Part shown: positions 1-64,000 of the stretch, piece by piece
Numbering within the stretch: the first letter of the stretch is position 1
Layout of the letters: every line of letters starts with the position of its first letter
Source: a virus
Length of the DNA: 64,000 bases
IMG/VR virus record: IMGVR_UViG_3300025770_000008
Location: 78,975 to 142,974 of that record
Strand: one strand, 5' to 3'
Made by a program: the position numbers and the translations under genes
Notes under the pieces: generated by a model
Told to the model about the DNA's origin: nothing
Seen by the model: the letters and a program-made list of their open reading frames with translations, nothing else
Databases searched by the model: none

Positions 1-119
1 GGGTGGAGACGGCTGAAGGATGCAACCTTCACCTTCCCGTCGTCGACGTCAGGGAACAACGCCTGGACGAGGGGCTCCCCCGTAGAGGAGACGCCAGAGA
101 AAGTGATGAGCTTGTCCAC
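1..119 (-). CDS. Unknown protein, N-terminal fragment (runs off left edge)
   Basis: A reading frame opens with GTG at 119 on the minus strand and is still open at base 1, giving 39 residues that begin (M)DKLITFSGVSSTGEPLVQ. The GTG overlaps the TAG stop of the upstream gene (TAGTG), the same tight coupling seen throughout this block, which supports a real start. It would be the next gene of the leftward late operon. Too little is visible to assign a function. Confidence 0.55.
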   Translation of the reverse strand, partial: MDKLITFSGVSSTGEPLVQALFPDVDDGKVKVASFSRLH

Positions 120-460
120 TACAGGCTCGCTACAGGTTGGGGCTGCTTCTTGTAAGTTACTACATGCCGCTTCGGCACCTTACTGACCAGCGGCTTCGCG
201 TCAGGGGTGACGTGCCAGTTCTTGCCCTTGGTCAGCTTACGGGACACCCCTGCAGCACGCTCAGCGCGGTACTGCCCCAACGTTGGGGGAGGCAGACTCT
301 TGCTACCCCGGGTATTCCGCGCGGCAGGAACAAGCGCCCGAACAATAGAAGCAGTGGTGCTCTGGTGGTCGTGCACCCACTTACGCTTCTTGTCCCACCC
401 GTTAGGGGTGAGCCAGCCCGCGAGCTTCTCCAGGACCTGCTGTTTGCGTGCGCGGGTCAT
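119..460 (-). CDS. Small basic virion-type protein with ARKxxVLEKLA N-terminus
   Basis: 113 residues, strongly basic, no cysteine and no recognised domain. It starts MTRARKQQVLEKLAGW. The pattern (A/T)RKxxVLEKLA at residues 4-14 recurs at the start of the next three upstream genes, so these proteins belong to one family or share a short targeting or processing tag. Unlike its neighbours it lacks the TYPISRF motif. It lies 2 nt downstream of the 463-912 gene in the leftward late operon. Function is unknown; a small internal virion protein is an inference from composition and position. Confidence 0.6.
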   Translation of the reverse strand: MTRARKQQVLEKLAGWLTPNGWDKKRKWVHDHQSTTASIVRALVPAARNTRGSKSLPPPTLGQYRAERAAGVSRKLTKGKNWHVTPDAKPLVSKVPKRHVVTYKKQPQPVASL

Positions 461-462
461 CC

Positions 463-912
463 CTACTTCTTCTGCAGGCTCTTGATGATCTGCTTCTCTT
501 CACGAGAAGACCAACCCTTGTCATTGAGGTTGGCCTTCCCCTTCAACGCACGAGCCCGCACCTTGTTCCGCAAGAACGACATCCCGCTGTCAATGCCGGC
601 GCCTGCCCCAACACCGAGAAGCGTACCAAGAAGGAGCGTGGCTTTCGCTGACCGCGGCATGGGGTAGCCCATACGGGCAGCTGCCTGAATACGGCGCTTA
701 GCCCCCAAGAGCCCCACTACACCACCACCAACAGCGGCAACGGAACCCGAAGCGAGGGGAGACGTCATGAACCGAGAAATCGGATAGGTCTTCTTCTTCT
801 TTGGCTTGCTCTGCAACTGCTCAAGCGCGGCCACATTCTCGGGGCTCACGTCACCGATGACCCGCAGCTTGGCGAGCTTCTCCAGGACATGGGCTTTTCG
901 GGCGCTGCGCAT
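463..912 (-). CDS. Small basic Gly/Ala-rich virion-type protein, same tag family
   Basis: 149 residues. The N-terminus MRSARKAHVLEKLAKL carries the shared VLEKLA motif, and KKKKTYPISRFMTSPLA follows at about residue 40. Two Gly/Ala/Val-rich hydrophobic stretches (about 55-70 and 92-108) could span or insert in a membrane. The C-terminal region contains RALKGKAN and EEKQIIKSLQKK, which resemble the middle of the 915-1565 protein (RLQGKARM, EEKKIIRALR), so the two are paralogous beyond the tag. It lies 2 nt after the upstream gene. An internal or ejected virion protein is inferred; no enzymatic motif is visible. Confidence 0.65.
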   Translation of the reverse strand: MRSARKAHVLEKLAKLRVIGDVSPENVAALEQLQSKPKKKKTYPISRFMTSPLASGSVAAVGGGVVGLLGAKRRIQAAARMGYPMPRSAKATLLLGTLLGVGAGAGIDSGMSFLRNKVRARALKGKANLNDKGWSSREEKQIIKSLQKK

Positions 913-914
913 GC

Positions 915-1565
915 TCAGTCCTTCTTCTTGCGACGGCCGGGTGCAGCCGCAACGCCGAGGGCGGCAGCCAAGGTTCCCGCCGCAGCCGTAGCCGCGGCCG
1001 TGCGCTTTCTACCCCCGCGGGACGTGGCCCGCAGGGCGTCCACAATTCGTTCCTCGTGGCCTGACAGTGCCCTCAGCTCTGAAGGCGGCACGCGGGACGT
1101 GCCTAGAAGAGCCCGAGCACCAATCTTGTTCTGCAGGAACTTGAGCGGGGGTATCCCCGCCAAGGGGTTATGGATGAACCTTTGGATCGGGTAGGTGCTC
1201 GCGCCCGCTTTCTTCTCCTTGAGCGCACTACCGGCCGCGACGCCACCAAGACCGGCGGCGGCGACACCCGCGGTCTGCTTCGCGGCCCCTCGCGCGCGGT
1301 TCTTAGGGCTGTCCGCCCTCAAGGCCCGAATGATCTTCTTCTCTTCCGCCGTGGTCATGTCCGTGAGCTTGTTCTTGAGCCCCGTGCCCATCCGCGCCTT
1401 CCCTTGAAGGCGCTGGGCGTAGGTCATGTTCTTGATATACTCCATCCCGGGATTTCCACCCATAACCCACTCGGCCCAGGGGTTCTTCAGGAACCTGGAA
1501 ATCGGGTAGGTCTTTGGCCCTGCCCCAAGCTTCTCCAGCACCTCTATCTTACGGGTGGCAAGCAT
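915..1565 (-). CDS. Duplicated basic virion-type protein, same tag family
   Basis: 216 residues that look like two copies of one module. The first has the N-terminal tag MLATRKIEVLEKLGAG, then KTYPISRFLKNPWAEW, KARMGTGLKN and EEKKIIRALRA. The second has STYPIQRFIHNPLAGI, KIGARALLGTS and EERIVDALRATS. Ala/Gly-rich stretches lie after each module, and the tail is strongly basic (GRRKKKD). The internal repeat plus similarity to the 463-912 product indicates local gene duplication and fusion. No catalytic motif is seen. Probable internal virion protein by composition and position. Confidence 0.65.
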   Translation of the reverse strand: MLATRKIEVLEKLGAGPKTYPISRFLKNPWAEWVMGGNPGMEYIKNMTYAQRLQGKARMGTGLKNKLTDMTTAEEKKIIRALRADSPKNRARGAAKQTAGVAAAGLGGVAAGSALKEKKAGASTYPIQRFIHNPLAGIPPLKFLQNKIGARALLGTSRVPPSELRALSGHEERIVDALRATSRGGRKRTAAATAAAGTLAAALGVAAAPGRRKKKD

Positions 1566-1568
1566 CGG

Positions 1569-2030
1569 CTACTTCTCCGCTTTGGACAGGCGCCCCAGGC
1601 CGATGCCGGCAGCACCGGTAGCAACAAGGGCTGTGCCCTTAGCGGCCTTCATGCCCTTACCGCTGAGATGCATCTTGCCGCCCATGAAGGGGAGGCTCCC
1701 CTTGGAGGCCCCCTGGAAGCGCAAGGACAGTTGGGCCTCTTCCTTGGTGAGCCCCGACATTGCCCCCGTCGACTCCAGCTTTCGTGCTCGACCCAAGAGG
1801 GCACGGCCCTGCGCCTTACGAGCGATGGAAGCCGCGCCCAGGCCGTACAGTCCGCCGATGCCCGCTCCTATAGCTGCGCCGGGAGGGCCGCCTACGGCTC
1901 CGCCGAGAGTACCGCCATAAGCCGCACCGACACCAGCGACGGTTTTGCGGCTCGTCAGGAAGCGAGAAACTGGGAACGTCTTCGCCCCCGCCAGCTTCTC
2001 AAGAACGGCGGCTTTGCGTGCGATGTTCAT
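1569..2030 (-). CDS. Glycine-rich membrane-like virion protein, same tag family
   Basis: 153 residues. The N-terminus MNIARKAAVLEKLAGAKTFP is followed directly by VSRFLTS, so both shared motifs (VLEKLA and TYPISRF-like) sit side by side. Residues about 32-65 are a long Gly/Ala-rich hydrophobic stretch with a GxxxG-like spacing, similar to glycine-zipper segments that insert into membranes. The C-terminus has a second Ala/Gly stretch. It lies one base from the upstream gene's stop. Function not recognised; a membrane-interacting internal virion protein is the most economical inference. Confidence 0.65.
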   Translation of the reverse strand: MNIARKAAVLEKLAGAKTFPVSRFLTSRKTVAGVGAAYGGTLGGAVGGPPGAAIGAGIGGLYGLGAASIARKAQGRALLGRARKLESTGAMSGLTKEEAQLSLRFQGASKGSLPFMGGKMHLSGKGMKAAKGTALVATGAAGIGLGRLSKAEK

Positions 2031-2651
2031 TTAGATGTCCATTCCGGGGGCAGCGGCAACGGCACCGAAGGCGCGAGCCAGGATGGACTCCTTGCGCGCC
2101 CCGCCCAGGTTGCGGGTAACTTCACTGAGGGTCTTCACGTCAGGGGCCTGAATGCCCTCGGTCTTGAACTGCAGCTGCTTCTTCATGAAGGAGCCGGCGA
2201 CCAACGGGTCTTTCGCCATGGTCGGCGCGAAGTTGTAGAGGGTATTGAAGATGCCCTGCACGTCCTTCTTTGGCTCCTTCTTGAACTGCGGGTTGGCATC
2301 CATCATGTCCTGGAAGCCCTTCTTCTTGGTGACCGAGCCGTGGACCTTGCCAATGGCCATGTCCGCCAAGCCGACGCCACCGCCGATGCCCGCCGCGACC
2401 GCACCGAATGCGAGCGCCTTCTTGAGCGCACCGCCGCGACCGAAGATCATTTTGCTTACTGTGGGCTTCGGCTTGAGCCGCTCCTTCAGCTGCTCGGAGA
2501 TGACGTCCTTGAGGACACCCTTGGTCGTGTCGCCAACGAGGCTGCGCCCATACCCGGCAAGCGCCTTACCAGGGCTGTCCCCGAACACCGTTTCGCCGAG
2601 GCTGGCGCCGAGCTTTTCGAGGAGTGCTGTTCGTCGCTCGTCAGTAATCAC
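2031..2651 (-). CDS. Unknown virion-type protein with related N-terminus
   Basis: 206 residues. The start MITDERRTALLEKLGASLGE is a diverged version of the ARKxxVLEKLA tag. A hydrophobic Ala/Gly stretch near residues 80-98 is surrounded by lysine-rich sequence. The rest (for example FQDMMDANPQF and FAPTMAKDPLVAGSFMKKQL) is less biased than in the neighbours and could be a folded domain. Its ATG overlaps the stop of the 2648-3250 gene by 4 nt. No family recognised. Confidence 0.65.
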   Translation of the reverse strand: MITDERRTALLEKLGASLGETVFGDSPGKALAGYGRSLVGDTTKGVLKDVISEQLKERLKPKPTVSKMIFGRGGALKKALAFGAVAAGIGGGVGLADMAIGKVHGSVTKKKGFQDMMDANPQFKKEPKKDVQGIFNTLYNFAPTMAKDPLVAGSFMKKQLQFKTEGIQAPDVKTLSEVTRNLGGARKESILARAFGAVAAAPGMDI

Positions 2652-3250
2652 TGCCAGACCTCACGCGCCAAGGGGTTCTCTACCGAATGCTGCTGCCGCA
2701 GGCGAGCTGCGAGAGATGCGTTGATTTGCTGTCGGGGCATCATAGCGCCGCCCATTGCACTAGCCGCCTGCCGGTTCTCCGGTTTCTTGGCGAGCCAGTA
2801 CGCCGCCAACGCGCCACCGCCAGCAAGCAACGGGTGCTTCATCGCCATGCCAACCGCGCCGCCAGGACGGAACTTCCGTGCGTAGCGATACGTCTTGCCG
2901 TCGATACGGGCCTTGTACGCCTTGCCCTTGGTGCGCCCCTCTTTGATGTCGTCGTAGTCCGCCATGGAGATTTCGCGCATACCGCGACCCGGGCCACCCT
3001 CGACAGCGTGCATTCGCTTGCCACGGAAAGGACCCCGCCTCGACTTCTTGCCGAGCGCCATAGATGCCAGCGACCGCTGGGCTGCCCGTACCGGGGCACC
3101 AGCTGCCCGTGAGACCCCTCGGCTTACTGCGCCCTTGGCGTAGCGGTAGGGTGCGGTCAGGCGGCTGCGGGCAACGCGGTCCTGGGCACGAGCGCCCATG
3201 TTGTGTAGGGCCTCGCCAATCTGCACTTCTGTGGGCTTCGGCTTGGGCAT
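2648..3250 (-). CDS. Basic unknown virion-type protein
   Basis: 200 residues, rich in Arg/Lys/Ala, beginning MPKPKPTEVQIGEALHNMGA. The middle (about residues 95-130, DYDDIKEGRTKGKAYKAR, KTYRYARKFRPG) could be a small beta domain. A hydrophobic segment follows at about 138-155 (HPLLAGGGALAAYWLAKK). It has no VLEKLA tag but the same basic plus hydrophobic layout as its neighbours. It starts 3 nt after the stop of the upstream gene and overlaps the next downstream. Function unknown. Confidence 0.65.
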   Translation of the reverse strand: MPKPKPTEVQIGEALHNMGARAQDRVARSRLTAPYRYAKGAVSRGVSRAAGAPVRAAQRSLASMALGKKSRRGPFRGKRMHAVEGGPGRGMREISMADYDDIKEGRTKGKAYKARIDGKTYRYARKFRPGGAVGMAMKHPLLAGGGALAAYWLAKKPENRQAASAMGGAMMPRQQINASLAARLRQQHSVENPLAREVWQ

Positions 3251-3252
3251 CT

Positions 3253-4251
3253 TTACGCGACCGGACCCTGTGGCGGCATGGGGCCACCAGGGGCGGGACC
3301 AGGACCAGGACCAGGAGCCGGGACCGGACCCTGCGGACCAGCCGACTGCGGGATGACGTCACTACCGGGAACGCCCGGCTCCATCGGGGGCGGCATCCCT
3401 CGGAGGTGCTGTAGCAGCGAGTCCATGGACATCTGCGCCTGCTGGACCAGCTGACTGGTGGTCATGAGCTGCTGTGAGGTCATCTCCAGGGACTGGATAA
3501 CCCCCGGGAGTGGACCGGCTTGTACGGGACCCATGCCCGCGTTGGCGAACTTCAGCATGTGGCCGAACTCGACCAGCTCGGGGTACTCGGCCGCCACGAC
3601 CTTCTGCACACCCGCGGACATCCCCAGCATCTCCAGGGCAGCGCCGGTCTCATGGGGCTGATGTCCCTCAGCCGCCGCGGTCTTCAGCAGGCCGCCCAGC
3701 GTCCAGAGGTGCTCTTCCATGTTGATGAGCGCCATCTTGAAGTCCGCTTCGGCTTCCTTCTTGAGCGCCATCTGCTTGGGGATATGAGAAGGCAGCGGGG
3801 CTTCCTGCGTATAGAAGACCTGCGCCTCCTTCACCAGTTCGCCGTATCGCTCGGGCTCGTCCGCGTGCTGGTCGAAGAGGTCCTCCAAGCGAAGGCCCTC
3901 CCCACCGGGGATGTAGACCTCACGCGCGGACAGCGCGACCGAGATGGGCGAGGCCACCTTGGTCTTCTCCCCGCCAGCAATCTCGTTGAAGTCAGCCAGG
4001 GGGAAGGACACGTTGCCCTTGTGCCCCGCACGCTTCAGCTCGACGAACGCCGTGTTGTTGGCCGTTTCCACCACGCGCTTGGTCTGCTCGCCGGTGAGCC
4101 CCGCCTCTTTCACCATCCCAGCGATGGTGCTGTTGAGGGACACGCCATCCTGCACAAACCGCGCTGCGGCCTGCTTCCCCATGGACCGCAGACGCTCCGC
4201 GGAGAGGAGGGTGTCCGAGCTGGCGGAGAGGTAGGCTTCAAAGTCGTGCAT
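3253..4251 (-). CDS. Unknown structural protein with Pro/Gly-rich C-terminal tail
   Basis: 332 residues. The N-terminal two thirds look mainly helical (MHDFEAYLSASSDTLLSAER onward), with a Gln/Met-rich helical stretch at about 250-285 that could form a coiled coil. The last 45 residues are Pro/Gly-rich (PVPAPGPGPGPAPGGP), typical of a flexible tail. It begins 11 nt after the terminase gene and is followed by the small basic virion-type proteins. A head-associated or scaffold-like role is possible from position, but no family was recognised. Confidence 0.65.
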   Translation of the reverse strand: MHDFEAYLSASSDTLLSAERLRSMGKQAAARFVQDGVSLNSTIAGMVKEAGLTGEQTKRVVETANNTAFVELKRAGHKGNVSFPLADFNEIAGGEKTKVASPISVALSAREVYIPGGEGLRLEDLFDQHADEPERYGELVKEAQVFYTQEAPLPSHIPKQMALKKEAEADFKMALINMEEHLWTLGGLLKTAAAEGHQPHETGAALEMLGMSAGVQKVVAAEYPELVEFGHMLKFANAGMGPVQAGPLPGVIQSLEMTSQQLMTTSQLVQQAQMSMDSLLQHLRGMPPPMEPGVPGSDVIPQSAGPQGPVPAPGPGPGPAPGGPMPPQGPVA

Positions 4252-4262
4252 TGAGAGGCTCC

Positions 4263-7133
4263 TTAGGACGCAGGCCCTACCGGAGCGATAATATCAGGCC
4301 GGGGGTAGTGAATCATAGACGCCAAGAGGCAGTAAAGCATCGCGTGGATGGTGTCATCGGACGCCCCAGGGGACCGGGTAACCGTTGTCTTCCGTCCGTG
4401 CTCGGCCGTCTCTGCGAAGACTGCCAGCAGGTCAGACATGAACGGCGTCTCGATATCGTCCCACTGAGGAAGCCGAATCATGTCGTGCCTCGTCAGCGCA
4501 TTGACAAGCGCCATCAGGGCTTCCGTGCGATTCACCATGAAGCGCGCGAGGTGCTTGTCGAAGTAGATTTGCTTGGTCCCGACGTACTGGTACCGGGCCA
4601 ACCGCTTCAGACCGAACGTACGGATGAGTTCGCCGTTGTAGACGTGCCCACCGCCGTAGTCCGTCCCCAGGATACTCACCCCGAAAAGGTTCGCCAACCG
4701 GATGATGTCCGCCATCATGACGTCGTCCTCGGCTGCTGCCCCCTCGTACCGCTTGAAGTAGATGAAGGTGAACTTGCCCCCGAGGTAGGCACCCACGGTC
4801 AGGACCGTGAAGCTCTTCTTCTCCTCCGCCTCGCTACCACCACCCCAGTCGATGCCGAAATAAATCTTCGCGTTGCTCTTGAACTTGAGTGCGTGCTCCA
4901 GCGTCATCGGGCTGCTGGTGCAGTTCGGGAGTAGCTTGCTCTTCGTAAGCAGCTTGTCCGCGTGGTCGTACGCCTGCCCGAGAACCTCGTTGATGAACTT
5001 GGCCCGGGTGTACAGGCGCCGGTTGTCGTTGATGTCGTGCCAGTCCACCCACGGCGTGATTATCTGCGGGATGCGATACCCCTCGAACGGACGCTTGATG
5101 GGCGGGTCCTTGAGCCACTTCGGCGACCGCATCGAAGCCCACTGTGCCCGGTCGTGGTTCGGGTAGATTTGCTTCCCGCACTTGTCGCAGATGAGGTGCT
5201 CCAGGCCGATGTGCTTCTCGCCTGGGATGTTCCAGTGGTTGCAGGCATCACACGGGATAACCCACTCGTTCATAGTCGAGTGGTTCTCCCAGTACCAAGC
5301 AATCGTGTTGTCCAGCGACTTCGGCGTACCAGCGTATCGAAGGATGCGGTACGGGGAGTGAGAGAGGGACTGCTCGATGACCGGAATGATGTCCGGGATG
5401 ATGTCCTGCAGCTCGTCGATGCACTGGCCCACGATGACGGGCTTGCTGCCCAAAGAACCCTTCACGATGGGGCGGTGGCTGGGGACGGTGAAGCAGTACA
5501 CCTGCTCGTCCGTAACAACCTCGGCCATAACACGGCGCTTCCGCTGAAAATCCGCCCGCCAGAAGATGTAGTAATCCCGCTTGTGCGCGTGAACCTCGTA
5601 CATCGGCACAGGGTCACGAACCTCTGCACCCAAGTCAGTGTCCTGGTGCACGGGAACGGACTGTCGTTCGTGCACCGCCGCTGGCCTGCCTAAGCGTAGC
5701 CACGCCTCCTGCGCGTCTTCTGCCAACTGAACAGACCGAGTTCTCAGCACCCCCTCGTCCCACTCATCTTCGGCGTGATAGCACGCGTCCCCTAGGTACA
5801 GCCCGTAGAGCAATCCCTCCAGCGCTTCAGGCTGCGCAAAGAACTCGCGCGGAATGTACTTGTCGTACGAGCCCCCGAGCTGAGCGTAGTAATCCCCCAG
5901 CCGCCTAGACCGAATAACCATGCGCTTTACATGAGGCGCCCGCGGGTCTGAGTACAGTTTGAAATCGAGCCCAAGGCCACGCACCACCTCTAGCATTTCG
6001 TCTAGATAGCGGCCCTCTGCCTGCGTAATGACCGGGTAGGCATACTTCGGCTCGCCGTTATGTCGGCCCCACTGGATATGCCCTTCCGCCAAGTACCAGC
6101 CGGTCAGCTCAGCGAAACCATGAAGCTCCAGCTCCAACGGTTCCGCGTTTTCCCCATAGCCCCCCTCTACAGGCGGGATGACCATGTGGCTGGCCTCGCC
6201 ATCTGCCCAAGCCGCCCCACAGGTCAGCTTGAACCCCATGGTCTCCAGGCGGGCCAACTCGGCAGCCTCTACGAACTCGTACTTGTCCTCCACTCTCTGC
6301 GTAGCTTTGACCTTCCGGTTAGCCCACATCTGGTGATTGCCAGTAACCCTAAGCTCGAACGCCCGGTGCCCAAATTGCACCATCTCCCCTGTATGCCGCC
6401 GCCCGAAAATATTTGCCGGGTGCTGCCAAGAAACGACTCCGTCATCTCCGACATCCGCGACCAGATGGTCTGTGGTGAGTGCCTCGACCGCCACCCAACC
6501 AGACTTCGTGAGCACCCGAGTCCCCTCGGCAAAGCACAGCAGGTCGGCGAAGACACCGCGAACTCGGTCGGCATGGAGGTACGCGTACCGGAGGGTGATG
6601 TTTGCGTGAGTGATGAACTCCTTGAACATCACGTTGTCCGCGAAGGTCGGGTTACTACCCTTGAACAACTTCAGCCGCTTGCTCAGTTTGATGGGCGCGG
6701 CGATACGGTCCCGCGAGAACGTGGTCGTCTGCGTCTCAGTCGGAGACACATAGAGCGACTTGAAGTGGTTACGCATGCAGCTGTACGTAAGAATTTGGTT
6801 GCCCAGACTGGTGGTCTTCTCCGTCTGCCGCCCGCACATGAGGAGCGTCTTGCGCGCCTTGGTGTCGTAGACGGCGGGCAGATACGGGCGCTTATCAAAC
6901 GAGAACTTCTCCAGCCCTATCTCGTCCGGGTCAACACCCACAAGCTGGCTCTCGTCCTTGACGACGTGGTCTACGTCGATGGGGTCGACGTCGTCTACGT
7001 CAGAGACGTGGACGGGCATACGCATGAAGTGGTGCGTGAACTCCGAGGGAAGGAGCCCGATAATCTCGGTGCGGGCGGCAGCAATTTCTTCCCGGAGCAC
7101 TCTGTCGGCCGGGGTAGGGTGAACTTGAAACAT
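4263..7133 (-). CDS. terL: Terminase large subunit, intein-containing precursor
   Basis: 956-aa precursor, about 585 aa after splicing. It packages DNA into proheads by ATP-driven translocation and nuclease cleavage. The P-loop variant CGRQTEKTT lies at residues 100-108. Walker B is split by the intein: FADLL before residue 200 joins CIDELQDI after it. A zinc-ribbon (CDAC and CDKC) follows. The RNase H-like nuclease shows FGIDWGG, GTDYGGGH and GASDDTIH, supplying the acidic residues. The start at 7133 (MFQVHPTP) is chosen because residues encoded upstream, to 7271, do not look terminase-like and overlap a rightward gene. The ATG shares a CATG with that divergent gene's ATG. No small subunit was recognised. 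Confidence 0.93.
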   Translation of the reverse strand: MFQVHPTPADRVLREEIAAARTEIIGLLPSEFTHHFMRMPVHVSDVDDVDPIDVDHVVKDESQLVGVDPDEIGLEKFSFDKRPYLPAVYDTKARKTLLMCGRQTEKTTSLGNQILTYSCMRNHFKSLYVSPTETQTTTFSRDRIAAPIKLSKRLKLFKGSNPTFADNVMFKEFITHANITLRYAYLHADRVRGVFADLLCFAEGTRVLTKSGWVAVEALTTDHLVADVGDDGVVSWQHPANIFGRRHTGEMVQFGHRAFELRVTGNHQMWANRKVKATQRVEDKYEFVEAAELARLETMGFKLTCGAAWADGEASHMVIPPVEGGYGENAEPLELELHGFAELTGWYLAEGHIQWGRHNGEPKYAYPVITQAEGRYLDEMLEVVRGLGLDFKLYSDPRAPHVKRMVIRSRRLGDYYAQLGGSYDKYIPREFFAQPEALEGLLYGLYLGDACYHAEDEWDEGVLRTRSVQLAEDAQEAWLRLGRPAAVHERQSVPVHQDTDLGAEVRDPVPMYEVHAHKRDYYIFWRADFQRKRRVMAEVVTDEQVYCFTVPSHRPIVKGSLGSKPVIVGQCIDELQDIIPDIIPVIEQSLSHSPYRILRYAGTPKSLDNTIAWYWENHSTMNEWVIPCDACNHWNIPGEKHIGLEHLICDKCGKQIYPNHDRAQWASMRSPKWLKDPPIKRPFEGYRIPQIITPWVDWHDINDNRRLYTRAKFINEVLGQAYDHADKLLTKSKLLPNCTSSPMTLEHALKFKSNAKIYFGIDWGGGSEAEEKKSFTVLTVGAYLGGKFTFIYFKRYEGAAAEDDVMMADIIRLANLFGVSILGTDYGGGHVYNGELIRTFGLKRLARYQYVGTKQIYFDKHLARFMVNRTEALMALVNALTRHDMIRLPQWDDIETPFMSDLLAVFAETAEHGRKTTVTRSPGASDDTIHAMLYCLLASMIHYPRPDIIAPVGPAS
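5424..6536 (-). other. Intein in TerL (Hint plus LAGLIDADG domains)
   Basis: 371 residues inserted between FADLL and CIDELQ, exactly in the Walker B motif. Block A begins CFAEGTRVLTKSGW with nucleophile Cys1, and block B is RVTGNHQMW (TxxH-type). Two LAGLIDADG-like motifs (FAELTGWYLAEGH and LLYGLYLGDA) mark a homing endonuclease. The C-terminal block is VYCFTVPSHRPIV followed by KPVIVGQ and then the +1 Cys. The last residue is Gln rather than the usual Asn; Gln-ending inteins are known but uncommon. Confidence 0.92.
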
Positions 7134-7491
7134 GTCCTCGACAATACCAGATGACCTTGCCCACGTGGATCGCGCCCTCAGTGGGCTGGTCCACAAGATT
7201 GAGACTACCGAAGGTGGCTTCGTCCTACAGGTCGACCCCCTTTTATTAGTCGCTAATAATGCGGGCTTCAAGGCCGCGCTTCGCGAAGTCCTACCGAACT
7301 ACACGGTCTATGCGAAGAAGAACGGGGTAGTGCGCCTCATCAAGAGGAAGCAAAATACGCGGCGGAATCGCGCAGGCTCACGACTGAAGCTGGAGCAGGT
7401 TGGTGAGGCGTTTGAGACCCAGGCGGTAGAGGTGCAGGAGCAGGGGGACGACGGCGCCGCTGACGCTGTGGACTTTTTTGCGCCTGATTGA
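7132..7491 (+). CDS. Small unknown protein, lone rightward gene in the late block
   Basis: 119 residues beginning MSSTIPDDLAHVDRALSGLV. The core (residues about 20-80, including NYTVYAKKNGVVRLIKRK) reads like a small folded alpha/beta protein, and the C-terminus is acidic. Its ATG at 7132 overlaps the divergent terminase ATG at 7133 within one CATG. A copy of the dispersed palindrome (7244-7258) lies in codons 38-43, encoding LLVAN. Its 3-prime end overlaps the convergent 7340-7678 frame by about 150 bp, so at least one of these two ends may be misjudged. No family recognised. Confidence 0.55.
   Translation: MSSTIPDDLAHVDRALSGLVHKIETTEGGFVLQVDPLLLVANNAGFKAALREVLPNYTVYAKKNGVVRLIKRKQNTRRNRAGSRLKLEQVGEAFETQAVEVQEQGDDGAADAVDFFAPD
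7244..7258 (+). repeat. Dispersed palindrome copy 1 (TATTAGTCGCTAATA)
   Basis: First of twelve copies of TATTAGYCGCTAATA in the window. Seven-base arms around a single central base, with one inner mismatch (T/G pair position). It lies inside the small rightward gene, about 110 bp upstream of the terminase start. Confidence 0.9.
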
Positions 7492-7678
7492 CCGCGTCCT
7501 CGGTCCCCTCCATCTCGAAGAAGTCATCACACAAGAACGACTCGTGCACGAACCACTGAGGGAAGCCTGAGCAGGCCCCATCGCCTCGATGCGACCGGCC
7601 TGCTCTGAAGATGAACTGAGGGCAGTCCGCGCAACGGCGGGCTTCATTGGAGACGCGTAGGTTAGGCGGCCTGAGCAT
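7340..7678 (-). CDS. Small cysteine-containing protein (N-terminal half credible)
   Basis: 112-residue frame. Residues 16-55 read RRCADCPQFIFR, then GACSGFPQWF and FLCDDFFEME: a CxxC followed by two further cysteines with aromatic spacing, typical of small metal-binding phage proteins. The ATG at 7678 overlaps the end of the upstream 7662-9656 gene. After about residue 60 the sequence turns into Arg/Pro/Ala-rich text that looks like the antisense of the convergent 7132-7491 gene, so the true stop region is uncertain though the frame is open. Confidence 0.5.
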   Translation of the reverse strand: MLRPPNLRVSNEARRCADCPQFIFRAGRSHRGDGACSGFPQWFVHESFLCDDFFEMEGTEDAVNQAQKSPQRQRRRRPPAPAPLPPGSQTPHQPAPASVVSLRDSAAYFASS

Positions 7679-9656
7679 AGGCGACCAGCATATCCTTCGT
7701 AGAGGGCTTCTTGAAGTTCAACTTCCCTCGACGCAGTGCACGCTCATACGACTTCGCCTTACGCATCTTCCCCGCGCTTTCTGCATACCGCTTCAGCGCC
7801 GCACCACCACCGCCAAGCGCAGCTATCGCTGCGGCAGGAGCCAAGGCCGCACCACCGGTCGCCAGACCCAGCGTGCCTGCCGCGCTGAGGGCCAGCAGCT
7901 TCTTCCCACGGCTCCGGTCCTTGACCGAGTCTTCCGTCAGGCTCCGGGCCTGTCCCTTGTACCGGCCGATGTGAAGGAGGCGGTCCCTCTTCTCGGAACG
8001 GTTCGCCATCCGCAGGACTTCCCGCGCCCTGGCAGACTCATTCATCCGCTTTACGACCTTGCTCACGACATGGGCGGCTTCCTTGGAAAGGTCGGAGCCC
8101 GTCTTGTTCATCGCGGCGCCAGCCAGCAGCCCAGCAACGCCAGCACCACCGCCAGCCATTGCGAGGTTCTTGTAGTTCCTCGCCTGACGACGAGCCTTCA
8201 GAATCTGCCGAGCAATGAGAGCACCGCCACCGAGAGCGCCAACGCCAGCCGCACCGAGGGCCGCGGGCGCACGCCAGTCACCGCCCATGTGGGTTTCCTT
8301 GCTCGTCGAGCGCGTACCGCTGGGCATCTTCTTCTTCCGCGGCACGGCGCTCACACGGCCGTGCACGTCAACCTGCATCTTCGCTCGCCGCCGACCCGCA
8401 GCACTGCTGTGGTGCCGCCGCACAACGCGAGCAGTGGGCCGCGTAGGAGTGGGCGCATCGTCCGTCCAGTTGCTACCACGACGCGCCGAGGGGCTGGCCG
8501 AGGTGCTGGCCCGGGAGCTGGTCCGAGTGGGTGCCGAGGCTGCCGCTTGAGCACGGGCTCTGTCGAGGGCCTGACGTCCCAACGCGGGCATGTTCATCGT
8601 CTGCTTGGTCGGGTCAGTCGGGATGCGAACGGCCTTCATGTTCATCGTGCGCTGGGTTGGGTCACCCCCACGCTTGGGGGCCGCCACCTGCTCCGGTGCC
8701 TTCTTCGGCGCTCTTGCGGGCGGCGGGACCCGCACCGCGCCACGACCAGCCTCTGCCTCCCGGGCTCCAGTCGACTTGAAGCGGGCGCTTCGCGCGGCCA
8801 TCTCGTTGCGCTCGTTCTTCAGCGCGCCAGCAGGCGTGTTGGCACGACCCTTCGGGAGCTTGTACGGGGTCTGCTGAGCACGCTGGACAGCCTCGTCGAT
8901 ACCCTTCTTCCCTCGAACAGCCGGGAAGTCGTGCACCGTGTCCCGCTTGCTGTTGTGCGCGACCCGACTCGACTTCATCTCAGCACGGGTGGCCATGATG
9001 TCGTCAGCGGCCTTCCCACCCTTGGCCTTCTTGGCGGCCTTGGCACCGCGGCCTGTCATGCGGGACGCCCAGGAGAGGGCTTTGAAGGCCGCGTTGGCCT
9101 CCTTCTTCTTGCCCCGACGTCTCCTCGCGTATGCATATGCGCTCAAACCAGTAACTCCTGTCAGACCCGCCCCAGCGACGACGGCGCGGCGCTTCAGCTT
9201 CTTTGTGTGCTTCGCGTTGTATGCCTTGGCGGCCAGCAACTCTTTCTTCGCGGCCTGCATCTTCTTGCCGCGCTTCAGCGCTGCCCCGACGCCCATGAGC
9301 ACGGGAGCTGCGGCGAACGGGGCGAGGTGCGGCGCACCGGCGGCAAGCAATGCGCCATTCAGTGCACTTGTTCCGCCAACCCCCACGTTCGCGTGGCGAA
9401 CTGCTGAACGGCGGTATGCCTTGATTGCCTCTTCGCGTCGGGGGATGTTCTTGAACCCAGCCAGCTCCTTGAGCTGCGCCTTCAGGTACTTCTTGGCTCC
9501 GCCTGTCTTGGTCTTCATACGACGCTTCTTCTTCCGCAGCTTGGCCACACGGCGCTGCTTGAAGTGAGTTTGAGCCAACCCCTTGATACCTGCAGCCTTA
9601 AACGCCCTGTAAAGGCTGTAGGCGCGGTAAACTCCTTGGCCATCACGGATGTTCAT
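7662..9656 (-). CDS. Large Lys/Ala-rich internal virion-type protein
   Basis: 664 residues, extremely basic (runs such as KLRKKKRRMKTKTGG near residue 40). Hydrophobic Gly/Ala segments appear at about 93-125, 158-175, near 490-530 and near 600-640. The middle third is low-complexity Arg/Ser/Pro/Thr sequence of disordered, DNA-binding character. Repeats such as TMNMKAVRIPTDPTKQTMNM are visible in the middle. It lies directly downstream of the helicase-bearing 1067-aa gene and shares its composition. Function unknown; a DNA-condensing or ejected virion protein with membrane-inserting segments is an inference from composition. Confidence 0.7.
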   Translation of the reverse strand: MNIRDGQGVYRAYSLYRAFKAAGIKGLAQTHFKQRRVAKLRKKKRRMKTKTGGAKKYLKAQLKELAGFKNIPRREEAIKAYRRSAVRHANVGVGGTSALNGALLAAGAPHLAPFAAAPVLMGVGAALKRGKKMQAAKKELLAAKAYNAKHTKKLKRRAVVAGAGLTGVTGLSAYAYARRRRGKKKEANAAFKALSWASRMTGRGAKAAKKAKGGKAADDIMATRAEMKSSRVAHNSKRDTVHDFPAVRGKKGIDEAVQRAQQTPYKLPKGRANTPAGALKNERNEMAARSARFKSTGAREAEAGRGAVRVPPPARAPKKAPEQVAAPKRGGDPTQRTMNMKAVRIPTDPTKQTMNMPALGRQALDRARAQAAASAPTRTSSRASTSASPSARRGSNWTDDAPTPTRPTARVVRRHHSSAAGRRRAKMQVDVHGRVSAVPRKKKMPSGTRSTSKETHMGGDWRAPAALGAAGVGALGGGALIARQILKARRQARNYKNLAMAGGGAGVAGLLAGAAMNKTGSDLSKEAAHVVSKVVKRMNESARAREVLRMANRSEKRDRLLHIGRYKGQARSLTEDSVKDRSRGKKLLALSAAGTLGLATGGAALAPAAAIAALGGGGAALKRYAESAGKMRKAKSYERALRRGKLNFKKPSTKDMLVAYAQAA

Positions 9657-9671
9657 GCGTCTGATTCTACC

Positions 9672-12600
9672 TCAAGCCGGCGGGGAAGGGATGGGCTGGA
9701 CAGAGGGGAAGTTCCCCGAGGCGGCCTCACCCGGTATCACAGACGGCTTCGGGGGACGCTTAGTCCCGCCCCCTACAGACTCCGGCTTCTTCCAGAACTG
9801 GTACCACTTCTTCTTCTTTCGCGGCTTGCTTAGGCCCATCGCGCGCTGGCTCGGCCCTTGGGGCAGTGCAGGCAACTTCTCGGCTCGCGGCGAAGGGGAG
9901 TACTCAGGCGCGGACTTGTAGAACTCGTACCATGCCCGCTTCTTCGCCGGGGCGGCCTTGCCCCCCTTCGGGTAGACGTAGCGCATCTTGCCGTTCGCGG
10001 CACGGTACTTCTTGATGTACTTGTGCGGCTCACGCATGACCCTCTTGAACGTCTTGGTCTTCCGCAGCTTGTTGTCCGCCACGCTGCTGACCCACTCGTC
10101 AGTGGTCTGCGGGGCCTGACGCCCAATCAGCTTGCCGAAGAACCCAGGCTTCTTGTTGTCCGGCACGACCGACTGGTAACGCCGCACGTCCACTACCCGG
10201 TTCTCGGGCTTACGGAAGTCCTGCCCACCGAGACGGCGAGCACGGGCCTCCGCCTGCGCAGTAACCTCCGGGTTGAAGTGAGCGTCGAGCGAGTAGAACG
10301 CCGTGCTGTTCTTGAGGTCGAGGCCCTCGGCACCAGCACCACTCAGAATGATGACCCGCTTCTTCCCCGCCTTGTAGTCCTTGACCCCCTGTTGCCGCAC
10401 AGGACCCGTGACCTTCACGTTGCCGACGTCCCGGCCCTTGCCAACGAACAGAGCGTGGTCGATGCCCCGGGCCTTTAGCCCAGCCGACATCACGTCTACT
10501 CCGCCCTTTACCAAGTTCGAGTACAGAACAACCTTGTGCGTGGAGTCCGCCTGGAGGTGGCTCTCCGCATCCTCGATGAGCTTCTTGACCTTCGGCGTAA
10601 TCTCCGCCGACTTCTTGGGGCTGACGTTGGACTTAGCCGTGTGAACCGAGTTGGCAATCTGCCGCGCCTGGATGAGCTTGCCGAAGAGCTGCTGCGCCTC
10701 GCGGACGGTGACCTCCTTGTCCCGCGTCATCAGGTACTTCTTGAGCGGGCCGAGCTTGTCGAGCGCCAGCTCGTACAGATCATACTGGTCCTCACTCATG
10801 GGTACCTGGACCGTCTGGAGTTCCTGCCTGGGCATGGTCTTGCCCTTCAGGTCTTCCGACGTAATCAGGTCCATCCGCGGATAGGTGAGCCGCAGCATCT
10901 CCGGGATGTTGTCGAGGTCGGTGACTTTCTTCGTGCCGCCCTGGAAACCCTTCGAGTGGCCGATGGTCTTCGTGAAGGCCGCCTTGAACTGGGCAGGGCT
11001 GACGAGGCGCTTCCCCTCCGTGATAGTCAGCAGGGTCGCCAGCTCTTGCGGGTTGTTGTTGATGGGCGACGCAGTCAGCCCCATCACGTTGACCGCGAAC
11101 GCCCGAGCCTTCATGAGCGCCTGGAAGGTCAGTGCCTTCTCATTCCGCGCCTTGTGGAACTCATCCAGGATGAGTGTGTCCGACCCCGTCGCCTGCATGT
11201 ACCTCTCAGGGTCCCGGCGGAAGGTCGCGTAACTGACTATGGTGTAGTCCTTGGTGGCGTCCACCTCGTTCGGACGGACGACGAGCGAGCTGTACTTCTT
11301 CTCCGACGCAGAGCCAACAATCTGCACGGACGACGTCGTGAAGTTCTGGATGCCGTTCTCGGCGAAGTTCATGCGAAGACCCGAAGGAACGACGACCAGG
11401 GCCTTCTTTGCCTTCTTGTCGTGGCGGAGCTTCTCGAACCCGTAGATGGCACTGGCAGTTTTTCCTGTCCCGGTCCCATGCGCCAAAATCATCTTGCCGT
11501 GGTTGTCGTACATCTTCCGTACGGCCGAGGCTTGATGGGGGTACGGCTTGAACCACGACTTCATCGCAGGGATGCCGGTGCCGTGCTGTGTGCCCAGGTT
11601 CTCGGCCGCAGCCGCGGCTACCTTCGCCATACCCTTTACGGCCACCCTTCGTCGATGTGCCTTCACACGAGTGCCGTCTTTTCTGCGGTACCCCTGAACC
11701 CATCCACCGGACCGGCCTGCAACCCCTGTCAGCTTTCGCTTGAGCTGCCCCACCATCCTAGGGGTCAGCACGTAGTGGTACTTGTTGGGCGCCACGCCCT
11801 TCGCAGTGCCCACCATGTTGGCTGTGTTGTCCTTGGGGTGCCGTACAGCGCCTGCAACATTGCTGCCCAAGGCAATGGTCGTAGTGCCCTTCGGCGCGAA
11901 CCGAAGCCGGTCAACCCCCCGGCTGTACCCCACCCACACGTCGGCCTTTTTGGGGGAGGTGTACGGTAGCCCCGGGTCCGTTGTCACCTCGAAGCCTTCC
12001 CCCTCCAACAGCCCGACGACCTTCTTGTAGAACGTCGCCGTGCGCGCCTCATGCCCAGTGCGCCAGCGAGGGTTCCCCTGGATAAACACCGCGGTACGCT
12101 TTGGGCCAAGCTTTTCGGCCGCAGCGGAGGCGACTTTGCTGAGGACGCCAGCCGCGGCGCGCTTCTGCTTGCCCTTATCGAGCGCCTTGAGCGCGCGGTC
12201 AGTCACAGCAGCCAAGCCCAGGCCGCCCAAGGCCCCTCCGACAACGCCGCCCGCGCCACGGGGCAGCGCTGCCTTGAACAGCTTCCGGTTGACCCCCTTG
12301 GGGGCGTGCCGTAGCACTTGCTCCGCGTAGCGAGATGCCCCACCGAGGGCGGCACCAACTGTGGCGGGCACGAGGTACTTGTCCCTGCTCCGCTTCTTCT
12401 TTCTTCCAGCGGCGACGCCCAGGGCAAGGGCTATTGCTTTCGGAGACTTGACCAGTGCCCTCGACGCACCGAAGCCTAGCCCCTCCTTCGCCGCAGCCTT
12501 ACGAGAAAGGCCGTGCAGTCTTGCCTCTCGAAAACCTTCCACACCCCCTGTCGCGATTCCGGTGAACGTGCTCGCCGCCAGAATGTCTCGGAGCCCCTTG

Positions 12601-12875
12601 TTCCTCCGATGCTTCTCCTTCGACGACGCCCGGTGCACCCCCCGTACGAAGAGCGGGGCGGACGCAATGGCCGCCGTCCCACCAAGAGCCCGGCCTATGC
12701 CGCGGCCCTTGAAGCCGTGCGTGAGTAGCTTGCTGAACTTCTTCGAGCGGTCTCTGAGCTTGCCCTCGACTGCAGACTCAACTGCGGCCTTGGGGATGTC
12801 CGCCAGCGTCTTGACCGCGAACATGGGGGCCACCGCCAGCAACTGCTTGCTGTAGCTGTCGTTGCTGGTGGGCAT
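9672..12875 (-). CDS. Virion-like protein fused to an SNF2-type SF2 helicase
   Basis: 1067 residues. Residues 1 to about 240 are basic and Gly/Ala-rich with hydrophobic stretches like the internal virion-type proteins nearby. A second region (about 245-440) includes RTAVFIQGNPRW and ADVWVGYSRGVDRL, an alpha/beta domain I cannot name. The helicase core follows: motif I AHGTGTGKTAS, motif II ILDEFHKARN, motif III GLTASPINNN, motif V GAEGLDLKNS and motif VI QAEARARRLGG. The C-terminal 120 residues are Lys/Pro-rich. An ATP-driven DNA translocase carried by the virion, comparable in concept to co-injected anti-restriction proteins, is inferred from the fusion and late-block position. Confidence 0.85.
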   Translation of the reverse strand: MPTSNDSYSKQLLAVAPMFAVKTLADIPKAAVESAVEGKLRDRSKKFSKLLTHGFKGRGIGRALGGTAAIASAPLFVRGVHRASSKEKHRRNKGLRDILAASTFTGIATGGVEGFREARLHGLSRKAAAKEGLGFGASRALVKSPKAIALALGVAAGRKKKRSRDKYLVPATVGAALGGASRYAEQVLRHAPKGVNRKLFKAALPRGAGGVVGGALGGLGLAAVTDRALKALDKGKQKRAAAGVLSKVASAAAEKLGPKRTAVFIQGNPRWRTGHEARTATFYKKVVGLLEGEGFEVTTDPGLPYTSPKKADVWVGYSRGVDRLRFAPKGTTTIALGSNVAGAVRHPKDNTANMVGTAKGVAPNKYHYVLTPRMVGQLKRKLTGVAGRSGGWVQGYRRKDGTRVKAHRRRVAVKGMAKVAAAAAENLGTQHGTGIPAMKSWFKPYPHQASAVRKMYDNHGKMILAHGTGTGKTASAIYGFEKLRHDKKAKKALVVVPSGLRMNFAENGIQNFTTSSVQIVGSASEKKYSSLVVRPNEVDATKDYTIVSYATFRRDPERYMQATGSDTLILDEFHKARNEKALTFQALMKARAFAVNVMGLTASPINNNPQELATLLTITEGKRLVSPAQFKAAFTKTIGHSKGFQGGTKKVTDLDNIPEMLRLTYPRMDLITSEDLKGKTMPRQELQTVQVPMSEDQYDLYELALDKLGPLKKYLMTRDKEVTVREAQQLFGKLIQARQIANSVHTAKSNVSPKKSAEITPKVKKLIEDAESHLQADSTHKVVLYSNLVKGGVDVMSAGLKARGIDHALFVGKGRDVGNVKVTGPVRQQGVKDYKAGKKRVIILSGAGAEGLDLKNSTAFYSLDAHFNPEVTAQAEARARRLGGQDFRKPENRVVDVRRYQSVVPDNKKPGFFGKLIGRQAPQTTDEWVSSVADNKLRKTKTFKRVMREPHKYIKKYRAANGKMRYVYPKGGKAAPAKKRAWYEFYKSAPEYSPSPRAEKLPALPQGPSQRAMGLSKPRKKKKWYQFWKKPESVGGGTKRPPKPSVIPGEAASGNFPSVQPIPSPPA

Positions 12876-12888
12876 CGAGCGGGGGCTC

Positions 12889-13278
12889 CTAGAGCTTAGC
12901 GGCTAGCTTGCTCAGGATACGCTCTACGGCGGGGGGAGTGGGAGGGAGTGCAGGCTCGAACGCCATGTAGATACTCTCACGGGCGAGCGTGTCGGTCGGG
13001 GACTTGCACACCCCACTGGCGAGGTCGACCACCGGGCGGGGCAGGTTCCTGGCGAACTCAGCGACAACAGCGGCGGCGCCAACGGGGAGATTGACTCCGT
13101 CGTCGGTAGGCCAGAAGTGAAACTCCAGGCGCGTCTTGCCGACACAGTACTCGGCGTCCAGGCCGTTGAGCTTGGTCTCAGCCTGCACGAACTGCGGCAC
13201 AGCCTCGAACGTGGCCTGCTGGAACACTGCGACGCCCTGCACGAACGCCTCTGCCATCTCTTTATGCTCTTCGCTCAT
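12889..13278 (-). CDS. Unknown small protein
   Basis: 129 residues, acidic to neutral, beginning MSEEHKEMAEAFVQGVAVFQ. The middle (TRLEFHFWPTDDGVNL) looks like a beta-strand pair, with a helical and proline-rich end. Start and stop overlap by one base with the 13278-14141 gene upstream, so the two are translationally coupled. Unlike the internal-type proteins it is not basic. Possibly a chaperone or small baseplate component; no family recognised. Confidence 0.65.
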   Translation of the reverse strand: MSEEHKEMAEAFVQGVAVFQQATFEAVPQFVQAETKLNGLDAEYCVGKTRLEFHFWPTDDGVNLPVGAAAVVAEFARNLPRPVVDLASGVCKSPTDTLARESIYMAFEPALPPTPPAVERILSKLAAKL

Positions 13279-14141
13279 CAGGTGTCTCCTCGCAACTCTT
13301 CGATGGAAGATACCTTAACTTCCTGCGTCCGAATACGGATACTTCGCAGCTCCTCCAGTAGCTGCTGAGTCTGGTTCCCCGTGCCCGCCAGACGGTCGTC
13401 TGAACTCATCAGGATTTCCGTCCAGAGCTTGGCCGTCTGCGCGGTGTGCAGGCAGTTGCTCATCAAGCTGGTCTCGGTGAACCTCATGGCTGCCTCATGG
13501 AACATCGAGCCAAGGACTTGGTCCCGTCCCAGCTCAACGCGGTGGCCCAGCTGCCAGAGTGCGTACTCGGGGCTCCGCATACGCATCGTGTCGAGCAGCT
13601 TCTTCGACTGCAGCGACATGATGGGGACGGTCATGTCCTTCGCCCGGACACCGTTGGCGGCCTGATCCTTACGCTCCTGGTGGAACTCCCCCTTGAAGTA
13701 CGCCACCCACTGCCGCTGGGTCAGAGAGTTGGCGTCCCAGAAGTAGTGCTCGTAAGCCGCGATGGCCGCAGCGTCGATGGCGACACCCAACACGTCACGG
13801 GCATATTCCGACACCACGTTGTGCGGAGTATTAGCGACTAATAGAAACTCCACGACACGGCGCAGCTGAAGCTGGCTCAGAATGCCGCGCGCTGCGGTGA
13901 CGTGCTCCGTCTCGACGTGCATCGACCACAAGCCCGCATCGCGAATCCAGCGGATGGCCTCAGTCGACTCGGGCTTGAAGGGCTTTGGGCGTCCGCGAGC
14001 AAGCTCCAAGCGGACGAAGGTGAGGGTCTCGTTGGTCGGTGGAATGAAACCGTACGAGTCAGCGACGAGAATCGCTTCCTGAATGGTCATGCCCTGGAAC
14101 TGTACAAGGCATTTCAGCCACCGCTCGTATGGAACCCGCAT
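13278..14141 (-). CDS. Unknown structural-region protein
   Basis: 287 residues beginning MRVPYERWLKCLVQFQGMTI. It looks mainly helical with many aromatic residues. The region VEFLLVANTPHNVVSEYARDV includes LLVAN encoded by the dispersed palindrome at 13829-13843. The C-terminal part (DDRLAGTGNQTQQLLEELRS) could be a coiled coil. It lies 6 nt after the 14148-16094 gene and overlaps the next gene by one base. No family recognised. Confidence 0.65.
   Translation of the reverse strand: MRVPYERWLKCLVQFQGMTIQEAILVADSYGFIPPTNETLTFVRLELARGRPKPFKPESTEAIRWIRDAGLWSMHVETEHVTAARGILSQLQLRRVVEFLLVANTPHNVVSEYARDVLGVAIDAAAIAAYEHYFWDANSLTQRQWVAYFKGEFHQERKDQAANGVRAKDMTVPIMSLQSKKLLDTMRMRSPEYALWQLGHRVELGRDQVLGSMFHEAAMRFTETSLMSNCLHTAQTAKLWTEILMSSDDRLAGTGNQTQQLLEELRSIRIRTQEVKVSSIEELRGDT
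13829..13843 (-). repeat. Dispersed palindrome copy 2 (TATTAGCGACTAATA)
   Basis: Same 15-mer, written in the opposite orientation (minus strand reads TATTAGTCGCTAATA). It lies within the coding sequence of the 287-aa gene. Confidence 0.9.
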
Positions 14142-14147
14142 TCAGAC

Positions 14148-16094
14148 TCACCGCATCGTCGACCTGGACTGCATCGCTTTCAGCCCGTCAATCGTCCGGT
14201 CGAGGCCGCGAAGGGCAGAACTGACTGCCGCTTCAGGAACGTCCTTGAGTCCCAGCCTGACCGCAATAAGCAACTCTGCCAGCTTTGTCACACAAGTTTC
14301 AAGGTCCGGGAGAGCTTCGAGAAAACTCTGCGTGTTCTCCGGAGTCAAGAAACTGAGCGACAAGACAGAGTCTACGGTGTCCTGGTCCGCCTCCTGCGCC
14401 AGCGCCGCGGCCTCCTTCAGGAGGTACACGCCTCGGTGCTCAAGTGCCTCGGGCTGAGCTGTCTCCGCGCCCGTGAGCTGGGTAGGCAGGTAGAACTGCA
14501 CGGGGTCGGCGTGGCTCGCAGCACACTTCTCCAACGCTCCTGCGAGAGAGTCGCCCTCCCGCACAAGTGCCCAGACCGTACCCTGGAGGTTGGACCGGCC
14601 CTCGACAGCACCACGAAGGATGTAATCCGAGCCGTCGACCTCGATTGAAGCCAGTTTGTCCATCCGACCGGCACTCTGGTGTGCGTCGGTCACCCGCTCG
14701 TCGCTTACGAAGGCGTCGTGCGCGGGCCGCTTGTTGCAGAAGTACGTGTCCTCGGGAAGGAACAGGGCGCCATCACGCAGGATAGGCGAGGCCACCTTGG
14801 TGAACACCGCCTCGACCGCACCGTGGAACGGGTGCTCCACCGTGTACCGCGGACGACCTTCGACCGTGTAGGAGCTGACCGAGACCGGCTCACTGATGGC
14901 CGCCAGCTTCTGGAAGAAGAACACGCCCGCGCCCTTGGCTTCTTGGGCGGGGATGAAGTTCATGTCCTCCAGCGTAACCGGGCCCTCTAGGACACCCGCG
15001 ACCTTCTCCTGCATCGAGGCCGTGTCACCACCCACGACGAGGACGTTGCTGGACGGGTTGCCGTCCAGGCGCAACACGTTGCGGAAGACCTGCACGGTCT
15101 CCAGCTCCGGGATGCCCTCACGCATCGCGCTGTACGTCCCATTGACGAAGGCGAGCTTGGTCTTGCCCACATGCCCCACAACCGGGAGGGGCTCCGAGGC
15201 TCCGCCGACAACCGTGAACCCCTGAGACATCACCTGCTGGCGCAGGGCAGGCGAGAGCCGCGAACCCTCAGCGTTGGTCAAATCGCGCGAGACCGAGGCG
15301 GTCTTAGCGCGGTAACCGCCATCGGTCTTCTCCAGCAGGACAGGACCGTCGTCGAGAGCCACTTCCATGGCCATCTCGGCGGGCTGCATGTTCTCGATGA
15401 TGCGACCAACCGCCAGCGACAGCGCGGGGGACCGCGTCAGCTCCGACCGGAACCCCTCGGTCCCTGCCATCTTGAGGAGCACGTCCGTGCCCGCCGCCGA
15501 GCTGATGGTCACCCGGTCCAGCAGGCTGCTCGGGCTGGACTGCTTGACCTGCCCCAGTCGCGACCCGCCACCCATGGCCCCCTCGGGCTTGCCGCCCGTG
15601 AAGCCCTGAGTTGTCTGCATCTGGTTGGTCTTCAGCGCAGACGCTGGGGCAACCGCGAACGGAGAGGCGTCGAACATCTGCGCAGCCAGCCGCTGCTCCG
15701 ACAAGGGCCAGAACTGCCCGTTGGGGTCGATGAACACATCGAACCCGTGAGCCTTGTTCTCTTGGACGATGACCGGAATCCGCACCGCCTTCGAGGGGTC
15801 CTCGGGCTCAGGCTGCTCCGACTGTGGGTGGATGGACGACGCCTGTGCCGCGGTATTCGGGGCGGGGATGTCCGTTGCCGCCTTGACCATGAACATGCCG
15901 TACAGATAGCCCAGGTTTTGCTCCTGGTTCTCAATCTGCAGCTGGATGCTGTAGGTCCCCAGGTACGGGTGCTGCTTGTAGAGCTGCGCTTGCAACTCGG
16001 ATTCGAGGGTAGCCGGGTTGTCGCTCAGCTTGAACTGAGCAGCGACCTTCTCGAAAACAACCCTGGTGTCACGCTCAATCTGAAAGAGTTCCAT
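14148..16094 (-). CDS. Unknown structural protein (648 aa)
   Basis: 648 residues. The helical N-terminus (MELFQIERDTRVVFEKVAAQ) is followed by a Pro/Gln-rich linker at about 85-105 and a Gly-rich linker at 160-185. The long remainder is mixed alpha/beta, with segments such as VLVVGGDTASMQEKVAGVLE and ERVTDAHQSAGRMDKLASIE. No catalytic signature is recognised. It sits between the baseplate-like protein and the 287-aa gene, 4 nt from the former, so it is probably a tail or head structural component. The size and lack of bias argue for a folded multidomain protein. Confidence 0.7.
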   Translation of the reverse strand: MELFQIERDTRVVFEKVAAQFKLSDNPATLESELQAQLYKQHPYLGTYSIQLQIENQEQNLGYLYGMFMVKAATDIPAPNTAAQASSIHPQSEQPEPEDPSKAVRIPVIVQENKAHGFDVFIDPNGQFWPLSEQRLAAQMFDASPFAVAPASALKTNQMQTTQGFTGGKPEGAMGGGSRLGQVKQSSPSSLLDRVTISSAAGTDVLLKMAGTEGFRSELTRSPALSLAVGRIIENMQPAEMAMEVALDDGPVLLEKTDGGYRAKTASVSRDLTNAEGSRLSPALRQQVMSQGFTVVGGASEPLPVVGHVGKTKLAFVNGTYSAMREGIPELETVQVFRNVLRLDGNPSSNVLVVGGDTASMQEKVAGVLEGPVTLEDMNFIPAQEAKGAGVFFFQKLAAISEPVSVSSYTVEGRPRYTVEHPFHGAVEAVFTKVASPILRDGALFLPEDTYFCNKRPAHDAFVSDERVTDAHQSAGRMDKLASIEVDGSDYILRGAVEGRSNLQGTVWALVREGDSLAGALEKCAASHADPVQFYLPTQLTGAETAQPEALEHRGVYLLKEAAALAQEADQDTVDSVLSLSFLTPENTQSFLEALPDLETCVTKLAELLIAVRLGLKDVPEAAVSSALRGLDRTIDGLKAMQSRSTMR

Positions 16095-16098
16095 CCGG

Positions 16099-17397
16099 CT
16101 ACCTAGTCGTCTTTAGAAGTGTCGAGGTTGCTCTGGTAATCCCGCCGAGCGTAGGGGACTTCTTAGCCCTCACGATTCCGGCGTTCGTTGAGGGGACCGC
16201 CCCCTCAATGTAGTGCTCGTGGTCACGAATCGCACGAAGCAGGTCGTGGCTGTTAATCACGACGTCGTGTCCGCCAGGGCCACCGAAATCCACACGACCA
16301 CCCCCCGGCGGGGTAATGGTCAGGGCTCCGCCCTCGAACTGCATTCGTACAGCCCCTAGATTCATTGTGGCTTCAGCTGCCCTCATGTGTATCAGTTCGG
16401 TGCTTTCCAAGAGCAGTTCCCTGACCACCGCCTTCAGCCTGTTGGACTCCGCTATAGCCTCGATGAAGCTAGCTCCGAAGACAACTTTACCCTTTTGCCC
16501 TAGCTTGAGGTACAGCGACTCGGTTTCTACCTGGATATGGCCCTTCGACATCATGAAGCAGTCACCCTCTCGGGAGACCTGTACGGCGTACGTAACCGCG
16601 GGCACCTCGTCGCGCGACATCACGGTGCAGCTGAGCACCCCAATATTAGTCGCTAATAGTTCGTAGTCGTCCTGCTTGTTCCTGGCAAATGTGTGGTGCT
16701 TGCCAGCCTTCTCCGGGTCCAGCACATCGAACGTCAGCTGCCCGAAACGAACCTCCACCGCCGCTGCGGTGTCCTCGATGGACTCTTTGAAGTCGTACTC
16801 AATCAGCACAGCAACGGTGTCGTCGTCTTCCTCCAGGATAGTCGCGTGCCCCCACTCGATGCGCCCCTGCGGCGACCGGGCCTGATAGCGCTCGAAGTAG
16901 TCCCGGATGACATTGCCAACGGGGATGTACAGCCGCTGGGCGATACCCGTTGCCGCAATCTGGACGATGCCCCCGCGACGAAGGACAACACGGTTGCCAT
17001 CCTTGGTCGCCATCGCGATGTCGCCGGGCTCCATGTCCAAGCGGAAGCCCGAGAAGTCCGGCCCCTTCGAGGACTCGATGAGCGTAGGGGTGCCGTTCTT
17101 ATCGAAGACCTCCCCCTCGACGGACTGTGGGTTGGTAACGAACCCCATCAGCATGGACGTGCCGTCTGCTGACGTGAACACGTAGGCGTAGGCACCCACC
17201 TCGGGCATCACGTACACACCACCGCCGTGGTCGGGGTGGCAGTACAGCGAGGCAAAGGGCATCTCCGCATGAGGCTTGTGCGTGAACACCCCCATGAGGC
17301 TCACCGTGAACTCGGTGGTGTTCACATCGGTAACTTCGCACAGCTCCAGCCGCCCTGGGCGCGACGCCTGCTCAGGGGATTTAGAGAGCCCACTCAT
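16099..17397 (-). CDS. Baseplate spike / OB-fold-like tail protein
   Basis: 432 residues. Residues 14 to about 115 look like a beta-rich OB-type domain (RLELCEVTDVNTTEFTVSLM, then the turn-rich AYVFTSADGTSMLMGFVTNP). Next comes DGNRVVLRRGGIVQIAATG, a phrase I associate with baseplate or hub proteins. The C-terminus has regular short beta repeats (MQFEGGALTITPPGGGRVDF) like the trimeric needle of gpV/gp5-type spikes. The start overlaps the stop of the RNA polymerase gene (both at 17397), so they are co-transcribed. The assignment rests on fold-level pattern only. Confidence 0.55.
   Translation of the reverse strand: MSGLSKSPEQASRPGRLELCEVTDVNTTEFTVSLMGVFTHKPHAEMPFASLYCHPDHGGGVYVMPEVGAYAYVFTSADGTSMLMGFVTNPQSVEGEVFDKNGTPTLIESSKGPDFSGFRLDMEPGDIAMATKDGNRVVLRRGGIVQIAATGIAQRLYIPVGNVIRDYFERYQARSPQGRIEWGHATILEEDDDTVAVLIEYDFKESIEDTAAAVEVRFGQLTFDVLDPEKAGKHHTFARNKQDDYELLATNIGVLSCTVMSRDEVPAVTYAVQVSREGDCFMMSKGHIQVETESLYLKLGQKGKVVFGASFIEAIAESNRLKAVVRELLLESTELIHMRAAEATMNLGAVRMQFEGGALTITPPGGGRVDFGGPGGHDVVINSHDLLRAIRDHEHYIEGAVPSTNAGIVRAKKSPTLGGITRATSTLLKTTR
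16644..16658 (+). repeat. Dispersed palindrome copy 3 (TATTAGTCGCTAATA)
   Basis: Identical to copy 1. It lies inside the baseplate-like gene, in codons encoding LATNIG on the minus strand. Confidence 0.9.
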
Positions 17398-20300
17398 TAG
17401 TACGGGCTCTTGGAGCCTGAGTCGGGCTTACCGAACTCAGCTGTGTACGCAATGCCGGGAGCCGGGTGGACCCCATGGATGTCCGACTTCCAACCCTCGT
17501 TCGCCGCGCGGGTGAAGGTCTCCTTGAGCTTCCGGTACTGCAGTCGAGCAATCCAGTCCGTGGTCTGGTCCAGGGCCAGGGTCTCGACGCCGCGGAGAAC
17601 GGGGACGACCTTGACGGTCTCCTTCCCCTTGTTGGCTCGGTTGAGGGCGTTCACCTTCGTCAAACTCACGTAGTCATTACGGATGATGCCCTCCTCGTCG
17701 CCCACTTCACCGGGGTCTTCTACAACACCCAAGTTCGTAAGCGCGCGGACGACGACCTCGACGTTTCGCTTCTTGACCCCCGCCTCCGCATACACCCCGT
17801 GGACCTCGTCGGTCAGGTAACGCTGCACCCGGTCCAGGTTGGTCAGCGTCAATAGCTCTCGGGGGTCAACCGGCCCCGAGCTGAGGGCATCACCCTTCTT
17901 GACCGTAGCGCCCACCTTGAACTGGAGTGTCCGACCGTGCGGTATGTAGTGCTCCTCGCCGCCGACAGTGATGTCGTAACCGCCCACCGCGCTCTTCGCT
18001 ATCTTGCCCACGCGCCCGGGGACCTGAGCCAACGTGGCCTTCCCCGGCAGGGTCTGAGGAATCTTCAAGAGCTGCTTCACGCGTTCGATGCCACCCACCA
18101 CAGAGCTACCGCCCGCACCGGAAGCGCCGCCTGTGTGGAACACCCGCATACTCAGCTGCGTACCGACCTCACCGATAGCCTGACCAGCGATGACCCCGAT
18201 GTTTGTCCCGAGCGCAACGGGGCCACCCCCGTCCATAGCGCCGTAGCACTTCGCGCACATCCCCTGGTGGGACTCACACTTCGTCGGCGACCGGACAACC
18301 AGACCGTCCACACGCGCGGCCTTGAGACTTGTAACCATCTGCGGCGTGATGAGACTTCCTGCCCGGAACGACTGCCCCTTCGCCTTGACTCCCTTGACGA
18401 GAACGCGGTCTACAAGGTCGCTGTCCCCAATCTTCATGTGGATGCCCGTGGTCGTTCCGCAGTCCTCGACGGTGATGACCTGTGGGATGGCCGTGTTCAC
18501 AATCTGCTTGGAGAGCGCTCCCGGCTCACTCACGGACTGCACCTTCTCGATAAGCCCCTTCCGCGCACCGGACGACGCCGTCCAGTAGCCCGCGGTGGAG
18601 AGCCCTTCTGCGTAGGACTTAGTCACAGGAACAGGGATGATACGTCCGTCCGCGTTCTCCATCAGGAGGGGCGCGATGATGAGCTGCTGGAGCTGGGACC
18701 AGCCCGGCTTCACGCCCGCCTTGTACATGGTGTACAGCCGGTTCCCAGTAGCCTGCAGGTACTTCTCCGCGTCGTTTTTGATGTCAGCCGTCGCCTTTTG
18801 GTACAGCGCGACAACCTTGCCGTCCTGCTCTTTCCGTGTGCCGCCCGCCCCGCGGACCACCTTCTCGCGTGCCTGCGCGACCTTCAGGTGCTTATCCCGA
18901 ATCGTGCTCAGGGTATTGAAGTCGTCAGAATCAAAACTGAACCCGCTGCTGTAGGCGAACCCGAAGCCGAGGTCCTTCAGCTTGTCTACAGAGTTAGCGA
19001 ACTGCGCAGGATGGTCGGTGGCTAGGTCCCGCAGCACACCTTGGAGGCTCTTATTATTCAGGGTGAAGTCCGCATCCTCCAGCAGTTCCGCGGTTCGCAG
19101 ACTCGCAGGAAGGGCACCCGCAATCTTCAATCGCCCGGCGGTGGTCTTCTTCCCGTCCACTGTGACCACATCGGTCATGGCGATGTCGCCCTTGTTGGCC
19201 GCGTCGATGGCGTCCTTGTTGCTCGCGAACTTCTCCCGGGAGCGCTTCCCGAACTGCGTGAGCATGAACAGCCCCAGCTGCCCCTCCAGCGAGGGTTGGT
19301 ACATGACCTTCCCGGTCGAGGGGTTGAAGAGGTTCTTGCTGGGCATCATCTTGTACGCCTCGTCGACCGCGCCCTGCGAGATAGGCACGAACACCCCCAT
19401 CGCGTCCCCGTCGAAGTCAGCGTTGAAGCCCCCCACCACCAACGGGTGGATATGGATGGCCTTCTCGTCGTCGATGATGCGCGCCTTGAACGCCATGATG
19501 CCGAACTTGTGCAGCACCGGGTCTCGCTTGAAGAGGACCGGGCGCTTGGAGGCCACGACCGCGAGCGCCTTGTTCGCCAGCGACGTGTCCTTCTCGATTT
19601 CTTCCCGCGCCTGGAGAGGTGTGTAGCCCATGGCCACCATCTCCTTGACGACGAAGGGCCGGAAGATTTTCATCGCCCCCTTCTTCGGGAGGCCCATCTC
19701 GTCCAGGTGCAGGCTCATATCCGGGACGATGACCGACCGCATGGTCAGGTCCTGCTTGCGGTCGAGGATGGCCTTGTGGAAGTAGCTCTCCTTGGGCGAG
19801 GTGCGCCCTGAGAGGATGTTGAGGATGCCAGGGGGCCTGGGCTGCCCATCAGTCGTCAAACCCTGGTCAGAGGCCGTGGCGGTACCCATGAGTGCTTCGA
19901 CGGCGCTGTACAGTTCAGTGCGGAGCTTGAACAGCTCCGCGTCCGGCAGAACCCCTTTGGCTGCCTTCAGCTGGTCACTCAGCAACGAGACATCCCGGTA
20001 GAGCAGGTTGAGTCCGTCCACGTTGAGGTCACCCGCCTCCATCACAGAAATGGGGCGGAACTGCGGCGGAACGACCGGAAGGTTCTCCAGGACGTACGCC
20101 TCTCTAGCTGACAGCCCCGTCTTGTTGAGCATCAGGAGGTACTTGATTCTCTTGTTGACCTTGTCGAGGCTGCTGCGGCGAGCGGTCTTGATTTCTTCCT
20201 TGGCCGCGGTCAGCTCCTTGTCGACTTCGATGCCGGACAGTGCCGCTGCAAGGGCAGCGGGCCCGGTAGCCCCGCCCTCCTCTGTGACCTTGCCATCCTT

Positions 20301-23300
20301 GTCCAGCGAGACCTTCCCCGCGAGGATGCCGTCGTACTGCTTACCAGTGAGCCCGAGCAGCGACCGAATACCCTTCTCAAAGAGGGGGTTGGGCATGGAC
20401 TCAGCCAGGACCAAGTGGCTCCAGTTCTTCCCGCCAACGCCGCCTGTGATTTCCTCATCGAAGAGGCCGCCCTTCTCCGGGCGCAGGTCCTTACCACGGA
20501 CCACCTTGCCGCCGTCCTCCAACGCACCGGACGACATCTCAGTAATCTGCTTGTCGGTCATGGGGAGCACGACAAGCTCGTTGCCGTGCTTCTCGACGTT
20601 GACTCCGAGCCCGTTGAGGTACCCGAGAAACTTCTCGTACGCAAACGACGGGCGGGGCGCGGGAAGCATCTGCCCTGTCTGAATGGCCGTCCAGATTTCG
20701 TCCTGGGACCGGTCTGAGTTCCCAACCAGGAAGCCGCGAACGAAGTACCTGTGCGTATCCTCCACCTCCAAATTGAACAAGTACTTCCCCCGCCATTCCG
20801 GCAGGTCTCCCAAGCACCCAGCAGGCTCAACTGCGTCAACCGGGGTCTCCACCAATCCCGGGGCACCAGGAGCAGAAAACTCAACCAGCTTCTGCCCAAT
20901 AGGGGCCACCACATCGCAGGTCTTGTAAGACAAACTAGGGTGAAGGTACGGACCCAGCTTGCTCAAGAAGTGCTCTGCGGCCACTCCGTGCTTCTTGAGG
21001 TGGTCGACGTTGTCGTTGAAGTGCACCTCCGTCAGCCGCTCGATAGCCGCGATGGCAGACTTCCGCTCATCCGAGTTCATCGAGTAGACCGCAAGACCCG
21101 CCTGCACACCGCCGCCATTACTCAGCGAACGATACCCACAGCCATCGTCCTGGAACCAAATTGCCAATGACCTCAACGTCAGCAGGTCCCACACCTCCTG
21201 TGGGAAGCGCCTCTCCCCAGAGGCATAAAACTGACGATGCAATTTCAGGAACTCAGGCGTAGCGAAGCTGGACCACTCCACCATCTGCTGCCCACAGCTG
21301 AAGCCTTGGTACCCCGCGGTGTATTCCCGCAGCTCTCGGTGCGTGAACGAACTCAGTGCATCCGCCTTGAACTGGAGATACTCCCGCTGCTTCACCGAAT
21401 GGCGTTCCTGGAAGTAAGGAAACCGCGAAGTCTCCTTCTGCGCCATGTAACCATCCCCCAGGAGTGAGCCCAGCAGAAGGTCATGCTGGCCCTCCGAAAG
21501 CTCGTTTCCCCAGGTGAGTATGGCATCCACCCCAGGGCGGAGGTCTTTCGCCCACACCTTCTCCAGCTGCCCCTCGCGCCGAACGTAGAACTGGTGCTCC
21601 TCGGTACAGAGAACCGTCCCTTTCACGAAGGCAAACTCGCCGCTCCGCCTGCGGTGCGCCGTAACACGCACAAGCCGGTCCTGCTCCCCGTTACGCCTCC
21701 AGTAATTCTTGATGGGCCGGTAGCACAGCCCTTCTTCGTCCGACCACGTCAGCACCTTGACCGGGAGGCGATTGGTGACAATCTTTCCAATCTCGATTTC
21801 GCCTTGGTCGGTCAGCACCTTCTCGTGATACGGGAAGCACTTCCACGACAGAGCGTCGCGGATGTTGTTGACCGCGCCGTGGGCAATCATCGCGTAGAGG
21901 CCCAGCTCGCCGTACCGCTGAGCGCCGTCGTTACCACCGTAGGTACCTCGCGGCACCATGTTGGCGTTGTAAGCATGCCCGTAGCCGTGCGCGCGGGCAG
22001 ACAGCTTCTTGTCGACTTGGTGTTCCTGCTTGAGGATGTACTGGTGCCCCGTCATGACTGGGCCCAGGCTCTTCCCCGTCTCCGGGTCGAACAGCTCCGT
22101 CGTCTCCGACAGGCCCTTCTTCTCCAGGATTTGGTCAATGAGCCCCTTGTAACCGGTCTCGTACTCGTAGGGTTCAATCCAGATGCGCTTCGAGCCCTTC
22201 CCGGACTTGATTGTCCGGTAGTGCCCCTTGACCTGGACGATCTTGGTGGACACGTCGCCCACGCTGATGCGGTGCCCCTCGTCGCCATCGAAGTTCGAGA
22301 CCGCGTAGGGCTTCCCGTCCTCGACCGCTGCGAGCGTGATGGCGTTCTCCAGGACCTGCCCAGGATTGATGCGCCCAGGAACACCCGAGGGGTTCAGCAC
22401 AATCTCCAGCGGGGCACCATCGCCATCCCGGGGCATCTCCTCGTCCGGGAGGATGGCAACCACGACGCCTTTGTTCCCATGGCGTGAGGTCAGCTTGTCG
22501 CCGATGTCGGCCTCTTCTGCCGTCTTGACGTAAGCGACGACCTCTTTGCCGTTACGCACGACCTCCGTGACCACACCCGTGTACGGCTTGTTCCACGTGA
22601 GCGAGCGGTCCCTGTAGGGCTTGGCCAAGCTCTTGTGGATGCCCTTGAGCATGATTTGCTCTGCCGAAGGGTCCGCCTCCTTGAGCACTGTGGCAATCAC
22701 GTCACCAGGGCGGACGATTTCGCCACGCTTGATGACCCCATCCTCGTCGAGCTTGGCGGCGTTCGCGTCAGAGACAACCCCGGGGAAGTTCGCACGGAAC
22801 TTCTTCAGCCCCATCATCATCCCGGTGTCCAGGTACACACGCGGCTTGTGCAGGTGCTCACTGGTGAGCTTCTTGGCGGCCGTCTCACTAATGGTGATGC
22901 CGTCCTCGTAGTTGAGCCCCTTGTACGCCAGATAGCCCACGCGCAGATTGGTGCCCATCGAGAGGACGCCGCCCTTGGTGAAGCTAGTGTCAGCGATGAC
23001 GTCGTCCTTCTTGACCTCGTCGCCCTTCTGCACCAGGGGCTTGCTGGTAACGAACGCCTTGGAGTCGTTGAGGGGGTAGTTATCGTAGAGCTGGACAACG
23101 TGCTTCTTGCCGTCGTCCCCTGCCACCACAATGCGCTCGGCTTCGACCGACTTCACCGTCCCGGACACCGGGCTGGCGTGTGACTGCATTTGGCCGAGAA
23201 TCTTCTCCCAGGTGTCCCATGCCGGCTGGTCCGAGCCAGAAGCCACCTGAAGAAGGGGCTCCTCGGGGTTCTTCAGCGGAACCGTCTGCTCCATGTGACG

Positions 23301-24833
23301 CGCAGCCATTCCCGCACGGTTCGCTTGGTCAGAGGGCAAGAACGGTATGAGGTTCGCAGTGAATGAGAACATCGCCTTGGGAGATCGCAGAACATAGTCC
23401 ACCTCGTTGGCTTTCACATTGGTGGGGTCACCCTCACCCCCGCGGATGACCGTGATGAGGTCTTTCCGAGGCTTGAAGGTCTTTCCGTCTCCCGTGTCGT
23501 ACTGGTCGGGAAAGGCCAGCGTCTTCCCGTGCAGCTCCGTGGGGGAGACATCCGCCCACTTGCTGTTCTTCACGTCCCACACCTTGATGACCGGCTCGTT
23601 GCCTCGCTTGGAGACACCCAGCGTCAGGTGCGTGGTGATACCACTTCGGGTCCCCTCCGGGCTGTGAAACGGGTCAGTGAAGCCCATCTGGCTAGAGTCC
23701 AGCATCTTGGCAGAATGACTGACCGCGTTCTCCGTGCTGATACCGCCGGTGCCCATCAGGGTGGCTTTGAGGTGCCCGCCAATCATGTCGACCGGGTTCA
23801 GCTGTGAGGGGCGCTGAGACAGGGAGGTCGAGGTGAAGAACGACTTGACCGGGACGTTGAAAACGTCAGGGGTCACAATCTTGCGGATGTCGTCACGGCG
23901 GTCCAGGTTGTTGCGGATCTTCCGCTCCACCCGACGACGCGAGTTCTTGATGCGCTCCGGGAGGTGGTCGGCCACCGTCCACAGCTCCTTGAACCGGAGG
24001 GAGTCACGGTTGTCCACCTCGGCCGTCCCACGAGAAACGCCGAGCAGCTTATTAGCCGCTAATAGCAGCGCCTCGCCGGTGACGGTCGTGAAGCCCTTGC
24101 CCAAGGTGACGCTGGTGGTGTCCGGGCGAAGCTCGGTCGCCGCGAACGACTCACGTACAACATCCTCGACCTCCTCGGGAGTGGTCGCTTCGGACCGGGG
24201 GTTCAGGGTCTTGGCGAGCTTCGCCATCTGCCCTTTGCGCTGAAGGCGTGCGGCGGTCTGGTAGACCTCCGGCCCCCAGGCCGTCTCCATCTCCTCGGCG
24301 CTGATACCCAGTGTCTGAAGAAGGGGCACGAGGGGCGTGTTGGTCGTCCCGTGGGTGGCCAGGAACTGGCGCTTCTTGGGGTCGAAGCTCACACGGAACC
24401 CGCGGCCCTTGCTCAGGTTGAACTGGGTCTCCAGTCCGCCGTTAGCCTTCATACGTGTGTACGCGCCGGCCTTGAGGCGCCACTGGTTGTCTGCTTGGTA
24501 CTCCGTCCCGTCCACGATGAACGAGTACCGGCGGGTGTAGTGCGGCAGATTCAGCAGCCGCACGCCCTTGGTTTTCGACACCACTTTGCCGGAGGCTTTG
24601 TCCACCAGCTCCATGTCCGCGAGGATGGGGACCGCCCATGTCCGATTGCGGACCCTGGCCCGCTTTTGAGCGTGTATGTCGTCGATGTGGACGTTGGGCC
24701 CAGCATAGACGTTTGTAGCGCGCAAGATGCGCGTCCGCCCCTCAATCGGGAGGGTGTCTTTGAGAACCTGGATTGTGCCGTCTTTGAGGGCTTGCATCGC
24801 CCTCTCTGGGTCCAGGGTATGGATATCCGCCAT
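17397..24833 (-). CDS. Fused beta/beta-prime multisubunit-type RNA polymerase, intein-containing
   Basis: 2478-aa precursor, about 2104 aa after splicing, carrying both large subunits of a bacterial-type RNA polymerase in one chain. Beta half: MVPRGTYGGNDGAQRYGELG and DALSWK-SDR match the conserved beta C-terminus (QRFGEMEV, VKSDD). Beta-prime half: LRPEKGGLF, the catalytic Mg-binding NADFDGDAM (about 19400-19424), a trigger-loop/bridge region NIGVIAGQAIGEVGTQLSMR, and the second zinc site CESHQGMCAKC. The N-terminal beta-prime zinc-binding domain is missing: GLFDEEITGG runs straight on without its cysteines. Start at 24833 (MADIHTLD) follows an AGAGG; an ATG 39 nt upstream is possible. The gene lies inside the structural operon. 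A virion-carried or late polymerase is inferred. Confidence 0.93.
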   Translation of the reverse strand: MADIHTLDPERAMQALKDGTIQVLKDTLPIEGRTRILRATNVYAGPNVHIDDIHAQKRARVRNRTWAVPILADMELVDKASGKVVSKTKGVRLLNLPHYTRRYSFIVDGTEYQADNQWRLKAGAYTRMKANGGLETQFNLSKGRGFRVSFDPKKRQFLATHGTTNTPLVPLLQTLGISAEEMETAWGPEVYQTAARLQRKGQMAKLAKTLNPRSEATTPEEVEDVVRESFAATELRPDTTSVTLGKGFTTVTGEALLLAANKLLGVSRGTAEVDNRDSLRFKELWTVADHLPERIKNSRRRVERKIRNNLDRRDDIRKIVTPDVFNVPVKSFFTSTSLSQRPSQLNPVDMIGGHLKATLMGTGGISTENAVSHSAKMLDSSQMGFTDPFHSPEGTRSGITTHLTLGVSKRGNEPVIKVWDVKNSKWADVSPTELHGKTLAFPDQYDTGDGKTFKPRKDLITVIRGGEGDPTNVKANEVDYVLRSPKAMFSFTANLIPFLPSDQANRAGMAARHMEQTVPLKNPEEPLLQVASGSDQPAWDTWEKILGQMQSHASPVSGTVKSVEAERIVVAGDDGKKHVVQLYDNYPLNDSKAFVTSKPLVQKGDEVKKDDVIADTSFTKGGVLSMGTNLRVGYLAYKGLNYEDGITISETAAKKLTSEHLHKPRVYLDTGMMMGLKKFRANFPGVVSDANAAKLDEDGVIKRGEIVRPGDVIATVLKEADPSAEQIMLKGIHKSLAKPYRDRSLTWNKPYTGVVTEVVRNGKEVVAYVKTAEEADIGDKLTSRHGNKGVVVAILPDEEMPRDGDGAPLEIVLNPSGVPGRINPGQVLENAITLAAVEDGKPYAVSNFDGDEGHRISVGDVSTKIVQVKGHYRTIKSGKGSKRIWIEPYEYETGYKGLIDQILEKKGLSETTELFDPETGKSLGPVMTGHQYILKQEHQVDKKLSARAHGYGHAYNANMVPRGTYGGNDGAQRYGELGLYAMIAHGAVNNIRDALSWKCFPYHEKVLTDQGEIEIGKIVTNRLPVKVLTWSDEEGLCYRPIKNYWRRNGEQDRLVRVTAHRRRSGEFAFVKGTVLCTEEHQFYVRREGQLEKVWAKDLRPGVDAILTWGNELSEGQHDLLLGSLLGDGYMAQKETSRFPYFQERHSVKQREYLQFKADALSSFTHRELREYTAGYQGFSCGQQMVEWSSFATPEFLKLHRQFYASGERRFPQEVWDLLTLRSLAIWFQDDGCGYRSLSNGGGVQAGLAVYSMNSDERKSAIAAIERLTEVHFNDNVDHLKKHGVAAEHFLSKLGPYLHPSLSYKTCDVVAPIGQKLVEFSAPGAPGLVETPVDAVEPAGCLGDLPEWRGKYLFNLEVEDTHRYFVRGFLVGNSDRSQDEIWTAIQTGQMLPAPRPSFAYEKFLGYLNGLGVNVEKHGNELVVLPMTDKQITEMSSGALEDGGKVVRGKDLRPEKGGLFDEEITGGVGGKNWSHLVLAESMPNPLFEKGIRSLLGLTGKQYDGILAGKVSLDKDGKVTEEGGATGPAALAAALSGIEVDKELTAAKEEIKTARRSSLDKVNKRIKYLLMLNKTGLSAREAYVLENLPVVPPQFRPISVMEAGDLNVDGLNLLYRDVSLLSDQLKAAKGVLPDAELFKLRTELYSAVEALMGTATASDQGLTTDGQPRPPGILNILSGRTSPKESYFHKAILDRKQDLTMRSVIVPDMSLHLDEMGLPKKGAMKIFRPFVVKEMVAMGYTPLQAREEIEKDTSLANKALAVVASKRPVLFKRDPVLHKFGIMAFKARIIDDEKAIHIHPLVVGGFNADFDGDAMGVFVPISQGAVDEAYKMMPSKNLFNPSTGKVMYQPSLEGQLGLFMLTQFGKRSREKFASNKDAIDAANKGDIAMTDVVTVDGKKTTAGRLKIAGALPASLRTAELLEDADFTLNNKSLQGVLRDLATDHPAQFANSVDKLKDLGFGFAYSSGFSFDSDDFNTLSTIRDKHLKVAQAREKVVRGAGGTRKEQDGKVVALYQKATADIKNDAEKYLQATGNRLYTMYKAGVKPGWSQLQQLIIAPLLMENADGRIIPVPVTKSYAEGLSTAGYWTASSGARKGLIEKVQSVSEPGALSKQIVNTAIPQVITVEDCGTTTGIHMKIGDSDLVDRVLVKGVKAKGQSFRAGSLITPQMVTSLKAARVDGLVVRSPTKCESHQGMCAKCYGAMDGGGPVALGTNIGVIAGQAIGEVGTQLSMRVFHTGGASGAGGSSVVGGIERVKQLLKIPQTLPGKATLAQVPGRVGKIAKSAVGGYDITVGGEEHYIPHGRTLQFKVGATVKKGDALSSGPVDPRELLTLTNLDRVQRYLTDEVHGVYAEAGVKKRNVEVVVRALTNLGVVEDPGEVGDEEGIIRNDYVSLTKVNALNRANKGKETVKVVPVLRGVETLALDQTTDWIARLQYRKLKETFTRAANEGWKSDIHGVHPAPGIAYTAEFGKPDSGSKSPY
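20718..21839 (-). other. Intein in RNA polymerase (Hint plus LAGLIDADG domains)
   Basis: 374 residues between DALSWK and SDRSQDE, at the beta motif corresponding to VKSDD. It begins with Cys1 (CFPYHEKVLTDQGEIEIG) and carries TEEHQFY as the block B-type histidine. LAGLIDADG-like motifs are LLGSLLGDGYM and LAIWFQDDGCGY. The end is HRYFVRGFLVGN, with a canonical terminal Asn followed by +1 Ser. The whole insertion stays in frame with both flanks. Confidence 0.93.
24050..24064 (+). repeat. Dispersed palindrome copy 4 (TATTAGCCGCTAATA)
   Basis: Perfect 7-base arms around one central C. It lies inside the RNA polymerase gene, near its 5-prime end, encoding LLLAANK on the minus strand. Confidence 0.9.
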
Positions 24834-25124
24834 CGGGGAAAAGCCTCTGTTTTGGGGCGTACCTTCGCCCATACTAGCAGCGCACGGCCTGCGCTAAACA
24901 GGTTCTCCTTCTTGGTATAAGAATTACGAACAAGGAAGAATACTCTTCCGACGTTCGCAGTCACTGTGTGAGAGGAGCCCAGTTTTTTATGAAAGCAATC
25001 ACAAACACGTCCACAACGAAGGACCTGGAACGCGGGACCGAAGACGCGCTCACCCCCGTTCAGAAGTAGGGTGAACCCAAAATTCATCCCGCTGAGGCCG
25101 GGGGTAAGCTGTCCGCTTGCCCCG
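24834..25124. other. Divergent intergenic region
   Basis: 291 bp between the leftward RNA polymerase gene and the rightward Cys-rich gene. It holds the rightward promoter described at 24893 and AT-richer sequence (24930-25020) than its surroundings. I saw no second gene and no clear matching promoter pointing left, so leftward transcription may read in from the portal operon. Confidence 0.6.
24893..24921 (+). promoter_or_regulatory. Predicted phage promoter P1
   Basis: GCTAAA (24893-24898), a 17-nt spacer, then TATAAG (24916-24921), followed by AATTACGAAC. The arrangement and the downstream AAnTAnGAAC match the promoters at 49187 and 49795. It points to the small Cys-rich gene at 25125. Confidence 0.6.
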
Positions 25125-25328
25125 ATGCCTTGCTACACCCCCCGGGAGTGTGCTGACTGCCGCTTCTTCGAGAAGCGACGCGCCTGGACGGCCGAGTGGC
25201 TGTGCGGTACGTGTCTGGTCGTCGAGGAGGACACCGCTGAGGTGTACTTCTCAAGCGGGAACTGTGAGGAGTGCGGGGGGTTCAGCCCCGTGCTCTGCGC
25301 AGTGGTGCTTGCCTCCGCGCGTGACTAG
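25125..25328 (+). CDS. Small cysteine-rich protein (possible zinc binder)
   Basis: 67 residues. Three cysteine pairs or clusters: ECADCRFFEK near the start, LCGTCLVV in the middle and NCEECGGFSP near the end, plus a last Cys. The spacing suggests one or two zinc sites. The start is uncertain: ATG at 25125 begins just before the first cysteines, while an in-frame GTG at 25071 would add 18 residues. It is rightward and alone, preceded by promoter P1, and its stop overlaps the convergent portal gene's end by 4 nt. A regulatory or early host-takeover role is possible but unproven. Confidence 0.6.
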   Translation: MPCYTPRECADCRFFEKRRAWTAEWLCGTCLVVEEDTAEVYFSSGNCEECGGFSPVLCAVVLASARD

Positions 25329-27220
25329 GGTCCGCGCGAGGGTAACTGCTCAGGGTTGGGGCGTAGCCGTACGCCCTGACTTTTTAGGTCCCTGAAAACC
25401 AGCTCGTACAGATTCGGGTTGTTGGCCCGCAGCTGCTCCAGCCGGTGATACTGGTCGACCTCTGACATAGCGCTCAACTGCTGGGCGACGGTCCGCGCCG
25501 CTACGGCGAGGTTCTGGCCTCCCGCGCTCTCCACCGGCTGCTGCTCTTGCCCCGGCTGAGCCTGCTGCTCTTGCCCAGGCTGCTGCGGCTGGCCCTGTTG
25601 AGCCTGCTGCCCCGCAGCACCCTGCTGCTCCTGCCCTTGCTGCTGTTGCTGCTCCGGCGTCGCCATGCCGTTCTGGTTCAGAATCTCCTGCTGCTGCACC
25701 TGCGCCTGTGCGCCGTACTTGGCCTGGATAATCTGCGCCTCGCCTTGCGCCGCCGCTTGGTCGACAATCTGCTGGCGCGATACACGCGCCTGGACCGACC
25801 GCTCGGTCTTGAGCAGCGTCTGCTCCCGGTCGTAGTCGAAGTCCCGAGACTGTAGCAACGACCGCTGCGAGATGAGCCCACCCTGCGACAGCTGCAGGTC
25901 GTACGACGCGCGCTGGATGTCGTCCGCCATCTTGAACGGGCGGAACCTCATCCCAATAGGCGTTTTGTCACACCCACCGGCAATGGCATCCCGGATGAAG
26001 TGAACCAACCGCAGCATGTCTTGACGGTTGCCAAGGAACTCGTTCTCAAGCGCCTTGAGGTTCACGCTCGCGCCGCTGTACTGGGCCTCCCCGTAGAAGA
26101 ACGAGGTGGGCACACCCATGCCCGCTACGATTTGGTCGAAGTAGACCCGCAGCTCCTGGTGGAGCAGCATGGCCCGGCCCTGCCCACCGATGAGCTGGTA
26201 GCCGAGCGGGAACCCGAGGACCGGGATGTGGTTGGGGTCCTGGCGCCACTTGGTGACCTGAAGCTCGACCTCCTTCTGCCAGCTCTTCAGGTTGACCTGG
26301 GAGTAGAAGTTGTTGCCGTCTCCGGTGACCTGCGGGTAGAGCACACGCATGGGGACGATGTGCTCCATGCACACCGCTTCCTGGCTCTTCCGCAGGACCT
26401 GCGTGAAGAAGATGTCCTTCAGGACCGGCAGGACAAGCGGGGCGCCCCAGCCCTGGTCCCCCGGGTTCGTGCTGATGGACGCCCTCCGCGAGTGGAAGAT
26501 TTTGTCCGACTCGATGAGGATGGCCTTCTTTTTACGTATCGCGTCGATGAACGTCTGGGGGACGTTCTGCACCACGTCAGGAATGCCAAGAGTAATCTGG
26601 TTCCGCAGATACTGGGGCATCCGGTAGAAGTACCGGGAACGCCCAGTTATCTCGTTGTACTCGATCTCGATTACCCGCGGGTTCCACCGGACCAGCCGCA
26701 CCGCTTCGAGGTTCTTCTGGTACTCGTCGTGTACCTTCGCCTCGTGCTGGGTATCGCACTCCTGGCAGTGCAGCATGAACTTCGTGTCGCGCCACTGGTA
26801 CTTAGCTTTGGACGCCTCGACCGCGTGCTGGCACTGACGACACGTCAGCTTCTTCACGAACGGGAATGAGACCGTACAGAACGAGTTGCCGAACGTGTAC
26901 CTGTCCAGGTTCTGCTCGACCAGGAACTGGCGGATGCGCAGCTTGGTCTCGAACAGGTCCCGCCACTCTTCGACCAGCCCCTCGTTCCCCTCGTCGAACA
27001 TGATGTCCGTGATGGGGTACGCCGCGAGGCGACTCGTCACCGTCGAGATGATGGGGTTGGTACGCTGGTAGTAGGCACACCACTCGAACGTCTCCCGGAT
27101 AGTCGACGGGAGGTAGTTCTCAGCGATGTCGAAGAACGGTGACGGGTAGAACGCCTCAGGCCGCCCCACTGACGAGGCGCGGGCCTGCCTACCGGCCGAA
27201 GGGGCTGTAATGACGGACAT
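25325..27220 (-). CDS. Portal protein with inserted zinc ribbon
   Basis: 631 residues. Portal-like layout: the N-terminal IRETFEWCAYYQRTNPIIST, central RYFYRMPQYLRNQITLGIP, and the region YFDQIVAGMGVPTSFFYGEA followed by ASVNLKALENEF, which is typical of portal stem/wing regions. An insertion at residues 127-155 carries CxxC and CxxC 22 residues apart, a probable zinc ribbon. The C-terminal 130 residues are Gln/Gly-rich and disordered (GQEQQGAAGQQAQQGQPQQP). Portals form the dodecameric DNA channel at one capsid vertex and dock the terminase. Here the two genes lie 18 kb apart. Confidence 0.8.
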   Translation of the reverse strand: MSVITAPSAGRQARASSVGRPEAFYPSPFFDIAENYLPSTIRETFEWCAYYQRTNPIISTVTSRLAAYPITDIMFDEGNEGLVEEWRDLFETKLRIRQFLVEQNLDRYTFGNSFCTVSFPFVKKLTCRQCQHAVEASKAKYQWRDTKFMLHCQECDTQHEAKVHDEYQKNLEAVRLVRWNPRVIEIEYNEITGRSRYFYRMPQYLRNQITLGIPDVVQNVPQTFIDAIRKKKAILIESDKIFHSRRASISTNPGDQGWGAPLVLPVLKDIFFTQVLRKSQEAVCMEHIVPMRVLYPQVTGDGNNFYSQVNLKSWQKEVELQVTKWRQDPNHIPVLGFPLGYQLIGGQGRAMLLHQELRVYFDQIVAGMGVPTSFFYGEAQYSGASVNLKALENEFLGNRQDMLRLVHFIRDAIAGGCDKTPIGMRFRPFKMADDIQRASYDLQLSQGGLISQRSLLQSRDFDYDREQTLLKTERSVQARVSRQQIVDQAAAQGEAQIIQAKYGAQAQVQQQEILNQNGMATPEQQQQQGQEQQGAAGQQAQQGQPQQPGQEQQAQPGQEQQPVESAGGQNLAVAARTVAQQLSAMSEVDQYHRLEQLRANNPNLYELVFRDLKSQGVRLRPNPEQLPSRGP

Positions 27221-27222
27221 GC

Positions 27223-27897
27223 TTAACTCAACAACCTGCTGGACTGCTCGATGAACAGGGCATTCTGCTTCCGCACAAAGGCTACTATAGCCTGGGACTT
27301 AGCGGCTTGCAGGCCGATGGCCGAGCGAGCGTCTACGCCCGGCGAGTTATTAGCGACTAATAGCCGCACCGCATCCTGCATGGACGAGGTACTGCCCTCG
27401 CCCAGCTTCTGCACGTAGTCGTTACACGGCTCAAGCGGCCCGGGGCCGTAGACATACCCCGCCGAGAACATCCCGGCGGCGACGTACTTGTAGACCTCTT
27501 TCGACACCTTGACGTCTTGGCGCAGCGAGGAGAGCACGTCGAGGGCGAAGGCACACTGCAGCGGGTTGGCCTGCTGCACCATGTCAAAGCGTGGGGGTAG
27601 GCCGCGAAGACCCAGGGCTACATTCTCGAAGATGTCCCACGCCTCGTACGGCGCAGAAGCCACCATGCTCGACCGGATAGCCTGAATCTTGTTGCGGGAA
27701 GCCGCAGAAGGTGTGCGCCCGAAGGACAGGTAAATCTCCGCCCAGACGGTCTCAGGCTCCCAGCCGAGGTACTCCGTCTTGAAGGTCTTGAGGAGGATTA
27801 GTCCAAGAACGAGCGGATGTGTCTCGCTGTTCGTGAACGCTTCCGGTATCGCCTCCGGTCCTGTGGGCCCGAGAGCGGAGATTTCTTCAGGGCGCAT
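27223..27897 (-). CDS. Unknown head-region protein
   Basis: 224 residues beginning MRPEEISALGPTGPEAIPEA, mainly helical. It includes LLVANNSPGVDARS, where LLVAN is encoded by the palindrome at 27348-27362. It lies 2 nt upstream of the portal gene and overlaps the end of the 27887-28888 gene by 11 nt. The position beside the portal suggests a head or head-completion component. No family recognised. Confidence 0.65.
   Translation of the reverse strand: MRPEEISALGPTGPEAIPEAFTNSETHPLVLGLILLKTFKTEYLGWEPETVWAEIYLSFGRTPSAASRNKIQAIRSSMVASAPYEAWDIFENVALGLRGLPPRFDMVQQANPLQCAFALDVLSSLRQDVKVSKEVYKYVAAGMFSAGYVYGPGPLEPCNDYVQKLGEGSTSSMQDAVRLLVANNSPGVDARSAIGLQAAKSQAIVAFVRKQNALFIEQSSRLLS
27348..27362 (-). 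repeat. Dispersed palindrome copy 5 (TATTAGCGACTAATA)
   Basis: Same sequence as copy 2, inside the 224-aa gene next to the portal. Confidence 0.9.
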
Positions 27898-28888
27898 CCA
27901 TCATCCCGGCAATCACCGCCTTGTGCGGGTCCGGGAGGCTTCCCAGGACACTCACAGGGTCGGCTGCGAACTGCTGGGCGAACTCTGCACCAAACTCACC
28001 CTCAAGTCGAGAGCCCGCTCCCTGTGCGAAAGAAACGATGTCGTCGCCGCTGTAGTCCCGCCCACCGATGGACACGTTGACCGACGCGGTCTTGGTGTGC
28101 CCCTCGTAGGGGGCGCCGTAGATGGAGTACACCGGGTCCGGGATGCTGCGGCCGTAGTACTGCGTGAGCTGGAGAGTGCTATCGAACAGCTCCAGGGAAG
28201 CGACCGCCTCCTCAGCAGTGAACTCGCCCGAGGCCGTCTTCTCCTTCAGCGTGTCGAGCACCTTCGAGGGCTCAGGGGACCAACCCGTCGCGAGCTTGCG
28301 CGCGTCGATAGCCATACTGAGGTTCTGGCCGACCTCCGTGCCAGCGTAGTCCTTCAGCTCCGGAACGGTGTCGAGGTCGACGCCGGCTTCCTTCACCATG
28401 AAGGCCAGCCGCTGCTTGCCTCGGGGGCTGCAGCCAGCGAACTCGTCACGGAGGTGCTCGATGGACGGGTCCGTCTCCAGCTCGAACAGCGCGGCCAGCG
28501 CGTGGTCGTCCGCGGCGGCACTGGTGAGGATGTCGATAGGCGAAGCGATCTTCTCCATCTCGTTGTACGCCGGAAGACCGAACGCATCGAGGGCAGTCTC
28601 CAGCTTCGCCGAGGCTTCCTTCCGCAGCTCCTCCGGGAGATGCATCCCGCAAGACACGAAGTAGAGGAGTGAAGCCGCAGTATTCCCCGCGTCCATCAGC
28701 GGGAACTTGGCGGCCAAACCAGACGCGGTCTTGACGAAGACAGCGTAATCGCTAGGATGCTTGACAGTCACATCCGACAGATTGACAGCGGTCTCGAAGA
28801 CGGCAGGGGTTTTACCCCCCAGCCGGTCCCGAAGCAGCTGTCCGCCGTCGTCGTACTGGTCAACAATCCGGAGGTCGAGCGTATCCAT
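27887..28888 (-). CDS. Unknown protein at the start of the portal operon
   Basis: 333 residues from ATG at 28888 (MDTLDLRIVDQYDDGGQLLR); an ATG 12 nt upstream is also in frame. It is mostly helical and acidic, with several MVKEAG- or KEAS-type helices and a C-terminal region rich in Ala/Gly/Phe (FAQGAGSRLEGEFGAEFAQQ). It is the first gene of the leftward block after the divergent region at 28.9 kb. No family recognised; a structural or assembly role is suggested only by position. Confidence 0.65.
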   Translation of the reverse strand: MDTLDLRIVDQYDDGGQLLRDRLGGKTPAVFETAVNLSDVTVKHPSDYAVFVKTASGLAAKFPLMDAGNTAASLLYFVSCGMHLPEELRKEASAKLETALDAFGLPAYNEMEKIASPIDILTSAAADDHALAALFELETDPSIEHLRDEFAGCSPRGKQRLAFMVKEAGVDLDTVPELKDYAGTEVGQNLSMAIDARKLATGWSPEPSKVLDTLKEKTASGEFTAEEAVASLELFDSTLQLTQYYGRSIPDPVYSIYGAPYEGHTKTASVNVSIGGRDYSGDDIVSFAQGAGSRLEGEFGAEFAQQFAADPVSVLGSLPDPHKAVIAGMMDAP

Positions 28889-28897
28889 GTGCACCCT

Positions 28898-28926
28898 CAC
28901 AAGCGGCGTCCGCTTTTCGGTATAAG
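28898..28926 (+). promoter_or_regulatory. Predicted phage promoter P2 (start of rightward block)
   Basis: CACAAG (weak match to TGCAAA), a 17-nt spacer, then GTATAAG with TATAAG at 28921-28926. It lies between divergent operons and points to the HTH regulator and the replication block. The -10 part matches P1 exactly; the -35 part is poor. Confidence 0.45.
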
Positions 28927-28981
28927 CTGCTCAGAGCAACAAGAGAAGCTTACACGACGTGCGAATGGGAGAAAAGCAGAG

Positions 28982-29407
28982 GTGACCTTCGATGCTCTGC
29001 TAAAAGCCGCGATAACCGACGCGGGGTACTCCTCCCTCAGGACGTTCTCAATAGACGCAGGCATCGCCCGAGAGTCCGTACGTGCGTACACCGCAGGTGA
29101 CCGGATACCGAGTAACGCCAAACTAGAACAGATGGGGGATGTCCTCGGTATCCGCGAGGCACCAACTTACACCCAGCTGGAGCTTGCTCTGGCTACCGCC
29201 CGGCTCCAAAAGAAGAGCGGAGCAAACCAAAAGTACGGAGTTCAAGCCACCGCGGCGCTGAAGACCGCTGACCCCGCTGATGACCTACCAACCCACCGTA
29301 TCGAGGCCCTGGTAACAATGTTCTTCGACCACGGACACCGAGAGCGTACTCCCGAAATCGAGTACTTCATCCGTGAACAAATCACCCGACTTCTGACTGA
29401 TGTCTGA
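28982..29407 (+). CDS. HTH (XRE/Cro-CI-like) DNA-binding regulator
   Basis: 141 residues from GTG at 28982, preceded by GGGAG at about 10 nt. Residues 5-55 fit a lambda-repressor-type helix-turn-helix: LLKAAITDAGYSSLRTFSID, then GIARESVRAYTAGDRIPS and LEQMGDVLGI. The C-terminal 80 residues (helical, PEIEYFIREQITRLL at the end) could be a dimerisation part. It is the first rightward gene after the divergent promoter region. It is the only obvious one-component regulator in the window, and so a candidate binder of the dispersed palindrome (inference). An ORF extending upstream in frame is antisense to the 27887 gene and was rejected. Confidence 0.75.
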   Translation: MTFDALLKAAITDAGYSSLRTFSIDAGIARESVRAYTAGDRIPSNAKLEQMGDVLGIREAPTYTQLELALATARLQKKSGANQKYGVQATAALKTADPADDLPTHRIEALVTMFFDHGHRERTPEIEYFIREQITRLLTDV

Positions 29408-29984
29408 GGACATCCGTCGCACCTCCGGCGCTAAGTTCGTCTTCCTTAGCTTCTCTGAGGTCGACCAAGTTGGACAAGCACTAAGGGAACTACTTGCCAC
29501 CTGGGGTCCAGGTTGGCGAATAACCCGCCCGAGCACCAGCTCACATCCGTTTCTACGCATCGAGTTCCTACCCAGTAACTGGGTTTGGGACCGAGCTGAC
29601 AGAGAGTTCTCCACCGGCCCCAAGTGGGCCAAAATGGAGGCGTACTACCTAATGCTTCTCCTACAGGAGCACGGTACACAGATCCTCGCAGGGCGAGGGT
29701 GTGGTCTCGGTCAGTACTTTGAAGACGGGTCTACAGAACGCCAGGACACCACTCTCTACACAGCGAACGTAGAGCGTGCCCACAGTGTCCACTACGTCTT
29801 CTCCTGCCCCCCGGGGTTGGAGCCTCAAGACGCGATTCGCATTCATGGAGGCGTGCCCCTAGCGGGCGCGGTCACATGGGGAAAGTCAGCCGTAAATACG
29901 CTGGCGCCCCTCACCCCTCCTGGAGCAGAATTAGAAAATGCGCATTCTGAGACCCCAGCAGGTTCCGACGACGCCCTGCCCTGA
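29400..29984 (+). CDS. Unknown protein
   Basis: 194 residues, MSEDIRRTSGAKFVFLSFSE at the start. It shows alternating strands and helices with many aromatic residues (WGPGWRITRPSTSSHPFLRI, LPSNWVWDRAD) and a Pro/Gly/Thr-rich end. The start overlaps the HTH gene's stop, and the end overlaps the start of the SF2 helicase by 47 nt. No family recognised. The position suggests co-expression with the regulator. Confidence 0.65.
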   Translation: MSEDIRRTSGAKFVFLSFSEVDQVGQALRELLATWGPGWRITRPSTSSHPFLRIEFLPSNWVWDRADREFSTGPKWAKMEAYYLMLLLQEHGTQILAGRGCGLGQYFEDGSTERQDTTLYTANVERAHSVHYVFSCPPGLEPQDAIRIHGGVPLAGAVTWGKSAVNTLAPLTPPGAELENAHSETPAGSDDALP

Positions 29985-31776
29985 GCAGGACGACGGAGCC
30001 GGCTTCAAAGATCGTGCGGTAGCCTCAGCAAGTCTGTGGCTGCCGCCCTGCGTGGATGATGTGGACTGGGCTCGTATCGAGGAGCGCAGCGTCGTCACAC
30101 CTAAGCTTACATATGACCCGCGTCCGCTCATGACGACCCGAGCGGGGGCCACAATCAAAGGACCTGACGGGAAACCCATGCGCTTCGGGGAACTCCCGGA
30201 GCAAGTACCAATCTCCTTAGTGCGCGAGCTGGACGGCCACTTGGTGGTCCCCCGATACCTGTGCTCCGAAGAAACCGACAAGGTGGACTTCGAGTCCCCA
30301 CAACTTGAGGACGTCTGGAGTCAGATTGACTTCGGCAGCAGGATTGAGCCCAGGAACGTCGCCCAGAAAGCGGCATGGGAGGCCCTCTCCGAAGCCGGTA
30401 ACGGCACCCTCAAGCTATCGTGCGGCAAAGGGAAGACCGTGATGAGCCTGAAGAAGCTCGCGCAGCGGGGCTTCCCTGGCATCGTTCTGGTAAACAACCG
30501 CGGGCTGGCGCACCAGTGGAAGCTCAGCGCTATGAAGTTCTTGGACCTGGAGGACAAGGACATCGGGATGGTCACCTCCGGGCTATCCCACCGCGACGCC
30601 TACCACATCCCGGACAACCCGAAACTTCTCGCAAAAGCGCTCGTGGACTGTGACTCGGAAATGGTCCAACTGATCCAGCAGCTGGAAAAGGTTGCAGGCC
30701 CGGGGTTTAACCCCCTCTCCGGGAAGCACGTCCAGGCGCTGGTAAACCGCATCTGCACCCCCATAGAGCGGCTCGACTATGAGGCCGGGCGGGCCAAGTG
30801 TCTGCACGCCTGGGCAGACGAGGGTAAAGCGCCCTTCACCCTGCTGCGGGACTACCGGGAGGTGCTCTTCAAGCACCGGCTCCTTCGGGACCGCATCGAC
30901 GGGGAGACATCTGTCTGGAACCGCCCGTTGGTCATCAGCACCATCCAGTCCCTGGTGAGCGGGCTCGACGATTTCCCGCAGTGGATACGACAGCGGTTCG
31001 GGTCCGTCTTCTTTGATGAGGGGCACCACCTCCCTGCTGCCACGTTCATTCGGGCTATCGATGTGTTCCATGGTGCCCGGTTCAGCCTCACAGCTACACC
31101 AGAGCGCGACGACGGGCTTGAGGCCCTCATGTACGCACACACGGGTGGGGTCATCTACGAGGACATGGAGCCTGAATATCCAGCGGCTCTTTACTTCAAG
31201 GACCTGCCCACCCGGCTGGCGACGGAAGACAAGGCTGTCCGCAAGGCTGTGTTCGACCGGCAGAGACGCATCAACCTCGGCATGCTCTACCAGTACCTCG
31301 CTATGGACCGCATCCGGAATCGACAAATCATCCGGCAGATGGTCATCCCCGCGCTGAACAAGGGCCGGGATGTATTGGTCCTGGCCCATGCGCAGGCCCA
31401 CCCGGAGCAGTTGGCGAAGGCGCTGCTACAGGTGAGTCCCACCTTGGCGAAAGCCTCAGGGGTCGGAGTCATCACTGGAGAGACCTCCGGGATTGACCGT
31501 GTTCGGATCCTCGCAAGCTGCCGGGCATGCTTCGCCACAATGGGGGTTGCCCTGGAGGGGCTGGACGCGCCGAAGAAGGACACGGTCGTGATGGCGAGCG
31601 CCTTCACCTCCTGGCGAATGCTGGTCCAGAGCAAGGGGCGCATCGAGCGGCTCTTTGAGGGCAAGCCCCAGCCGCTCTACCTCATCGTCTCTGACACAAA
31701 GATAGACATCCTGAAAGGGATGTCCTGGGCACTGAAAAGGAAGCTACAGCGCAATGGCCTTGATTACAGCGGTTGA
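29938..31776 (+). CDS. SF2 DEAD/DEAH-type DNA helicase
   Basis: 612 residues. Motif I is LSCGKGKTVMSLKK, motif II FFDEGHHLPAAT (DEGH), motif III FSLTATPERDDG. The C-terminal RecA-like half includes RVRILASCRACFATMGVALE and motif VI-like LVQSKGRIERL. An N-terminal domain of about 150 residues precedes the helicase. The layout resembles UvsW/RadD-like phage helicases used in recombination-dependent replication and fork remodelling. A 70-residue insertion sits between motif Ia and motif II (LQIQQLEKVAGPGFNPL region). It overlaps the UDG-like gene downstream by 23 nt. Confidence 0.88.
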   Translation: MRILRPQQVPTTPCPEQDDGAGFKDRAVASASLWLPPCVDDVDWARIEERSVVTPKLTYDPRPLMTTRAGATIKGPDGKPMRFGELPEQVPISLVRELDGHLVVPRYLCSEETDKVDFESPQLEDVWSQIDFGSRIEPRNVAQKAAWEALSEAGNGTLKLSCGKGKTVMSLKKLAQRGFPGIVLVNNRGLAHQWKLSAMKFLDLEDKDIGMVTSGLSHRDAYHIPDNPKLLAKALVDCDSEMVQLIQQLEKVAGPGFNPLSGKHVQALVNRICTPIERLDYEAGRAKCLHAWADEGKAPFTLLRDYREVLFKHRLLRDRIDGETSVWNRPLVISTIQSLVSGLDDFPQWIRQRFGSVFFDEGHHLPAATFIRAIDVFHGARFSLTATPERDDGLEALMYAHTGGVIYEDMEPEYPAALYFKDLPTRLATEDKAVRKAVFDRQRRINLGMLYQYLAMDRIRNRQIIRQMVIPALNKGRDVLVLAHAQAHPEQLAKALLQVSPTLAKASGVGVITGETSGIDRVRILASCRACFATMGVALEGLDAPKKDTVVMASAFTSWRMLVQSKGRIERLFEGKPQPLYLIVSDTKIDILKGMSWALKRKLQRNGLDYSG

Positions 31777-32452
31777 CCCCCCGCTCTCTGACAAGCTGTG
31801 GGCGGTACAGAGGTGCTGGGCTAGTTGCGACAAGTGCGGGCTCTCGAAGTTCCGCTCTATGCCCGCCTACACCAAGGCGGAGCATGGGCCGCGCAAGCCA
31901 GAGCTTCTGTTCGTCACAGACCGCTTTGACCCCGCCGTTCTACAGACTCGTGAGTTCCCCACTGGAAACTACGAGGGGGTCTTACGCACCCTGCTGTCGA
32001 GCTTCGGCCACATCCCTGCGGACTACTGGTTCACGCCCGCAACCCTGTGCCCTACAACCGTTCCTGACCCCGACGACTGGCGGCCTCTTGAGTTGATGCC
32101 TGTCCCCAACCGGGCGCAAGTGTCGGCTTGTCGGCCGCGCCTACACGAGGAGATTCGGCTGCTCTGCCCGGAGATCATTGTGTGTCTTGGGAAGATGGCT
32201 GTTGAGGCTGTTTTCCCGAAGAACCCTCCCAAGTTTGTTCCCAACCTGGGGGAGATTGTAGAGCCACAAGTTTCTGGTGGTCTGTCCCCCATGGTAGTAC
32301 CCTGCATGGTGACCTACAGCCTCAGTCATCTGTATCGAAATTGGGACATGTCAGAGGGCGGTTTGTGGAACACCGCCTTCAATCACATACAGCAAGCATC
32401 CGTCATCGCTAGGCACCTCCGCGAACAGCGGGGTGAAAATATTAGCGACTAA
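31754..32452 (+). CDS. Uracil-DNA glycosylase family 4/5-like protein, altered active site
   Basis: 232 residues. The N-terminal CWASCDKCGLSKFR is the CxxCxL iron-sulfur start of family 4-type UDGs. PELLFVTDRFDP occupies the place of the usual GEAPG motif. LCPTTVP and SACRPRLHEEIRLLCPEIIV with CLGKMAVEAVF match the second cysteine pair and the core strand-helix. The HPS-type motif is replaced by TYSLSHLYRN. Cys25, Cys28, Cys99 and Cys126 could bind 4Fe-4S. Fold membership is likely; catalytic activity on uracil is doubtful. The last codons and stop lie inside palindrome copy 6. Confidence 0.65.
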   Translation: MALITAVDPPLSDKLWAVQRCWASCDKCGLSKFRSMPAYTKAEHGPRKPELLFVTDRFDPAVLQTREFPTGNYEGVLRTLLSSFGHIPADYWFTPATLCPTTVPDPDDWRPLELMPVPNRAQVSACRPRLHEEIRLLCPEIIVCLGKMAVEAVFPKNPPKFVPNLGEIVEPQVSGGLSPMVVPCMVTYSLSHLYRNWDMSEGGLWNTAFNHIQQASVIARHLREQRGENISD

Positions 32453-32454
32453 TA
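32440..32454 (-). repeat. Dispersed palindrome copy 6 (TATTAGCGACTAATA)
   Basis: It supplies the last sense codons (ISD) and the TAA stop of the UDG-like gene, 14 bp upstream of the next ATG. Confidence 0.9.
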
Positions 32455-32467
32455 ATGGAGTCCGAAA

Positions 32468-32992
32468 ATGCGTTCGACCCTTCGCCGCCGTCGTCTCACT
32501 CAGCCTGAGGTTGCGACCGTCACCCCCGTCGTCGAGACAGGCGCCATCACCGCCGCCGAGACCGCCGCCCAGGCCAAGATTGATGCGCGAGACCGCATCA
32601 TCGCCGTGATGAAGGAGTTCATGGCTGAGAACCGGCCTGTCTTCACGCAGTTCATGGAGCTGACCGCCCGCGCCGAGACGGCAGAGGCGGAAGCCAAGGA
32701 GGCCATCCTCGCCATCGAGACCAGCGAGACCTGGAACTACAGCGAGACGACTCGCGGGGCCAAGCCCAGCACCCCGGTCTTCGACATCGCCCTCTTGCCC
32801 AACGAGGTCCTCCTCACCCCCGGCATCATCAGGAGCATCGACAACGTCAAGCTGGAACAGATGGCCACGGGTACCCTGGCGCACTACGCCCAGGAGCTGG
32901 CCAACGCCAAGAAGCCGAACCCCAAGAACCCCTCGGTCAGCTTCGCGAACAAGACGCCCGCGTCCAAGAGCCTGAAGAAGCTCCTCGACTAG
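32468..32992 (+). CDS. Unknown helical protein of the replication block
   Basis: 174 residues with a strongly basic start (MRSTLRRRRLTQPEVATVTP) and a long charged helix at about 30-85 with coiled-coil character (RAETAEAEAKEAILAIETSE). The C-terminus is Lys/Ser-rich. TGGAG lies about 8 nt before the ATG. Palindrome copy 6 ends just upstream, in the position an operator would take. Codon use is very GC-rich. No family recognised. Confidence 0.7.
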   Translation: MRSTLRRRRLTQPEVATVTPVVETGAITAAETAAQAKIDARDRIIAVMKEFMAENRPVFTQFMELTARAETAEAEAKEAILAIETSETWNYSETTRGAKPSTPVFDIALLPNEVLLTPGIIRSIDNVKLEQMATGTLAHYAQELANAKKPNPKNPSVSFANKTPASKSLKKLLD

Positions 32993-33448
32993 GTGCTCCG
33001 CATAGAGGCTGTCTTCAAGGTGGGGCCGGTTCACATAGGTGACTCGGTCTTCCACCCACCCGACCTACTGCACCACATGACCGAGGAGCTGCCCGTGAGG
33101 AAGATGAGGAAGCGAGCTGCGCCCGACCCCCCAACGCGGCCAGAGAAGCACGCAAACACCCCCTGCTGGCATCCAGTGGGGGCCACCATGCGTGCTCGGG
33201 GGAGGGCCTCCGGCGCGACGCACTACGGTCCGGGGGCGTGGGACAAAATCCCGTACACCCTCGAAGTAACCGGAGAGGTCGAACTCTACACGCCGGCTGC
33301 GTACACCCTCGAAGAGGTCCGTGAGACGCAGGACATCGCTGCCCAGCTCGCGAAGGGAGCAGTCCTCCGACACCTGCAGCCGTTTCACGAGGACCTCGTC
33401 GAGCAAATCAGAACAACCCTTTTCCCGGAGCTATTCAATGGCCGATGA
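32993..33448 (+). CDS. Unknown small protein
   Basis: 151 residues from GTG at 32993, immediately after the previous stop. The N-terminal third has V/I-rich strands (VFKVGPVHIGDSVFH), the middle is basic and proline-rich, and the end is helical (DIAAQLAKGAVLRHLQPFHE). The start is uncertain because no good ribosome site is visible; an internal ATG at about codon 30 or 37 may be used. It overlaps the next gene by 11 nt. Function unknown. Confidence 0.55.
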   Translation: MLRIEAVFKVGPVHIGDSVFHPPDLLHHMTEELPVRKMRKRAAPDPPTRPEKHANTPCWHPVGATMRARGRASGATHYGPGAWDKIPYTLEVTGEVELYTPAAYTLEEVRETQDIAAQLAKGAVLRHLQPFHEDLVEQIRTTLFPELFNGR

Positions 33449-33722
33449 GCCTCTTGTCGAGATGCCGCAAGTGATCGCCAACGGGTGTCACCTGCTCAGC
33501 GTCAGCCTCGACTTCCAAAGTGGGGGCATGGTGCTGGCGGAGCCCAACATCACAGCCTTCGTTGCCCTGACACAAACCAAAGAAGGCGAGCAGCCGCGGG
33601 AGCTGGGTCGGATGGAACTTCGCGATGTCGGGGAGTTCGTTGAGGATGAAGCCCAGGCGCTGGTCTCCAAGCTCATCCCCACCATCATGGGCATCCTCGC
33701 CAAGGGAAATCCGGAGACCTGA
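33438..33722 (+). CDS. Unknown small protein upstream of the DnaB-like helicase
   Basis: 94 residues, MADEPLVEMPQVIANGCHLL onward, with predicted beta strands and an acidic helix (DVGEFVEDEAQALVSKLI). The start is taken at the ATG overlapping the preceding gene's end; the upstream extension of this frame is a shadow. It is followed after 1 nt by the helicase GTG (TGACGTG), so it may be a helicase partner. No family recognised. Confidence 0.6.
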   Translation: MADEPLVEMPQVIANGCHLLSVSLDFQSGGMVLAEPNITAFVALTQTKEGEQPRELGRMELRDVGEFVEDEAQALVSKLIPTIMGILAKGNPET

Positions 33723-33723
33723 C

Positions 33724-35142
33724 GTGGCGGCAAACTGGGAACTTCAACTGGTGTCAGCCATCTTGTCCGCCGAGGACAGGAAGGAAGCGATGGCGTACGC
33801 GCTGGAGAATGGCATCAGGCTGGAGCTATTCGGCACCATGGCCCCGAGCACTGTGTGGGCCTGGATGCACAGCGTGTATACGAACCGGCGACGGTTTGGG
33901 GCTGTGCCTTCCCGCCAGAAGGCTTTGGAGCAGTTCAAAAACCTTGAGCTGCCTACGCCCATAGAGGAGCTAGAGACCCTTGTAGACTACGTCAAGTCCT
34001 CCCACATCCACCGTAAGACCACCTTGCTGGTGGCTGACTGGGAGGCCGAGGCCAAAGCCAACCCCATCCAGGCGCTCACGGAACTCAAGAGCAAGCTCGA
34101 CACACTCACCGAAACCGAGATTAGGTCGGACGACGTCGTCTGGCGTGAGCGCGCGTTCACTGACCTACTGGAGAACCTTGGAGCGAAAGATGAGAACGCC
34201 GGCCTAACGGGGCTTCCTTTCCCGTGGGCGGTCATGAACGAGAACACCGGGGGACTTCAGCCAGGAGACCTTGTGCTCTTGTGGGCGCTGCCCAAGTCGA
34301 AAAAGACCTGGATAGGTCTCGTGATGGCGAACTACCTGATGGAGTGCGGGTACCGGGTCCTCGTCTACTCCAAGGAGATGGTGTGGGACAAGATTCGGGA
34401 CCGGATTGCCTGCATCAAAGCGATGATTGGATACGCAGGCTTCACGAAGAACACCCTGCGTGCCGATGAGCGCTTCAGGCTGCTTGCGGCTATTGAGCAG
34501 ACGGTCAGCGCTGAGTACCCCGGTGAACTCATCTTCACGAGCTGCGACAGGCCGGATGGGTCCGCTGGTGGCCCCGCAGAACTCCGGGCCAAGATCCAGA
34601 CGTACAAGCCGCACTTCGTCTTCCTGGACTCCAGCTACATGCTGGAGCTACCGGGGGTCAAAGACGCGTACGACTGGCGGGCCATCGCGGGAATTACCCG
34701 CGCTCTGAAGCAAATCAGCAAGTCCACGGGCATTCCCATGCTCGCCATCATGCAGGAGAACGAGCGCCTCGCGCTGAAGTACGGGAACAAGGGCCGCGGC
34801 ACGGCCTCCATCTCGATGTTCTCCAACATGATTCAGGACGCTGACGTTGGCATCCGGGTAGTCAACCATCCGACTCGCGATGAGACATCGCTGGTGATGG
34901 CCGCCTGCCGAGAGACCAACTGGCCGGGCTGTACCATCCACACCAAGCTCTGCCAGAACTTCGACTACGCGCACGACCATCTCTACGGTATCGAGGAGGT
35001 CAGCGATGCCGAGGAAGAGGGGATGCCCGACCCGCCAGAGGACCTGCCGGATATTCGACCTGGGGCCTCCTTCGCAGACCAGTACCTGAACCCCGACGCG
35101 GACTTCGACCTGAATCCCACCGAGCCTGAACCCGAGGCGTAG
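33724..35142 (+). CDS. Replicative DnaB-like helicase with unusual P-loop
   Basis: 472 residues from GTG at 33724. The N-terminal 1-130 is helical like DnaB N-terminal domains. FPWAVMNENTGGLQPGDLVL opens the RecA-like core, as in DnaB (GL..GDL). The P-loop is ALPKSKKT (188-195) instead of GxxxxGK(S/T), lacking both glycines but keeping K-T. Walker B is HFVFLDSSYM. MLAIMQENERL follows in the motif 3 (Q) position. The C-terminal 45 residues are acidic. It is the first of three adjoining replisome genes (helicase, primase, zinc protein) before the polymerase, and should unwind the fork. Confidence 0.8.
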   Translation: MAANWELQLVSAILSAEDRKEAMAYALENGIRLELFGTMAPSTVWAWMHSVYTNRRRFGAVPSRQKALEQFKNLELPTPIEELETLVDYVKSSHIHRKTTLLVADWEAEAKANPIQALTELKSKLDTLTETEIRSDDVVWRERAFTDLLENLGAKDENAGLTGLPFPWAVMNENTGGLQPGDLVLLWALPKSKKTWIGLVMANYLMECGYRVLVYSKEMVWDKIRDRIACIKAMIGYAGFTKNTLRADERFRLLAAIEQTVSAEYPGELIFTSCDRPDGSAGGPAELRAKIQTYKPHFVFLDSSYMLELPGVKDAYDWRAIAGITRALKQISKSTGIPMLAIMQENERLALKYGNKGRGTASISMFSNMIQDADVGIRVVNHPTRDETSLVMAACRETNWPGCTIHTKLCQNFDYAHDHLYGIEEVSDAEEEGMPDPPEDLPDIRPGASFADQYLNPDADFDLNPTEPEPEA

Positions 35143-35144
35143 CC

Positions 35145-36164
35145 ATGCTGCTGTTCGACACCGTTGAGCTGCTGCGGCCATACATGCGCTTTGGGCACTA
35201 CGGCGAAGGTGCCCACGACCTTCCTGCCTACTGCCCGTTCCACGAGCGGAGTAGCCGCCCAACGCTCTACATCTACGTGGGGCCGCCCACTGATACCAAG
35301 TTCCCTGGGGCGGCGTTCTGCTTCAAGTGCAACGAAGGCTGGTCCCTCCCGGGCCTCCTCAGTGCAGTTGAGGCGCCGAGCAGCATCGTCAAGCAGGTCC
35401 GTGACCACCTGGGGCAGCTCCCGAAACCCAAGCGCGACCCTGGAAACCTAGTCGACCTGGAGATGGACACCCTGCCCGAAGCGCTGCTTGGGGCGTACGA
35501 GTTCATCCCCAAGGCCCTGCTCGACGACGGCTTCACCCGAGAGACCATCCAGCTCCACGACCTCGGGTTCGACCGGATGAAGAAGCGCATCACGTTTCCC
35601 ATCCGAAACCACCATGGCCAGTTCGTTGCCCTGTCGGGCCGGGCGGTCCGTGAGTGGGACCCCATGCGCTACAAGGTCTACACAGGGAAAGACTTTGGCA
35701 TCGGGCAGAAATACGACCCCCCGAAAGGGAAGGTGTTATGGGGGCTCGACAAGTTCTGGATGACCCGCCTCACGGCGGGAAAAGACCTGCCTCCCCTCAT
35801 CCTATGTGAGGGGTTCAAAGCCAAGATGTGGGTCGAGCAAGCTGGGTTCCCGCACTCCGTCGCGTTGATGGGGACGTGGGTCACAAAAGAGCAGCTTTTC
35901 CTCTTGCAATGTATATCAAGCAGGATAATACTACTGCTTGACAATGACATCCCTGGCATCACCGCAGTCAACAAGCAAGCCGAGCGGCTCGTCCGCCAGG
36001 GGCTTGAACTGGAGTTTGGGAACTACGGCACCCGGGACGAAATCAGCCCGGACGACCTGAGCATCGAACGAGTGAACCAAGCCATCGATACGAGTCTCAC
36101 TCTGCGCCAATGGAGAAACTTCCATGACGTCGAGCGGCCTCCGCTGAAGAAATACAATGAGTAA
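35145..36164 (+). CDS. DnaG-like primase (zinc finger plus TOPRIM)
   Basis: 339 residues. The zinc finger has CPFH at 30-33 and CFKC at 59-62, the CHC2 pattern. RMKKRITFPIRNHHGQFVAL matches the catalytic-core entry. TOPRIM shows LILCEGFKAKMW with the glutamate, and ILLLDNDIPG for the DxD-type metal site. It starts 2 nt after the helicase stop. It is shorter than bacterial DnaG (about 600 aa), lacking the helicase-binding domain, like many phage primases. It makes RNA primers for the family A polymerase encoded next but one. Confidence 0.88.
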   Translation: MLLFDTVELLRPYMRFGHYGEGAHDLPAYCPFHERSSRPTLYIYVGPPTDTKFPGAAFCFKCNEGWSLPGLLSAVEAPSSIVKQVRDHLGQLPKPKRDPGNLVDLEMDTLPEALLGAYEFIPKALLDDGFTRETIQLHDLGFDRMKKRITFPIRNHHGQFVALSGRAVREWDPMRYKVYTGKDFGIGQKYDPPKGKVLWGLDKFWMTRLTAGKDLPPLILCEGFKAKMWVEQAGFPHSVALMGTWVTKEQLFLLQCISSRIILLLDNDIPGITAVNKQAERLVRQGLELEFGNYGTRDEISPDDLSIERVNQAIDTSLTLRQWRNFHDVERPPLKKYNE

Positions 36165-36180
36165 GGAAGGAGTCCCGTCC

Positions 36181-37398
36181 ATGAGTACGTGGGCCGATTG
36201 GAGCGCGTCCAACAAGGATGCACAGCAGGCCGCTAAGGCCACCGTGAACAAGCGTCAAGGAACCCCGCCCATCTGGCGACTGCGTCAGGACTTGCGTTGG
36301 CGTCCGCAGGCTGACCCCGGGGCTGGTCAGCGGCACCCAAATGTAGCCGCCATCGAGTACGACCCCATCCGCATGCGCTTCGTCATGCAGGAGGATGGCC
36401 CCTGGACCCACCTGATGGGGAAGTGGGTGTGGGACGGCAAGCGTAACCGCTTCGTCATCTCCAACTCGTGGAACAACCAGAAGCCCGTCCCCTGTCTGCT
36501 CTGGTACGCCTGCGTCAGCGAGGGCGACGAGGAGGAGAAGCAGCGCTTCTTCGCGGACGACATGTACGCCCTGGAGGTCGAGCTTCTCGAAGACTTCCAC
36601 GTCGAGCAGGTCCCCATGAAGAAGCAGGGCCGGTTCTACGAGAACTGGCACCGCTGCGAGGGCGTAGACGAAGACGGCAAGAGCCTCTGCAAGCGCTGCG
36701 ACGATGAAGGCGAGACGGTCTTCGGCCGGAAGGTCTTCGTCCTCTTCTTCGACCGCTCGAAGAAGCAGTTCGAGGAGATGATCGAGACCAAGGGCGACGC
36801 CTGCGCTGGGTGCCAGGAAGGCACCATCAACGTCTACGGCTACGTCTGCTCCAACGAGGCGTGTGACCACGTCTTCGGGCACAAGAAGAACGGCCCGGAG
36901 TACACGGAGCACGAGGCGAAGGCGTGGGAGGAGAATGAGGTCAAGTGCCCCAAGTGCAAGGAAGAGGATTGGCCGACTCCGCTGTTCCGCTGCCTCCACC
37001 GGAAGGGGTACGGGAAGAACCGCAAGTGGGTGGCTGGCTGCGACGAGCCCATCTACGAGAACCCGTGGGCCTACACCTACCTCATCAAGACCACCAAGGC
37101 AGGGCGGTCGGACTCCTACGCCATCGAGGGGTTTGAGTTCATCGAGGACGGCGACCTGCCCGAGCTGACTGGCATCCCCGCGGCACTGCGGGAGCTGGAC
37201 ATGGAAGAGCTTCTGGGGCGCATCGACCTCAAGAGCCAGAAGTTCGCGCTCAACCTGGATTCCACCCCGTTCGACCTCGACGACGCACAGCAGGTGCTCG
37301 ACCGCTTCTTCGCGGCCGATGCTGACGTCGAAGACGCGGACTCCATCCCCATCGAAGACGGCGACATGCCCGACATCGACGACCCGACCCCCTACTGA
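36181..37398 (+). CDS. Acid-tailed zinc protein, candidate ssDNA-binding protein
   Basis: 405 residues from ATG at 36181 with AAGGAAGGAG upstream; an ATG at 36157 is less well placed. Several Cys pairs (CEG..CKRC, CAGC..CSNEAC, CPKC) form a probable set of zinc ribbons in the middle. The C-terminus is strongly acidic (DVEDADSIPIEDGDMPDIDD), as in gp32- and SSB-type proteins where the tail recruits partners. It sits between primase and polymerase, where phages often encode SSB. The role is inferred from tail and position; no OB-fold motif was identified. Confidence 0.55.
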   Translation: MSTWADWSASNKDAQQAAKATVNKRQGTPPIWRLRQDLRWRPQADPGAGQRHPNVAAIEYDPIRMRFVMQEDGPWTHLMGKWVWDGKRNRFVISNSWNNQKPVPCLLWYACVSEGDEEEKQRFFADDMYALEVELLEDFHVEQVPMKKQGRFYENWHRCEGVDEDGKSLCKRCDDEGETVFGRKVFVLFFDRSKKQFEEMIETKGDACAGCQEGTINVYGYVCSNEACDHVFGHKKNGPEYTEHEAKAWEENEVKCPKCKEEDWPTPLFRCLHRKGYGKNRKWVAGCDEPIYENPWAYTYLIKTTKAGRSDSYAIEGFEFIEDGDLPELTGIPAALRELDMEELLGRIDLKSQKFALNLDSTPFDLDDAQQVLDRFFAADADVEDADSIPIEDGDMPDIDDPTPY

Positions 37399-37410
37399 CC
37401 GGAGTACCCC

Positions 37411-40209
37411 TTGGGTAAGTTCGCCGTCCTTCCTCCTACCATGCTCATCAAGACGCGGCAGGAGGCCGAAGTCGCCCTCGCCCAGCTGCGCATTGGGAAG
37501 GGCGGCAAGCGCTCTCGCGTAGTCGCGATTGACACTGAGACCACCGGCTTGAGCCGGCAACGCGACTACGCGCTCATCATGAGCCTTTCTACCGGGCCGA
37601 ACCGCTACGCGATATGGCCCGAGGCGTTCTCCTACTTCACGGAGTACCTAGAAGACCCTGAGCTACAGCTGCTCATGTGGAACGCCAACTTCGACACCTG
37701 GATGCTGCGGAACGCCGGCATCGACATCTACCGCAACTGCGACCGCACGACCTACCGCGTCTTCGACGCCATGATTATGCACGCGCTGGATTACGACGAC
37801 CGGCCGCACACACTGAAGTACGCAGCCAAGGAGATGCTCGGCATCGTTATGGTGGACTTCAAGGCCACCTTCGGCGCGCAGATGCGCACCCGGAAGCTGC
37901 ACGAGATATTCCTGGACCCCGCCAATGAGCCTGTCGTGGCGAACTACGCGGGGCTCGACGCCTACTCAACCTTCGCCCTGGCAGTCGCGCTCCAGAAGAA
38001 ACTATTAGCGACTAATACTGGTGTCGAGGAGTACCCCACCCTGTGGGACTACTTCCGGCACACCGAGGTCCCCTTCACCCGGGTCCTCTTCGAGTGCGAG
38101 AGCAACGGCATCGGGCTGGACAAGCACCGGCTCATCGCAATCGCGCCTGAACTCGACCGCAAGATGATTGCCCTCATGCGGTGGTTCGTGAAGAAGACCA
38201 AGAAGGTGGGCATCAACCTCAACTCAAACCCGCAGATGATTGAGCTGTTCTTTGGGGACCTGGGGTACAACCCCCCCTCGTACACCGAGAAAGGTGCCCC
38301 ACAGCTCCCGCAGAAGTGGTTGTCGCGCATCGCTTCTGATGGTTGTGTCTACGCGGACAAGTTGCTCGCCTACCGCGACCTGAAGAAGAAGCAAGCCACC
38401 TACGTGCGTGGGCTGCTCAAGTTGGAGCACCGCGGGCGCATCCACACCACGTACAAGCAAGCTGGTGCTCGTACCGGCCGCCTATCGAGCGCGGATCCGA
38501 ATTTACAAAATCAACCTGGGTACATCCGCTTCGCCTACATCGCGGGCGAAGAAAAAGTACTAATTGCTAGGGATTACTGCTTCGCAACCGGCACCCTGGT
38601 TGACACCCCGCTCGGCCCTCGGCCGATTGAATCTTTGCAGGTGGGGGACCCTGTCTTCTCCTACGACCCTGACAGGCGGGTTCCTGTAGTAGGTACCGTA
38701 GATGAGCACCACGCTGTCGGCGTTGAGCCCGTCGTTGAGATTGAGCTGGACAACGGAGAGCGGATTGTCTGCACGGGCGAGCACAAGTTCATGGTTTGTC
38801 CTGAGAAGTACGTGGCAGACCCCATTGGCGTAGAGGCGCAGGACCTAATCCCTGGAATGCGCCTGCTTCCTCTGCGGAGGGCGTACGGGGGGACGAACCG
38901 AAATTACGAGCATCTCTACGCCCATCAAGCGGTCGTTTATTCCAAGACGCACACAGAGGTAGCGGCCTGGGCGATGGGCGCCCGCCCTGAGGGCTACCAC
39001 ACGCACCACAAGGACGGAGACAGCCTAAACAACCACCCCGATAACCTGGAGTACCTGGACGCCCGCCTGCACCTCTCCGAGCACGCGAAGGAGTCTTGTA
39101 CGCGTCAATGGCGGGACCCTGAGACGCGTGCAGCCATGCAGTCGGGTATCCGTCAGAGCATCGCCGACCGTGGGGGCTACAACGGGAAAAACAATCCCCG
39201 TCATGGCGACCGTAGGGGGCGGGTGTACACCGCCTGCCTGTTCTGTGACCAACCGATAGAGACATTCGCTTCTACGAAGAAGAAGTACTGCTCCCGTACC
39301 TGTTACTTCGACCACAAAAGACAGGGAGGAAACCACAAGGTCGTAGCTGTCCGGCAGCTGCAAGTAAACCAGCAGGTGTGGAGCATCGGAGTAGCGCCGC
39401 ACAGAAACTACGCGCTGGCTGCAGGGGTCTTCGTAAAGAACAGCCAACTGGAGATGCGCATCGTCGCGCACTTCAGCCAGGAGCCCAATCTCATCCAGGC
39501 TATCCGTAGTGGGCAGGATGTCCACTGCTCCTGCGCCGCGCTCATGTTCAAGCTGCCTTACGACGAAATCATGGCAGCTCGGGCACGGGACGACGAGATC
39601 GACGAACTGAAAAAGGCCGGGCACCCGTACGAGCCGCTGAGTCCCCGAGAGATAGAGTGCCTCACGGCCCGGAAGGCGGCCAAGGCCATCAACTTCGGCC
39701 TGATTTACGGCATGGGTCCGCAGAAGCTCAGCCGAGAGCTGCGGGTCAAGGTGGAGGTCGCCAAGGACTACATCCGCACGTACTTCCAGCAGATGCCCGG
39801 GGTGCAGGACCACCTTCGTCGGGTCATTGGTTTAGCCGAAGAGTCCGGGGTAGTCACCACCATTCTCGGTCGGCGGCGGCAAATCCCGGGCATCTGGTCC
39901 CACCTACGCGGGGATATCGCCCAGGCGGAACGCCGCGCCAAGAACACTCCCATCCAGGGGACCGCGGCGGACGTCACCAAGATGGCCATGATTAAGACCT
40001 ACGAGGATGACTGGCTCTACGAGATGGGCTACCGCATGCTCCTACAGGTCCACGATGAAATCGTCGGGGAGGCCCCAATCTCCGCGGCTCGTAATCCCCG
40101 TTTTGTTGGACGCCTCCAGCACCATATGGAACACTCGTTGCCATATGACCTGCTGGTCCCCCTAGACACCACCGGAAAAGACGCGGCCGACTGGGCTGGG
40201 TGCAAGTAA
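37411..40209 (+). CDS. Family A DNA polymerase, intein-containing precursor
   Basis: 932-aa precursor, about 644 aa after splicing. Start TTG at 37411 with CGGAG upstream; ATG at 37441 is an alternative. The 3-5 exonuclease shows VVAIDTETTGL, NANFDTWML and YAGLDAYSTF. Polymerase: TGRLSSADPNLQNQP; motif A RDYSQLEMRI, split by the intein after DY; motif B RKAAKAINFGLIYGMG; motif C LQVHDEIVGE. The Tyr of motif B is present. There is no 5-3 exonuclease domain, as usual for replicative phage polymerases. The DNA encoding LLATNTG contains palindrome copy 7. Confidence 0.95.
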   Translation: MGKFAVLPPTMLIKTRQEAEVALAQLRIGKGGKRSRVVAIDTETTGLSRQRDYALIMSLSTGPNRYAIWPEAFSYFTEYLEDPELQLLMWNANFDTWMLRNAGIDIYRNCDRTTYRVFDAMIMHALDYDDRPHTLKYAAKEMLGIVMVDFKATFGAQMRTRKLHEIFLDPANEPVVANYAGLDAYSTFALAVALQKKLLATNTGVEEYPTLWDYFRHTEVPFTRVLFECESNGIGLDKHRLIAIAPELDRKMIALMRWFVKKTKKVGINLNSNPQMIELFFGDLGYNPPSYTEKGAPQLPQKWLSRIASDGCVYADKLLAYRDLKKKQATYVRGLLKLEHRGRIHTTYKQAGARTGRLSSADPNLQNQPGYIRFAYIAGEEKVLIARDYCFATGTLVDTPLGPRPIESLQVGDPVFSYDPDRRVPVVGTVDEHHAVGVEPVVEIELDNGERIVCTGEHKFMVCPEKYVADPIGVEAQDLIPGMRLLPLRRAYGGTNRNYEHLYAHQAVVYSKTHTEVAAWAMGARPEGYHTHHKDGDSLNNHPDNLEYLDARLHLSEHAKESCTRQWRDPETRAAMQSGIRQSIADRGGYNGKNNPRHGDRRGRVYTACLFCDQPIETFASTKKKYCSRTCYFDHKRQGGNHKVVAVRQLQVNQQVWSIGVAPHRNYALAAGVFVKNSQLEMRIVAHFSQEPNLIQAIRSGQDVHCSCAALMFKLPYDEIMAARARDDEIDELKKAGHPYEPLSPREIECLTARKAAKAINFGLIYGMGPQKLSRELRVKVEVAKDYIRTYFQQMPGVQDHLRRVIGLAEESGVVTTILGRRRQIPGIWSHLRGDIAQAERRAKNTPIQGTAADVTKMAMIKTYEDDWLYEMGYRMLLQVHDEIVGEAPISAARNPRFVGRLQHHMEHSLPYDLLVPLDTTGKDAADWAGCK
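38003..38017 (-). repeat. Dispersed palindrome copy 7 (TATTAGCGACTAATA)
   Basis: Inside the DNA polymerase gene, after the exonuclease motif YAGLDAY and before the polymerase core. Confidence 0.9.
38578..39441 (+). other. Intein in DNA polymerase (Hint plus HNH domains)
   Basis: 288 residues between RDY and SQLEMRI, inside catalytic motif A. It starts CFATGTLVDTPLGPRPIESL with Cys1 and has TGEHKFMV as block B. The insert carries an HNH-type endonuclease (HHKDGDSLNNHPDNLEYL) and a treble-clef cysteine group (CLFCDQPI, YCSRTCYF), unlike the LAGLIDADG type of the other two inteins. It ends with ALAAGVFVKN, terminal Asn, then +1 Ser. Confidence 0.94.
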
Positions 40210-40219
40210 GGAGCCGCCC

Positions 40220-40525
40220 ATGATGGGACGAGTTTGTGACATCTGCCATGGGGCTAGGAGCGTCCCGACAAATCCCGTCTGCCCTGCGTGCAATGGCACG
40301 GGGACCTCCGAGGCTAGGGGACAGATATCCCCGCTCCACACGATAGGACCGGGGGTTGGACGGATAGGCACAGTCTGCCCGACTTGCGGGTACGTCTCTG
40401 AGGTTGGCAGCGCCCACGTCTGTCTTCCGCTTGTCCTCGACATGATGAGGGCTGACCCCGCCTTCATGCGCGAACTCGCGATGATGGTCGACCAAGTCCG
40501 CAACGAGGAGCACATCGATGAGTGA
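40220..40525 (+). CDS. Small zinc-ribbon protein
   Basis: 101 residues (MMGRVCDICHGARSVPTNPV at the start). CDIC, CPACNGTGT and CPTCGYV form two or more CxxC knuckles; CxxCxGxG resembles DnaJ-type cysteine repeats. The C-terminal helix (FMRELAMMVDQVRNEEHIDE) is acidic. It lies 10 nt after the polymerase gene and overlaps the next gene by 8 nt. Function unknown. Confidence 0.65.
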   Translation: MMGRVCDICHGARSVPTNPVCPACNGTGTSEARGQISPLHTIGPGVGRIGTVCPTCGYVSEVGSAHVCLPLVLDMMRADPAFMRELAMMVDQVRNEEHIDE

Positions 40526-40760
40526 CTTGCCCGACCCGCCATACTCGATGGGCTGTCGAGTGGTGCCTACCACCTGCAGCCTTTGCGAGCGGGAGGTTAC
40601 CCCTGGAAAAGAGGAGCTTCACCGGAGCCTCTGTGAGCTGACCGCGTCCCTGCTAACCGGCATGCTCAACCGCCCCAGCTACGCCCGGCAGATTTTCCCT
40701 GTAACGGAACTCCCGCCGGAAGAGCTTGTGGACCTGGAGGGGGTACATGAGGACGTCTGA
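40518..40760 (+). CDS. Small unknown protein with cysteine pair
   Basis: 80 residues, MSDLPDPPYSMGCRVVPTTC at the start. The cysteine/histidine pattern CSLCEREV...LHRSLCEL could bind one zinc (C, C, H, C). The rest is helical, with the acidic end VDLEGVHEDV. It overlaps both neighbours, so it is read as part of a coupled cassette. No family recognised. Confidence 0.6.
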   Translation: MSDLPDPPYSMGCRVVPTTCSLCEREVTPGKEELHRSLCELTASLLTGMLNRPSYARQIFPVTELPPEELVDLEGVHEDV

Positions 40761-41331
40761 CTACCCGAAGGAGCCCTTTACCGCGCCGCCGGCACTCACC
40801 CTGCTCGACTACAAGGGGCGGAAGGTGGGTGTGCTCGCGGAGCTTGCGCTAAACCAGCGCTACCCCGACCCCATCTGGGGCCTGGGTACGGGGGGATTCA
40901 TGCAACACCCCGCCCACACGAAGCCCGACACAGAGCTGCGTATCCAGCGGCTCATGATCTCTGAGAGATGGGTTCGTGGGCTCAAAGCCGACATCAAGTG
41001 GTTCCGCGAAATCGGAGAGAAGGCAGAAGCGGCGGAGATGGAGTCGGACGGCTGGGCTGGTGGGGCGCCCTTCAGCATCGGCCCAACGGATGCAGCGCAC
41101 CCCACTGAGCTGGAGGGCTTGCTGCTCCTTCCGACGAGCTTCAACTACACGGTGACCACCAACGGCGACATGCGCATCATCGAAGACGTCAAATTCCTCG
41201 GGCTCAGACTCCCCGAGGCAATCCGCATGTCCACAGGCAACCCCCGTATGGCTCACGCCGTGAAGAGATTTACTGACGCCCTACTTCCGCGTAGGCCGTC
41301 CCTGGACGAGACGATGCACGAGGATATCTAG
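40747..41331 (+). CDS. Unknown protein
   Basis: 194 residues from ATG at 40747, placed after GGAGGGGGTAC; the in-frame upstream ATG at 40726 is less likely. Mixed helical and loop content (TELRIQRLMISERWVRGLKA, NYTVTTNGDMRIIEDVKFL). It overlaps the preceding gene by 14 nt and ends 1 nt before the next. No motif recognised. Confidence 0.65.
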   Translation: MRTSDYPKEPFTAPPALTLLDYKGRKVGVLAELALNQRYPDPIWGLGTGGFMQHPAHTKPDTELRIQRLMISERWVRGLKADIKWFREIGEKAEAAEMESDGWAGGAPFSIGPTDAAHPTELEGLLLLPTSFNYTVTTNGDMRIIEDVKFLGLRLPEAIRMSTGNPRMAHAVKRFTDALLPRRPSLDETMHEDI

Positions 41332-41332
41332 T

Positions 41333-41593
41333 GTGACCGAGAACAACCTGCGGATTCTGGAGATTGGCGGACGGCACATTCCTGTCACCACCACACGGGG
41401 CCGCGCACCCGGGAAGGAGCATTCGATGACTATGGAAAAGTACGGGGTCGACACCGAGAAGGCGGAAGAGCTGGTCCGGCGGAAGCTGGCGAAGGACACG
41501 TCTGAGGGCCTGGAGAAGGTCGCGAGCGGTGAGGCCGACAAGCTCATCGACGATGACAAGAAGAAGGACGACGAGGATGGAGACGGCAGCTGA
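41333..41593 (+). CDS. Small acidic-tailed unknown protein
   Basis: 86 residues from GTG at 41333. The N-terminal 25 residues are beta-like (NNLRILEIGGRHIPVTTTRG), then a charged helix, then an Asp/Lys-rich tail (DDDKKKDDEDGDGS). It overlaps the next gene by 17 nt. An internal ATG at 41428 could also start a shorter product. Function unknown. Confidence 0.55.
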   Translation: MTENNLRILEIGGRHIPVTTTRGRAPGKEHSMTMEKYGVDTEKAEELVRRKLAKDTSEGLEKVASGEADKLIDDDKKKDDEDGDGS

Positions 41594-41972
41594 GCGGAAA
41601 ACCCGTGGGTGCACCCCTTGCACCGTCTGCGAGACGATGGACTGCATCTGGTTGGGTGGTTGGGGTGCGCCGAACGACCGTCCTGACCTGAGCGGTATCC
41701 GCCTCGACAAGATGGAGTACAGCGAGAAGTTCAACGGGTCGATTGTGACGGTCACCCCGACCACGGAAGACGGGGCGCGGTCCAAGCAGGGGCATTACCT
41801 CATCGGGCGGTTACTCCAGGAGGAGGGAGTCGAAGCAGTCATAGAGGTCCAGGCGGACGGTCGGCAGGTCCTCATTGGGCATGACGCCATCAAGCGTAGG
41901 GCGGACATGGTGTTGAAGCGGCGTGAGCGACGGAAGCGGCGACGGGTCCGCACCAAAATCATAAGGGGTTAA
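41577..41972 (+). CDS. Small basic unknown protein with cysteine cluster
   Basis: 131 residues from ATG at 41577 with GAGG just upstream. CTPCTVCETMDCIW near residues 13-26 is a four-cysteine cluster. Beta-rich middle (EKFNGSIVTVTPTTEDGA, EAVIEVQADGRQVLIG). The C-terminus is very basic (LKRRERRKRRRVRTK), suggesting nucleic-acid contact. It lies immediately upstream of the RecA-like gene, so an accessory role in recombination is conceivable. Confidence 0.6.
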   Translation: METAAERKTRGCTPCTVCETMDCIWLGGWGAPNDRPDLSGIRLDKMEYSEKFNGSIVTVTPTTEDGARSKQGHYLIGRLLQEEGVEAVIEVQADGRQVLIGHDAIKRRADMVLKRRERRKRRRVRTKIIRG

Positions 41973-41974
41973 GT

Positions 41975-43168
41975 GTGGCGAAGGGTAGAAGCAAGTTCGA
42001 CAAGCTCCGAGCGAAGATCGAGAAAGACATGAAGGGGGCCGTCCGCATCCAGGATGTAGAGGACGTCACTGCTCCTTTCCACCTTCGTCGGCCCAGCGGT
42101 GTCCTCAACCTGGACATCGGGACAGACGGCGGGATGCCTGGGGGTTCCATCGTCCAGCTCCATGGCAGGGACGGAGTCAGCAAGACCGGGCTCAGCTTCC
42201 ATTATTGCGCCGAGAACCAGCGCGTCTACGGTGCGGAGTCCGCCATCTTCGTTGCGTCGTTCGGGTACAAGCCGGACCTGAACTACATGCGCATGTGCGG
42301 GATGCGGCTGGCTCTCAGTGACCAGGAGGTCCTTGAGGCCGGGTACACCCTGGAGGACGTGCCTGCTGCGGTCCGTGGGGAGACTATCGGGGAGGTGTTC
42401 TTCCTCGACCTGGGCTTGGTCAACATCGCCGCGGAAGCTCCTGCAGAGACAATCTTCGCCGCAGCGGCGTCGTTGGTGGAGTCGGGGATGTTCCAGCTGG
42501 GTGTCGTTGACGAGTTCGGCTCCGGTGAAACGAAGGACGTCGTCGTGAAGGGCCTGGAGGAGACCGTGAAGGTCGCCGCTTGGGCCAGCCTCGTCACCCG
42601 CTTCTGCCAGCGGATGTACACCATTCTCCGGATACCGCTGGAAGACGGTAGTCCGAACGCCACCACGCTCTTTGTCCTCAACCCCGCTCGCGCTGCAGGC
42701 GTTGGCGGTAGCGGTGGCAGGGTGAAGCCCGGGTATGTGCCCCCGGACAACATGACCTCCGGCTTCGCACTGAAGCACGCCAAGGCTGTCGACATCCTCC
42801 TCAAGAGCGGTGCCCAGGTAAAGCAGGGCAAGAACCGCGTCGGCAAGCAGGTGCACTGGCGCATCATCAAGGGGAAGCACGGGCTCCATGAGGGGCTCAG
42901 TGGTACCTACGTGTGGCTGGACGGCGAGGGCATCGACATGGTGACCGAGCTGGCCAATGCCGCCAAGACGTTCGACACCATCCATCGGGCCGGACGGTGG
43001 TGGCGCATCTTGGATTACGAGGACAAGATCGAGGGCGGCTTGGAGGGCGTGATTGACCTACTACGAGAAGAGCCCGAGCTGTATCAGGAGCTGTACGAGA
43101 AGACCATCGCAGAGGCCCAGGACTCGCTCATCCTGGACGACGACGACTCAATCCACGAAGACAAGTAG
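41975..43168 (+). CDS. RecA/UvsX-like recombinase with altered Walker A
   Basis: 397 residues. The core begins SGVLNLDIGTDGGMPGGSIV, as in RecA (LD..LG.GG.P.G...E). Walker A is GRDGVSKT (64-71), where Ser replaces the last Gly before Lys. FQLGVVDEF fits Walker B. TLFVLNPARAAGVGGSGGRV matches the loop L2 region, and KHAKAVDILLKSG the following helix. Strand exchange for replication and repair is the expected role. Start is GTG (41975 or 41973) right after the previous stop. The C-terminus is acidic (ILDDDDSIHEDK), as in RecA. Confidence 0.8.
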   Translation: MAKGRSKFDKLRAKIEKDMKGAVRIQDVEDVTAPFHLRRPSGVLNLDIGTDGGMPGGSIVQLHGRDGVSKTGLSFHYCAENQRVYGAESAIFVASFGYKPDLNYMRMCGMRLALSDQEVLEAGYTLEDVPAAVRGETIGEVFFLDLGLVNIAAEAPAETIFAAAASLVESGMFQLGVVDEFGSGETKDVVVKGLEETVKVAAWASLVTRFCQRMYTILRIPLEDGSPNATTLFVLNPARAAGVGGSGGRVKPGYVPPDNMTSGFALKHAKAVDILLKSGAQVKQGKNRVGKQVHWRIIKGKHGLHEGLSGTYVWLDGEGIDMVTELANAAKTFDTIHRAGRWWRILDYEDKIEGGLEGVIDLLREEPELYQELYEKTIAEAQDSLILDDDDSIHEDK

Positions 43169-43186
43169 CCGACAGAGGGGGGCGCG

Positions 43187-43960
43187 GTGAAGGTGCTCAT
43201 TCGTACCACCAAGGGTACAACGAAGCAGGTAACGGGCAGGCCCTTGGTACGCGGATTGGCGTTCCATCCTTCCCTCTCAAACACGCCGACCAACGGCAAC
43301 CTGCACAACATCACACACTTGGAGAGCGGGCTATCCGTGCTCCACCAAGTTCCGCATGACGCGATACCCCGGATAGCTGAGATGCTCGCGGTGGTGAGCT
43401 GGGATACCAGCTCTTCCATCATCTTCGACTCGGCCGAGCACACCAACACCCTGGAAGACTGCCTGGAGTTCCTCGTGGCATACAAACATCGATTCAGCCA
43501 ACGCTGTGAGGCGGATGTAGCCAAGGACCTGGGTGGCAAGGTCCAGCCTGCGAGCGGGTCGCTCCCCGGCTATAAGCGGGACATCCTCACCGCGGACATC
43601 CTGGCCGAGCACAAGACCTCCGAGCCGGGGTCGCAGTCGGCCGACTACCGGGATGTCGACCTGAGGGACCTTGAGTTCCATAGACGTCAGGCGCTCAGCA
43701 TCGGCAAGGTGCCCGCCTACATCTTCGCCTTCGAGGGTCAGGACAGCATCGTGTTCCTCCCCGCGGATGAACTCGACGACGATTTGGCGGGCATGAACTT
43801 CCACGAGGTCGACGTTTCCTCGCAGGTGGTTTGGCGGCTGCACAGGGCGACCGGCCTGAAGCTGAACGAGACCACTTGGCTCAAGCTGATTCTCGCCAAG
43901 CGGGTCTGGCTGGGTGTGCCCTACCTGGACTTTCTGGAACTGGCGAAAGGCAACTTCTGA
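43187..43960 (+). CDS. Possible PD-(D/E)XK-type nuclease
   Basis: 257 residues from GTG at 43187. The segment KRDILTADILAEHKTSEPGS has D-x(n)-E-x-K spacing with ADILAEHK as a plausible catalytic strand, followed by a basic helix (DLEFHRRQALSIGKVPAYIF) that may be the QxxxY-like helix with FHRRQ. The N-terminal 110 residues are unassigned. The position, between RecA and the macro-nuclease fusion, fits a recombination or DNA-processing nuclease. Evidence is motif-level only; it could be unrelated. The TGA stop overlaps the next ATG (TGATG). Confidence 0.4.
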   Translation: MKVLIRTTKGTTKQVTGRPLVRGLAFHPSLSNTPTNGNLHNITHLESGLSVLHQVPHDAIPRIAEMLAVVSWDTSSSIIFDSAEHTNTLEDCLEFLVAYKHRFSQRCEADVAKDLGGKVQPASGSLPGYKRDILTADILAEHKTSEPGSQSADYRDVDLRDLEFHRRQALSIGKVPAYIFAFEGQDSIVFLPADELDDDLAGMNFHEVDVSSQVVWRLHRATGLKLNETTWLKLILAKRVWLGVPYLDFLELAKGNF

Positions 43961-45147
43961 TGGTTCAGATGTGCACCGGGGACATCTTCGCAAGCACCGC
44001 GGACGCCCTGGTAAACCCAGTAAACTGTGAGGGGGTCATGGGTGCCGGGCTGGCACTGCAGTTCAAGAAGCGCTTTCCCGAGAACTTCACAGCGTACGCC
44101 AAGGTGTGCCAGGACGGCGACCTCCACCCCGGTAAGCTCTTCACCTTCGAGGACCCCGCGTCGAACAGGCTCATTGTAAACGCCGCGACCAAGGCCGAGT
44201 GGCGTAACCCGTCGAACCTAGACTGGGTAGTCAGCCTAGGGGAAGAGTTGCGCCAGCTAACGGAGGAGCGAGACATCAAGCGGCTCGCTGTCCCGGCGCT
44301 TGGCACCGGTTTGGGCACGCTCCCGTGGCTCGCGGTCCGGGACATTTTGGCGGAGAGCCTTATGACCTCCTCCGTCGAAATTGAGCTGTACGAGCCGAGG
44401 GGCTACGAGCCGCCCACACTGCCCCAGGAGGGGTACTACGCCTCGGCCTGCCTCAGCCACACGGGGAAGCCCGCCGCCAACGCGGACTACTCTCTCGTCT
44501 CCTACATCCGGTTCTCCCGGGGAGACGACGCCAAGACCTACGACCGCAAGATTGGGTGCTACCACCCTTCCGCTGTGAGCCTTGAGGGATGCAACCGCGC
44601 CCTGGCTTACGAGCGGCTTGCGGTTACCCCGAGGCCCGTCCCCAGGACGCACGGCTTCGGAGTCAACGTCTTCGACCTCGGGGACGCAATCCACGACGCC
44701 ATCCAAGGCCGCCTCTCCAAGGTGACCGGAGTTCATGGACAGCGTTTCCATCCTGAGGTCGAAATCAGCTACCCCCCGCTGGGGCTCTACGGACACTGCG
44801 ATGGCGTGTTCGGGCAGCTGGTGGTGGAAATCAAGAGTGTGAGCAAGAACATCTTCAAGGGGCTCAAGGCCCCGATGGCTAGCCACATTCGCCAACTGCA
44901 CTGCTACATGCTGGCTCTGGATATTCCATACGGAGTCATCCTGTACGTGTGCCGAGACAACGGAGAATTCCGAGAGTTTCCCGTCCACTTCAGGGCGGAC
45001 GTGCTGGCGCGCATCGCCACCACGATTCACAACATCGAAGCCCACTTGCGACGCGGAGTGATTCCTGACCAGGAACCGAACTCGTTCATCTGTTCACGCT
45101 GCAAATTTCTCTACACGTGTAAGCCGGACCTAGCCAAAGATGAGTGA
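43960..45147 (+). CDS. DarG-type macrodomain fused to Cas4/RecB-like nuclease
   Basis: 395 residues. Residues 1-150 are a macrodomain of DarG/TARG1 type: GDIF at 7-10, ALVNPVNCEGVMGAGLALQF with Asn22, TKAEWR with Lys78 in the place of the catalytic Lys of DarG, and VPALGTGLGTLPW. This class removes ADP-ribose from DNA bases. Residues 155-395 are Cas4/RecB-like: GDAIHD (His245), GHCDGVFG (Asp281), VVEIKS (Glu290, Lys292), QLHCY (Gln312, Tyr316), and cysteines 211, 378, 381 and 387, suited to a 4Fe-4S cluster. Both halves look intact. An anti-DarT/DNA-repair role is inferred. The stop overlaps the next start. Confidence 0.85.
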   Translation: MVQMCTGDIFASTADALVNPVNCEGVMGAGLALQFKKRFPENFTAYAKVCQDGDLHPGKLFTFEDPASNRLIVNAATKAEWRNPSNLDWVVSLGEELRQLTEERDIKRLAVPALGTGLGTLPWLAVRDILAESLMTSSVEIELYEPRGYEPPTLPQEGYYASACLSHTGKPAANADYSLVSYIRFSRGDDAKTYDRKIGCYHPSAVSLEGCNRALAYERLAVTPRPVPRTHGFGVNVFDLGDAIHDAIQGRLSKVTGVHGQRFHPEVEISYPPLGLYGHCDGVFGQLVVEIKSVSKNIFKGLKAPMASHIRQLHCYMLALDIPYGVILYVCRDNGEFREFPVHFRADVLARIATTIHNIEAHLRRGVIPDQEPNSFICSRCKFLYTCKPDLAKDE

Positions 45148-45751
45148 ACCCGTAGACCCGTTCAGCGAAGCCGCTCGGTGGATCAGCGAACAAATCGCGC
45201 AGTACCCCAGCCCTGCTCTCCCCGACGCCATCAACGACCTGAGCCTCGTCGAGGTCAAGGCGTACTACGACGTGCTCATGCGGCACCATGACCAACTCTC
45301 AACAAAGCTTGCGGCCACGTTGGGAATTGCTGGTGTCTCTGAAGAGCGTCTGAAGGTGTCAGAAGCTGGGGCGCTACTCCGCACCAACAAGGACAAGACC
45401 CTCACAAACGCCGCCCTACGCGATGCAGCGGTTCGGTCGGATGGACACGTGGTCCATGCCCGACTGGACATGCTTCGCTCGGACGGCCTCAAGCGAGCCC
45501 TGGAGGCACTCAGAAAAGATACAAGCAAGCGCATGCAGCGCCTCGACCGAGAACTCTACGAGCGGAACGGCCCCAGCGGTCGTTCCTGGAATTCCTCAGG
45601 CACACAGACCGGGCGTACTAGGTCCGACCGGCCGAACTACTCGAACCCGCCGCGCTCCGACTCTACCCCAGCGACGGGGAAGGCGCCGCGGAGCATGATG
45701 CAAAAGGCGCGGGTCCAGGTGGCCCGAGAAGAGGTGGAGGACGACGAGTGA
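45140..45751 (+). CDS. Unknown helical protein
   Basis: 203 residues (MSEPVDPFSEAARWISEQIA at the start). Helical first 140 residues with a coiled-coil-like stretch (DGLKRALEALRKDTSKRMQR), then a Ser/Arg/Pro-rich disordered tail. It overlaps the macro-nuclease gene by 8 nt and the RuvC-like gene by 4 nt. The coupling to two nucleases suggests a partner protein, but no family was recognised. Confidence 0.65.
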   Translation: MSEPVDPFSEAARWISEQIAQYPSPALPDAINDLSLVEVKAYYDVLMRHHDQLSTKLAATLGIAGVSEERLKVSEAGALLRTNKDKTLTNAALRDAAVRSDGHVVHARLDMLRSDGLKRALEALRKDTSKRMQRLDRELYERNGPSGRSWNSSGTQTGRTRSDRPNYSNPPRSDSTPATGKAPRSMMQKARVQVAREEVEDDE

Positions 45752-46455
45752 TTATCACGGTAGGCATCGACCCCGGGAAGAGCGGCGCAATCGCGGTCGT
45801 GGCAGACGGCGCGCAAGTATTAGTCGCTAATAATGTCCCCACGGCCGGGAAGAATTACCTACCGGCCCAGATGGCTGCGCTACTGCTCCCCTTCGCCGCG
45901 TTGTGGCGGGAGCGGGACGCGCCTCTCCGACTGCTCCATACCTACACCGACCTCCTGGACGCCGTCAAAAACCCGGACATGCCGGAGGAGGAATTCGAGC
46001 AGGTCTACACGTGGAGCGAGGTCGCCCTGGCGGCCTACATGCAGCAAGACGACCGCGCCGTTCTGGCCATGGTCGAGAAGCAGCGTGGGAGGAAGGGTGA
46101 AGGCCCTGAGCGCCTCGTCCAAATCGGCAAAGGCTGGGGCCTGTGGGAGGGCATCTGCGCCACACTGTGCATCCCGTACGAGGAGGTCTCTGGCCCCAAG
46201 TGGGAGCGGGCTATGGGGTGCTCAACCGCAGCGTCGGTCTCGCTCACGCAGAAAGCCGGCGAGGAGGACAAAGCCTTCGATAAGCGTGAGAAGGCTGCCA
46301 AGGCCAAGGCCCAGCGAGACAAGAAACACTCCCACGTCGCCCAGGCGCAGGCGTTGTTTCCTGACTGCCTCATAAAGGCATCCGACGACGGGCTCGCCGA
46401 CGCCCTCCTACTAGCTGTGTACGCCTTCAGGACCTATCAGGGTAGGGAGCAGTAA
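45748..46455 (+). CDS. ruvC: RuvC-like Holliday-junction resolvase
   Basis: 235 residues from GTG at 45748. VGIDPGKSGAIAVV gives the first catalytic Asp, MVEKQRGRKGEG the Glu, and DDGLADALLLAVYA the C-terminal Asp pair, as in RuvC/RNase H-fold resolvases. An insertion of about 50 residues (LLHTYTDLLDAVKNPDMPEE) separates strand regions. It would cut branched DNA before packaging. The codons for VLVANNV contain palindrome copy 8. Confidence 0.82.
   Translation: MIITVGIDPGKSGAIAVVADGAQVLVANNVPTAGKNYLPAQMAALLLPFAALWRERDAPLRLLHTYTDLLDAVKNPDMPEEEFEQVYTWSEVALAAYMQQDDRAVLAMVEKQRGRKGEGPERLVQIGKGWGLWEGICATLCIPYEEVSGPKWERAMGCSTAASVSLTQKAGEEDKAFDKREKAAKAKAQRDKKHSHVAQAQALFPDCLIKASDDGLADALLLAVYAFRTYQGREQ
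45818..45832 (+). repeat. Dispersed palindrome copy 8 (TATTAGTCGCTAATA)
   Basis: Identical to copies 1 and 3. It lies near the 5-prime end of the RuvC-like gene, 70 bp after its start. Confidence 0.9.
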
Positions 46456-46459
46456 GCCC

Positions 46460-46828
46460 GTGCCTCAACCCCCGCCAAAGCTGCCTGACGCGCTGCTCTC
46501 CCTACCGCAGCACCGTCGCCGAGCAGAGCTGGCAGACATCATTTGGAGACAGATGGGAGTACGCGTCCACCCCTCAGTAGATGGGGATGCGGCGCTGAAT
46601 CTACTGTGGTACAACATCGCTACCGACGAAGTTAAGCCCAACCTAACCAACCCGCTCCGCGACGAGTTGATGGCCTTCATCAAGGAATACCAAGACCAGC
46701 TGTCACTACCCTGTGACGGCAACTGTTACGGCCACACGGACGCCCGGGTGCTTCTCTGCTACCTGGAGTTCCAGAAAGACAACGAGGTGGCCGACCTGGA
46801 CTTGGACATCCTCGGGGGGACCATGTAA
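46460..46828 (+). CDS. Unknown protein
   Basis: 122 residues from GTG at 46460. N-terminal proline-rich PQPPPKLPDALLSLPQHRRR, then helices (ELADIIWRQMGV, NPLRDELMAFIKEYQDQ), and two or three cysteines (CDGNCYGH) near residue 90. It overlaps the next ATG by one base. No family recognised. Confidence 0.6.
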   Translation: MPQPPPKLPDALLSLPQHRRRAELADIIWRQMGVRVHPSVDGDAALNLLWYNIATDEVKPNLTNPLRDELMAFIKEYQDQLSLPCDGNCYGHTDARVLLCYLEFQKDNEVADLDLDILGGTM

Positions 46829-47595
46829 TGGCCGCGAAACCGAAGAAAGCCCGAATCACACAGAAGGCCCTCGGGGTCCTTCACCCAGCCGAAATGCGCT
46901 TCGCCGTCATTCATGCCGGCATCGCAGAGCAGCTGGACGCATTCCGTCTGGACCCCTCCCACTGGCAGAAGCTGCTGGCGGGAGACCCGGACGTTCAGAA
47001 GCAGTTCCTTGAGACCGACTTGGACGACCCTGAAATCAAGGTGTACGTCTACGGTCCCGCACCCGCTATCCGTGAGTCCGCTTACATGTACCTGCGCGCC
47101 CTTCAGGCCGCGGTTCTTGTCGGTGGACCTCAGCCGGATTTCATCGAAATTGCTCAAAAGCTTGAGCACAATTCGGGGGACGAACCCCTGAAGCAGCAGA
47201 AAGAAGACGCCACCATGCGTGGAATCAAGCGCCGCAAGTCCGCCAAGAAGCCCGCCGCAGACACCCCGGAGACGGAGGCAGCTCCCATCGAGGAAGAGGC
47301 CGCTCCCGTCGAGGACATCACCCCCGCTGACGGTGACAACGCTGGGGCCAACCTCAACGTCTTCGACGCTGTGGACGAGATCAGCAAGCAGGTCCAGTCC
47401 GCCCAGGAAGACACCGCCGCGGTCATCGTCGCGCTGGAGGCGAAGGTCGACAACATCACCGCGCAGAACACCGCGACCTTGTCGGTGCTCTGGAACCTGT
47501 TGGAGCTGGACCCCGCGGACTTCCCGGCGGACATCTCCGAGTTCCCGTCCGTCTCCGACATCGCGGAGTTCCTCGAAGACGCGCCCGAGGAGTAG
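46828..47595 (+). CDS. Unknown protein with acidic C-terminal half
   Basis: 255 residues. The basic start MAAKPKKARITQKALGVLHP is followed by a folded region to about 110 and a Lys-rich bridge (MRGIKRRKSAKKPAA). The C-terminal half is acidic and Ala/Glu/Asp-rich with a coiled-coil-like stretch (DAVDEISKQVQSAQEDTAAV). An internal ATG at 47215 before the Lys-rich part could start a second product. Function unknown. Confidence 0.65.
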   Translation: MAAKPKKARITQKALGVLHPAEMRFAVIHAGIAEQLDAFRLDPSHWQKLLAGDPDVQKQFLETDLDDPEIKVYVYGPAPAIRESAYMYLRALQAAVLVGGPQPDFIEIAQKLEHNSGDEPLKQQKEDATMRGIKRRKSAKKPAADTPETEAAPIEEEAAPVEDITPADGDNAGANLNVFDAVDEISKQVQSAQEDTAAVIVALEAKVDNITAQNTATLSVLWNLLELDPADFPADISEFPSVSDIAEFLEDAPEE

Positions 47596-47599
47596 CCCG

Positions 47600-47956
47600 A
47601 TGCCGCACAGCATCGCTGTCCATGCCCCCATCAACGTGGCCGCGCTCGACGAGCGTGACCCGGAAGCGGGGAACGCCAGTCACAGCTACGCCATTCAGTA
47701 CGGCGGGCCTGACGACGTCTGCTACGTCCAGTTCCAGCACGGCCCGCGTGGGGTGGAGGGATCGACCCCCGGCGTCTTCGACGACGCCCTGCTCGCCATC
47801 ATCGAGGACCGGTTGATCGGGTTCCAGTCGGGTCCGTACGCGTGCCCGGAAAACCAAGCCGCGCTCAATGCTGTTCGGGATGCCCGCGCTGCGCTGAGTT
47901 CGCGCGTGGCCAACCGCATGGCCAAGAGCGTGCTCGGGGTAAACGCGGTCCACTGA
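47600..47956 (+). CDS. Acb2/Tad1-like protein (putative anti-CBASS/anti-Thoeris sponge)
   Basis: 118 residues from ATG at 47600. The segments VQFQHGPRGVEGSTPGVFDD, LLAIIEDRLIGFQSGPYACP and ENQAALNAVRDARAALSSRV match a family I recall as Acb2/Tad1 hairpin-domain proteins (consensus GP..E.G.NG, LL.I..DRL..FQ.G..AC, EN..AL..L..A..WL..R). Such proteins sequester cyclic nucleotide or gcADPR signals from CBASS and Thoeris defence. The typical Trp is replaced by Leu/Ser and the C-terminal RGVEGT by KSVLGV. It is last in the replication block. Fold assignment is moderately sure; ligand binding is inferred. Confidence 0.6.
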   Translation: MPHSIAVHAPINVAALDERDPEAGNASHSYAIQYGGPDDVCYVQFQHGPRGVEGSTPGVFDDALLAIIEDRLIGFQSGPYACPENQAALNAVRDARAALSSRVANRMAKSVLGVNAVH

Positions 47957-47962
47957 CCTCGT

Positions 47963-47992
47963 TGCAAAACGGGCATTGGTTTTTGAGATAGG
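47963..47992 (+). promoter_or_regulatory. Predicted phage promoter P3
   Basis: TGCAAAA (47963-47969), a 17-nt spacer, then GATAGG (47987-47992) followed by AATTCC. It overlaps the end of the Acb2/Tad1-like gene's intergenic space and serves the 65-aa gene at 48033. The -35-like part is identical to P4-P6; the -10-like part is the weakest of the four. Confidence 0.6.
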
Positions 47993-48032
47993 AATTCCAG
48001 CGGCGTTCATACCCCGTCGCTGGAAGGTTCCC

Positions 48033-48230
48033 ATGTTGGACGCCAAGCACCTCTCCAAGTCCATGCAGCACTTCTGCACGGCTCTCCCCACCCGCTTTCA
48101 GTGGACCCCCCACAACCTTTGGGCGCACCCCCTCTCCGAGCTGCTGTTCCAGCTCGGGTACGAGGACGAGGGGAACTGGGTACACGAAGCAACCATTCCC
48201 ATCCACGAACGCGGTACCGGTCTGGGCTAG
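48033..48230 (+). CDS. Small unknown protein
   Basis: 65 residues from ATG at 48033, with GGAAGG 6 nt upstream; an upstream in-frame ATG at 47976 lies inside promoter P3 and is rejected. The sequence MLDAKHLSKSMQHFCTALPT is followed by an aromatic- and His-rich middle. It is a self-contained unit with promoter P3 before it and terminator T1 after it. Function unknown. Confidence 0.65.
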   Translation: MLDAKHLSKSMQHFCTALPTRFQWTPHNLWAHPLSELLFQLGYEDEGNWVHEATIPIHERGTGLG

Positions 48231-48240
48231 TCCCCGGCCC

Positions 48241-48270
48241 GAAGCGCCCCCTCCTGGGGCGCTTCTTCTT
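48241..48270 (+). terminator. Rho-independent terminator T1
   Basis: GAAGCGCCCC and GGGGCGCTTC form a perfect 10-bp stem around CTCCT, followed by TTCTT. It separates the 48033 gene from the ncRNA unit. Confidence 0.9.
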
Positions 48271-48274
48271 ACCC

Positions 48275-48303
48275 TGCAAAAACCGCGCATGTCTGGGTAT
48301 AAA
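48275..48303 (+). promoter_or_regulatory. Predicted phage promoter P4 (drives large ncRNA)
   Basis: TGCAAAA (48275-48281), a 16-nt spacer, then TATAAA (48298-48303), followed by GACAATGAAG, matching P5 and P6 over about 40 nt. No open reading frame of the local codon style follows for 850 nt, so it is taken as the ncRNA promoter. Confidence 0.75.
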
Positions 48304-48309
48304 GACAAT

Positions 48310-49160
48310 GAAGGGACACGTATAGCTTCGGCTGTTCAGGGAACTTCTGGTTGTATGGAATCGTCAGGATAACTCGCGGTGACGCGGGGAAAGGTTTGGC
48401 CCGCTCCGGGTTGGACCACCGAGTAGTCGGCCCATCTATACAAGTCTGAGTCTGCCCTCGTGAGGGGTCGCTGGTGAAGAGCCGGTGGAGAATTGTGCAG
48501 GAGTGGTGGCCCCGCGGCGGCGGGATAAAGTGACCGGGCGGAGAAATCCGTGGTCGCGGAAGCTGGGCTGGTACCCCGGCTGCCATGCATCCAAATCCAA
48601 CACAAGTGCTCGGGTAACAGATAGCGTACGTGAACAATCTGTGAGGAGGCAGCTCCAGGCAGGTCGTACGAAGTTCGATAGGGTGTGAGTTCTTTAGTCG
48701 GGAAACCGGCAGCCCTTGAAGAACCGATAAATCGGGTGACTGACCCGAGAATGTCACGAGATGGTGTGGGAGTTCCCTATGGTCAAAAGCCATGGGCCCG
48801 CTGGTAAGGCGCCATCTCTAGGAGAAAAACCGGTTAGGAGCCGGACTACGCATTTCACGCGAAGCTGCAATCAGCCCTTACCCGGGTACTGTCGAAAGAT
48901 GCCTAATCGTCTGCCCTCCATGGGGAACGGACGCACCTAAAGCTCGCAAGGCTAAGGGTGTCAGTTGAAGAGCCGTAGGAGTGGGCCGCAAACCTATTCT
49001 GAGGGGACACTGCTGAGTAGACGTATCCGCTAATGGTAGTAAACCCGGCTTCGGTCGGCTCTACCGGCATTGTATGGCTACTGGGGAGACCCAGTGGATA
49101 GGGCCCTGAAAAGGGGCTCAAAGGCTGTACGCGAAAGGGGGTAATTCTCACCCTTTTCTT
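48310..49160 (+). ncRNA. Large structured non-coding RNA (about 850 nt), GOLLD/ROOL-class candidate
   Basis: The stretch between promoter P4 and terminator T2 lacks a credible ORF and is full of short stems. I found GTCGG-GAAA-CCGGC at 48697-48710, inside a GTTCTT/AAGAAC pairing (48689-48694 with 48719-48724). Other hairpins are CCGA-TAAA-TCGG at 48724, GTGAC/GTCAC at 48737-48757, GCTG-CAAT-CAGC near 48863, CCGGC-TTCG-GTCGG at 49045-49058 inside GGTAG/CTACC, and ACTGGG-GAGA-CCCAGT at 49080-49095. GNRA and UUCG loops this dense mark a folded RNA. Length, phage setting and own promoter resemble the GOLLD and ROOL ornate RNAs. Identity with either is not established. Ends are approximate. Confidence 0.75.
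49134..49160 (+). terminator. Terminator T2 of the ncRNA (weak)
   Basis: AAAGGG (49134-49139) pairs with CCCTTT (49151-49156), followed by TCTT. An alternative longer-range pairing GGGGTAA with TTACCCC overlaps it, so this end could switch between two structures. Confidence 0.5.
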
Positions 49161-49168
49161 ACCCCTAT

Positions 49169-49183
49169 TATTAGCCGCTAATA
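49169..49183 (+). repeat. Dispersed palindrome copy 9 (TATTAGCCGCTAATA)
   Basis: Perfect arms, extended by a further A/T pair on each side to 17 bp (49168-49184). It sits between terminator T2 and promoter P5, just 2 nt before the TGCAAAA box, an operator-like position. Confidence 0.92.
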
Positions 49184-49186
49184 ACG

Positions 49187-49216
49187 TGCAAAACGGGTAC
49201 CCCTTTAAGGGATAAG
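49187..49216 (+). promoter_or_regulatory. Predicted phage promoter P5
   Basis: TGCAAAA (49187-49193), a 17-nt spacer, then GATAAG (49211-49216) followed by AACTATGAAC. The palindrome copy 9 abuts its upstream edge. It serves the 63-aa gene and perhaps the two membrane peptides that follow. Confidence 0.75.
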
Positions 49217-49238
49217 AACTATGAACAAGGAGGATTAC

Positions 49239-49430
49239 ATGGATTTCATTGACCCGAAGAAGTGTCCTTGGTTCCAGGAAATCTGGGACATCCTGGAGAA
49301 CCCGAGGCCGGGCGGAGTGGAGCGAGTGAAGGAGCTGACCAAGCTCATCTCGGACCGCTCCAAGGTCCGGACGGAAGCGTACAACGCGGACTTGTCCGCT
49401 CGAATCGAAGCGATTAACAACCGGGGCTAG
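49239..49430 (+). CDS. Small unknown protein
   Basis: 63 residues from ATG at 49239, with a full AAGGAGG 6 nt upstream; this favours it over the ATG at 49221, which lies in the promoter's conserved downstream element. The sequence MDFIDPKKCPWFQEIWDILE is followed by charged helices. It is the first gene of the P5 unit. No family recognised. Confidence 0.7.
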   Translation: MDFIDPKKCPWFQEIWDILENPRPGGVERVKELTKLISDRSKVRTEAYNADLSARIEAINNRG

Positions 49431-49468
49431 TCCCCCACCAAGCCCCGCTGGGGCAGAACGGCTGAGAG

Positions 49469-49585
49469 TTGAAGAAGTTCGTAGAGAAGTGCATTCCGAT
49501 GGCCCTCGGGGCCAGCCTGCTCATCGTCGTCCCCGCCTTCCTGGCGTGGGGCAGGGCAGCGGCCCTCATCATGGGCGGAGGCTGA
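49469..49585 (+). CDS. Tiny single-span membrane peptide
   Basis: 38 residues from TTG at 49469, or 28 from ATG at 49499. The lysine-bearing start KKFVEKCIPMALGASLL runs into a hydrophobic span ending LAWGRAAALIMGGG. It is followed by GGAGG and the second membrane peptide, whose ATG lies one base past its stop. Holin-like or envelope-modifying roles are possible, but no family was recognised. The start is uncertain. Confidence 0.45.
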   Translation: MKKFVEKCIPMALGASLLIVVPAFLAWGRAAALIMGGG

Positions 49586-49586
49586 G

Positions 49587-49700
49587 ATGGAGAGTCTGCT
49601 AGGGAAGCTCATCGCAGCCGGCATCGGTCTTGGCCTTGTGGCCGCCGAAGTCGGCATCTTCTGGCTCGGTTCGCTGCTGAAGTCCCTCCTGGGGCTATAG
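49587..49700 (+). CDS. Tiny single-span membrane peptide
   Basis: 37 residues from ATG at 49587 with GGAGG 7 nt upstream. The span LIAAGIGLGLVAAEVGIFWL lies between MESLLGK and GSLLKSLLGL. A good ribosome site and a terminator 20 nt after the stop support a real gene despite the size. With its upstream neighbour it forms a tandem pair of one-span peptides, suggestive of a small pore or a regulator of a membrane protein (inference). Confidence 0.55.
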   Translation: MESLLGKLIAAGIGLGLVAAEVGIFWLGSLLKSLLGL

Positions 49701-49718
49701 CAGCGGGCTGAGCGTCTT

Positions 49719-49741
49719 GGGGGGCATGTGCCCCCGTTCTT
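49719..49741 (+). terminator. Rho-independent terminator T3
   Basis: GGGGGC (49720-49725) and GCCCCC (49730-49735) pair around ATGT, followed by GTTCTT. It ends the P5 unit. Confidence 0.75.
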
Positions 49742-49794
49742 ACGTATATACCCCCTAAACAGCCTCAAACAGGGCCGTACCCCCCCCTCCAAAC

Positions 49795-49824
49795 TGCAAA
49801 AATGGCACCTTTTATAGGGATAAG
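49795..49824 (+). promoter_or_regulatory. Predicted phage promoter P6
   Basis: TGCAAAA (49795-49801), a 17-nt spacer, then GATAAG (49819-49824) followed by AAGTATGAAG. With P5 it is the closest pair in the family. It lies between terminator T3 and the structured leader of the 176-aa gene. Confidence 0.75.
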
Positions 49825-49829
49825 AAGTA

Positions 49830-49973
49830 TGAAGGAAGCATTACGCTCTCCTCCCACCCCAAGGCATCCTGCCTTTTGGTGGGATGAACACTTCGAGGCT
49901 GGAACCACGGTGCTGTGGGTCCGTAGGCTTTGGAGTCTTTAGAATACGCCTCATTGAGGCGGAAGGATTCGAT
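49830..49973 (+). promoter_or_regulatory. Structured 5-prime leader of the 176-aa gene
   Basis: About 145 nt between P6 and the start codon hold three hairpins: CCCACC/GGTGGG with inner AAGGC/GCCTT (49853-49883), CCAC/GTGG near 49903-49918, and CGCCTC-ATT-GAGGCG (about 49947-49961) just before the ribosome site. It is longer and more folded than the other leaders here. It could control translation or be a small RNA in itself. Confidence 0.45.
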
Positions 49974-50504
49974 ATGTCTCGCCAGTTGGTAATTGGAAAT
50001 CTTCGCTTCGGCCTGACCCCCGCGCGCCAATCGGGCAATGGTGCCCTGGCCGTCGTGGCCCTCGTCACGGTCATCACCGTCGTGGTGGCGGGGGGCGTGT
50101 ACTACTTCGCCAACCGCGACACCGCGGACGCCTACGCTCACGCTCATGGCGGTGTGGTGGTGATGCAGGAGCGGACCATCGCCGCGAGCATCAAGCTCAT
50201 CGAGAAGGCGTTCGACAACGCGGTCAAGGCCGTGGCGGCGTGCGAGAAGGCGTCGGAGTCGAAGGGGGACAAGGACCCCTCGGCGACGAGCGTGGCGAAG
50301 GCCGCGAACGCCCGAGACGAGAAGCTCGACGTGCTCGACACCGAGATCGGCCGAGCCCTCGCGCACGCCCCGGACGCCGGTGCCCGCTTCGACGGGTTCA
50401 GCCGGACGGCCGCTGTGAAGAGGGGTCTGAAGGTCCACGGGCGGGCGGCGAAGGCCGTCGCCGCGGGCAAAGCGGACAAGGACGCGGCGAAGGCCGCGGC
50501 CTAG
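49974..50504 (+). CDS. Membrane-anchored Ala/Lys-rich protein
   Basis: 176 residues from ATG at 49974 with GGAAGGA upstream; an ATG at 49884 is rejected because it falls in the leader hairpin. One transmembrane segment at about 21-45 (ALAVVALVTVITVVVAGGVY) follows a short basic N-terminus. The rest is a charged Ala-rich helical domain (ASIKLIEKAFDNAVKAVAAC and similar), ending KADKDAAKAAA. Orientation is likely N-in with the helical domain outside the inner membrane. The layout is reminiscent of spanin- or superinfection-exclusion-type proteins but not diagnostic. Its own promoter and terminator frame it. Confidence 0.7.
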   Translation: MSRQLVIGNLRFGLTPARQSGNGALAVVALVTVITVVVAGGVYYFANRDTADAYAHAHGGVVVMQERTIAASIKLIEKAFDNAVKAVAACEKASESKGDKDPSATSVAKAANARDEKLDVLDTEIGRALAHAPDAGARFDGFSRTAAVKRGLKVHGRAAKAVAAGKADKDAAKAAA

Positions 50505-50627
50505 CCGCACCCCTGAGGTGACCTGTCAGCCGCTCCGGCAGCAGGTAGGTCCCTCAGGTTCGAGTGTCTTGAAATTCTAACAACAGGCGCCCAGCCTGGA
50601 GCCCGCTGATTGCGGTAGCAAAGGGAT

Positions 50628-50663
50628 AAAGAAGAGAGGGCGAGCACCCGCTCCTCTTCTTTT
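50628..50663. terminator. Bidirectional terminator T4 between convergent operons
   Basis: AAAGAAGAG (50628-50636) pairs with CTCTTCTTT (50654-50662), with an inner GGG/CCC pairing; T-runs are present in both directions. It separates the rightward 49974 gene from the leftward tail operon. Confidence 0.8.
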
Positions 50664-50675
50664 AGCTACACCAAC

Positions 50676-50690
50676 TATTAGCCGCTAATA
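50676..50690 (+). repeat. Dispersed palindrome copy 10 (TATTAGCCGCTAATA)
   Basis: Perfect arms. It lies between terminator T4 and the stop of the beta-helix tail gene, 1 bp from that stop, where no promoter is expected. Confidence 0.92.
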
Positions 50691-50691
50691 A

Positions 50692-53600
50692 TTAGACGAC
50701 GATGTTGTTGCCTATATCCGGGTTGGTCCCGGCGTCAGTCACTGCGGTGTCAACGATGTTGAACTGCACCACGTTGTCATTCGTAGCGCCACTCAAGTCC
50801 ACGGTAGCCGTGGCGCTCGGCCCGGCACCATCGTAAACCAAGCAGTTGTGCACGATGAGGTTGCCGTCCGTGCTTATGGAGATGAGGCCACCAAGCGTGG
50901 TGTTACCCATGAGGGTGTTCTTGTCACCGGTGTTAATCACAATGCCCGAGGTCTCGTTGTTCCGGATGAAGCTTGAGTTGCCTCCGGTGTACAAGACGTT
51001 CGCGCAGTGGTTGTCACTGATGGAGTGCGCCCCGCCGGCTCCGCCAACCGTGATGTCGCCGGTCATCGTGTTGCCCTGAACGCGGTGACCGATGCCCCCG
51101 TTGATGTCGACTGTCGTGCAGATGTTGTTGTAGACGGAGATGTTGTCTCCCGACGTCACCTGGATTTCATCCGCAACGCGGCAACCCACCACCATGGAGC
51201 CATTGGCGCCAGCCAAGTCAATACCTGAACCGCCGCACACGCCAACGTCACAGTCCTTGACCGACGTGTCCGCGCTGGCAAGGTAAAAGCCTGTGCCGTC
51301 CGCCACGACGACGGTGCACCCCGTGAAGTGGATGTTATCCCCGATAGCCTGAAACCCCATATCGGCTGACGCCTGGACGACGCACCCCACTGCCCGAGAC
51401 CCGGCACCGTTCAGAGAAATACCCACAAACCGAGCATCGCGGACCACTACGTTGCTGACGACGACGACCCCGGTAGGGTCAGTCTTCACGCCCATCACGG
51501 CTGCGTCAGGCGTCGTGCGGTCGATATGAATGAGGCAATCGGAGATGTGCACGGACGCGGTAGCCAGGGCGTCGTCTACCTGGATACCGTGCCCCAAAGC
51601 GTCAAGCACAGTCGCGCCGGAAACGACCCCGTGCTGCTGGAGGTCTTCCAGGAAGATCGACGCATCCGCGAATCCCTCAAGGATGCAGTCGCGGACGACC
51701 GCGGACTCGGCGAACTTAATCTTCACACCGTGCAGGTTATTCGTGTTGTTGTCCGTCCCCGACGCAAGGAACCTGCAGCGCTCCACCAGGACGTCCTCGA
51801 TATCAACCCCGCCCGCGCCCTCAACGATGATGCCGGCACCGGTAAGCGCCGTACCCTGGCAGTCCCGAAACCTAATACGGCCGCCTACCGTAAGGTTGCG
51901 AAGAGTCGCAAAAGCGCTCCCGCCCGTAAGCACGCAGTCCTCAACCGACAGGCCGTAAAGGCTCCCGCTACTGGCGTCGAAGACGGAGGCCGTTGGCTCA
52001 GCTGGAGTGGCTGCGGCAGCCGCGGTACCTCCCCAGATAAAGTCGAGCCCCTTAAACTCCAACCCGCCTTTTCCGTTTAAGTCGAACAGCGCCGAGTCGT
52101 CTGCAGACCAAGTAATTCGTGGGCGGGCCGCGGTGAGCGAGCCCACAGGGCCTCCGCCAACAATCGCGATGTTGTCCACCGGAATAGCCAGGGGTACCGT
52201 CACGCCCTTGTTACCGTCCGACGCCTCCGTCGTTGAGCCCACCACCCTAATGCGCCACGCGAAATTGCCAACGGCTGACGAGCCGGTAGCGTCCACCTGG
52301 ATGAGTTCAATCATCCGGAGGGCCTCACCGATGGTGGGAAAGGCGGCGCGCTCGTTATGGTACGCCGCGTCCAGGGCGCCCGCGCCCGTGAAGCTGCCCA
52401 CGGTGATGTCGATGCGCTGGTCAAGGCGGCTAAGCGGCTGCGTGTACGCTGCAATCTGGGTAATGCTGGTGGCGTCTGTAGTCACCTTGGCCAGAATGAC
52501 CCGGCCACCCGAACTCAGAACCTGCCCCGAGACATCCGCCTCTGCCGTAACCGTCCGCGTAGTTTCCGTCCACACCAAGTACTCGACAGCAGAAGGGGTA
52601 ATGTCCACCGCCACTTCCGCCACCGCATACGCGGCGCCGTGCACGTAGACGAGGCACGCCCCAATAGCGGCCTTGAACGGGTTGGTGACCACGTAGCCAA
52701 CGACGTCCGTGAGGTCCTCGTCCATCCCCGCATCGAGAACGGCATCAGCCGCGCCCACCGAACTCACCGCGGAGAAGTACCAAGTCCCCGACGCACGCTG
52801 AACGGCAATCACGTCGCCGTTCGCAAGGGGCACACCGTTCTCAAGGTCACCGGCGTCGTGGCGCTTAATCTTGTCGTCCGCCTCGGTGATGGTGAAGTTG
52901 AACGCCGACTTCACAGCCAGACCCAGCGAGAGCCCGGCCGTGGACATCGGGAAGCCAATCGGGTCGCTGGGACCGATGAGCCCGTCGCCCAGCATGCGCT
53001 GGCTAGAGCCCGCGCCCTGGAGCGCCCCCGTCAGCCCCTGCGTAGTGCCTGCCAGTATCGACTTAACCTGCAATGGCAGTACGTTGTGGTCAGCACTGCT
53101 GAACGGGATCTTGTTCCCCAATCCGGTGTGCCCGTCAGAGAAGCCGAATCCTGCGGAGCTACCCGTATTGGTCCAGTGCAGTCGCGCCTGCAGCGCACGT
53201 GCCTCGTTGGTCAGGCCCAGCGTGCGGTTGAGGGCTCCGATGTAGGCTTCGTCGTTAGTCTCGTGCGTACCGAACAGCGCGTTGATAACCGCAGCTGCAT
53301 CACGGTCGCGAATGGTGATGGCGTCGACACCACCGCCCTGCTGGCGCAGCTCGATGCCCTCCTTCACCCCAGCACCCGAGGGCAAGAGCAACGTGAGCGG
53401 TCGAGACGCATGCATCTCAATGAAGCGACCGGCACCCTGGTACCGGGAGTATTGGTCTCGGTCCAGCAGGTTCCAATACGAGTCGTTCAGCCCGCCGGAC
53501 AGAAACCGGTCGGCGCCAACATCGTCGTCTAGGATTGGTGCGTGCTCAATGGAGGTGACCCGAAAGGTGTCCCCGCCTGCAGAGAAGCCGGAGCCCTCCC

Positions 53601-55386
53601 CAACATGGCCACCTACAACAATCGGCGCAGACGACCAGTCATCCTCAGGTGCCCACTCACTGGCCGAGCCGAAGGTCTTGCGCACTCGCTGCAGGACCAT
53701 CACGTTCCCGGCGACTGAGACTATGAGCGCCCGCGTAATCGGCGCGCTCGGCTCGTCCCGGTTGTAGAGCCCCAAGTTCGCACCGGCAGTCGCACCGGCA
53801 GCCTCAAGCAGGAGCGCTCCGTCGTCATTGGTAACGGTGACTTTCCAGAGGTCCTCGCCAAGCACGCGAGCCGTGGGAGCCATCGACGTGTTCACGCCGC
53901 CCACAAGGCTGGTGGCCGCAGCTTGGTTGCCGACCTTCGCGTCCTTCATCCACGTCCGCAGGCGCACCTGCTCCGAGCGGCTCAGCCCAAGACGGGTAGA
54001 CGGGTCTTCCGACAGCCCCGGTGCAGCCGACATGCCCTGGCTCTGGAGGCGCTCACGGAAGGTAGAGAGCGTCCGACAGTCCACGCCGTAGTCGCCACCG
54101 ATGAGGTCGCCGTAGGTGTAAATCAGCTCGGGGGACAAGGCGAACCCAGGCGGGCTGACGATGTAGACGTTCCCGGCCGCCTGATTCGGGTCGAACCGCA
54201 CAGGCGAACCAGCGTGCTCGACCGCGGAGATGAGGGAGTTCGTCGTCGCCTGCGAGTAGAGCCGCGTGCCGTTGAGCAGGCCGTGGTTCTCCACGACGCC
54301 AGACTCTTGGTCCCACAGGCCGACCTGCCCCGACTGGAGGCTACCTGTGAAGTCCCCGCTGTCGTTGTTGACGCCAACCGCCTTGCCGTCGACCAAGAAC
54401 TCCTCAGACGAAGACGCGGGCAAGAGCCACAAGTCATTGCCGACGATGTACACGCAGTACGCGAAGTTGTCCCGCTCGTCCGCCGTGGAGGCCGCGGCTT
54501 GGTTCGGGGGCGTCTGCCACTCGACCCGGTCGCCTGCAGTGAACTGTGTGCCGTCACCCACAGTCACCTTGTGCAAGCCACCGCGGGTCAGGACAGCCTT
54601 GTCCCCTGTGCCGGCAGCGCCTGTGTCCTCAGACGGCATGACGTAGGCGATGCGGTAGAGCCCTGCATTGCCGCCGTTGGCCGCCTCGACGTAACAGCCG
54701 GGGCGTGCATAGCGACTGGCGAACGTGGCCGCCTTGAGGCGCACACCGTCGTAGTCCCACGACGAGGCCGCGACGATACCGTTGTCCGAGTTACCCAAGT
54801 ACGGGGGCAGGTCCGAGCCGACCCGCCGCATGGGCGCGCACGCCTTCGGGTAACGCCGCGTCGGAGAACCCGTGGTAGCAATCGTGCGAAAGACCGAGCT
54901 GGCTCCGCCGCCGCCCGTGTTGAACCGGACATCGACGGGCTCACGAATCTCCGTGACTCCGTCCGCGTCCTGGCGAACAAGCCGGATGCACTCAGACAGC
55001 TGCTCAGCGAACAAGCCGTGGTAGAGCCACACAGCGGCGGCGTCTATCCCACCGGACGCGTCACCGAGGTTGATGGCCGTCGCACCTTGCGTGACGCCCG
55101 CCAGAGCCTCAAAGCCGAACTGGTCCGCACCACCGTCAGTCTGCTGGGGCTCCAAGAAGTCGTCCCGCAGCACCGGGCTGTCGAGCAGGCTGGCGACGTA
55201 GTCATTATTAGCGGCTAATGCCGAGAGCGCTCGACTGACCGCGTCGTGCGAGAAGTTCTCACCGTTGGTGAACAGCTTCGCGCCCGGCGAGGGCGCGGTG
55301 AACGGCGTGCCCGTGGCGGCGGAAGGAATCGACGTGAGCGCCGTGTGCGCGTTGGTGTTCCCAGCGAGCTTACCGAAGTACTTCAT
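50692..55386 (-). CDS. Tail spike / receptor-binding protein with right-handed beta-helix
   Basis: 1564 residues. The C-terminal 450 residues or so consist of short regular turns rich in N, D, G, V and C (VEDCVLTGG, VERCRFLAS, VRDCILEGF, ISDCLIHID, VVGCRVADE), the hallmark of pectate-lyase-type parallel beta-helices. The N-terminal 1000 residues are mixed beta-rich domains without a named family. It is the most 3-prime gene of the leftward tail operon. It probably binds or cleaves host surface glycans; no catalytic residues can be named. An imperfect palindrome copy lies near its 5-prime end. Confidence 0.75.
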   Translation of the reverse strand: MKYFGKLAGNTNAHTALTSIPSAATGTPFTAPSPGAKLFTNGENFSHDAVSRALSALAANNDYVASLLDSPVLRDDFLEPQQTDGGADQFGFEALAGVTQGATAINLGDASGGIDAAAVWLYHGLFAEQLSECIRLVRQDADGVTEIREPVDVRFNTGGGGASSVFRTIATTGSPTRRYPKACAPMRRVGSDLPPYLGNSDNGIVAASSWDYDGVRLKAATFASRYARPGCYVEAANGGNAGLYRIAYVMPSEDTGAAGTGDKAVLTRGGLHKVTVGDGTQFTAGDRVEWQTPPNQAAASTADERDNFAYCVYIVGNDLWLLPASSSEEFLVDGKAVGVNNDSGDFTGSLQSGQVGLWDQESGVVENHGLLNGTRLYSQATTNSLISAVEHAGSPVRFDPNQAAGNVYIVSPPGFALSPELIYTYGDLIGGDYGVDCRTLSTFRERLQSQGMSAAPGLSEDPSTRLGLSRSEQVRLRTWMKDAKVGNQAAATSLVGGVNTSMAPTARVLGEDLWKVTVTNDDGALLLEAAGATAGANLGLYNRDEPSAPITRALIVSVAGNVMVLQRVRKTFGSASEWAPEDDWSSAPIVVGGHVGEGSGFSAGGDTFRVTSIEHAPILDDDVGADRFLSGGLNDSYWNLLDRDQYSRYQGAGRFIEMHASRPLTLLLPSGAGVKEGIELRQQGGGVDAITIRDRDAAAVINALFGTHETNDEAYIGALNRTLGLTNEARALQARLHWTNTGSSAGFGFSDGHTGLGNKIPFSSADHNVLPLQVKSILAGTTQGLTGALQGAGSSQRMLGDGLIGPSDPIGFPMSTAGLSLGLAVKSAFNFTITEADDKIKRHDAGDLENGVPLANGDVIAVQRASGTWYFSAVSSVGAADAVLDAGMDEDLTDVVGYVVTNPFKAAIGACLVYVHGAAYAVAEVAVDITPSAVEYLVWTETTRTVTAEADVSGQVLSSGGRVILAKVTTDATSITQIAAYTQPLSRLDQRIDITVGSFTGAGALDAAYHNERAAFPTIGEALRMIELIQVDATGSSAVGNFAWRIRVVGSTTEASDGNKGVTVPLAIPVDNIAIVGGGPVGSLTAARPRITWSADDSALFDLNGKGGLEFKGLDFIWGGTAAAAATPAEPTASVFDASSGSLYGLSVEDCVLTGGSAFATLRNLTVGGRIRFRDCQGTALTGAGIIVEGAGGVDIEDVLVERCRFLASGTDNNTNNLHGVKIKFAESAVVRDCILEGFADASIFLEDLQQHGVVSGATVLDALGHGIQVDDALATASVHISDCLIHIDRTTPDAAVMGVKTDPTGVVVVSNVVVRDARFVGISLNGAGSRAVGCVVQASADMGFQAIGDNIHFTGCTVVVADGTGFYLASADTSVKDCDVGVCGGSGIDLAGANGSMVVGCRVADEIQVTSGDNISVYNNICTTVDINGGIGHRVQGNTMTGDITVGGAGGAHSISDNHCANVLYTGGNSSFIRNNETSGIVINTGDKNTLMGNTTLGGLISISTDGNLIVHNCLVYDGAGPSATATVDLSGATNDNVVQFNIVDTAVTDAGTNPDIGNNIVV
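55206..55220 (-). repeat. Dispersed palindrome copy 11 (TATTAGCGGCTAATG)
   Basis: One mismatch at the last base of the 15-mer. It lies inside the beta-helix tail gene, in codons for LAANND on the minus strand. The only imperfect outer arm among the twelve. Confidence 0.8.
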
Positions 55387-55420
55387 GTCAGTTCCACACA
55401 GCCTTCTACCGCGTCCAGAC

Positions 55421-56050
55421 TCATAGACGTAATTCCCAGTTCACCCGCAACACCGTGTTAGGCGTCACGGGTATGGCCGAGAAAGTGTTGTACGCCACCA
55501 ACCGATTCACATCGGTCGGCGTCACCAAAGCCGGGTTGGCCGTCGACAGGTAGAGCCCCGCCTCAGAGACAGGCGCGTTCGTTCCAACGAGGATGCCCGA
55601 CGTGTACGAAGTGCTCAGGGCGTAGGACACCTCCGACTCGACGAAGTCGGCGATGAAGGCAGTCCGGAAGTCCCCGGGAAAGAACACGTTGCTCGGGTAA
55701 GACTGGTCGAGCACCTTCTTCAACCACGTCTTGACCCCGCCACCCGTCTGGCTGACAGGGATGGGGTCTTCGAGCGCGGTGACCGTAACCGTCTCCGGCT
55801 GAGTGTTGGCGAAGTTGGCGTCCGTCTGAAGGGCGCCTCCGCAGCCCAAGCCGATATACGCCACCTTCTCCGTTGCGTGCGGCGTCGGCGGGTCGACCGA
55901 GTAGTCCGACGCGCCGAGCATCTTGGCCAGCCACGCACGGCCCGTGTTCACGAAGACGTTGTGGGACTCACGCGTGTGCGCCAGGACCCCGTCCTCGTAA
56001 GCGCGGACCACGACGTTGGCAGAGATGTTGAAGTTCTCTGTGAGCTTCAC
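55421..56050 (-). CDS. Tail/baseplate-associated beta-rich protein
   Basis: 209 residues, MKLTENFNISANVVVRAYED at the start, beta-rich throughout, with HNVFVNTGRAWLAKMLGASD and VSEAGLYLSTANPALVTPT. I recall this outline from small fibre-connector or tail-tip proteins whose middle reads as VSEAGLF/Y, but cannot name a family securely. It lies between the beta-helix tail gene and the HNH endonuclease. A structural role at the tail tip is inferred. Confidence 0.6.
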   Translation of the reverse strand: MKLTENFNISANVVVRAYEDGVLAHTRESHNVFVNTGRAWLAKMLGASDYSVDPPTPHATEKVAYIGLGCGGALQTDANFANTQPETVTVTALEDPIPVSQTGGGVKTWLKKVLDQSYPSNVFFPGDFRTAFIADFVESEVSYALSTSYTSGILVGTNAPVSEAGLYLSTANPALVTPTDVNRLVAYNTFSAIPVTPNTVLRVNWELRL

Positions 56051-56071
56051 TTGAACGCGCCCCTCTCAAAA

Positions 56072-56596
56072 TTACGCAACATGAGCCCAACTCCTACGCA
56101 AGATGATGTTGCGGGCCTGAACATTCGTGACACCGTACTGCCTACCCAGCTCTGAGTAACTCAGCTTACCTTCAGGGCAGCTCCCGGGCTTTCCCCACCC
56201 ATGCTCAGCCCAGTCAGCGCGCATCGCTAGAACGACAGCTTCGGTGAGCTTCACCGTGTTGGAGATGTCAGAGCCGCAGGCCGTACGCTTCTTGGCGTCA
56301 CGGTCACTCATGTTGTCCGCGGGAGTACCCAACCACAGGTGGTCCGGGTTCACGCAACCGGGGTTGTCACAAGCGTGGCCGACGAAGAGCTTCCCGGGCT
56401 TGCGCCCGTTGCCGAACTCGAAGGCCAAGCGGTGCGCCTTGTACGTCTTACCCCTGAAGCTGAGTCGGCCATAACCCTTGGTGTCGTGGCCACCCTCCCA
56501 GGTCCAGCAGTCTCCGGGGTTGTTACCGGGGGCTGCTCGATGCCGGAAGCGCGCCTCCAGAGATAGCTTTGCCCACCCGTCAGGTCGTGCCCCCAT
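56072..56596 (-). CDS. HNH homing endonuclease (free-standing)
   Basis: 174 residues from ATG at 56596, which overlaps the endolysin stop (TAATG). GYGRLSFRGKTYKAHRLAFE is the typical lead-in, and VGHACDNPGCVNPDHLWLGT gives the HNH centre (His74, Asn83, His86 with Cys76 and Cys81). TPADNMSDRD follows as in the HNH_3 type. The C-terminal part (LSYSELGRQYGVTNVQARNI) looks like a small HTH for target binding. Free-standing HNH genes are common selfish elements in phages; here it is inserted between lysis and tail genes. Confidence 0.9.
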   Translation of the reverse strand: MGARPDGWAKLSLEARFRHRAAPGNNPGDCWTWEGGHDTKGYGRLSFRGKTYKAHRLAFEFGNGRKPGKLFVGHACDNPGCVNPDHLWLGTPADNMSDRDAKKRTACGSDISNTVKLTEAVVLAMRADWAEHGWGKPGSCPEGKLSYSELGRQYGVTNVQARNIILRRSWAHVA

Positions 56597-57330
56597 TACT
56601 TCCAGACCCCCGAATACTCCATGTGCATGTCGTCCGGCGTGCTCCACCGACCGCCCCACGCCCAGCCGGCTTGCTCGAAGGTTTCGACAAAGCCCATGTG
56701 CTTCCGCAGCATGGTGTCAGTCTTCCCGTACCCGTTGAGCCGTGCGTCGAAGTCGACCGCGATGCCCCAGGAATGCCTGGACAGCGGCTTCGTCGGATTC
56801 CACATCATGTGGCGCGGGACCCAAGAGCCAACCCGCTCGGGGACGTAGCCCCCGGCGGCGCAAGCGGCCCTGAACAGGTCAGCGAACCCGACTGCAACCT
56901 TCTTGTTCAGCCAGACATGCCGACCGATGTGGAGGTCTACCTTGACGATATTGGCATACGACCAACTCTTCGAGATGATGATGCCGCCCTTTTGGGCGGG
57001 GTTCTCCTTGTACTCGAAGTCGCCGTAGGTCCGCTTGACCACGTCCCTAGACAAGAGTGTAGGGAACGCCGACTCGGGGACCTCGACAGCAGACGGGACG
57101 ACCGCTTCAGGTGCGATACCGCCTACCAGCGACTCAATGACCGAGCGGGTCATGGGGCCGCACAGCGAGTCGACTGTGAGCTTGTGTGCCTCCTGGAACT
57201 CCCGTGTGCCAAGGCCGACGAGGTACACCAGAGCGTCCTCGCTCAGCTCCTTGAGGGCTACCCGGTTGTACGCGTCCGCGTTCACCACGCTTGTTACCTC
57301 TGCAATCACATCCGAGATTTCAGACAACAT
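56596..57330 (-). CDS. Endolysin, M15-type peptidase with peptidoglycan-binding N-terminus
   Basis: 244 residues. Residues 42-68 (TREFQEAHKLTVDSLCGPMT) resemble a peptidoglycan-binding (PG_binding_1) repeat. The C-terminal domain is a VanY/L-Ala-D-Glu-type peptidase: SRHSWGIAVDFD gives His186 and Asp193, and DDMHMEYS gives His236, the zinc triad of M15 enzymes. It cleaves peptide cross-bridges at lysis. There is no signal peptide, so a holin or similar is needed; none is adjacent. It starts 3 nt from the fibre gene's stop. Confidence 0.9.
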   Translation of the reverse strand: MLSEISDVIAEVTSVVNADAYNRVALKELSEDALVYLVGLGTREFQEAHKLTVDSLCGPMTRSVIESLVGGIAPEAVVPSAVEVPESAFPTLLSRDVVKRTYGDFEYKENPAQKGGIIISKSWSYANIVKVDLHIGRHVWLNKKVAVGFADLFRAACAAGGYVPERVGSWVPRHMMWNPTKPLSRHSWGIAVDFDARLNGYGKTDTMLRKHMGFVETFEQAGWAWGGRWSTPDDMHMEYSGVWK

Positions 57331-57333
57331 ACG

Positions 57334-59235
57334 CTAGTACCCCGGGACGGCGGCAAGGGATTTGAACGCGAGCATGTACACACGTGGCAGCTCAGCCGCC
57401 GTTTCCGAGTTTACCCGAACAGCCAGCCTGCCCGCAGTAGCGACCACCCCGGTGTACCGGTACATGAAGCTCGGTAGCTGCCCTGGCAGGGCATAGTAGA
57501 CATCCAGGTCGGTGCCCGTCCGCTCCAGGAAGATGTCGTACGTAGTGCCCCGCCAGAACTCGATGCGCATGCTGGCGCCTGGGTTGGTGTCGTTGTCCCA
57601 GTAGTCGGTGGCTGTGACGCCGCTCATCGGACCGAAAGCGTAGTCGGCCGCTTCTTGGAGGTCGGAAAACAGCCCCCCACCGAACCAGTTGTCTGTATCC
57701 ACGTCGGTGACGCCATTGAGGAAGGCGAAAGACGTCTGAAACCGTGTGGCGTTGTTCAGGTCAATGCCCTGCGGGAGCGAGACAGCGAGGCGCATCGCAT
57801 ACACGAAGTCCGTCGCGGGGGTGTTAGTGGTGTGAACCACCCCCTGGGCCTGCAGGGCGTCCGTCAGGACCATGCGGATGATCGTGCCGTTCACATCCAC
57901 GGTGTCCCGTGTAGCCAGCGCCTGATCCCCACCATACCCGCTGGCGTCGGCCCACTCCGCCAGCACGGGCGTGGCGCCTGTGTACGCCCAGTCTCCGACG
58001 CCCACGCCATCGCCCGCCGCAGACGGGGTAGCGGGCGCCCAGCGCGAATTGCCGTTATCCCAGGCCAGCACCTGTGTGTCTGTCGGGGCGTCCGTGTGGA
58101 CCGTACGGCCCTGGAGCTGGGTAGCGTTATGGACCAGCGTCGTCGGGTCCCAGCGCGTATTGCCGTTGTCCCACACCAACGCTTGGCCGTCCGTGGGTGC
58201 GTCCGTGTGAACGGTGCTGCCCTGGAGCTGCGTGGCATTGTGGACGAGGGTAGTCGGGTCCCACCGGCTGTTCCCGTTGTCCCAGGCCATGACCTGCCCG
58301 TCTGTGGGCGCGTCGGTATGAACTGCGTAGCCTTGTAGCTGTGTGGCGTTGTGGGTCTCCACCGCGTACGTGTCCGGAGCGCCGTCGAACCACACCATGC
58401 CCGCGGTAGCGGTCACCATGGTAGACGCCGCCTTCTGGAGGCAGTAGCCGACCTGCCGCGTGAAGTCACCGACGTCCTTCGCCATCAGCCCCCCGTTCGA
58501 GATGTAGACCGGGTCGTTCTCGGCCGTGTACCCCGACGTGTCCAAGGGGAAGTAGCCCCGCAGCATCAGCATGCCTGTGGCGCCGTTGGCGACCGTTCCC
58601 AGCCACGCACCAATCGAGGCATCCCCAATGGCCGCCTGTGTGCCGAGCGCCGTTCCCGTCTGGGCAACGATGTCCGTCAGGTGGGCGGACATGGCGTCAC
58701 CGTCTGCGCCAGCCCCAGAGAAGCGGGCGTAGTCCGTGACCTGCGACAAGTCCCCCGCCGACCGCTCCGCGCCGGTACCGTTGATGGCCATGACAGCCAT
58801 GCGCCCACCAAGGACTTGCTGGAGGCGGCGGAGGTGCTGCTCGATAGACCGGGACCAGCCTGTCTGGTCCGTGTACTGGCCGCCCTCGCGTGGGGCCGGA
58901 AGAGCCTCAGCCCCGTACCCGCTGGCAATCTCAAAGAGGCCGGAAAGAGTGACTTGGTCGCCGCCTGTCTCCGTCACGATACAGATGACGAGGTACCGCC
59001 CCGCTACCTTGGGCGTGAACGTCTTGTCCTCCAACGTCGAGGACAGCCCAGAAAGCCCCAGCCCGGCCGGGTGGTGTTCCGGCCCGTACAGGAAGAAACC
59101 CTCCCCATCACCGGGGGCGTCGTAGTCACCCCAGACGGCCCCAACCGACAACGCGACTGTTACCTGCACATTCGCGGGACGGTTCTGCAGGACCTGCTGA
59201 GGTCCTGTCGCGTCCTCCATCGTAAGCGTAGCCAT
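57334..59235 (-). CDS. Tail fibre protein with tandem repeats
   Basis: 633 residues. N-terminal beta domains (to about 170) are followed by three 37-residue repeats, HNATQLQG..VHTDAPTDGQ..WDNGN.RWDPTTLV (about residues 295-405), typical of phage fibre shafts or adhesin stalks. The C-terminal 220 residues form a jelly-roll-like end (TRFQTSFAFLNGVTDVDTDN). It sits between the endolysin and the 113-aa gene. It probably makes a side or tail fibre that binds the host surface. Confidence 0.75.
   Translation of the reverse strand: MATLTMEDATGPQQVLQNRPANVQVTVALSVGAVWGDYDAPGDGEGFFLYGPEHHPAGLGLSGLSSTLEDKTFTPKVAGRYLVICIVTETGGDQVTLSGLFEIASGYGAEALPAPREGGQYTDQTGWSRSIEQHLRRLQQVLGGRMAVMAINGTGAERSAGDLSQVTDYARFSGAGADGDAMSAHLTDIVAQTGTALGTQAAIGDASIGAWLGTVANGATGMLMLRGYFPLDTSGYTAENDPVYISNGGLMAKDVGDFTRQVGYCLQKAASTMVTATAGMVWFDGAPDTYAVETHNATQLQGYAVHTDAPTDGQVMAWDNGNSRWDPTTLVHNATQLQGSTVHTDAPTDGQALVWDNGNTRWDPTTLVHNATQLQGRTVHTDAPTDTQVLAWDNGNSRWAPATPSAAGDGVGVGDWAYTGATPVLAEWADASGYGGDQALATRDTVDVNGTIIRMVLTDALQAQGVVHTTNTPATDFVYAMRLAVSLPQGIDLNNATRFQTSFAFLNGVTDVDTDNWFGGGLFSDLQEAADYAFGPMSGVTATDYWDNDTNPGASMRIEFWRGTTYDIFLERTGTDLDVYYALPGQLPSFMYRYTGVVATAGRLAVRVNSETAAELPRVYMLAFKSLAAVPGY
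58022..58352 (-). repeat. Three tandem 111-bp coding repeats
   Basis: Three copies of a 37-codon unit in the fibre gene, differing by a few codons (QGYAVHTD, QGSTVHTD, QGRTVHTD). Such arrays can expand or contract by recombination and change shaft length. Confidence 0.85.
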
Positions 59236-59246
59236 CGTTCACCAAT

Positions 59247-59261
59247 TATTAGCGGCTAATA
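59247..59261 (-). repeat. Dispersed palindrome copy 12 (TATTAGCGGCTAATA)
   Basis: Perfect arms. It lies between the fibre start and the end of the 113-aa gene, overlapping the latter's stop codon by a few bases. Confidence 0.92.
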
Positions 59262-59590
59262 GCCGCCAGCTTGTGGAGGACTGTAGCGCGTCGCTGGAGG
59301 GACATGCTGCCCTTCTTCTCCAGCGCCCTCTTCGTGTCCCGAACCAGTTGTGGGGCCGAGCCTACCAGCCACCCAGCGCCTCCGCCGGTAACGGCCCGCT
59401 CCAAAAGGTGCCAGAGAGCGCGGCGTTTCTTCAGCTTCGCCGCGACCCCGAGACCTCGCAGGGCCTTGGCGCTCTTGTAGGCTTTGCGCCCACCGTGCAG
59501 GCCGGAAGCAGCCCCAAGACCGGTGCCCAATGCGGTGCCCAATCCAGGCCCCGCATTCACCCAATTTCGCTTCTTCTTCTCCGCCATCAC
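59249..59590 (-). CDS. Small basic virion-type protein with C-terminal VLHKLA motif
   Basis: 113 residues. Gly/Ala-rich start (NAGPGLGTALGTGLGAASGL) followed by basic helices. The C-terminus reads LQRRATVLHKLAAISR, which resembles the ARKxxVLEKLA tag found at the N-terminus of the small proteins at 119-2030, but here at the opposite end. It overlaps the end of the giant tail gene by 4 nt and its stop overlaps palindrome copy 12. Internal virion protein by analogy. Confidence 0.6.
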   Translation of the reverse strand: MMAEKKKRNWVNAGPGLGTALGTGLGAASGLHGGRKAYKSAKALRGLGVAAKLKKRRALWHLLERAVTGGGAGWLVGSAPQLVRDTKRALEKKGSMSLQRRATVLHKLAAISR

Positions 59591-62500
59591 TCGCCTCCGA
59601 AGGGATCTTCCCCAAGAATACCACCACCCAACCCGGCTTCACCGGGCGGGGACAGACCGACCACGTAGGCAGCAGCGGCGACCGCCTCATCCATGTGGAC
59701 CGGAGCGGGCGGGTCTGTAAGGGCCATCCGGTACGGCCGGTAGTTTCGGACAATTACGTCGTAGTACCCATCCGCCAACCCGGCGGGTGCGGTGAACTCA
59801 AGGATGTGTCCTGTGCTGGTCTGGTCGTTCCCATCGTAGCCGAGCACCACCTTGCCCGCGTTGTTGCCCGTCTCGAAAGTGTAGGCCACCACCGGGGTCT
59901 CCACCTGGGACTCTCTGTGCCGCAAGAACACCCAGCAGCCGCCCTTGATTCCGTCGAACGAATCCGGGTTGGCGGTAGGGACCGTCCCGCGCGTGTCATC
60001 GTCTGCAACGAAGAAGGAGCCCTCCACACGCAACACATTGGTGCCGTAGTCCACCGTGACGTACTGGATGTCTGGCGGCGGGATACAGAACTCCAGGAAC
60101 CCATGGGTCTTGTGCCAGCCCTTGATGGCGCGGACACAGATGCCGATGTGGACGTTCTCCAAGTCGAGCTGCTCTACACCCGCGACTCTTGTGAAGTCCG
60201 CCAAAGCAACAGGGTCACCCAGCATTACGCCCTCGTCGGTGTAGCCCCAGCGGACCTTGGCGACGCCCTTATCCAGGCCGTTCCAGTCCGTGAAGAAGCC
60301 CGGACCAAAGCTGGGTACGAGCTGTTCATCCGGGTTCGTGACCTCGAATGCCGCGTCGTATGGGTACTGCTGCACCTGATTGTCGAGGACACCAGACGCA
60401 GCAAACTGCGGCCGGTCTTCGAGGCTGACGGGCTCGGTCTCCAGGTCCTCGATGAGCATGCCGCCCAGCGGGATGTACACCATGTTGGACAGCGACAGCA
60501 CGTCCGCGGGCGCGAACCGCTGCAGCTTCCCAACGCTCAGGATGTGCTCCCGGTGGTAGAACTTGTCGTTGGCTGCATCGGCCGGGTCGTGGTCCGCCAT
60601 GGTCACAGCGAGCGCACCGGACGTGGCGCCCTTCAAACTGCCGATGGTGGCGCGGAAGTTCCACAACGCGTAGAGCCTCTCCTCCGCACCGTAATTGCTG
60701 TAGTCCGCCGTGTTCGAGTTCTCGAAGCCGAGGATGAGGTACGTGAAGGGGTGCTCTGTTTGAGGGTTGAAGACCCCGAAAGGTAGCTTGGGGTGGACCC
60801 CCGCCCCAATGTACTCCACAACCGGGGGAGACTCGGCCCACGGGGTATCCAGTTCCGCTGTCAGGCCCACATCCCACAGCTCGATGGCCTCACCGACCTG
60901 AAACTCCAGCGAGACTTGGTCCCCTGTGGTCGTGCGCTGGATTGGGACCCACAGCTTGGACATGCACACGTCCAGGTCGGGCTCGACCTGACTGACCATG
61001 TGCACCACCCCTTGGTGCTCGTTCCAAGAGCCGTCGCCCGAGTAGCTGGAGACAACGCCCTCCGCGTAGCCCGACTCGTACTTGTCCTCAACGTCAGCGT
61101 CCGTCCACGCGCCGCCGGTACCGTCTGCACGACCCAGCGTCTCCAGCCCAGGCCAGAGCTTGGTCCGGTCTGCGCCGTCGTCCGCTCGGTAGCTGAACGG
61201 AGCGGTATGAAGCGTGTCTGCGAGGCGCATGGTCGGGTGGTACGTGGGGTTGTCCACCACCGAGATTTCGTCAGCGAAGTCCAGCGCGCCCAGCAAGAGG
61301 ACGTTGGTGTGCTTGGGCTTGGCCTCGTCCAAGAAGCTCTGCAGCACAGCGAAGGGCTCTGTCGTCCCCGCGATGTCGAGCGGCACGCGCACAACGAACG
61401 TGTGGTACTGCCGGATGATGTCCTGCCCCGGAAGAAGCGTCGTCATCAGACCAGGGTTGGTGATGTAGTCATCTACCCTCACCACGTCGAGCAGCACGAC
61501 ATACGGGTCCAGCTGTGAGTCACGCCACGCCTCGTACAGCGGTGTGAACGCCGCCAGCGTGAGTTCCTCAGTCGGAATCGACTCCCGGTTCCGCTCCGCC
61601 CACACCTCGAACGACGCCTGCAGCTCTCCGTCGAGGAAGCCGACCGACGAGCCCCGGTCAATCGCTTGGAAGGGGCGGCTCGTCCGCGGGTTGAGCGCCC
61701 GCACGTTCGCGGAGAACGGGTAGGTGTACGTGAGTAGGTCGTCGTCCGGCGTGGCAATCACGATGCGACCCAGGTCGGTAGCGGAAAGGGGCTCTTCCCA
61801 CACCACGATTTGCCCGGTGACCTCGGAGTACGGGAGGCCGAACATGGCCTGCGTCGCGAGCTGGGTGTTGCCCAGCGTCGGCCCTGAGGCGAACGCGAAC
61901 ATCATCCCGCGCACCACGGAGAGGTAGTCGACCTGCCCCCGGCTCGCCTCCTGCCACACTTCGTGCGGGAGACCCACCATCAGGCCGAAGTTGTTCTCGA
62001 CCGTCTGCCAGTTGTCGAAGTACGCCAGCTCCGCCCACAGCCGCTTCGGCCCCGGGCGCAGCGCGCTCCACGGACAGATGCGTGCGGTCACCTCCCCCGA
62101 GATGTTGAGAGGGCGCTCCACCGTAACCGTGCGGCCCGACTGAGACAGGATGCGGTACGTCCCTGCGTCACCGTCGTTCAACACGAGCGCCACGCCACCT
62201 AAGGCGGCCAACTCAGTGAACGTGGCCTCTACCGCTTCTGAGTGCAGCCGCAGGAACTGGTCGAACACCACGTCCGCTGAGTCCGCAGTGGCAGTCGCCT
62301 TGCCCTCCCACAGCGGTGTGATAGCGACCTGCCCGTCCTTCACACGGAAGTCGAGTCTCTCCGTCAGCTCCTGGCTGTTTGGGTTCCCGCCCAGAACCGG
62401 AATAGCGACGAGGTCGTCCACCGCGGCGGTCAACCGCTCACGGTAAAAACCCATGACCGAGAGCGTCATCACCGAGAGCTGCTCCAGCCCCACGGTCTCT

Positions 62501-64000
62501 CGGTCTGCACCGGTGAGTTCAGAGACGACGTTCATTGCGTCGAACAGCGGCTCCCAGCCAATGAAGACCGCCTGCCCCTTGGTCGCCACGATGGGCAGGT
62601 AGCTGGCCACCTCGTCACCCGTCGTCGGGTCAACCACGAGGACCTCGACGTAGTCACCCGTGGTAAGCCCGAGCGCCGCAACGTCGAAGTCAGTGCTCAG
62701 CGTCAGATACGGCGTAGCTCGCGCGAGGACCTTGCTGGGCGGGCGAAGGTGGTCCCACCAGAGCCTAACGCCCGTGATGGTCTGCTCCGACTCAGCGCCA
62801 CCGAGGGCCAGCTTCCCCGGGCTGACCTGGGCAGACAGCGTCAGCACGGTCCCGTCCCGTCGTGCTTCCTCGTCGTAGACCCGAATGAGGTCGGAAGCCA
62901 GCACCGGGTCGAGATACGCCTTGTCCTCCAGGTGGAGCGTTGTGTCAGCCGCTCCCGCAGCGTCGTCAACCCACGCACCAGCAAAGCGCTCTGAGATGAG
63001 CTTGTATGCCGGGAAGGCGTCCTCCGCCGCGTAGAGGCGCCAGCCGGTCGTCTCTTCCAGCACCTGGATGACCTGCACGACCTCAGCCGGGAGGCCGTCC
63101 GCCAAGACGAGCATCAGGCCGGTGCCGATGGTAGGCGTCCCCTGGCCTGTAGTGATCGCGGACCCCGCCTTCGTACCGGACGTCAGACTCCCGACAGTCA
63201 GGTCCCATGAGCCCAGCAGGCTCGGCGTCACCAGCTCAGTAGTCACCCCCGTAGGCAGCTCCGTGTAGAGCGGGTAATGCGTCCACCGACGCTGGTAGCG
63301 CCTGCCCACGTCACGGATGGACCGAGCGAAACCGTGCTGCCACGTACTGAGCAGCTCAGCCGAGACCACCTGGGTCATCGCCGACCACAGCGAAGACAGG
63401 ACTTCGCGGTCGTTCACGAGGTCCCAGAAGTCCGGGAGGTACTGCCAGATGTACCGAGAGTCGGGACGCAGCCCGAGCAGCTGGTCCGTCTCCTGCACGA
63501 CAACGGTGTGCGTGTCTGCGAGGCTCCTGCCCACCCCGTTGCTGACCCGCAGGCGCAGGCCGTAGATGCCAGCGAGGTCTGGCAGCAGGATGGGGTTCAT
63601 CAGTACCGACGCCGCGCCGCCACTGAAGAGCGTTGTCCCGGTAGGGACCACCCCAAGATTGGTGGCGTTCGGGTCCACGATGTCACCGCGGAACATCTCG
63701 GCAGCGGCTTCGACGTACCCCGCCGCACCGACACGACTGAAGGCATCGACCAAGTCTTGTGGCGTCGTAATGGCATCGCCGCTCCCGTCCGATGCCAGGG
63801 CGACACGCAGCTCCTTCGCTGCCAAGTCCAACACGACTGCCAGAAGGCTGCCTGCCGAGCCGGTGGAGATAATAAGCTTCCAGCTGTTCCCGGTCGTGTG
63901 CTCAGAACGGAAGGCCAGCTGAACTTGGTTATCCGCCGCCTCTGTCCCGAGCGCCACCTTCGATGCGATTCCGCCTGAGAGGCGCGCAACACTCTCCGCC
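59587..64000 (-). CDS. Very large tail/baseplate protein, 5-prime end outside window
   Basis: At least 1470 residues. The frame is open through base 64000 (AESVARLSGGIASK precedes the GTG at 63957), so the true start lies beyond the window. It has a multidomain beta-rich structure: the C-terminal region has ConA-like or immunoglobulin-like strands (TVDYGTNVLRVEGSFFVADD), and the middle has regular helix-strand modules. No catalytic motif is recognised. Size and operon position suggest a central baseplate or tail-tip component. Confidence 0.7.
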   Translation of the reverse strand, partial: AESVARLSGGIASKVALGTEAADNQVQLAFRSEHTTGNSWKLIISTGSAGSLLAVVLDLAAKELRVALASDGSGDAITTPQDLVDAFSRVGAAGYVEAAAEMFRGDIVDPNATNLGVVPTGTTLFSGGAASVLMNPILLPDLAGIYGLRLRVSNGVGRSLADTHTVVVQETDQLLGLRPDSRYIWQYLPDFWDLVNDREVLSSLWSAMTQVVSAELLSTWQHGFARSIRDVGRRYQRRWTHYPLYTELPTGVTTELVTPSLLGSWDLTVGSLTSGTKAGSAITTGQGTPTIGTGLMLVLADGLPAEVVQVIQVLEETTGWRLYAAEDAFPAYKLISERFAGAWVDDAAGAADTTLHLEDKAYLDPVLASDLIRVYDEEARRDGTVLTLSAQVSPGKLALGGAESEQTITGVRLWWDHLRPPSKVLARATPYLTLSTDFDVAALGLTTGDYVEVLVVDPTTGDEVASYLPIVATKGQAVFIGWEPLFDAMNVVSELTGADRETVGLEQLSVMTLSVMGFYRERLTAAVDDLVAIPVLGGNPNSQELTERLDFRVKDGQVAITPLWEGKATATADSADVVFDQFLRLHSEAVEATFTELAALGGVALVLNDGDAGTYRILSQSGRTVTVERPLNISGEVTARICPWSALRPGPKRLWAELAYFDNWQTVENNFGLMVGLPHEVWQEASRGQVDYLSVVRGMMFAFASGPTLGNTQLATQAMFGLPYSEVTGQIVVWEEPLSATDLGRIVIATPDDDLLTYTYPFSANVRALNPRTSRPFQAIDRGSSVGFLDGELQASFEVWAERNRESIPTEELTLAAFTPLYEAWRDSQLDPYVVLLDVVRVDDYITNPGLMTTLLPGQDIIRQYHTFVVRVPLDIAGTTEPFAVLQSFLDEAKPKHTNVLLLGALDFADEISVVDNPTYHPTMRLADTLHTAPFSYRADDGADRTKLWPGLETLGRADGTGGAWTDADVEDKYESGYAEGVVSSYSGDGSWNEHQGVVHMVSQVEPDLDVCMSKLWVPIQRTTTGDQVSLEFQVGEAIELWDVGLTAELDTPWAESPPVVEYIGAGVHPKLPFGVFNPQTEHPFTYLILGFENSNTADYSNYGAEERLYALWNFRATIGSLKGATSGALAVTMADHDPADAANDKFYHREHILSVGKLQRFAPADVLSLSNMVYIPLGGMLIEDLETEPVSLEDRPQFAASGVLDNQVQQYPYDAAFEVTNPDEQLVPSFGPGFFTDWNGLDKGVAKVRWGYTDEGVMLGDPVALADFTRVAGVEQLDLENVHIGICVRAIKGWHKTHGFLEFCIPPPDIQYVTVDYGTNVLRVEGSFFVADDDTRGTVPTANPDSFDGIKGGCWVFLRHRESQVETPVVAYTFETGNNAGKVVLGYDGNDQTSTGHILEFTAPAGLADGYYDVIVRNYRPYRMALTDPPAPVHMDEAVAAAAYVVGLSPPGEAGLGGGILGEDPFGGE

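What the first reader, a model, noticed from the sequence alone, without database searches (positions are those of the whole stretch)
48275..49160. An approximately 850-nt structured non-coding RNA with its own promoter
No gene-like ORF is present for 850 nt in an otherwise packed genome. The region starts at a strong copy of the phage promoter family and ends at a terminator-like hairpin. Visible hairpins include ones capped by GAAA, GAGA and UUCG loops, nested pairings (GTTCTT/AAGAAC; GGTAG/CTACC) and possible pseudoknots. Size and phage context resemble GOLLD and ROOL ornate RNAs, but the sequence was not recognised and could be a new class.
Basis: partly seen in the sequence, partly recalled or inferred. 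Interest (0 to 1): 0.87.

Follow-up and report, generated by a model that had tools for sequence, protein, structure and literature searches.

The report
Divergent GOLLD cage-forming phage RNA
The 850-base gene-free stretch in this virus of bacteria encodes a distant but complete relative of GOLLD, a known giant phage RNA whose studied relative assembles into a hollow RNA cage; it is unusual because the virus around it has almost no tRNA genes, although GOLLD is normally found among them.

Summary
Window 48275-49160 holds no gene-like frame. It starts at one of 11 copies of a phage promoter family, follows a strong terminator hairpin, and folds better than shuffles (z -4.75).

The 'new class' reading is wrong. 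The default Rfam search is silent, but the permissive search matches GOLLD (RF02032) end to end at 48757-49154 (137.3 bits, E 8e-38, gathering score 150). 87 of 97 consensus pairs are kept, 43 of them by changes on both sides.

Rfam models only the 3' domain. I aligned the 5' domain of 18 other GOLLD RNAs, which covary strongly. A model built without the window finds 48353-48445 as its only significant hit (44.9 bits, E 9e-10). This is therefore a full-length, divergent GOLLD RNA, nearest to those of mycobacteriophages.

Three departures are of interest. There is no tRNA in the linker, and the 143-kb contig has at most one weak tRNA match; 10 of 11 other GOLLD-bearing records have 18-59. One P21 hairpin, probably P21b, a half-shell contact, is missing. 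The near-invariant terminal loop has one extra base.

Most likely it assembles into a GOLLD-type RNA cage during infection. Cage formation is inferred and the cargo is unknown.

The parts
48241..48270 (+). strong terminator-like hairpin with U-rich tail closing the upstream gene, just before the RNA's promoter
   Evidence: fold -21 kcal/mol, z -5.86; read in the sequence as GAAGCGCCCC-CUCCU-GGGGCGCUUC UUCUU
48275..48303 (+). promoter: TGCAAA (48275-48280), 17-nt spacer, TATAAA (48298-48303); start of transcription predicted at about 48310
   Evidence: one of 11 family copies on the contig, 0.1 expected; start site is inference
48310..49160 (+). full-length GOLLD RNA gene (about 850 nt)
48310..48756 (+). 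GOLLD 5' domain (cap domain of the cage in the solved relative)
   Evidence: contains the conserved 5' block at the usual distance from the 3' domain
48353..48445 (+). conserved 5'-domain block: closing helix GUAUGG/CUAUAC around three hairpins
   Evidence: covariance model R1 built from 18 other GOLLDs without the window: 44.9 bits, E 9.4e-10, no other significant hit in 64 kb; model pairs 92.4% kept, covariation 0.785 vs 0.255 shuffled
48757..49154 (+). GOLLD 3' domain, Rfam RF02032 positions 1-416
   Evidence: 137.3 bits, E 8.1e-38; 87 of 97 pairs standard, 43 changed on both sides
48821..48866 (+). linker that carries a tRNA-like element in most other GOLLDs; here about 46 nt and tRNA-free
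   Evidence: no T-arm and no tRNA; fold no better than chance
48942..48952 (+). highly conserved GCUCGCAAGGC hairpin loop (L20 by my mapping to the solved structure)
   Evidence: alignment with other GOLLDs
48978..49000 (+). single P21 hairpin (loop CCGCAAA, P21a-like); the second hairpin of P21 (model 247-263) is missing
   Evidence: cmscan alignment; same gap in L023, L065, L077; local fold
49035..49065 (+). helix GGUAG/CUACC with an added UUCG-capped hairpin in its loop
   Evidence: cmscan alignment and the sequence
49133..49158 (+). terminal hairpin (P27 equivalent) with loop GUAAUUCUCA, one base longer than in the relatives aligned; also terminator-like
49187..49216 (+). next copy of the promoter family, ahead of the 69-aa gene at 49221

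Best explanation
The region is a single-gene transcription unit that makes a full-length, divergent GOLLD RNA. Transcription starts at the phage promoter at 48275, probably by the RNA polymerase the virus itself encodes (inference), and ends near 49160. The RNA folds into the GOLLD 5' (cap) and 3' (ring) domains. By homology with the solved GOLLD it should then assemble with copies of itself, without protein, into a hollow RNA cage. Shown here: membership in both domains, the conserved pairing, the promoter family, the absence of tRNA in the linker and its near-absence on the contig. Inferred: transcription during infection, cage assembly, and that whatever the cage does needs no tRNA carried in its own linker. 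My guess at the role is a compartment or decoy that holds a host or phage macromolecule; I hold that guess at about 0.3.
For: Rfam RF02032 matches end to end, E 8.1e-38. 87 of 97 family pairs are standard here, 43 by changes on both sides. A 5'-domain model trained without the window has its only significant hit at the right place, E 9.4e-10, and finds 26 of 27 GOLLD loci. The distance between 5' block and 3' domain, 328 nt, falls in the range of most others, about 286-334. A tree of 3' domains places it with two mycobacteriophage GOLLDs, support 0.90. Promoter family. Solved GOLLD env-38 is a 14-mer cage with 5' cap and 3' ring (PMC12286853).
Against: The score is below Rfam's gathering cut-off. 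One P21 hairpin (probably P21b) is missing, which in the solved structure makes one of the two self-kissing contacts between half-shells. The near-invariant terminal loop has one extra base. No transcript has been seen. Two further contigs with the same sequence (L006, L007) are the same virus, so no close relative tests selection on it directly.
Confidence: 0.85

Rival explanations
1. A new class of ornate RNA that only looks like GOLLD.
For: Default Rfam thresholds give no match anywhere in the window; blastn finds nothing in 50,697 phage records.
Against: Full-length GOLLD match at E 8e-38, independent 5'-domain match, and 43 doubly changed but still paired positions.
Confidence: 0.01
2. 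A decaying or remodelled GOLLD that still folds but no longer makes the standard cage, for example half-shells only.
For: One P21 hairpin absent, extra base in the terminal loop, shortened loop of the last-but-one helix, long branch in the tree.
Against: Mycobacteriophage GOLLDs L065 and L077, whose relatives are present in dozens of phages, lack the same hairpin. 87 of 97 pairs are kept, and a promoter copy sits directly at its 5' end.
Confidence: 0.15
3. A tRNA-delivery or tRNA-processing RNA, as suggested for GOLLD by its tRNA-bearing linker and tRNA-island setting.
For: 22 of 31 compared GOLLD copies (near-identical ones counted) have a tRNA T-arm in the linker; 10 of 11 other GOLLD-bearing records carry 18-59 tRNA matches.
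Against: This linker has no tRNA and ARAGORN finds no tRNA in the window or in the other four stretches of the 143-kb contig; the one Rfam match is 31 bits and 54 nt. A tRNA island could lie outside the contig.
Confidence: 0.1
4. A protein-coding stretch, for example the 174-aa minus-strand frame 48269-48793.
For: The frame is open.
Against: No family match; long chance frames are common at 62% G+C; the substitution pattern is compensatory pairing.
Confidence: 0.01

Closest known systems
GOLLD RNA (Rfam RF02032; solved as env-38 14-mer, PMC12286853)
   Same: Complete 3' domain with 87 of 97 consensus pairs, conserved GCUCGCAAGGC, CUAAU, GAGUAG and GUGGAU elements, homologous 5' domain, total size about 850 nt, phage genome.
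   Different: 13 bits below the gathering score, one P21 hairpin absent, one extra base in the terminal loop, no linker tRNA, no tRNA island.
GOLLD of mycobacteriophages (Send513/Papyrus group L077/L091; Mclasvirinae, the Bongo, Rey and M. abscessus prophage group, L065, L085-L090)
   Same: Nearest in the 3'-domain tree (support 0.90); L065 and L077 also lack one P21 hairpin. Send513 also has it in a DNA-replication gene block with no adjacent tRNA genes.
   Different: L065 and L077 keep a tRNA-like linker; the Mclasvirinae ones lie among tRNA genes (Bongo record: 18 tRNA matches). Sequence identity to the window is too low for blastn to link them.
ROOL RNA
   Same: Large phage RNA that forms a cage (literature, PMC12286853).
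   Different: No ROOL match here even at E 10.

Membership tests
GOLLD | Conserved 3' domain secondary structure (Rfam RF02032) | tested here: met
   Positions 1-416 of 416, E 8.1e-38; 87/97 pairs standard, 3 not, 7 deleted
GOLLD | 5' domain upstream of the 3' domain | tested here: met
   Model R1 trained on 18 other GOLLDs: 44.9 bits, E 9.4e-10 at 48353-48445
GOLLD | Score above Rfam's gathering cut-off (a curator's annotation threshold, not a biological feature) | tested here: not met
   137.3 vs 150 bits. I do not treat this as defining: the GOLLDs of Erythrobacter phages L02 and XM05, with 5' domain and linker tRNA, score 141.9 and 120.4, and the cryo-EM study collected members at a cutoff value of 1e-5 (PMC12286853)
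GOLLD | Phage or prophage location | tested here: met
   IMG/VR virus contig with terminase, primase, DnaB-type helicase, PolA and RNA polymerase
GOLLD | tRNA in linker or tRNA island nearby (frequent, not universal, so not defining) | tested here: not met
   several accepted members also lack a linker T-arm (L061, L069, L070, L079)
GOLLD | Second P21 hairpin (probably L21b in the solved structure; not defining) | tested here: not met
   Model positions 247-263 deleted; also in L065, L077 and, less cleanly, L023, which all score above the cut-off
GOLLD | Self-assembly into a multimeric cage | not testable with these tools
   needs refolding, mass photometry and cryo-EM
ROOL | Match to the Rfam ROOL model | tested here: not met
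   no match at E up to 10

The most novel reading that the evidence does not exclude
A GOLLD cage RNA that works without any tRNA link, in a virus with essentially no tRNA genes and its own RNA polymerase, and with a changed contact between the two half-shells. It would show that the conserved function lies in the cage and not in the linker tRNA.
Probability: 0.35. Interest if true: 0.55.

Novelty: new member of a known kind. Interest (0 to 1): 0.4.

Why it matters
GOLLD function is an open question, and the main clues have been tRNA in the linker and tRNA islands nearby. A complete GOLLD in a nearly tRNA-free virus is a natural control for that idea. Members lacking the second P21 hairpin predict which cage contact is dispensable. 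The case also shows that default Rfam thresholds miss real GOLLDs, and that the 5' domain can be modelled and used to rescue them.

Tried and rejected
Default-threshold Rfam scan: no match, misleading. blastn of the region against phages: none. Stanwilliamsviridae-type Streptomyces phages and Brevibacterium phage Cantare, linked by weak primase similarity, have no GOLLD. Pattern hits in three bacterial genomes (L011-L013) were chance: no GOLLD match. I first thought the single P21 loop might hold a 4-nt self-complementary stretch (GGCC in L065 and L077, AGCU in L023); in the window's own predicted hairpin the GGCC straddles stem and loop, so I do not claim it. The linker was checked for a tRNA remnant: no T-arm, and its fold is no better than chance. 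ROOL and a protein-coding reading were considered and rejected.

Full report
Observation. The 850-nt stretch is real. No frame tested in it has a known family. It is delimited by a strong terminator-like hairpin of the upstream gene at 48241-48270, a promoter copy at 48275, and a terminal hairpin at 49133-49158, with another promoter copy at 49187 before the next gene. The promoter family TGCAAA-17-GGATAAGAACTATG occurs 11 times on the 143-kb contig, always on the + strand, where a first-order Markov model of the sequence gives 0.1. The copy at the RNA is the variant TATAAAG. The strand folds 4.75 standard deviations better than shuffles. The generic sigma-70 and terminator scans call nothing here, so the start and end of the transcript are predictions.

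Identity. The Rfam scan at gathering thresholds is empty. The permissive scan of 47900-49500 gives GOLLD, RF02032, over all 416 positions at 48757-49154, 137.3 bits, E 8.1e-38, against a cut-off of 150. Reading that alignment pair by pair, 87 of 97 consensus pairs are standard, 3 are not and 7 are deleted; 43 of the 87 differ from the consensus on both sides. The alignment is fitted to the structure, so this count leans towards it, but the E-value does not depend on it.

The 5' half. Rfam models only the 3' domain. I collected about 30 other GOLLDs from IMG/VR and from phages (Sinorhizobium phage Phosso, DSS3_MAL1, Phaeobacter MD18, Xanthomonas X1, two Erythrobacter phages), all with Rfam matches of 120-214 bits. 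A block of their 5' domains aligns: an outer helix around three hairpins. In 18 of them, without the window, 92.4% of cells pair, 15 of 19 pairs change on both sides, and the covariation score is 0.785 against 0.255 shuffled and at most 0.16 when slid. A covariance model from that alignment finds one significant place in the 64-kb window, 48353-48445, 44.9 bits, E 9.4e-10 (E-values from this model are rough), and 26 of 27 GOLLD loci. Its outer helix here is GUAUGG/CUAUAC. The block lies 328 nt before the 3' domain, as in most relatives (286-334). The RNA is therefore a full-length GOLLD.

Relatives. In a tree of 3' domains without linker the window groups with two mycobacteriophage GOLLDs, L065 and L077, support 0.90, on a long branch. 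L077 is the RNA of the Send513/Papyrus group, and L065 belongs to a group spread over M. abscessus prophages and Bongo- and Rey-like phages. Two IMG/VR contigs (L006, L007) carry the same RNA as the window where they overlap it and are the same virus.

Departures. (1) The linker, which has a tRNA T-arm in 22 of the 31 GOLLD copies compared (near-identical copies counted), has none here. The contig has no tRNA by ARAGORN and one 31-bit Rfam match, whereas ten of eleven other GOLLD-bearing records have 18-59 tRNA matches; the exception is Send513 with none. (2) One of the two P21 hairpins, model positions 247-263, is missing, as in L065 and L077 and, less cleanly, L023. By mapping to the solved structure this is probably P21b, whose loop makes a self-kissing contact between half-shells (PMC12286853); that mapping is mine. 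(3) The terminal loop reads GUAAUUCUCA, one base longer than in the relatives aligned; it is the same in L007 and L006, so not an assembly slip of one contig.

Mechanism. The solved GOLLD forms a 14-mer RNA cage with the 5' domain as cap and the 3' domain as ring (PMC12286853). In a Lactobacillus brevis prophage GOLLD accumulates in lytic growth and is dispensable for phage production (cited in PMC7567579). By homology I expect this RNA to be made during infection and to assemble. The virus encodes a fused beta-beta' RNA polymerase, which may read the promoter family; that is inference. What the cage holds is unknown for the whole family.

Verdict. Ordinary as to class, but a divergent member that standard annotation misses. 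The tRNA-poor setting and the missing P21 hairpin make it useful for the open question of what GOLLD does.

Noticed in passing
window 17397-24872, - strand: A 2490-aa fused beta-beta' RNA polymerase (Rpb2 and Rpb1 domains, NADFDGD at about residue 1817) with a LAGLIDADG endonuclease segment at about residues 1131-1275; best relatives are Vibrio phages D69/D181 at 31% identity.
   Followed up: partly
window 37411-40206, + strand; window 4263-7271, - strand: DNA polymerase A carries an intein with an HNH endonuclease; the terminase carries a LAGLIDADG segment. The virus seems rich in inteins.
   Followed up: partly
window 43831-45147, + strand: A protein with an N-terminal Macro domain and a C-terminal Cas4-type exonuclease region.
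   Followed up: no
contig positions 80, 896, 8835, 13734, 14415, 23332, 29891 (L081, L082) and window 47963, 48275, 49187, 49795: Eleven copies of a promoter-like motif TGCAAA-17-GGATAAGAACTATG, all on + strand, 0.1 expected.
   Followed up: yes
L086 774-917, L087 802-918, L088 807-950: Hypothetical proteins annotated in mycobacteriophages Reindeer, Estes and Rey lie inside the stretch that matches the GOLLD RNA, and are probably not genes.
   Followed up: no
L023, L065, L077: GOLLDs with a single P21 hairpin have loops holding a self-complementary tetranucleotide (AGCU, GGCC, GGCC), a possible stronger self-kissing contact.
   Followed up: partly
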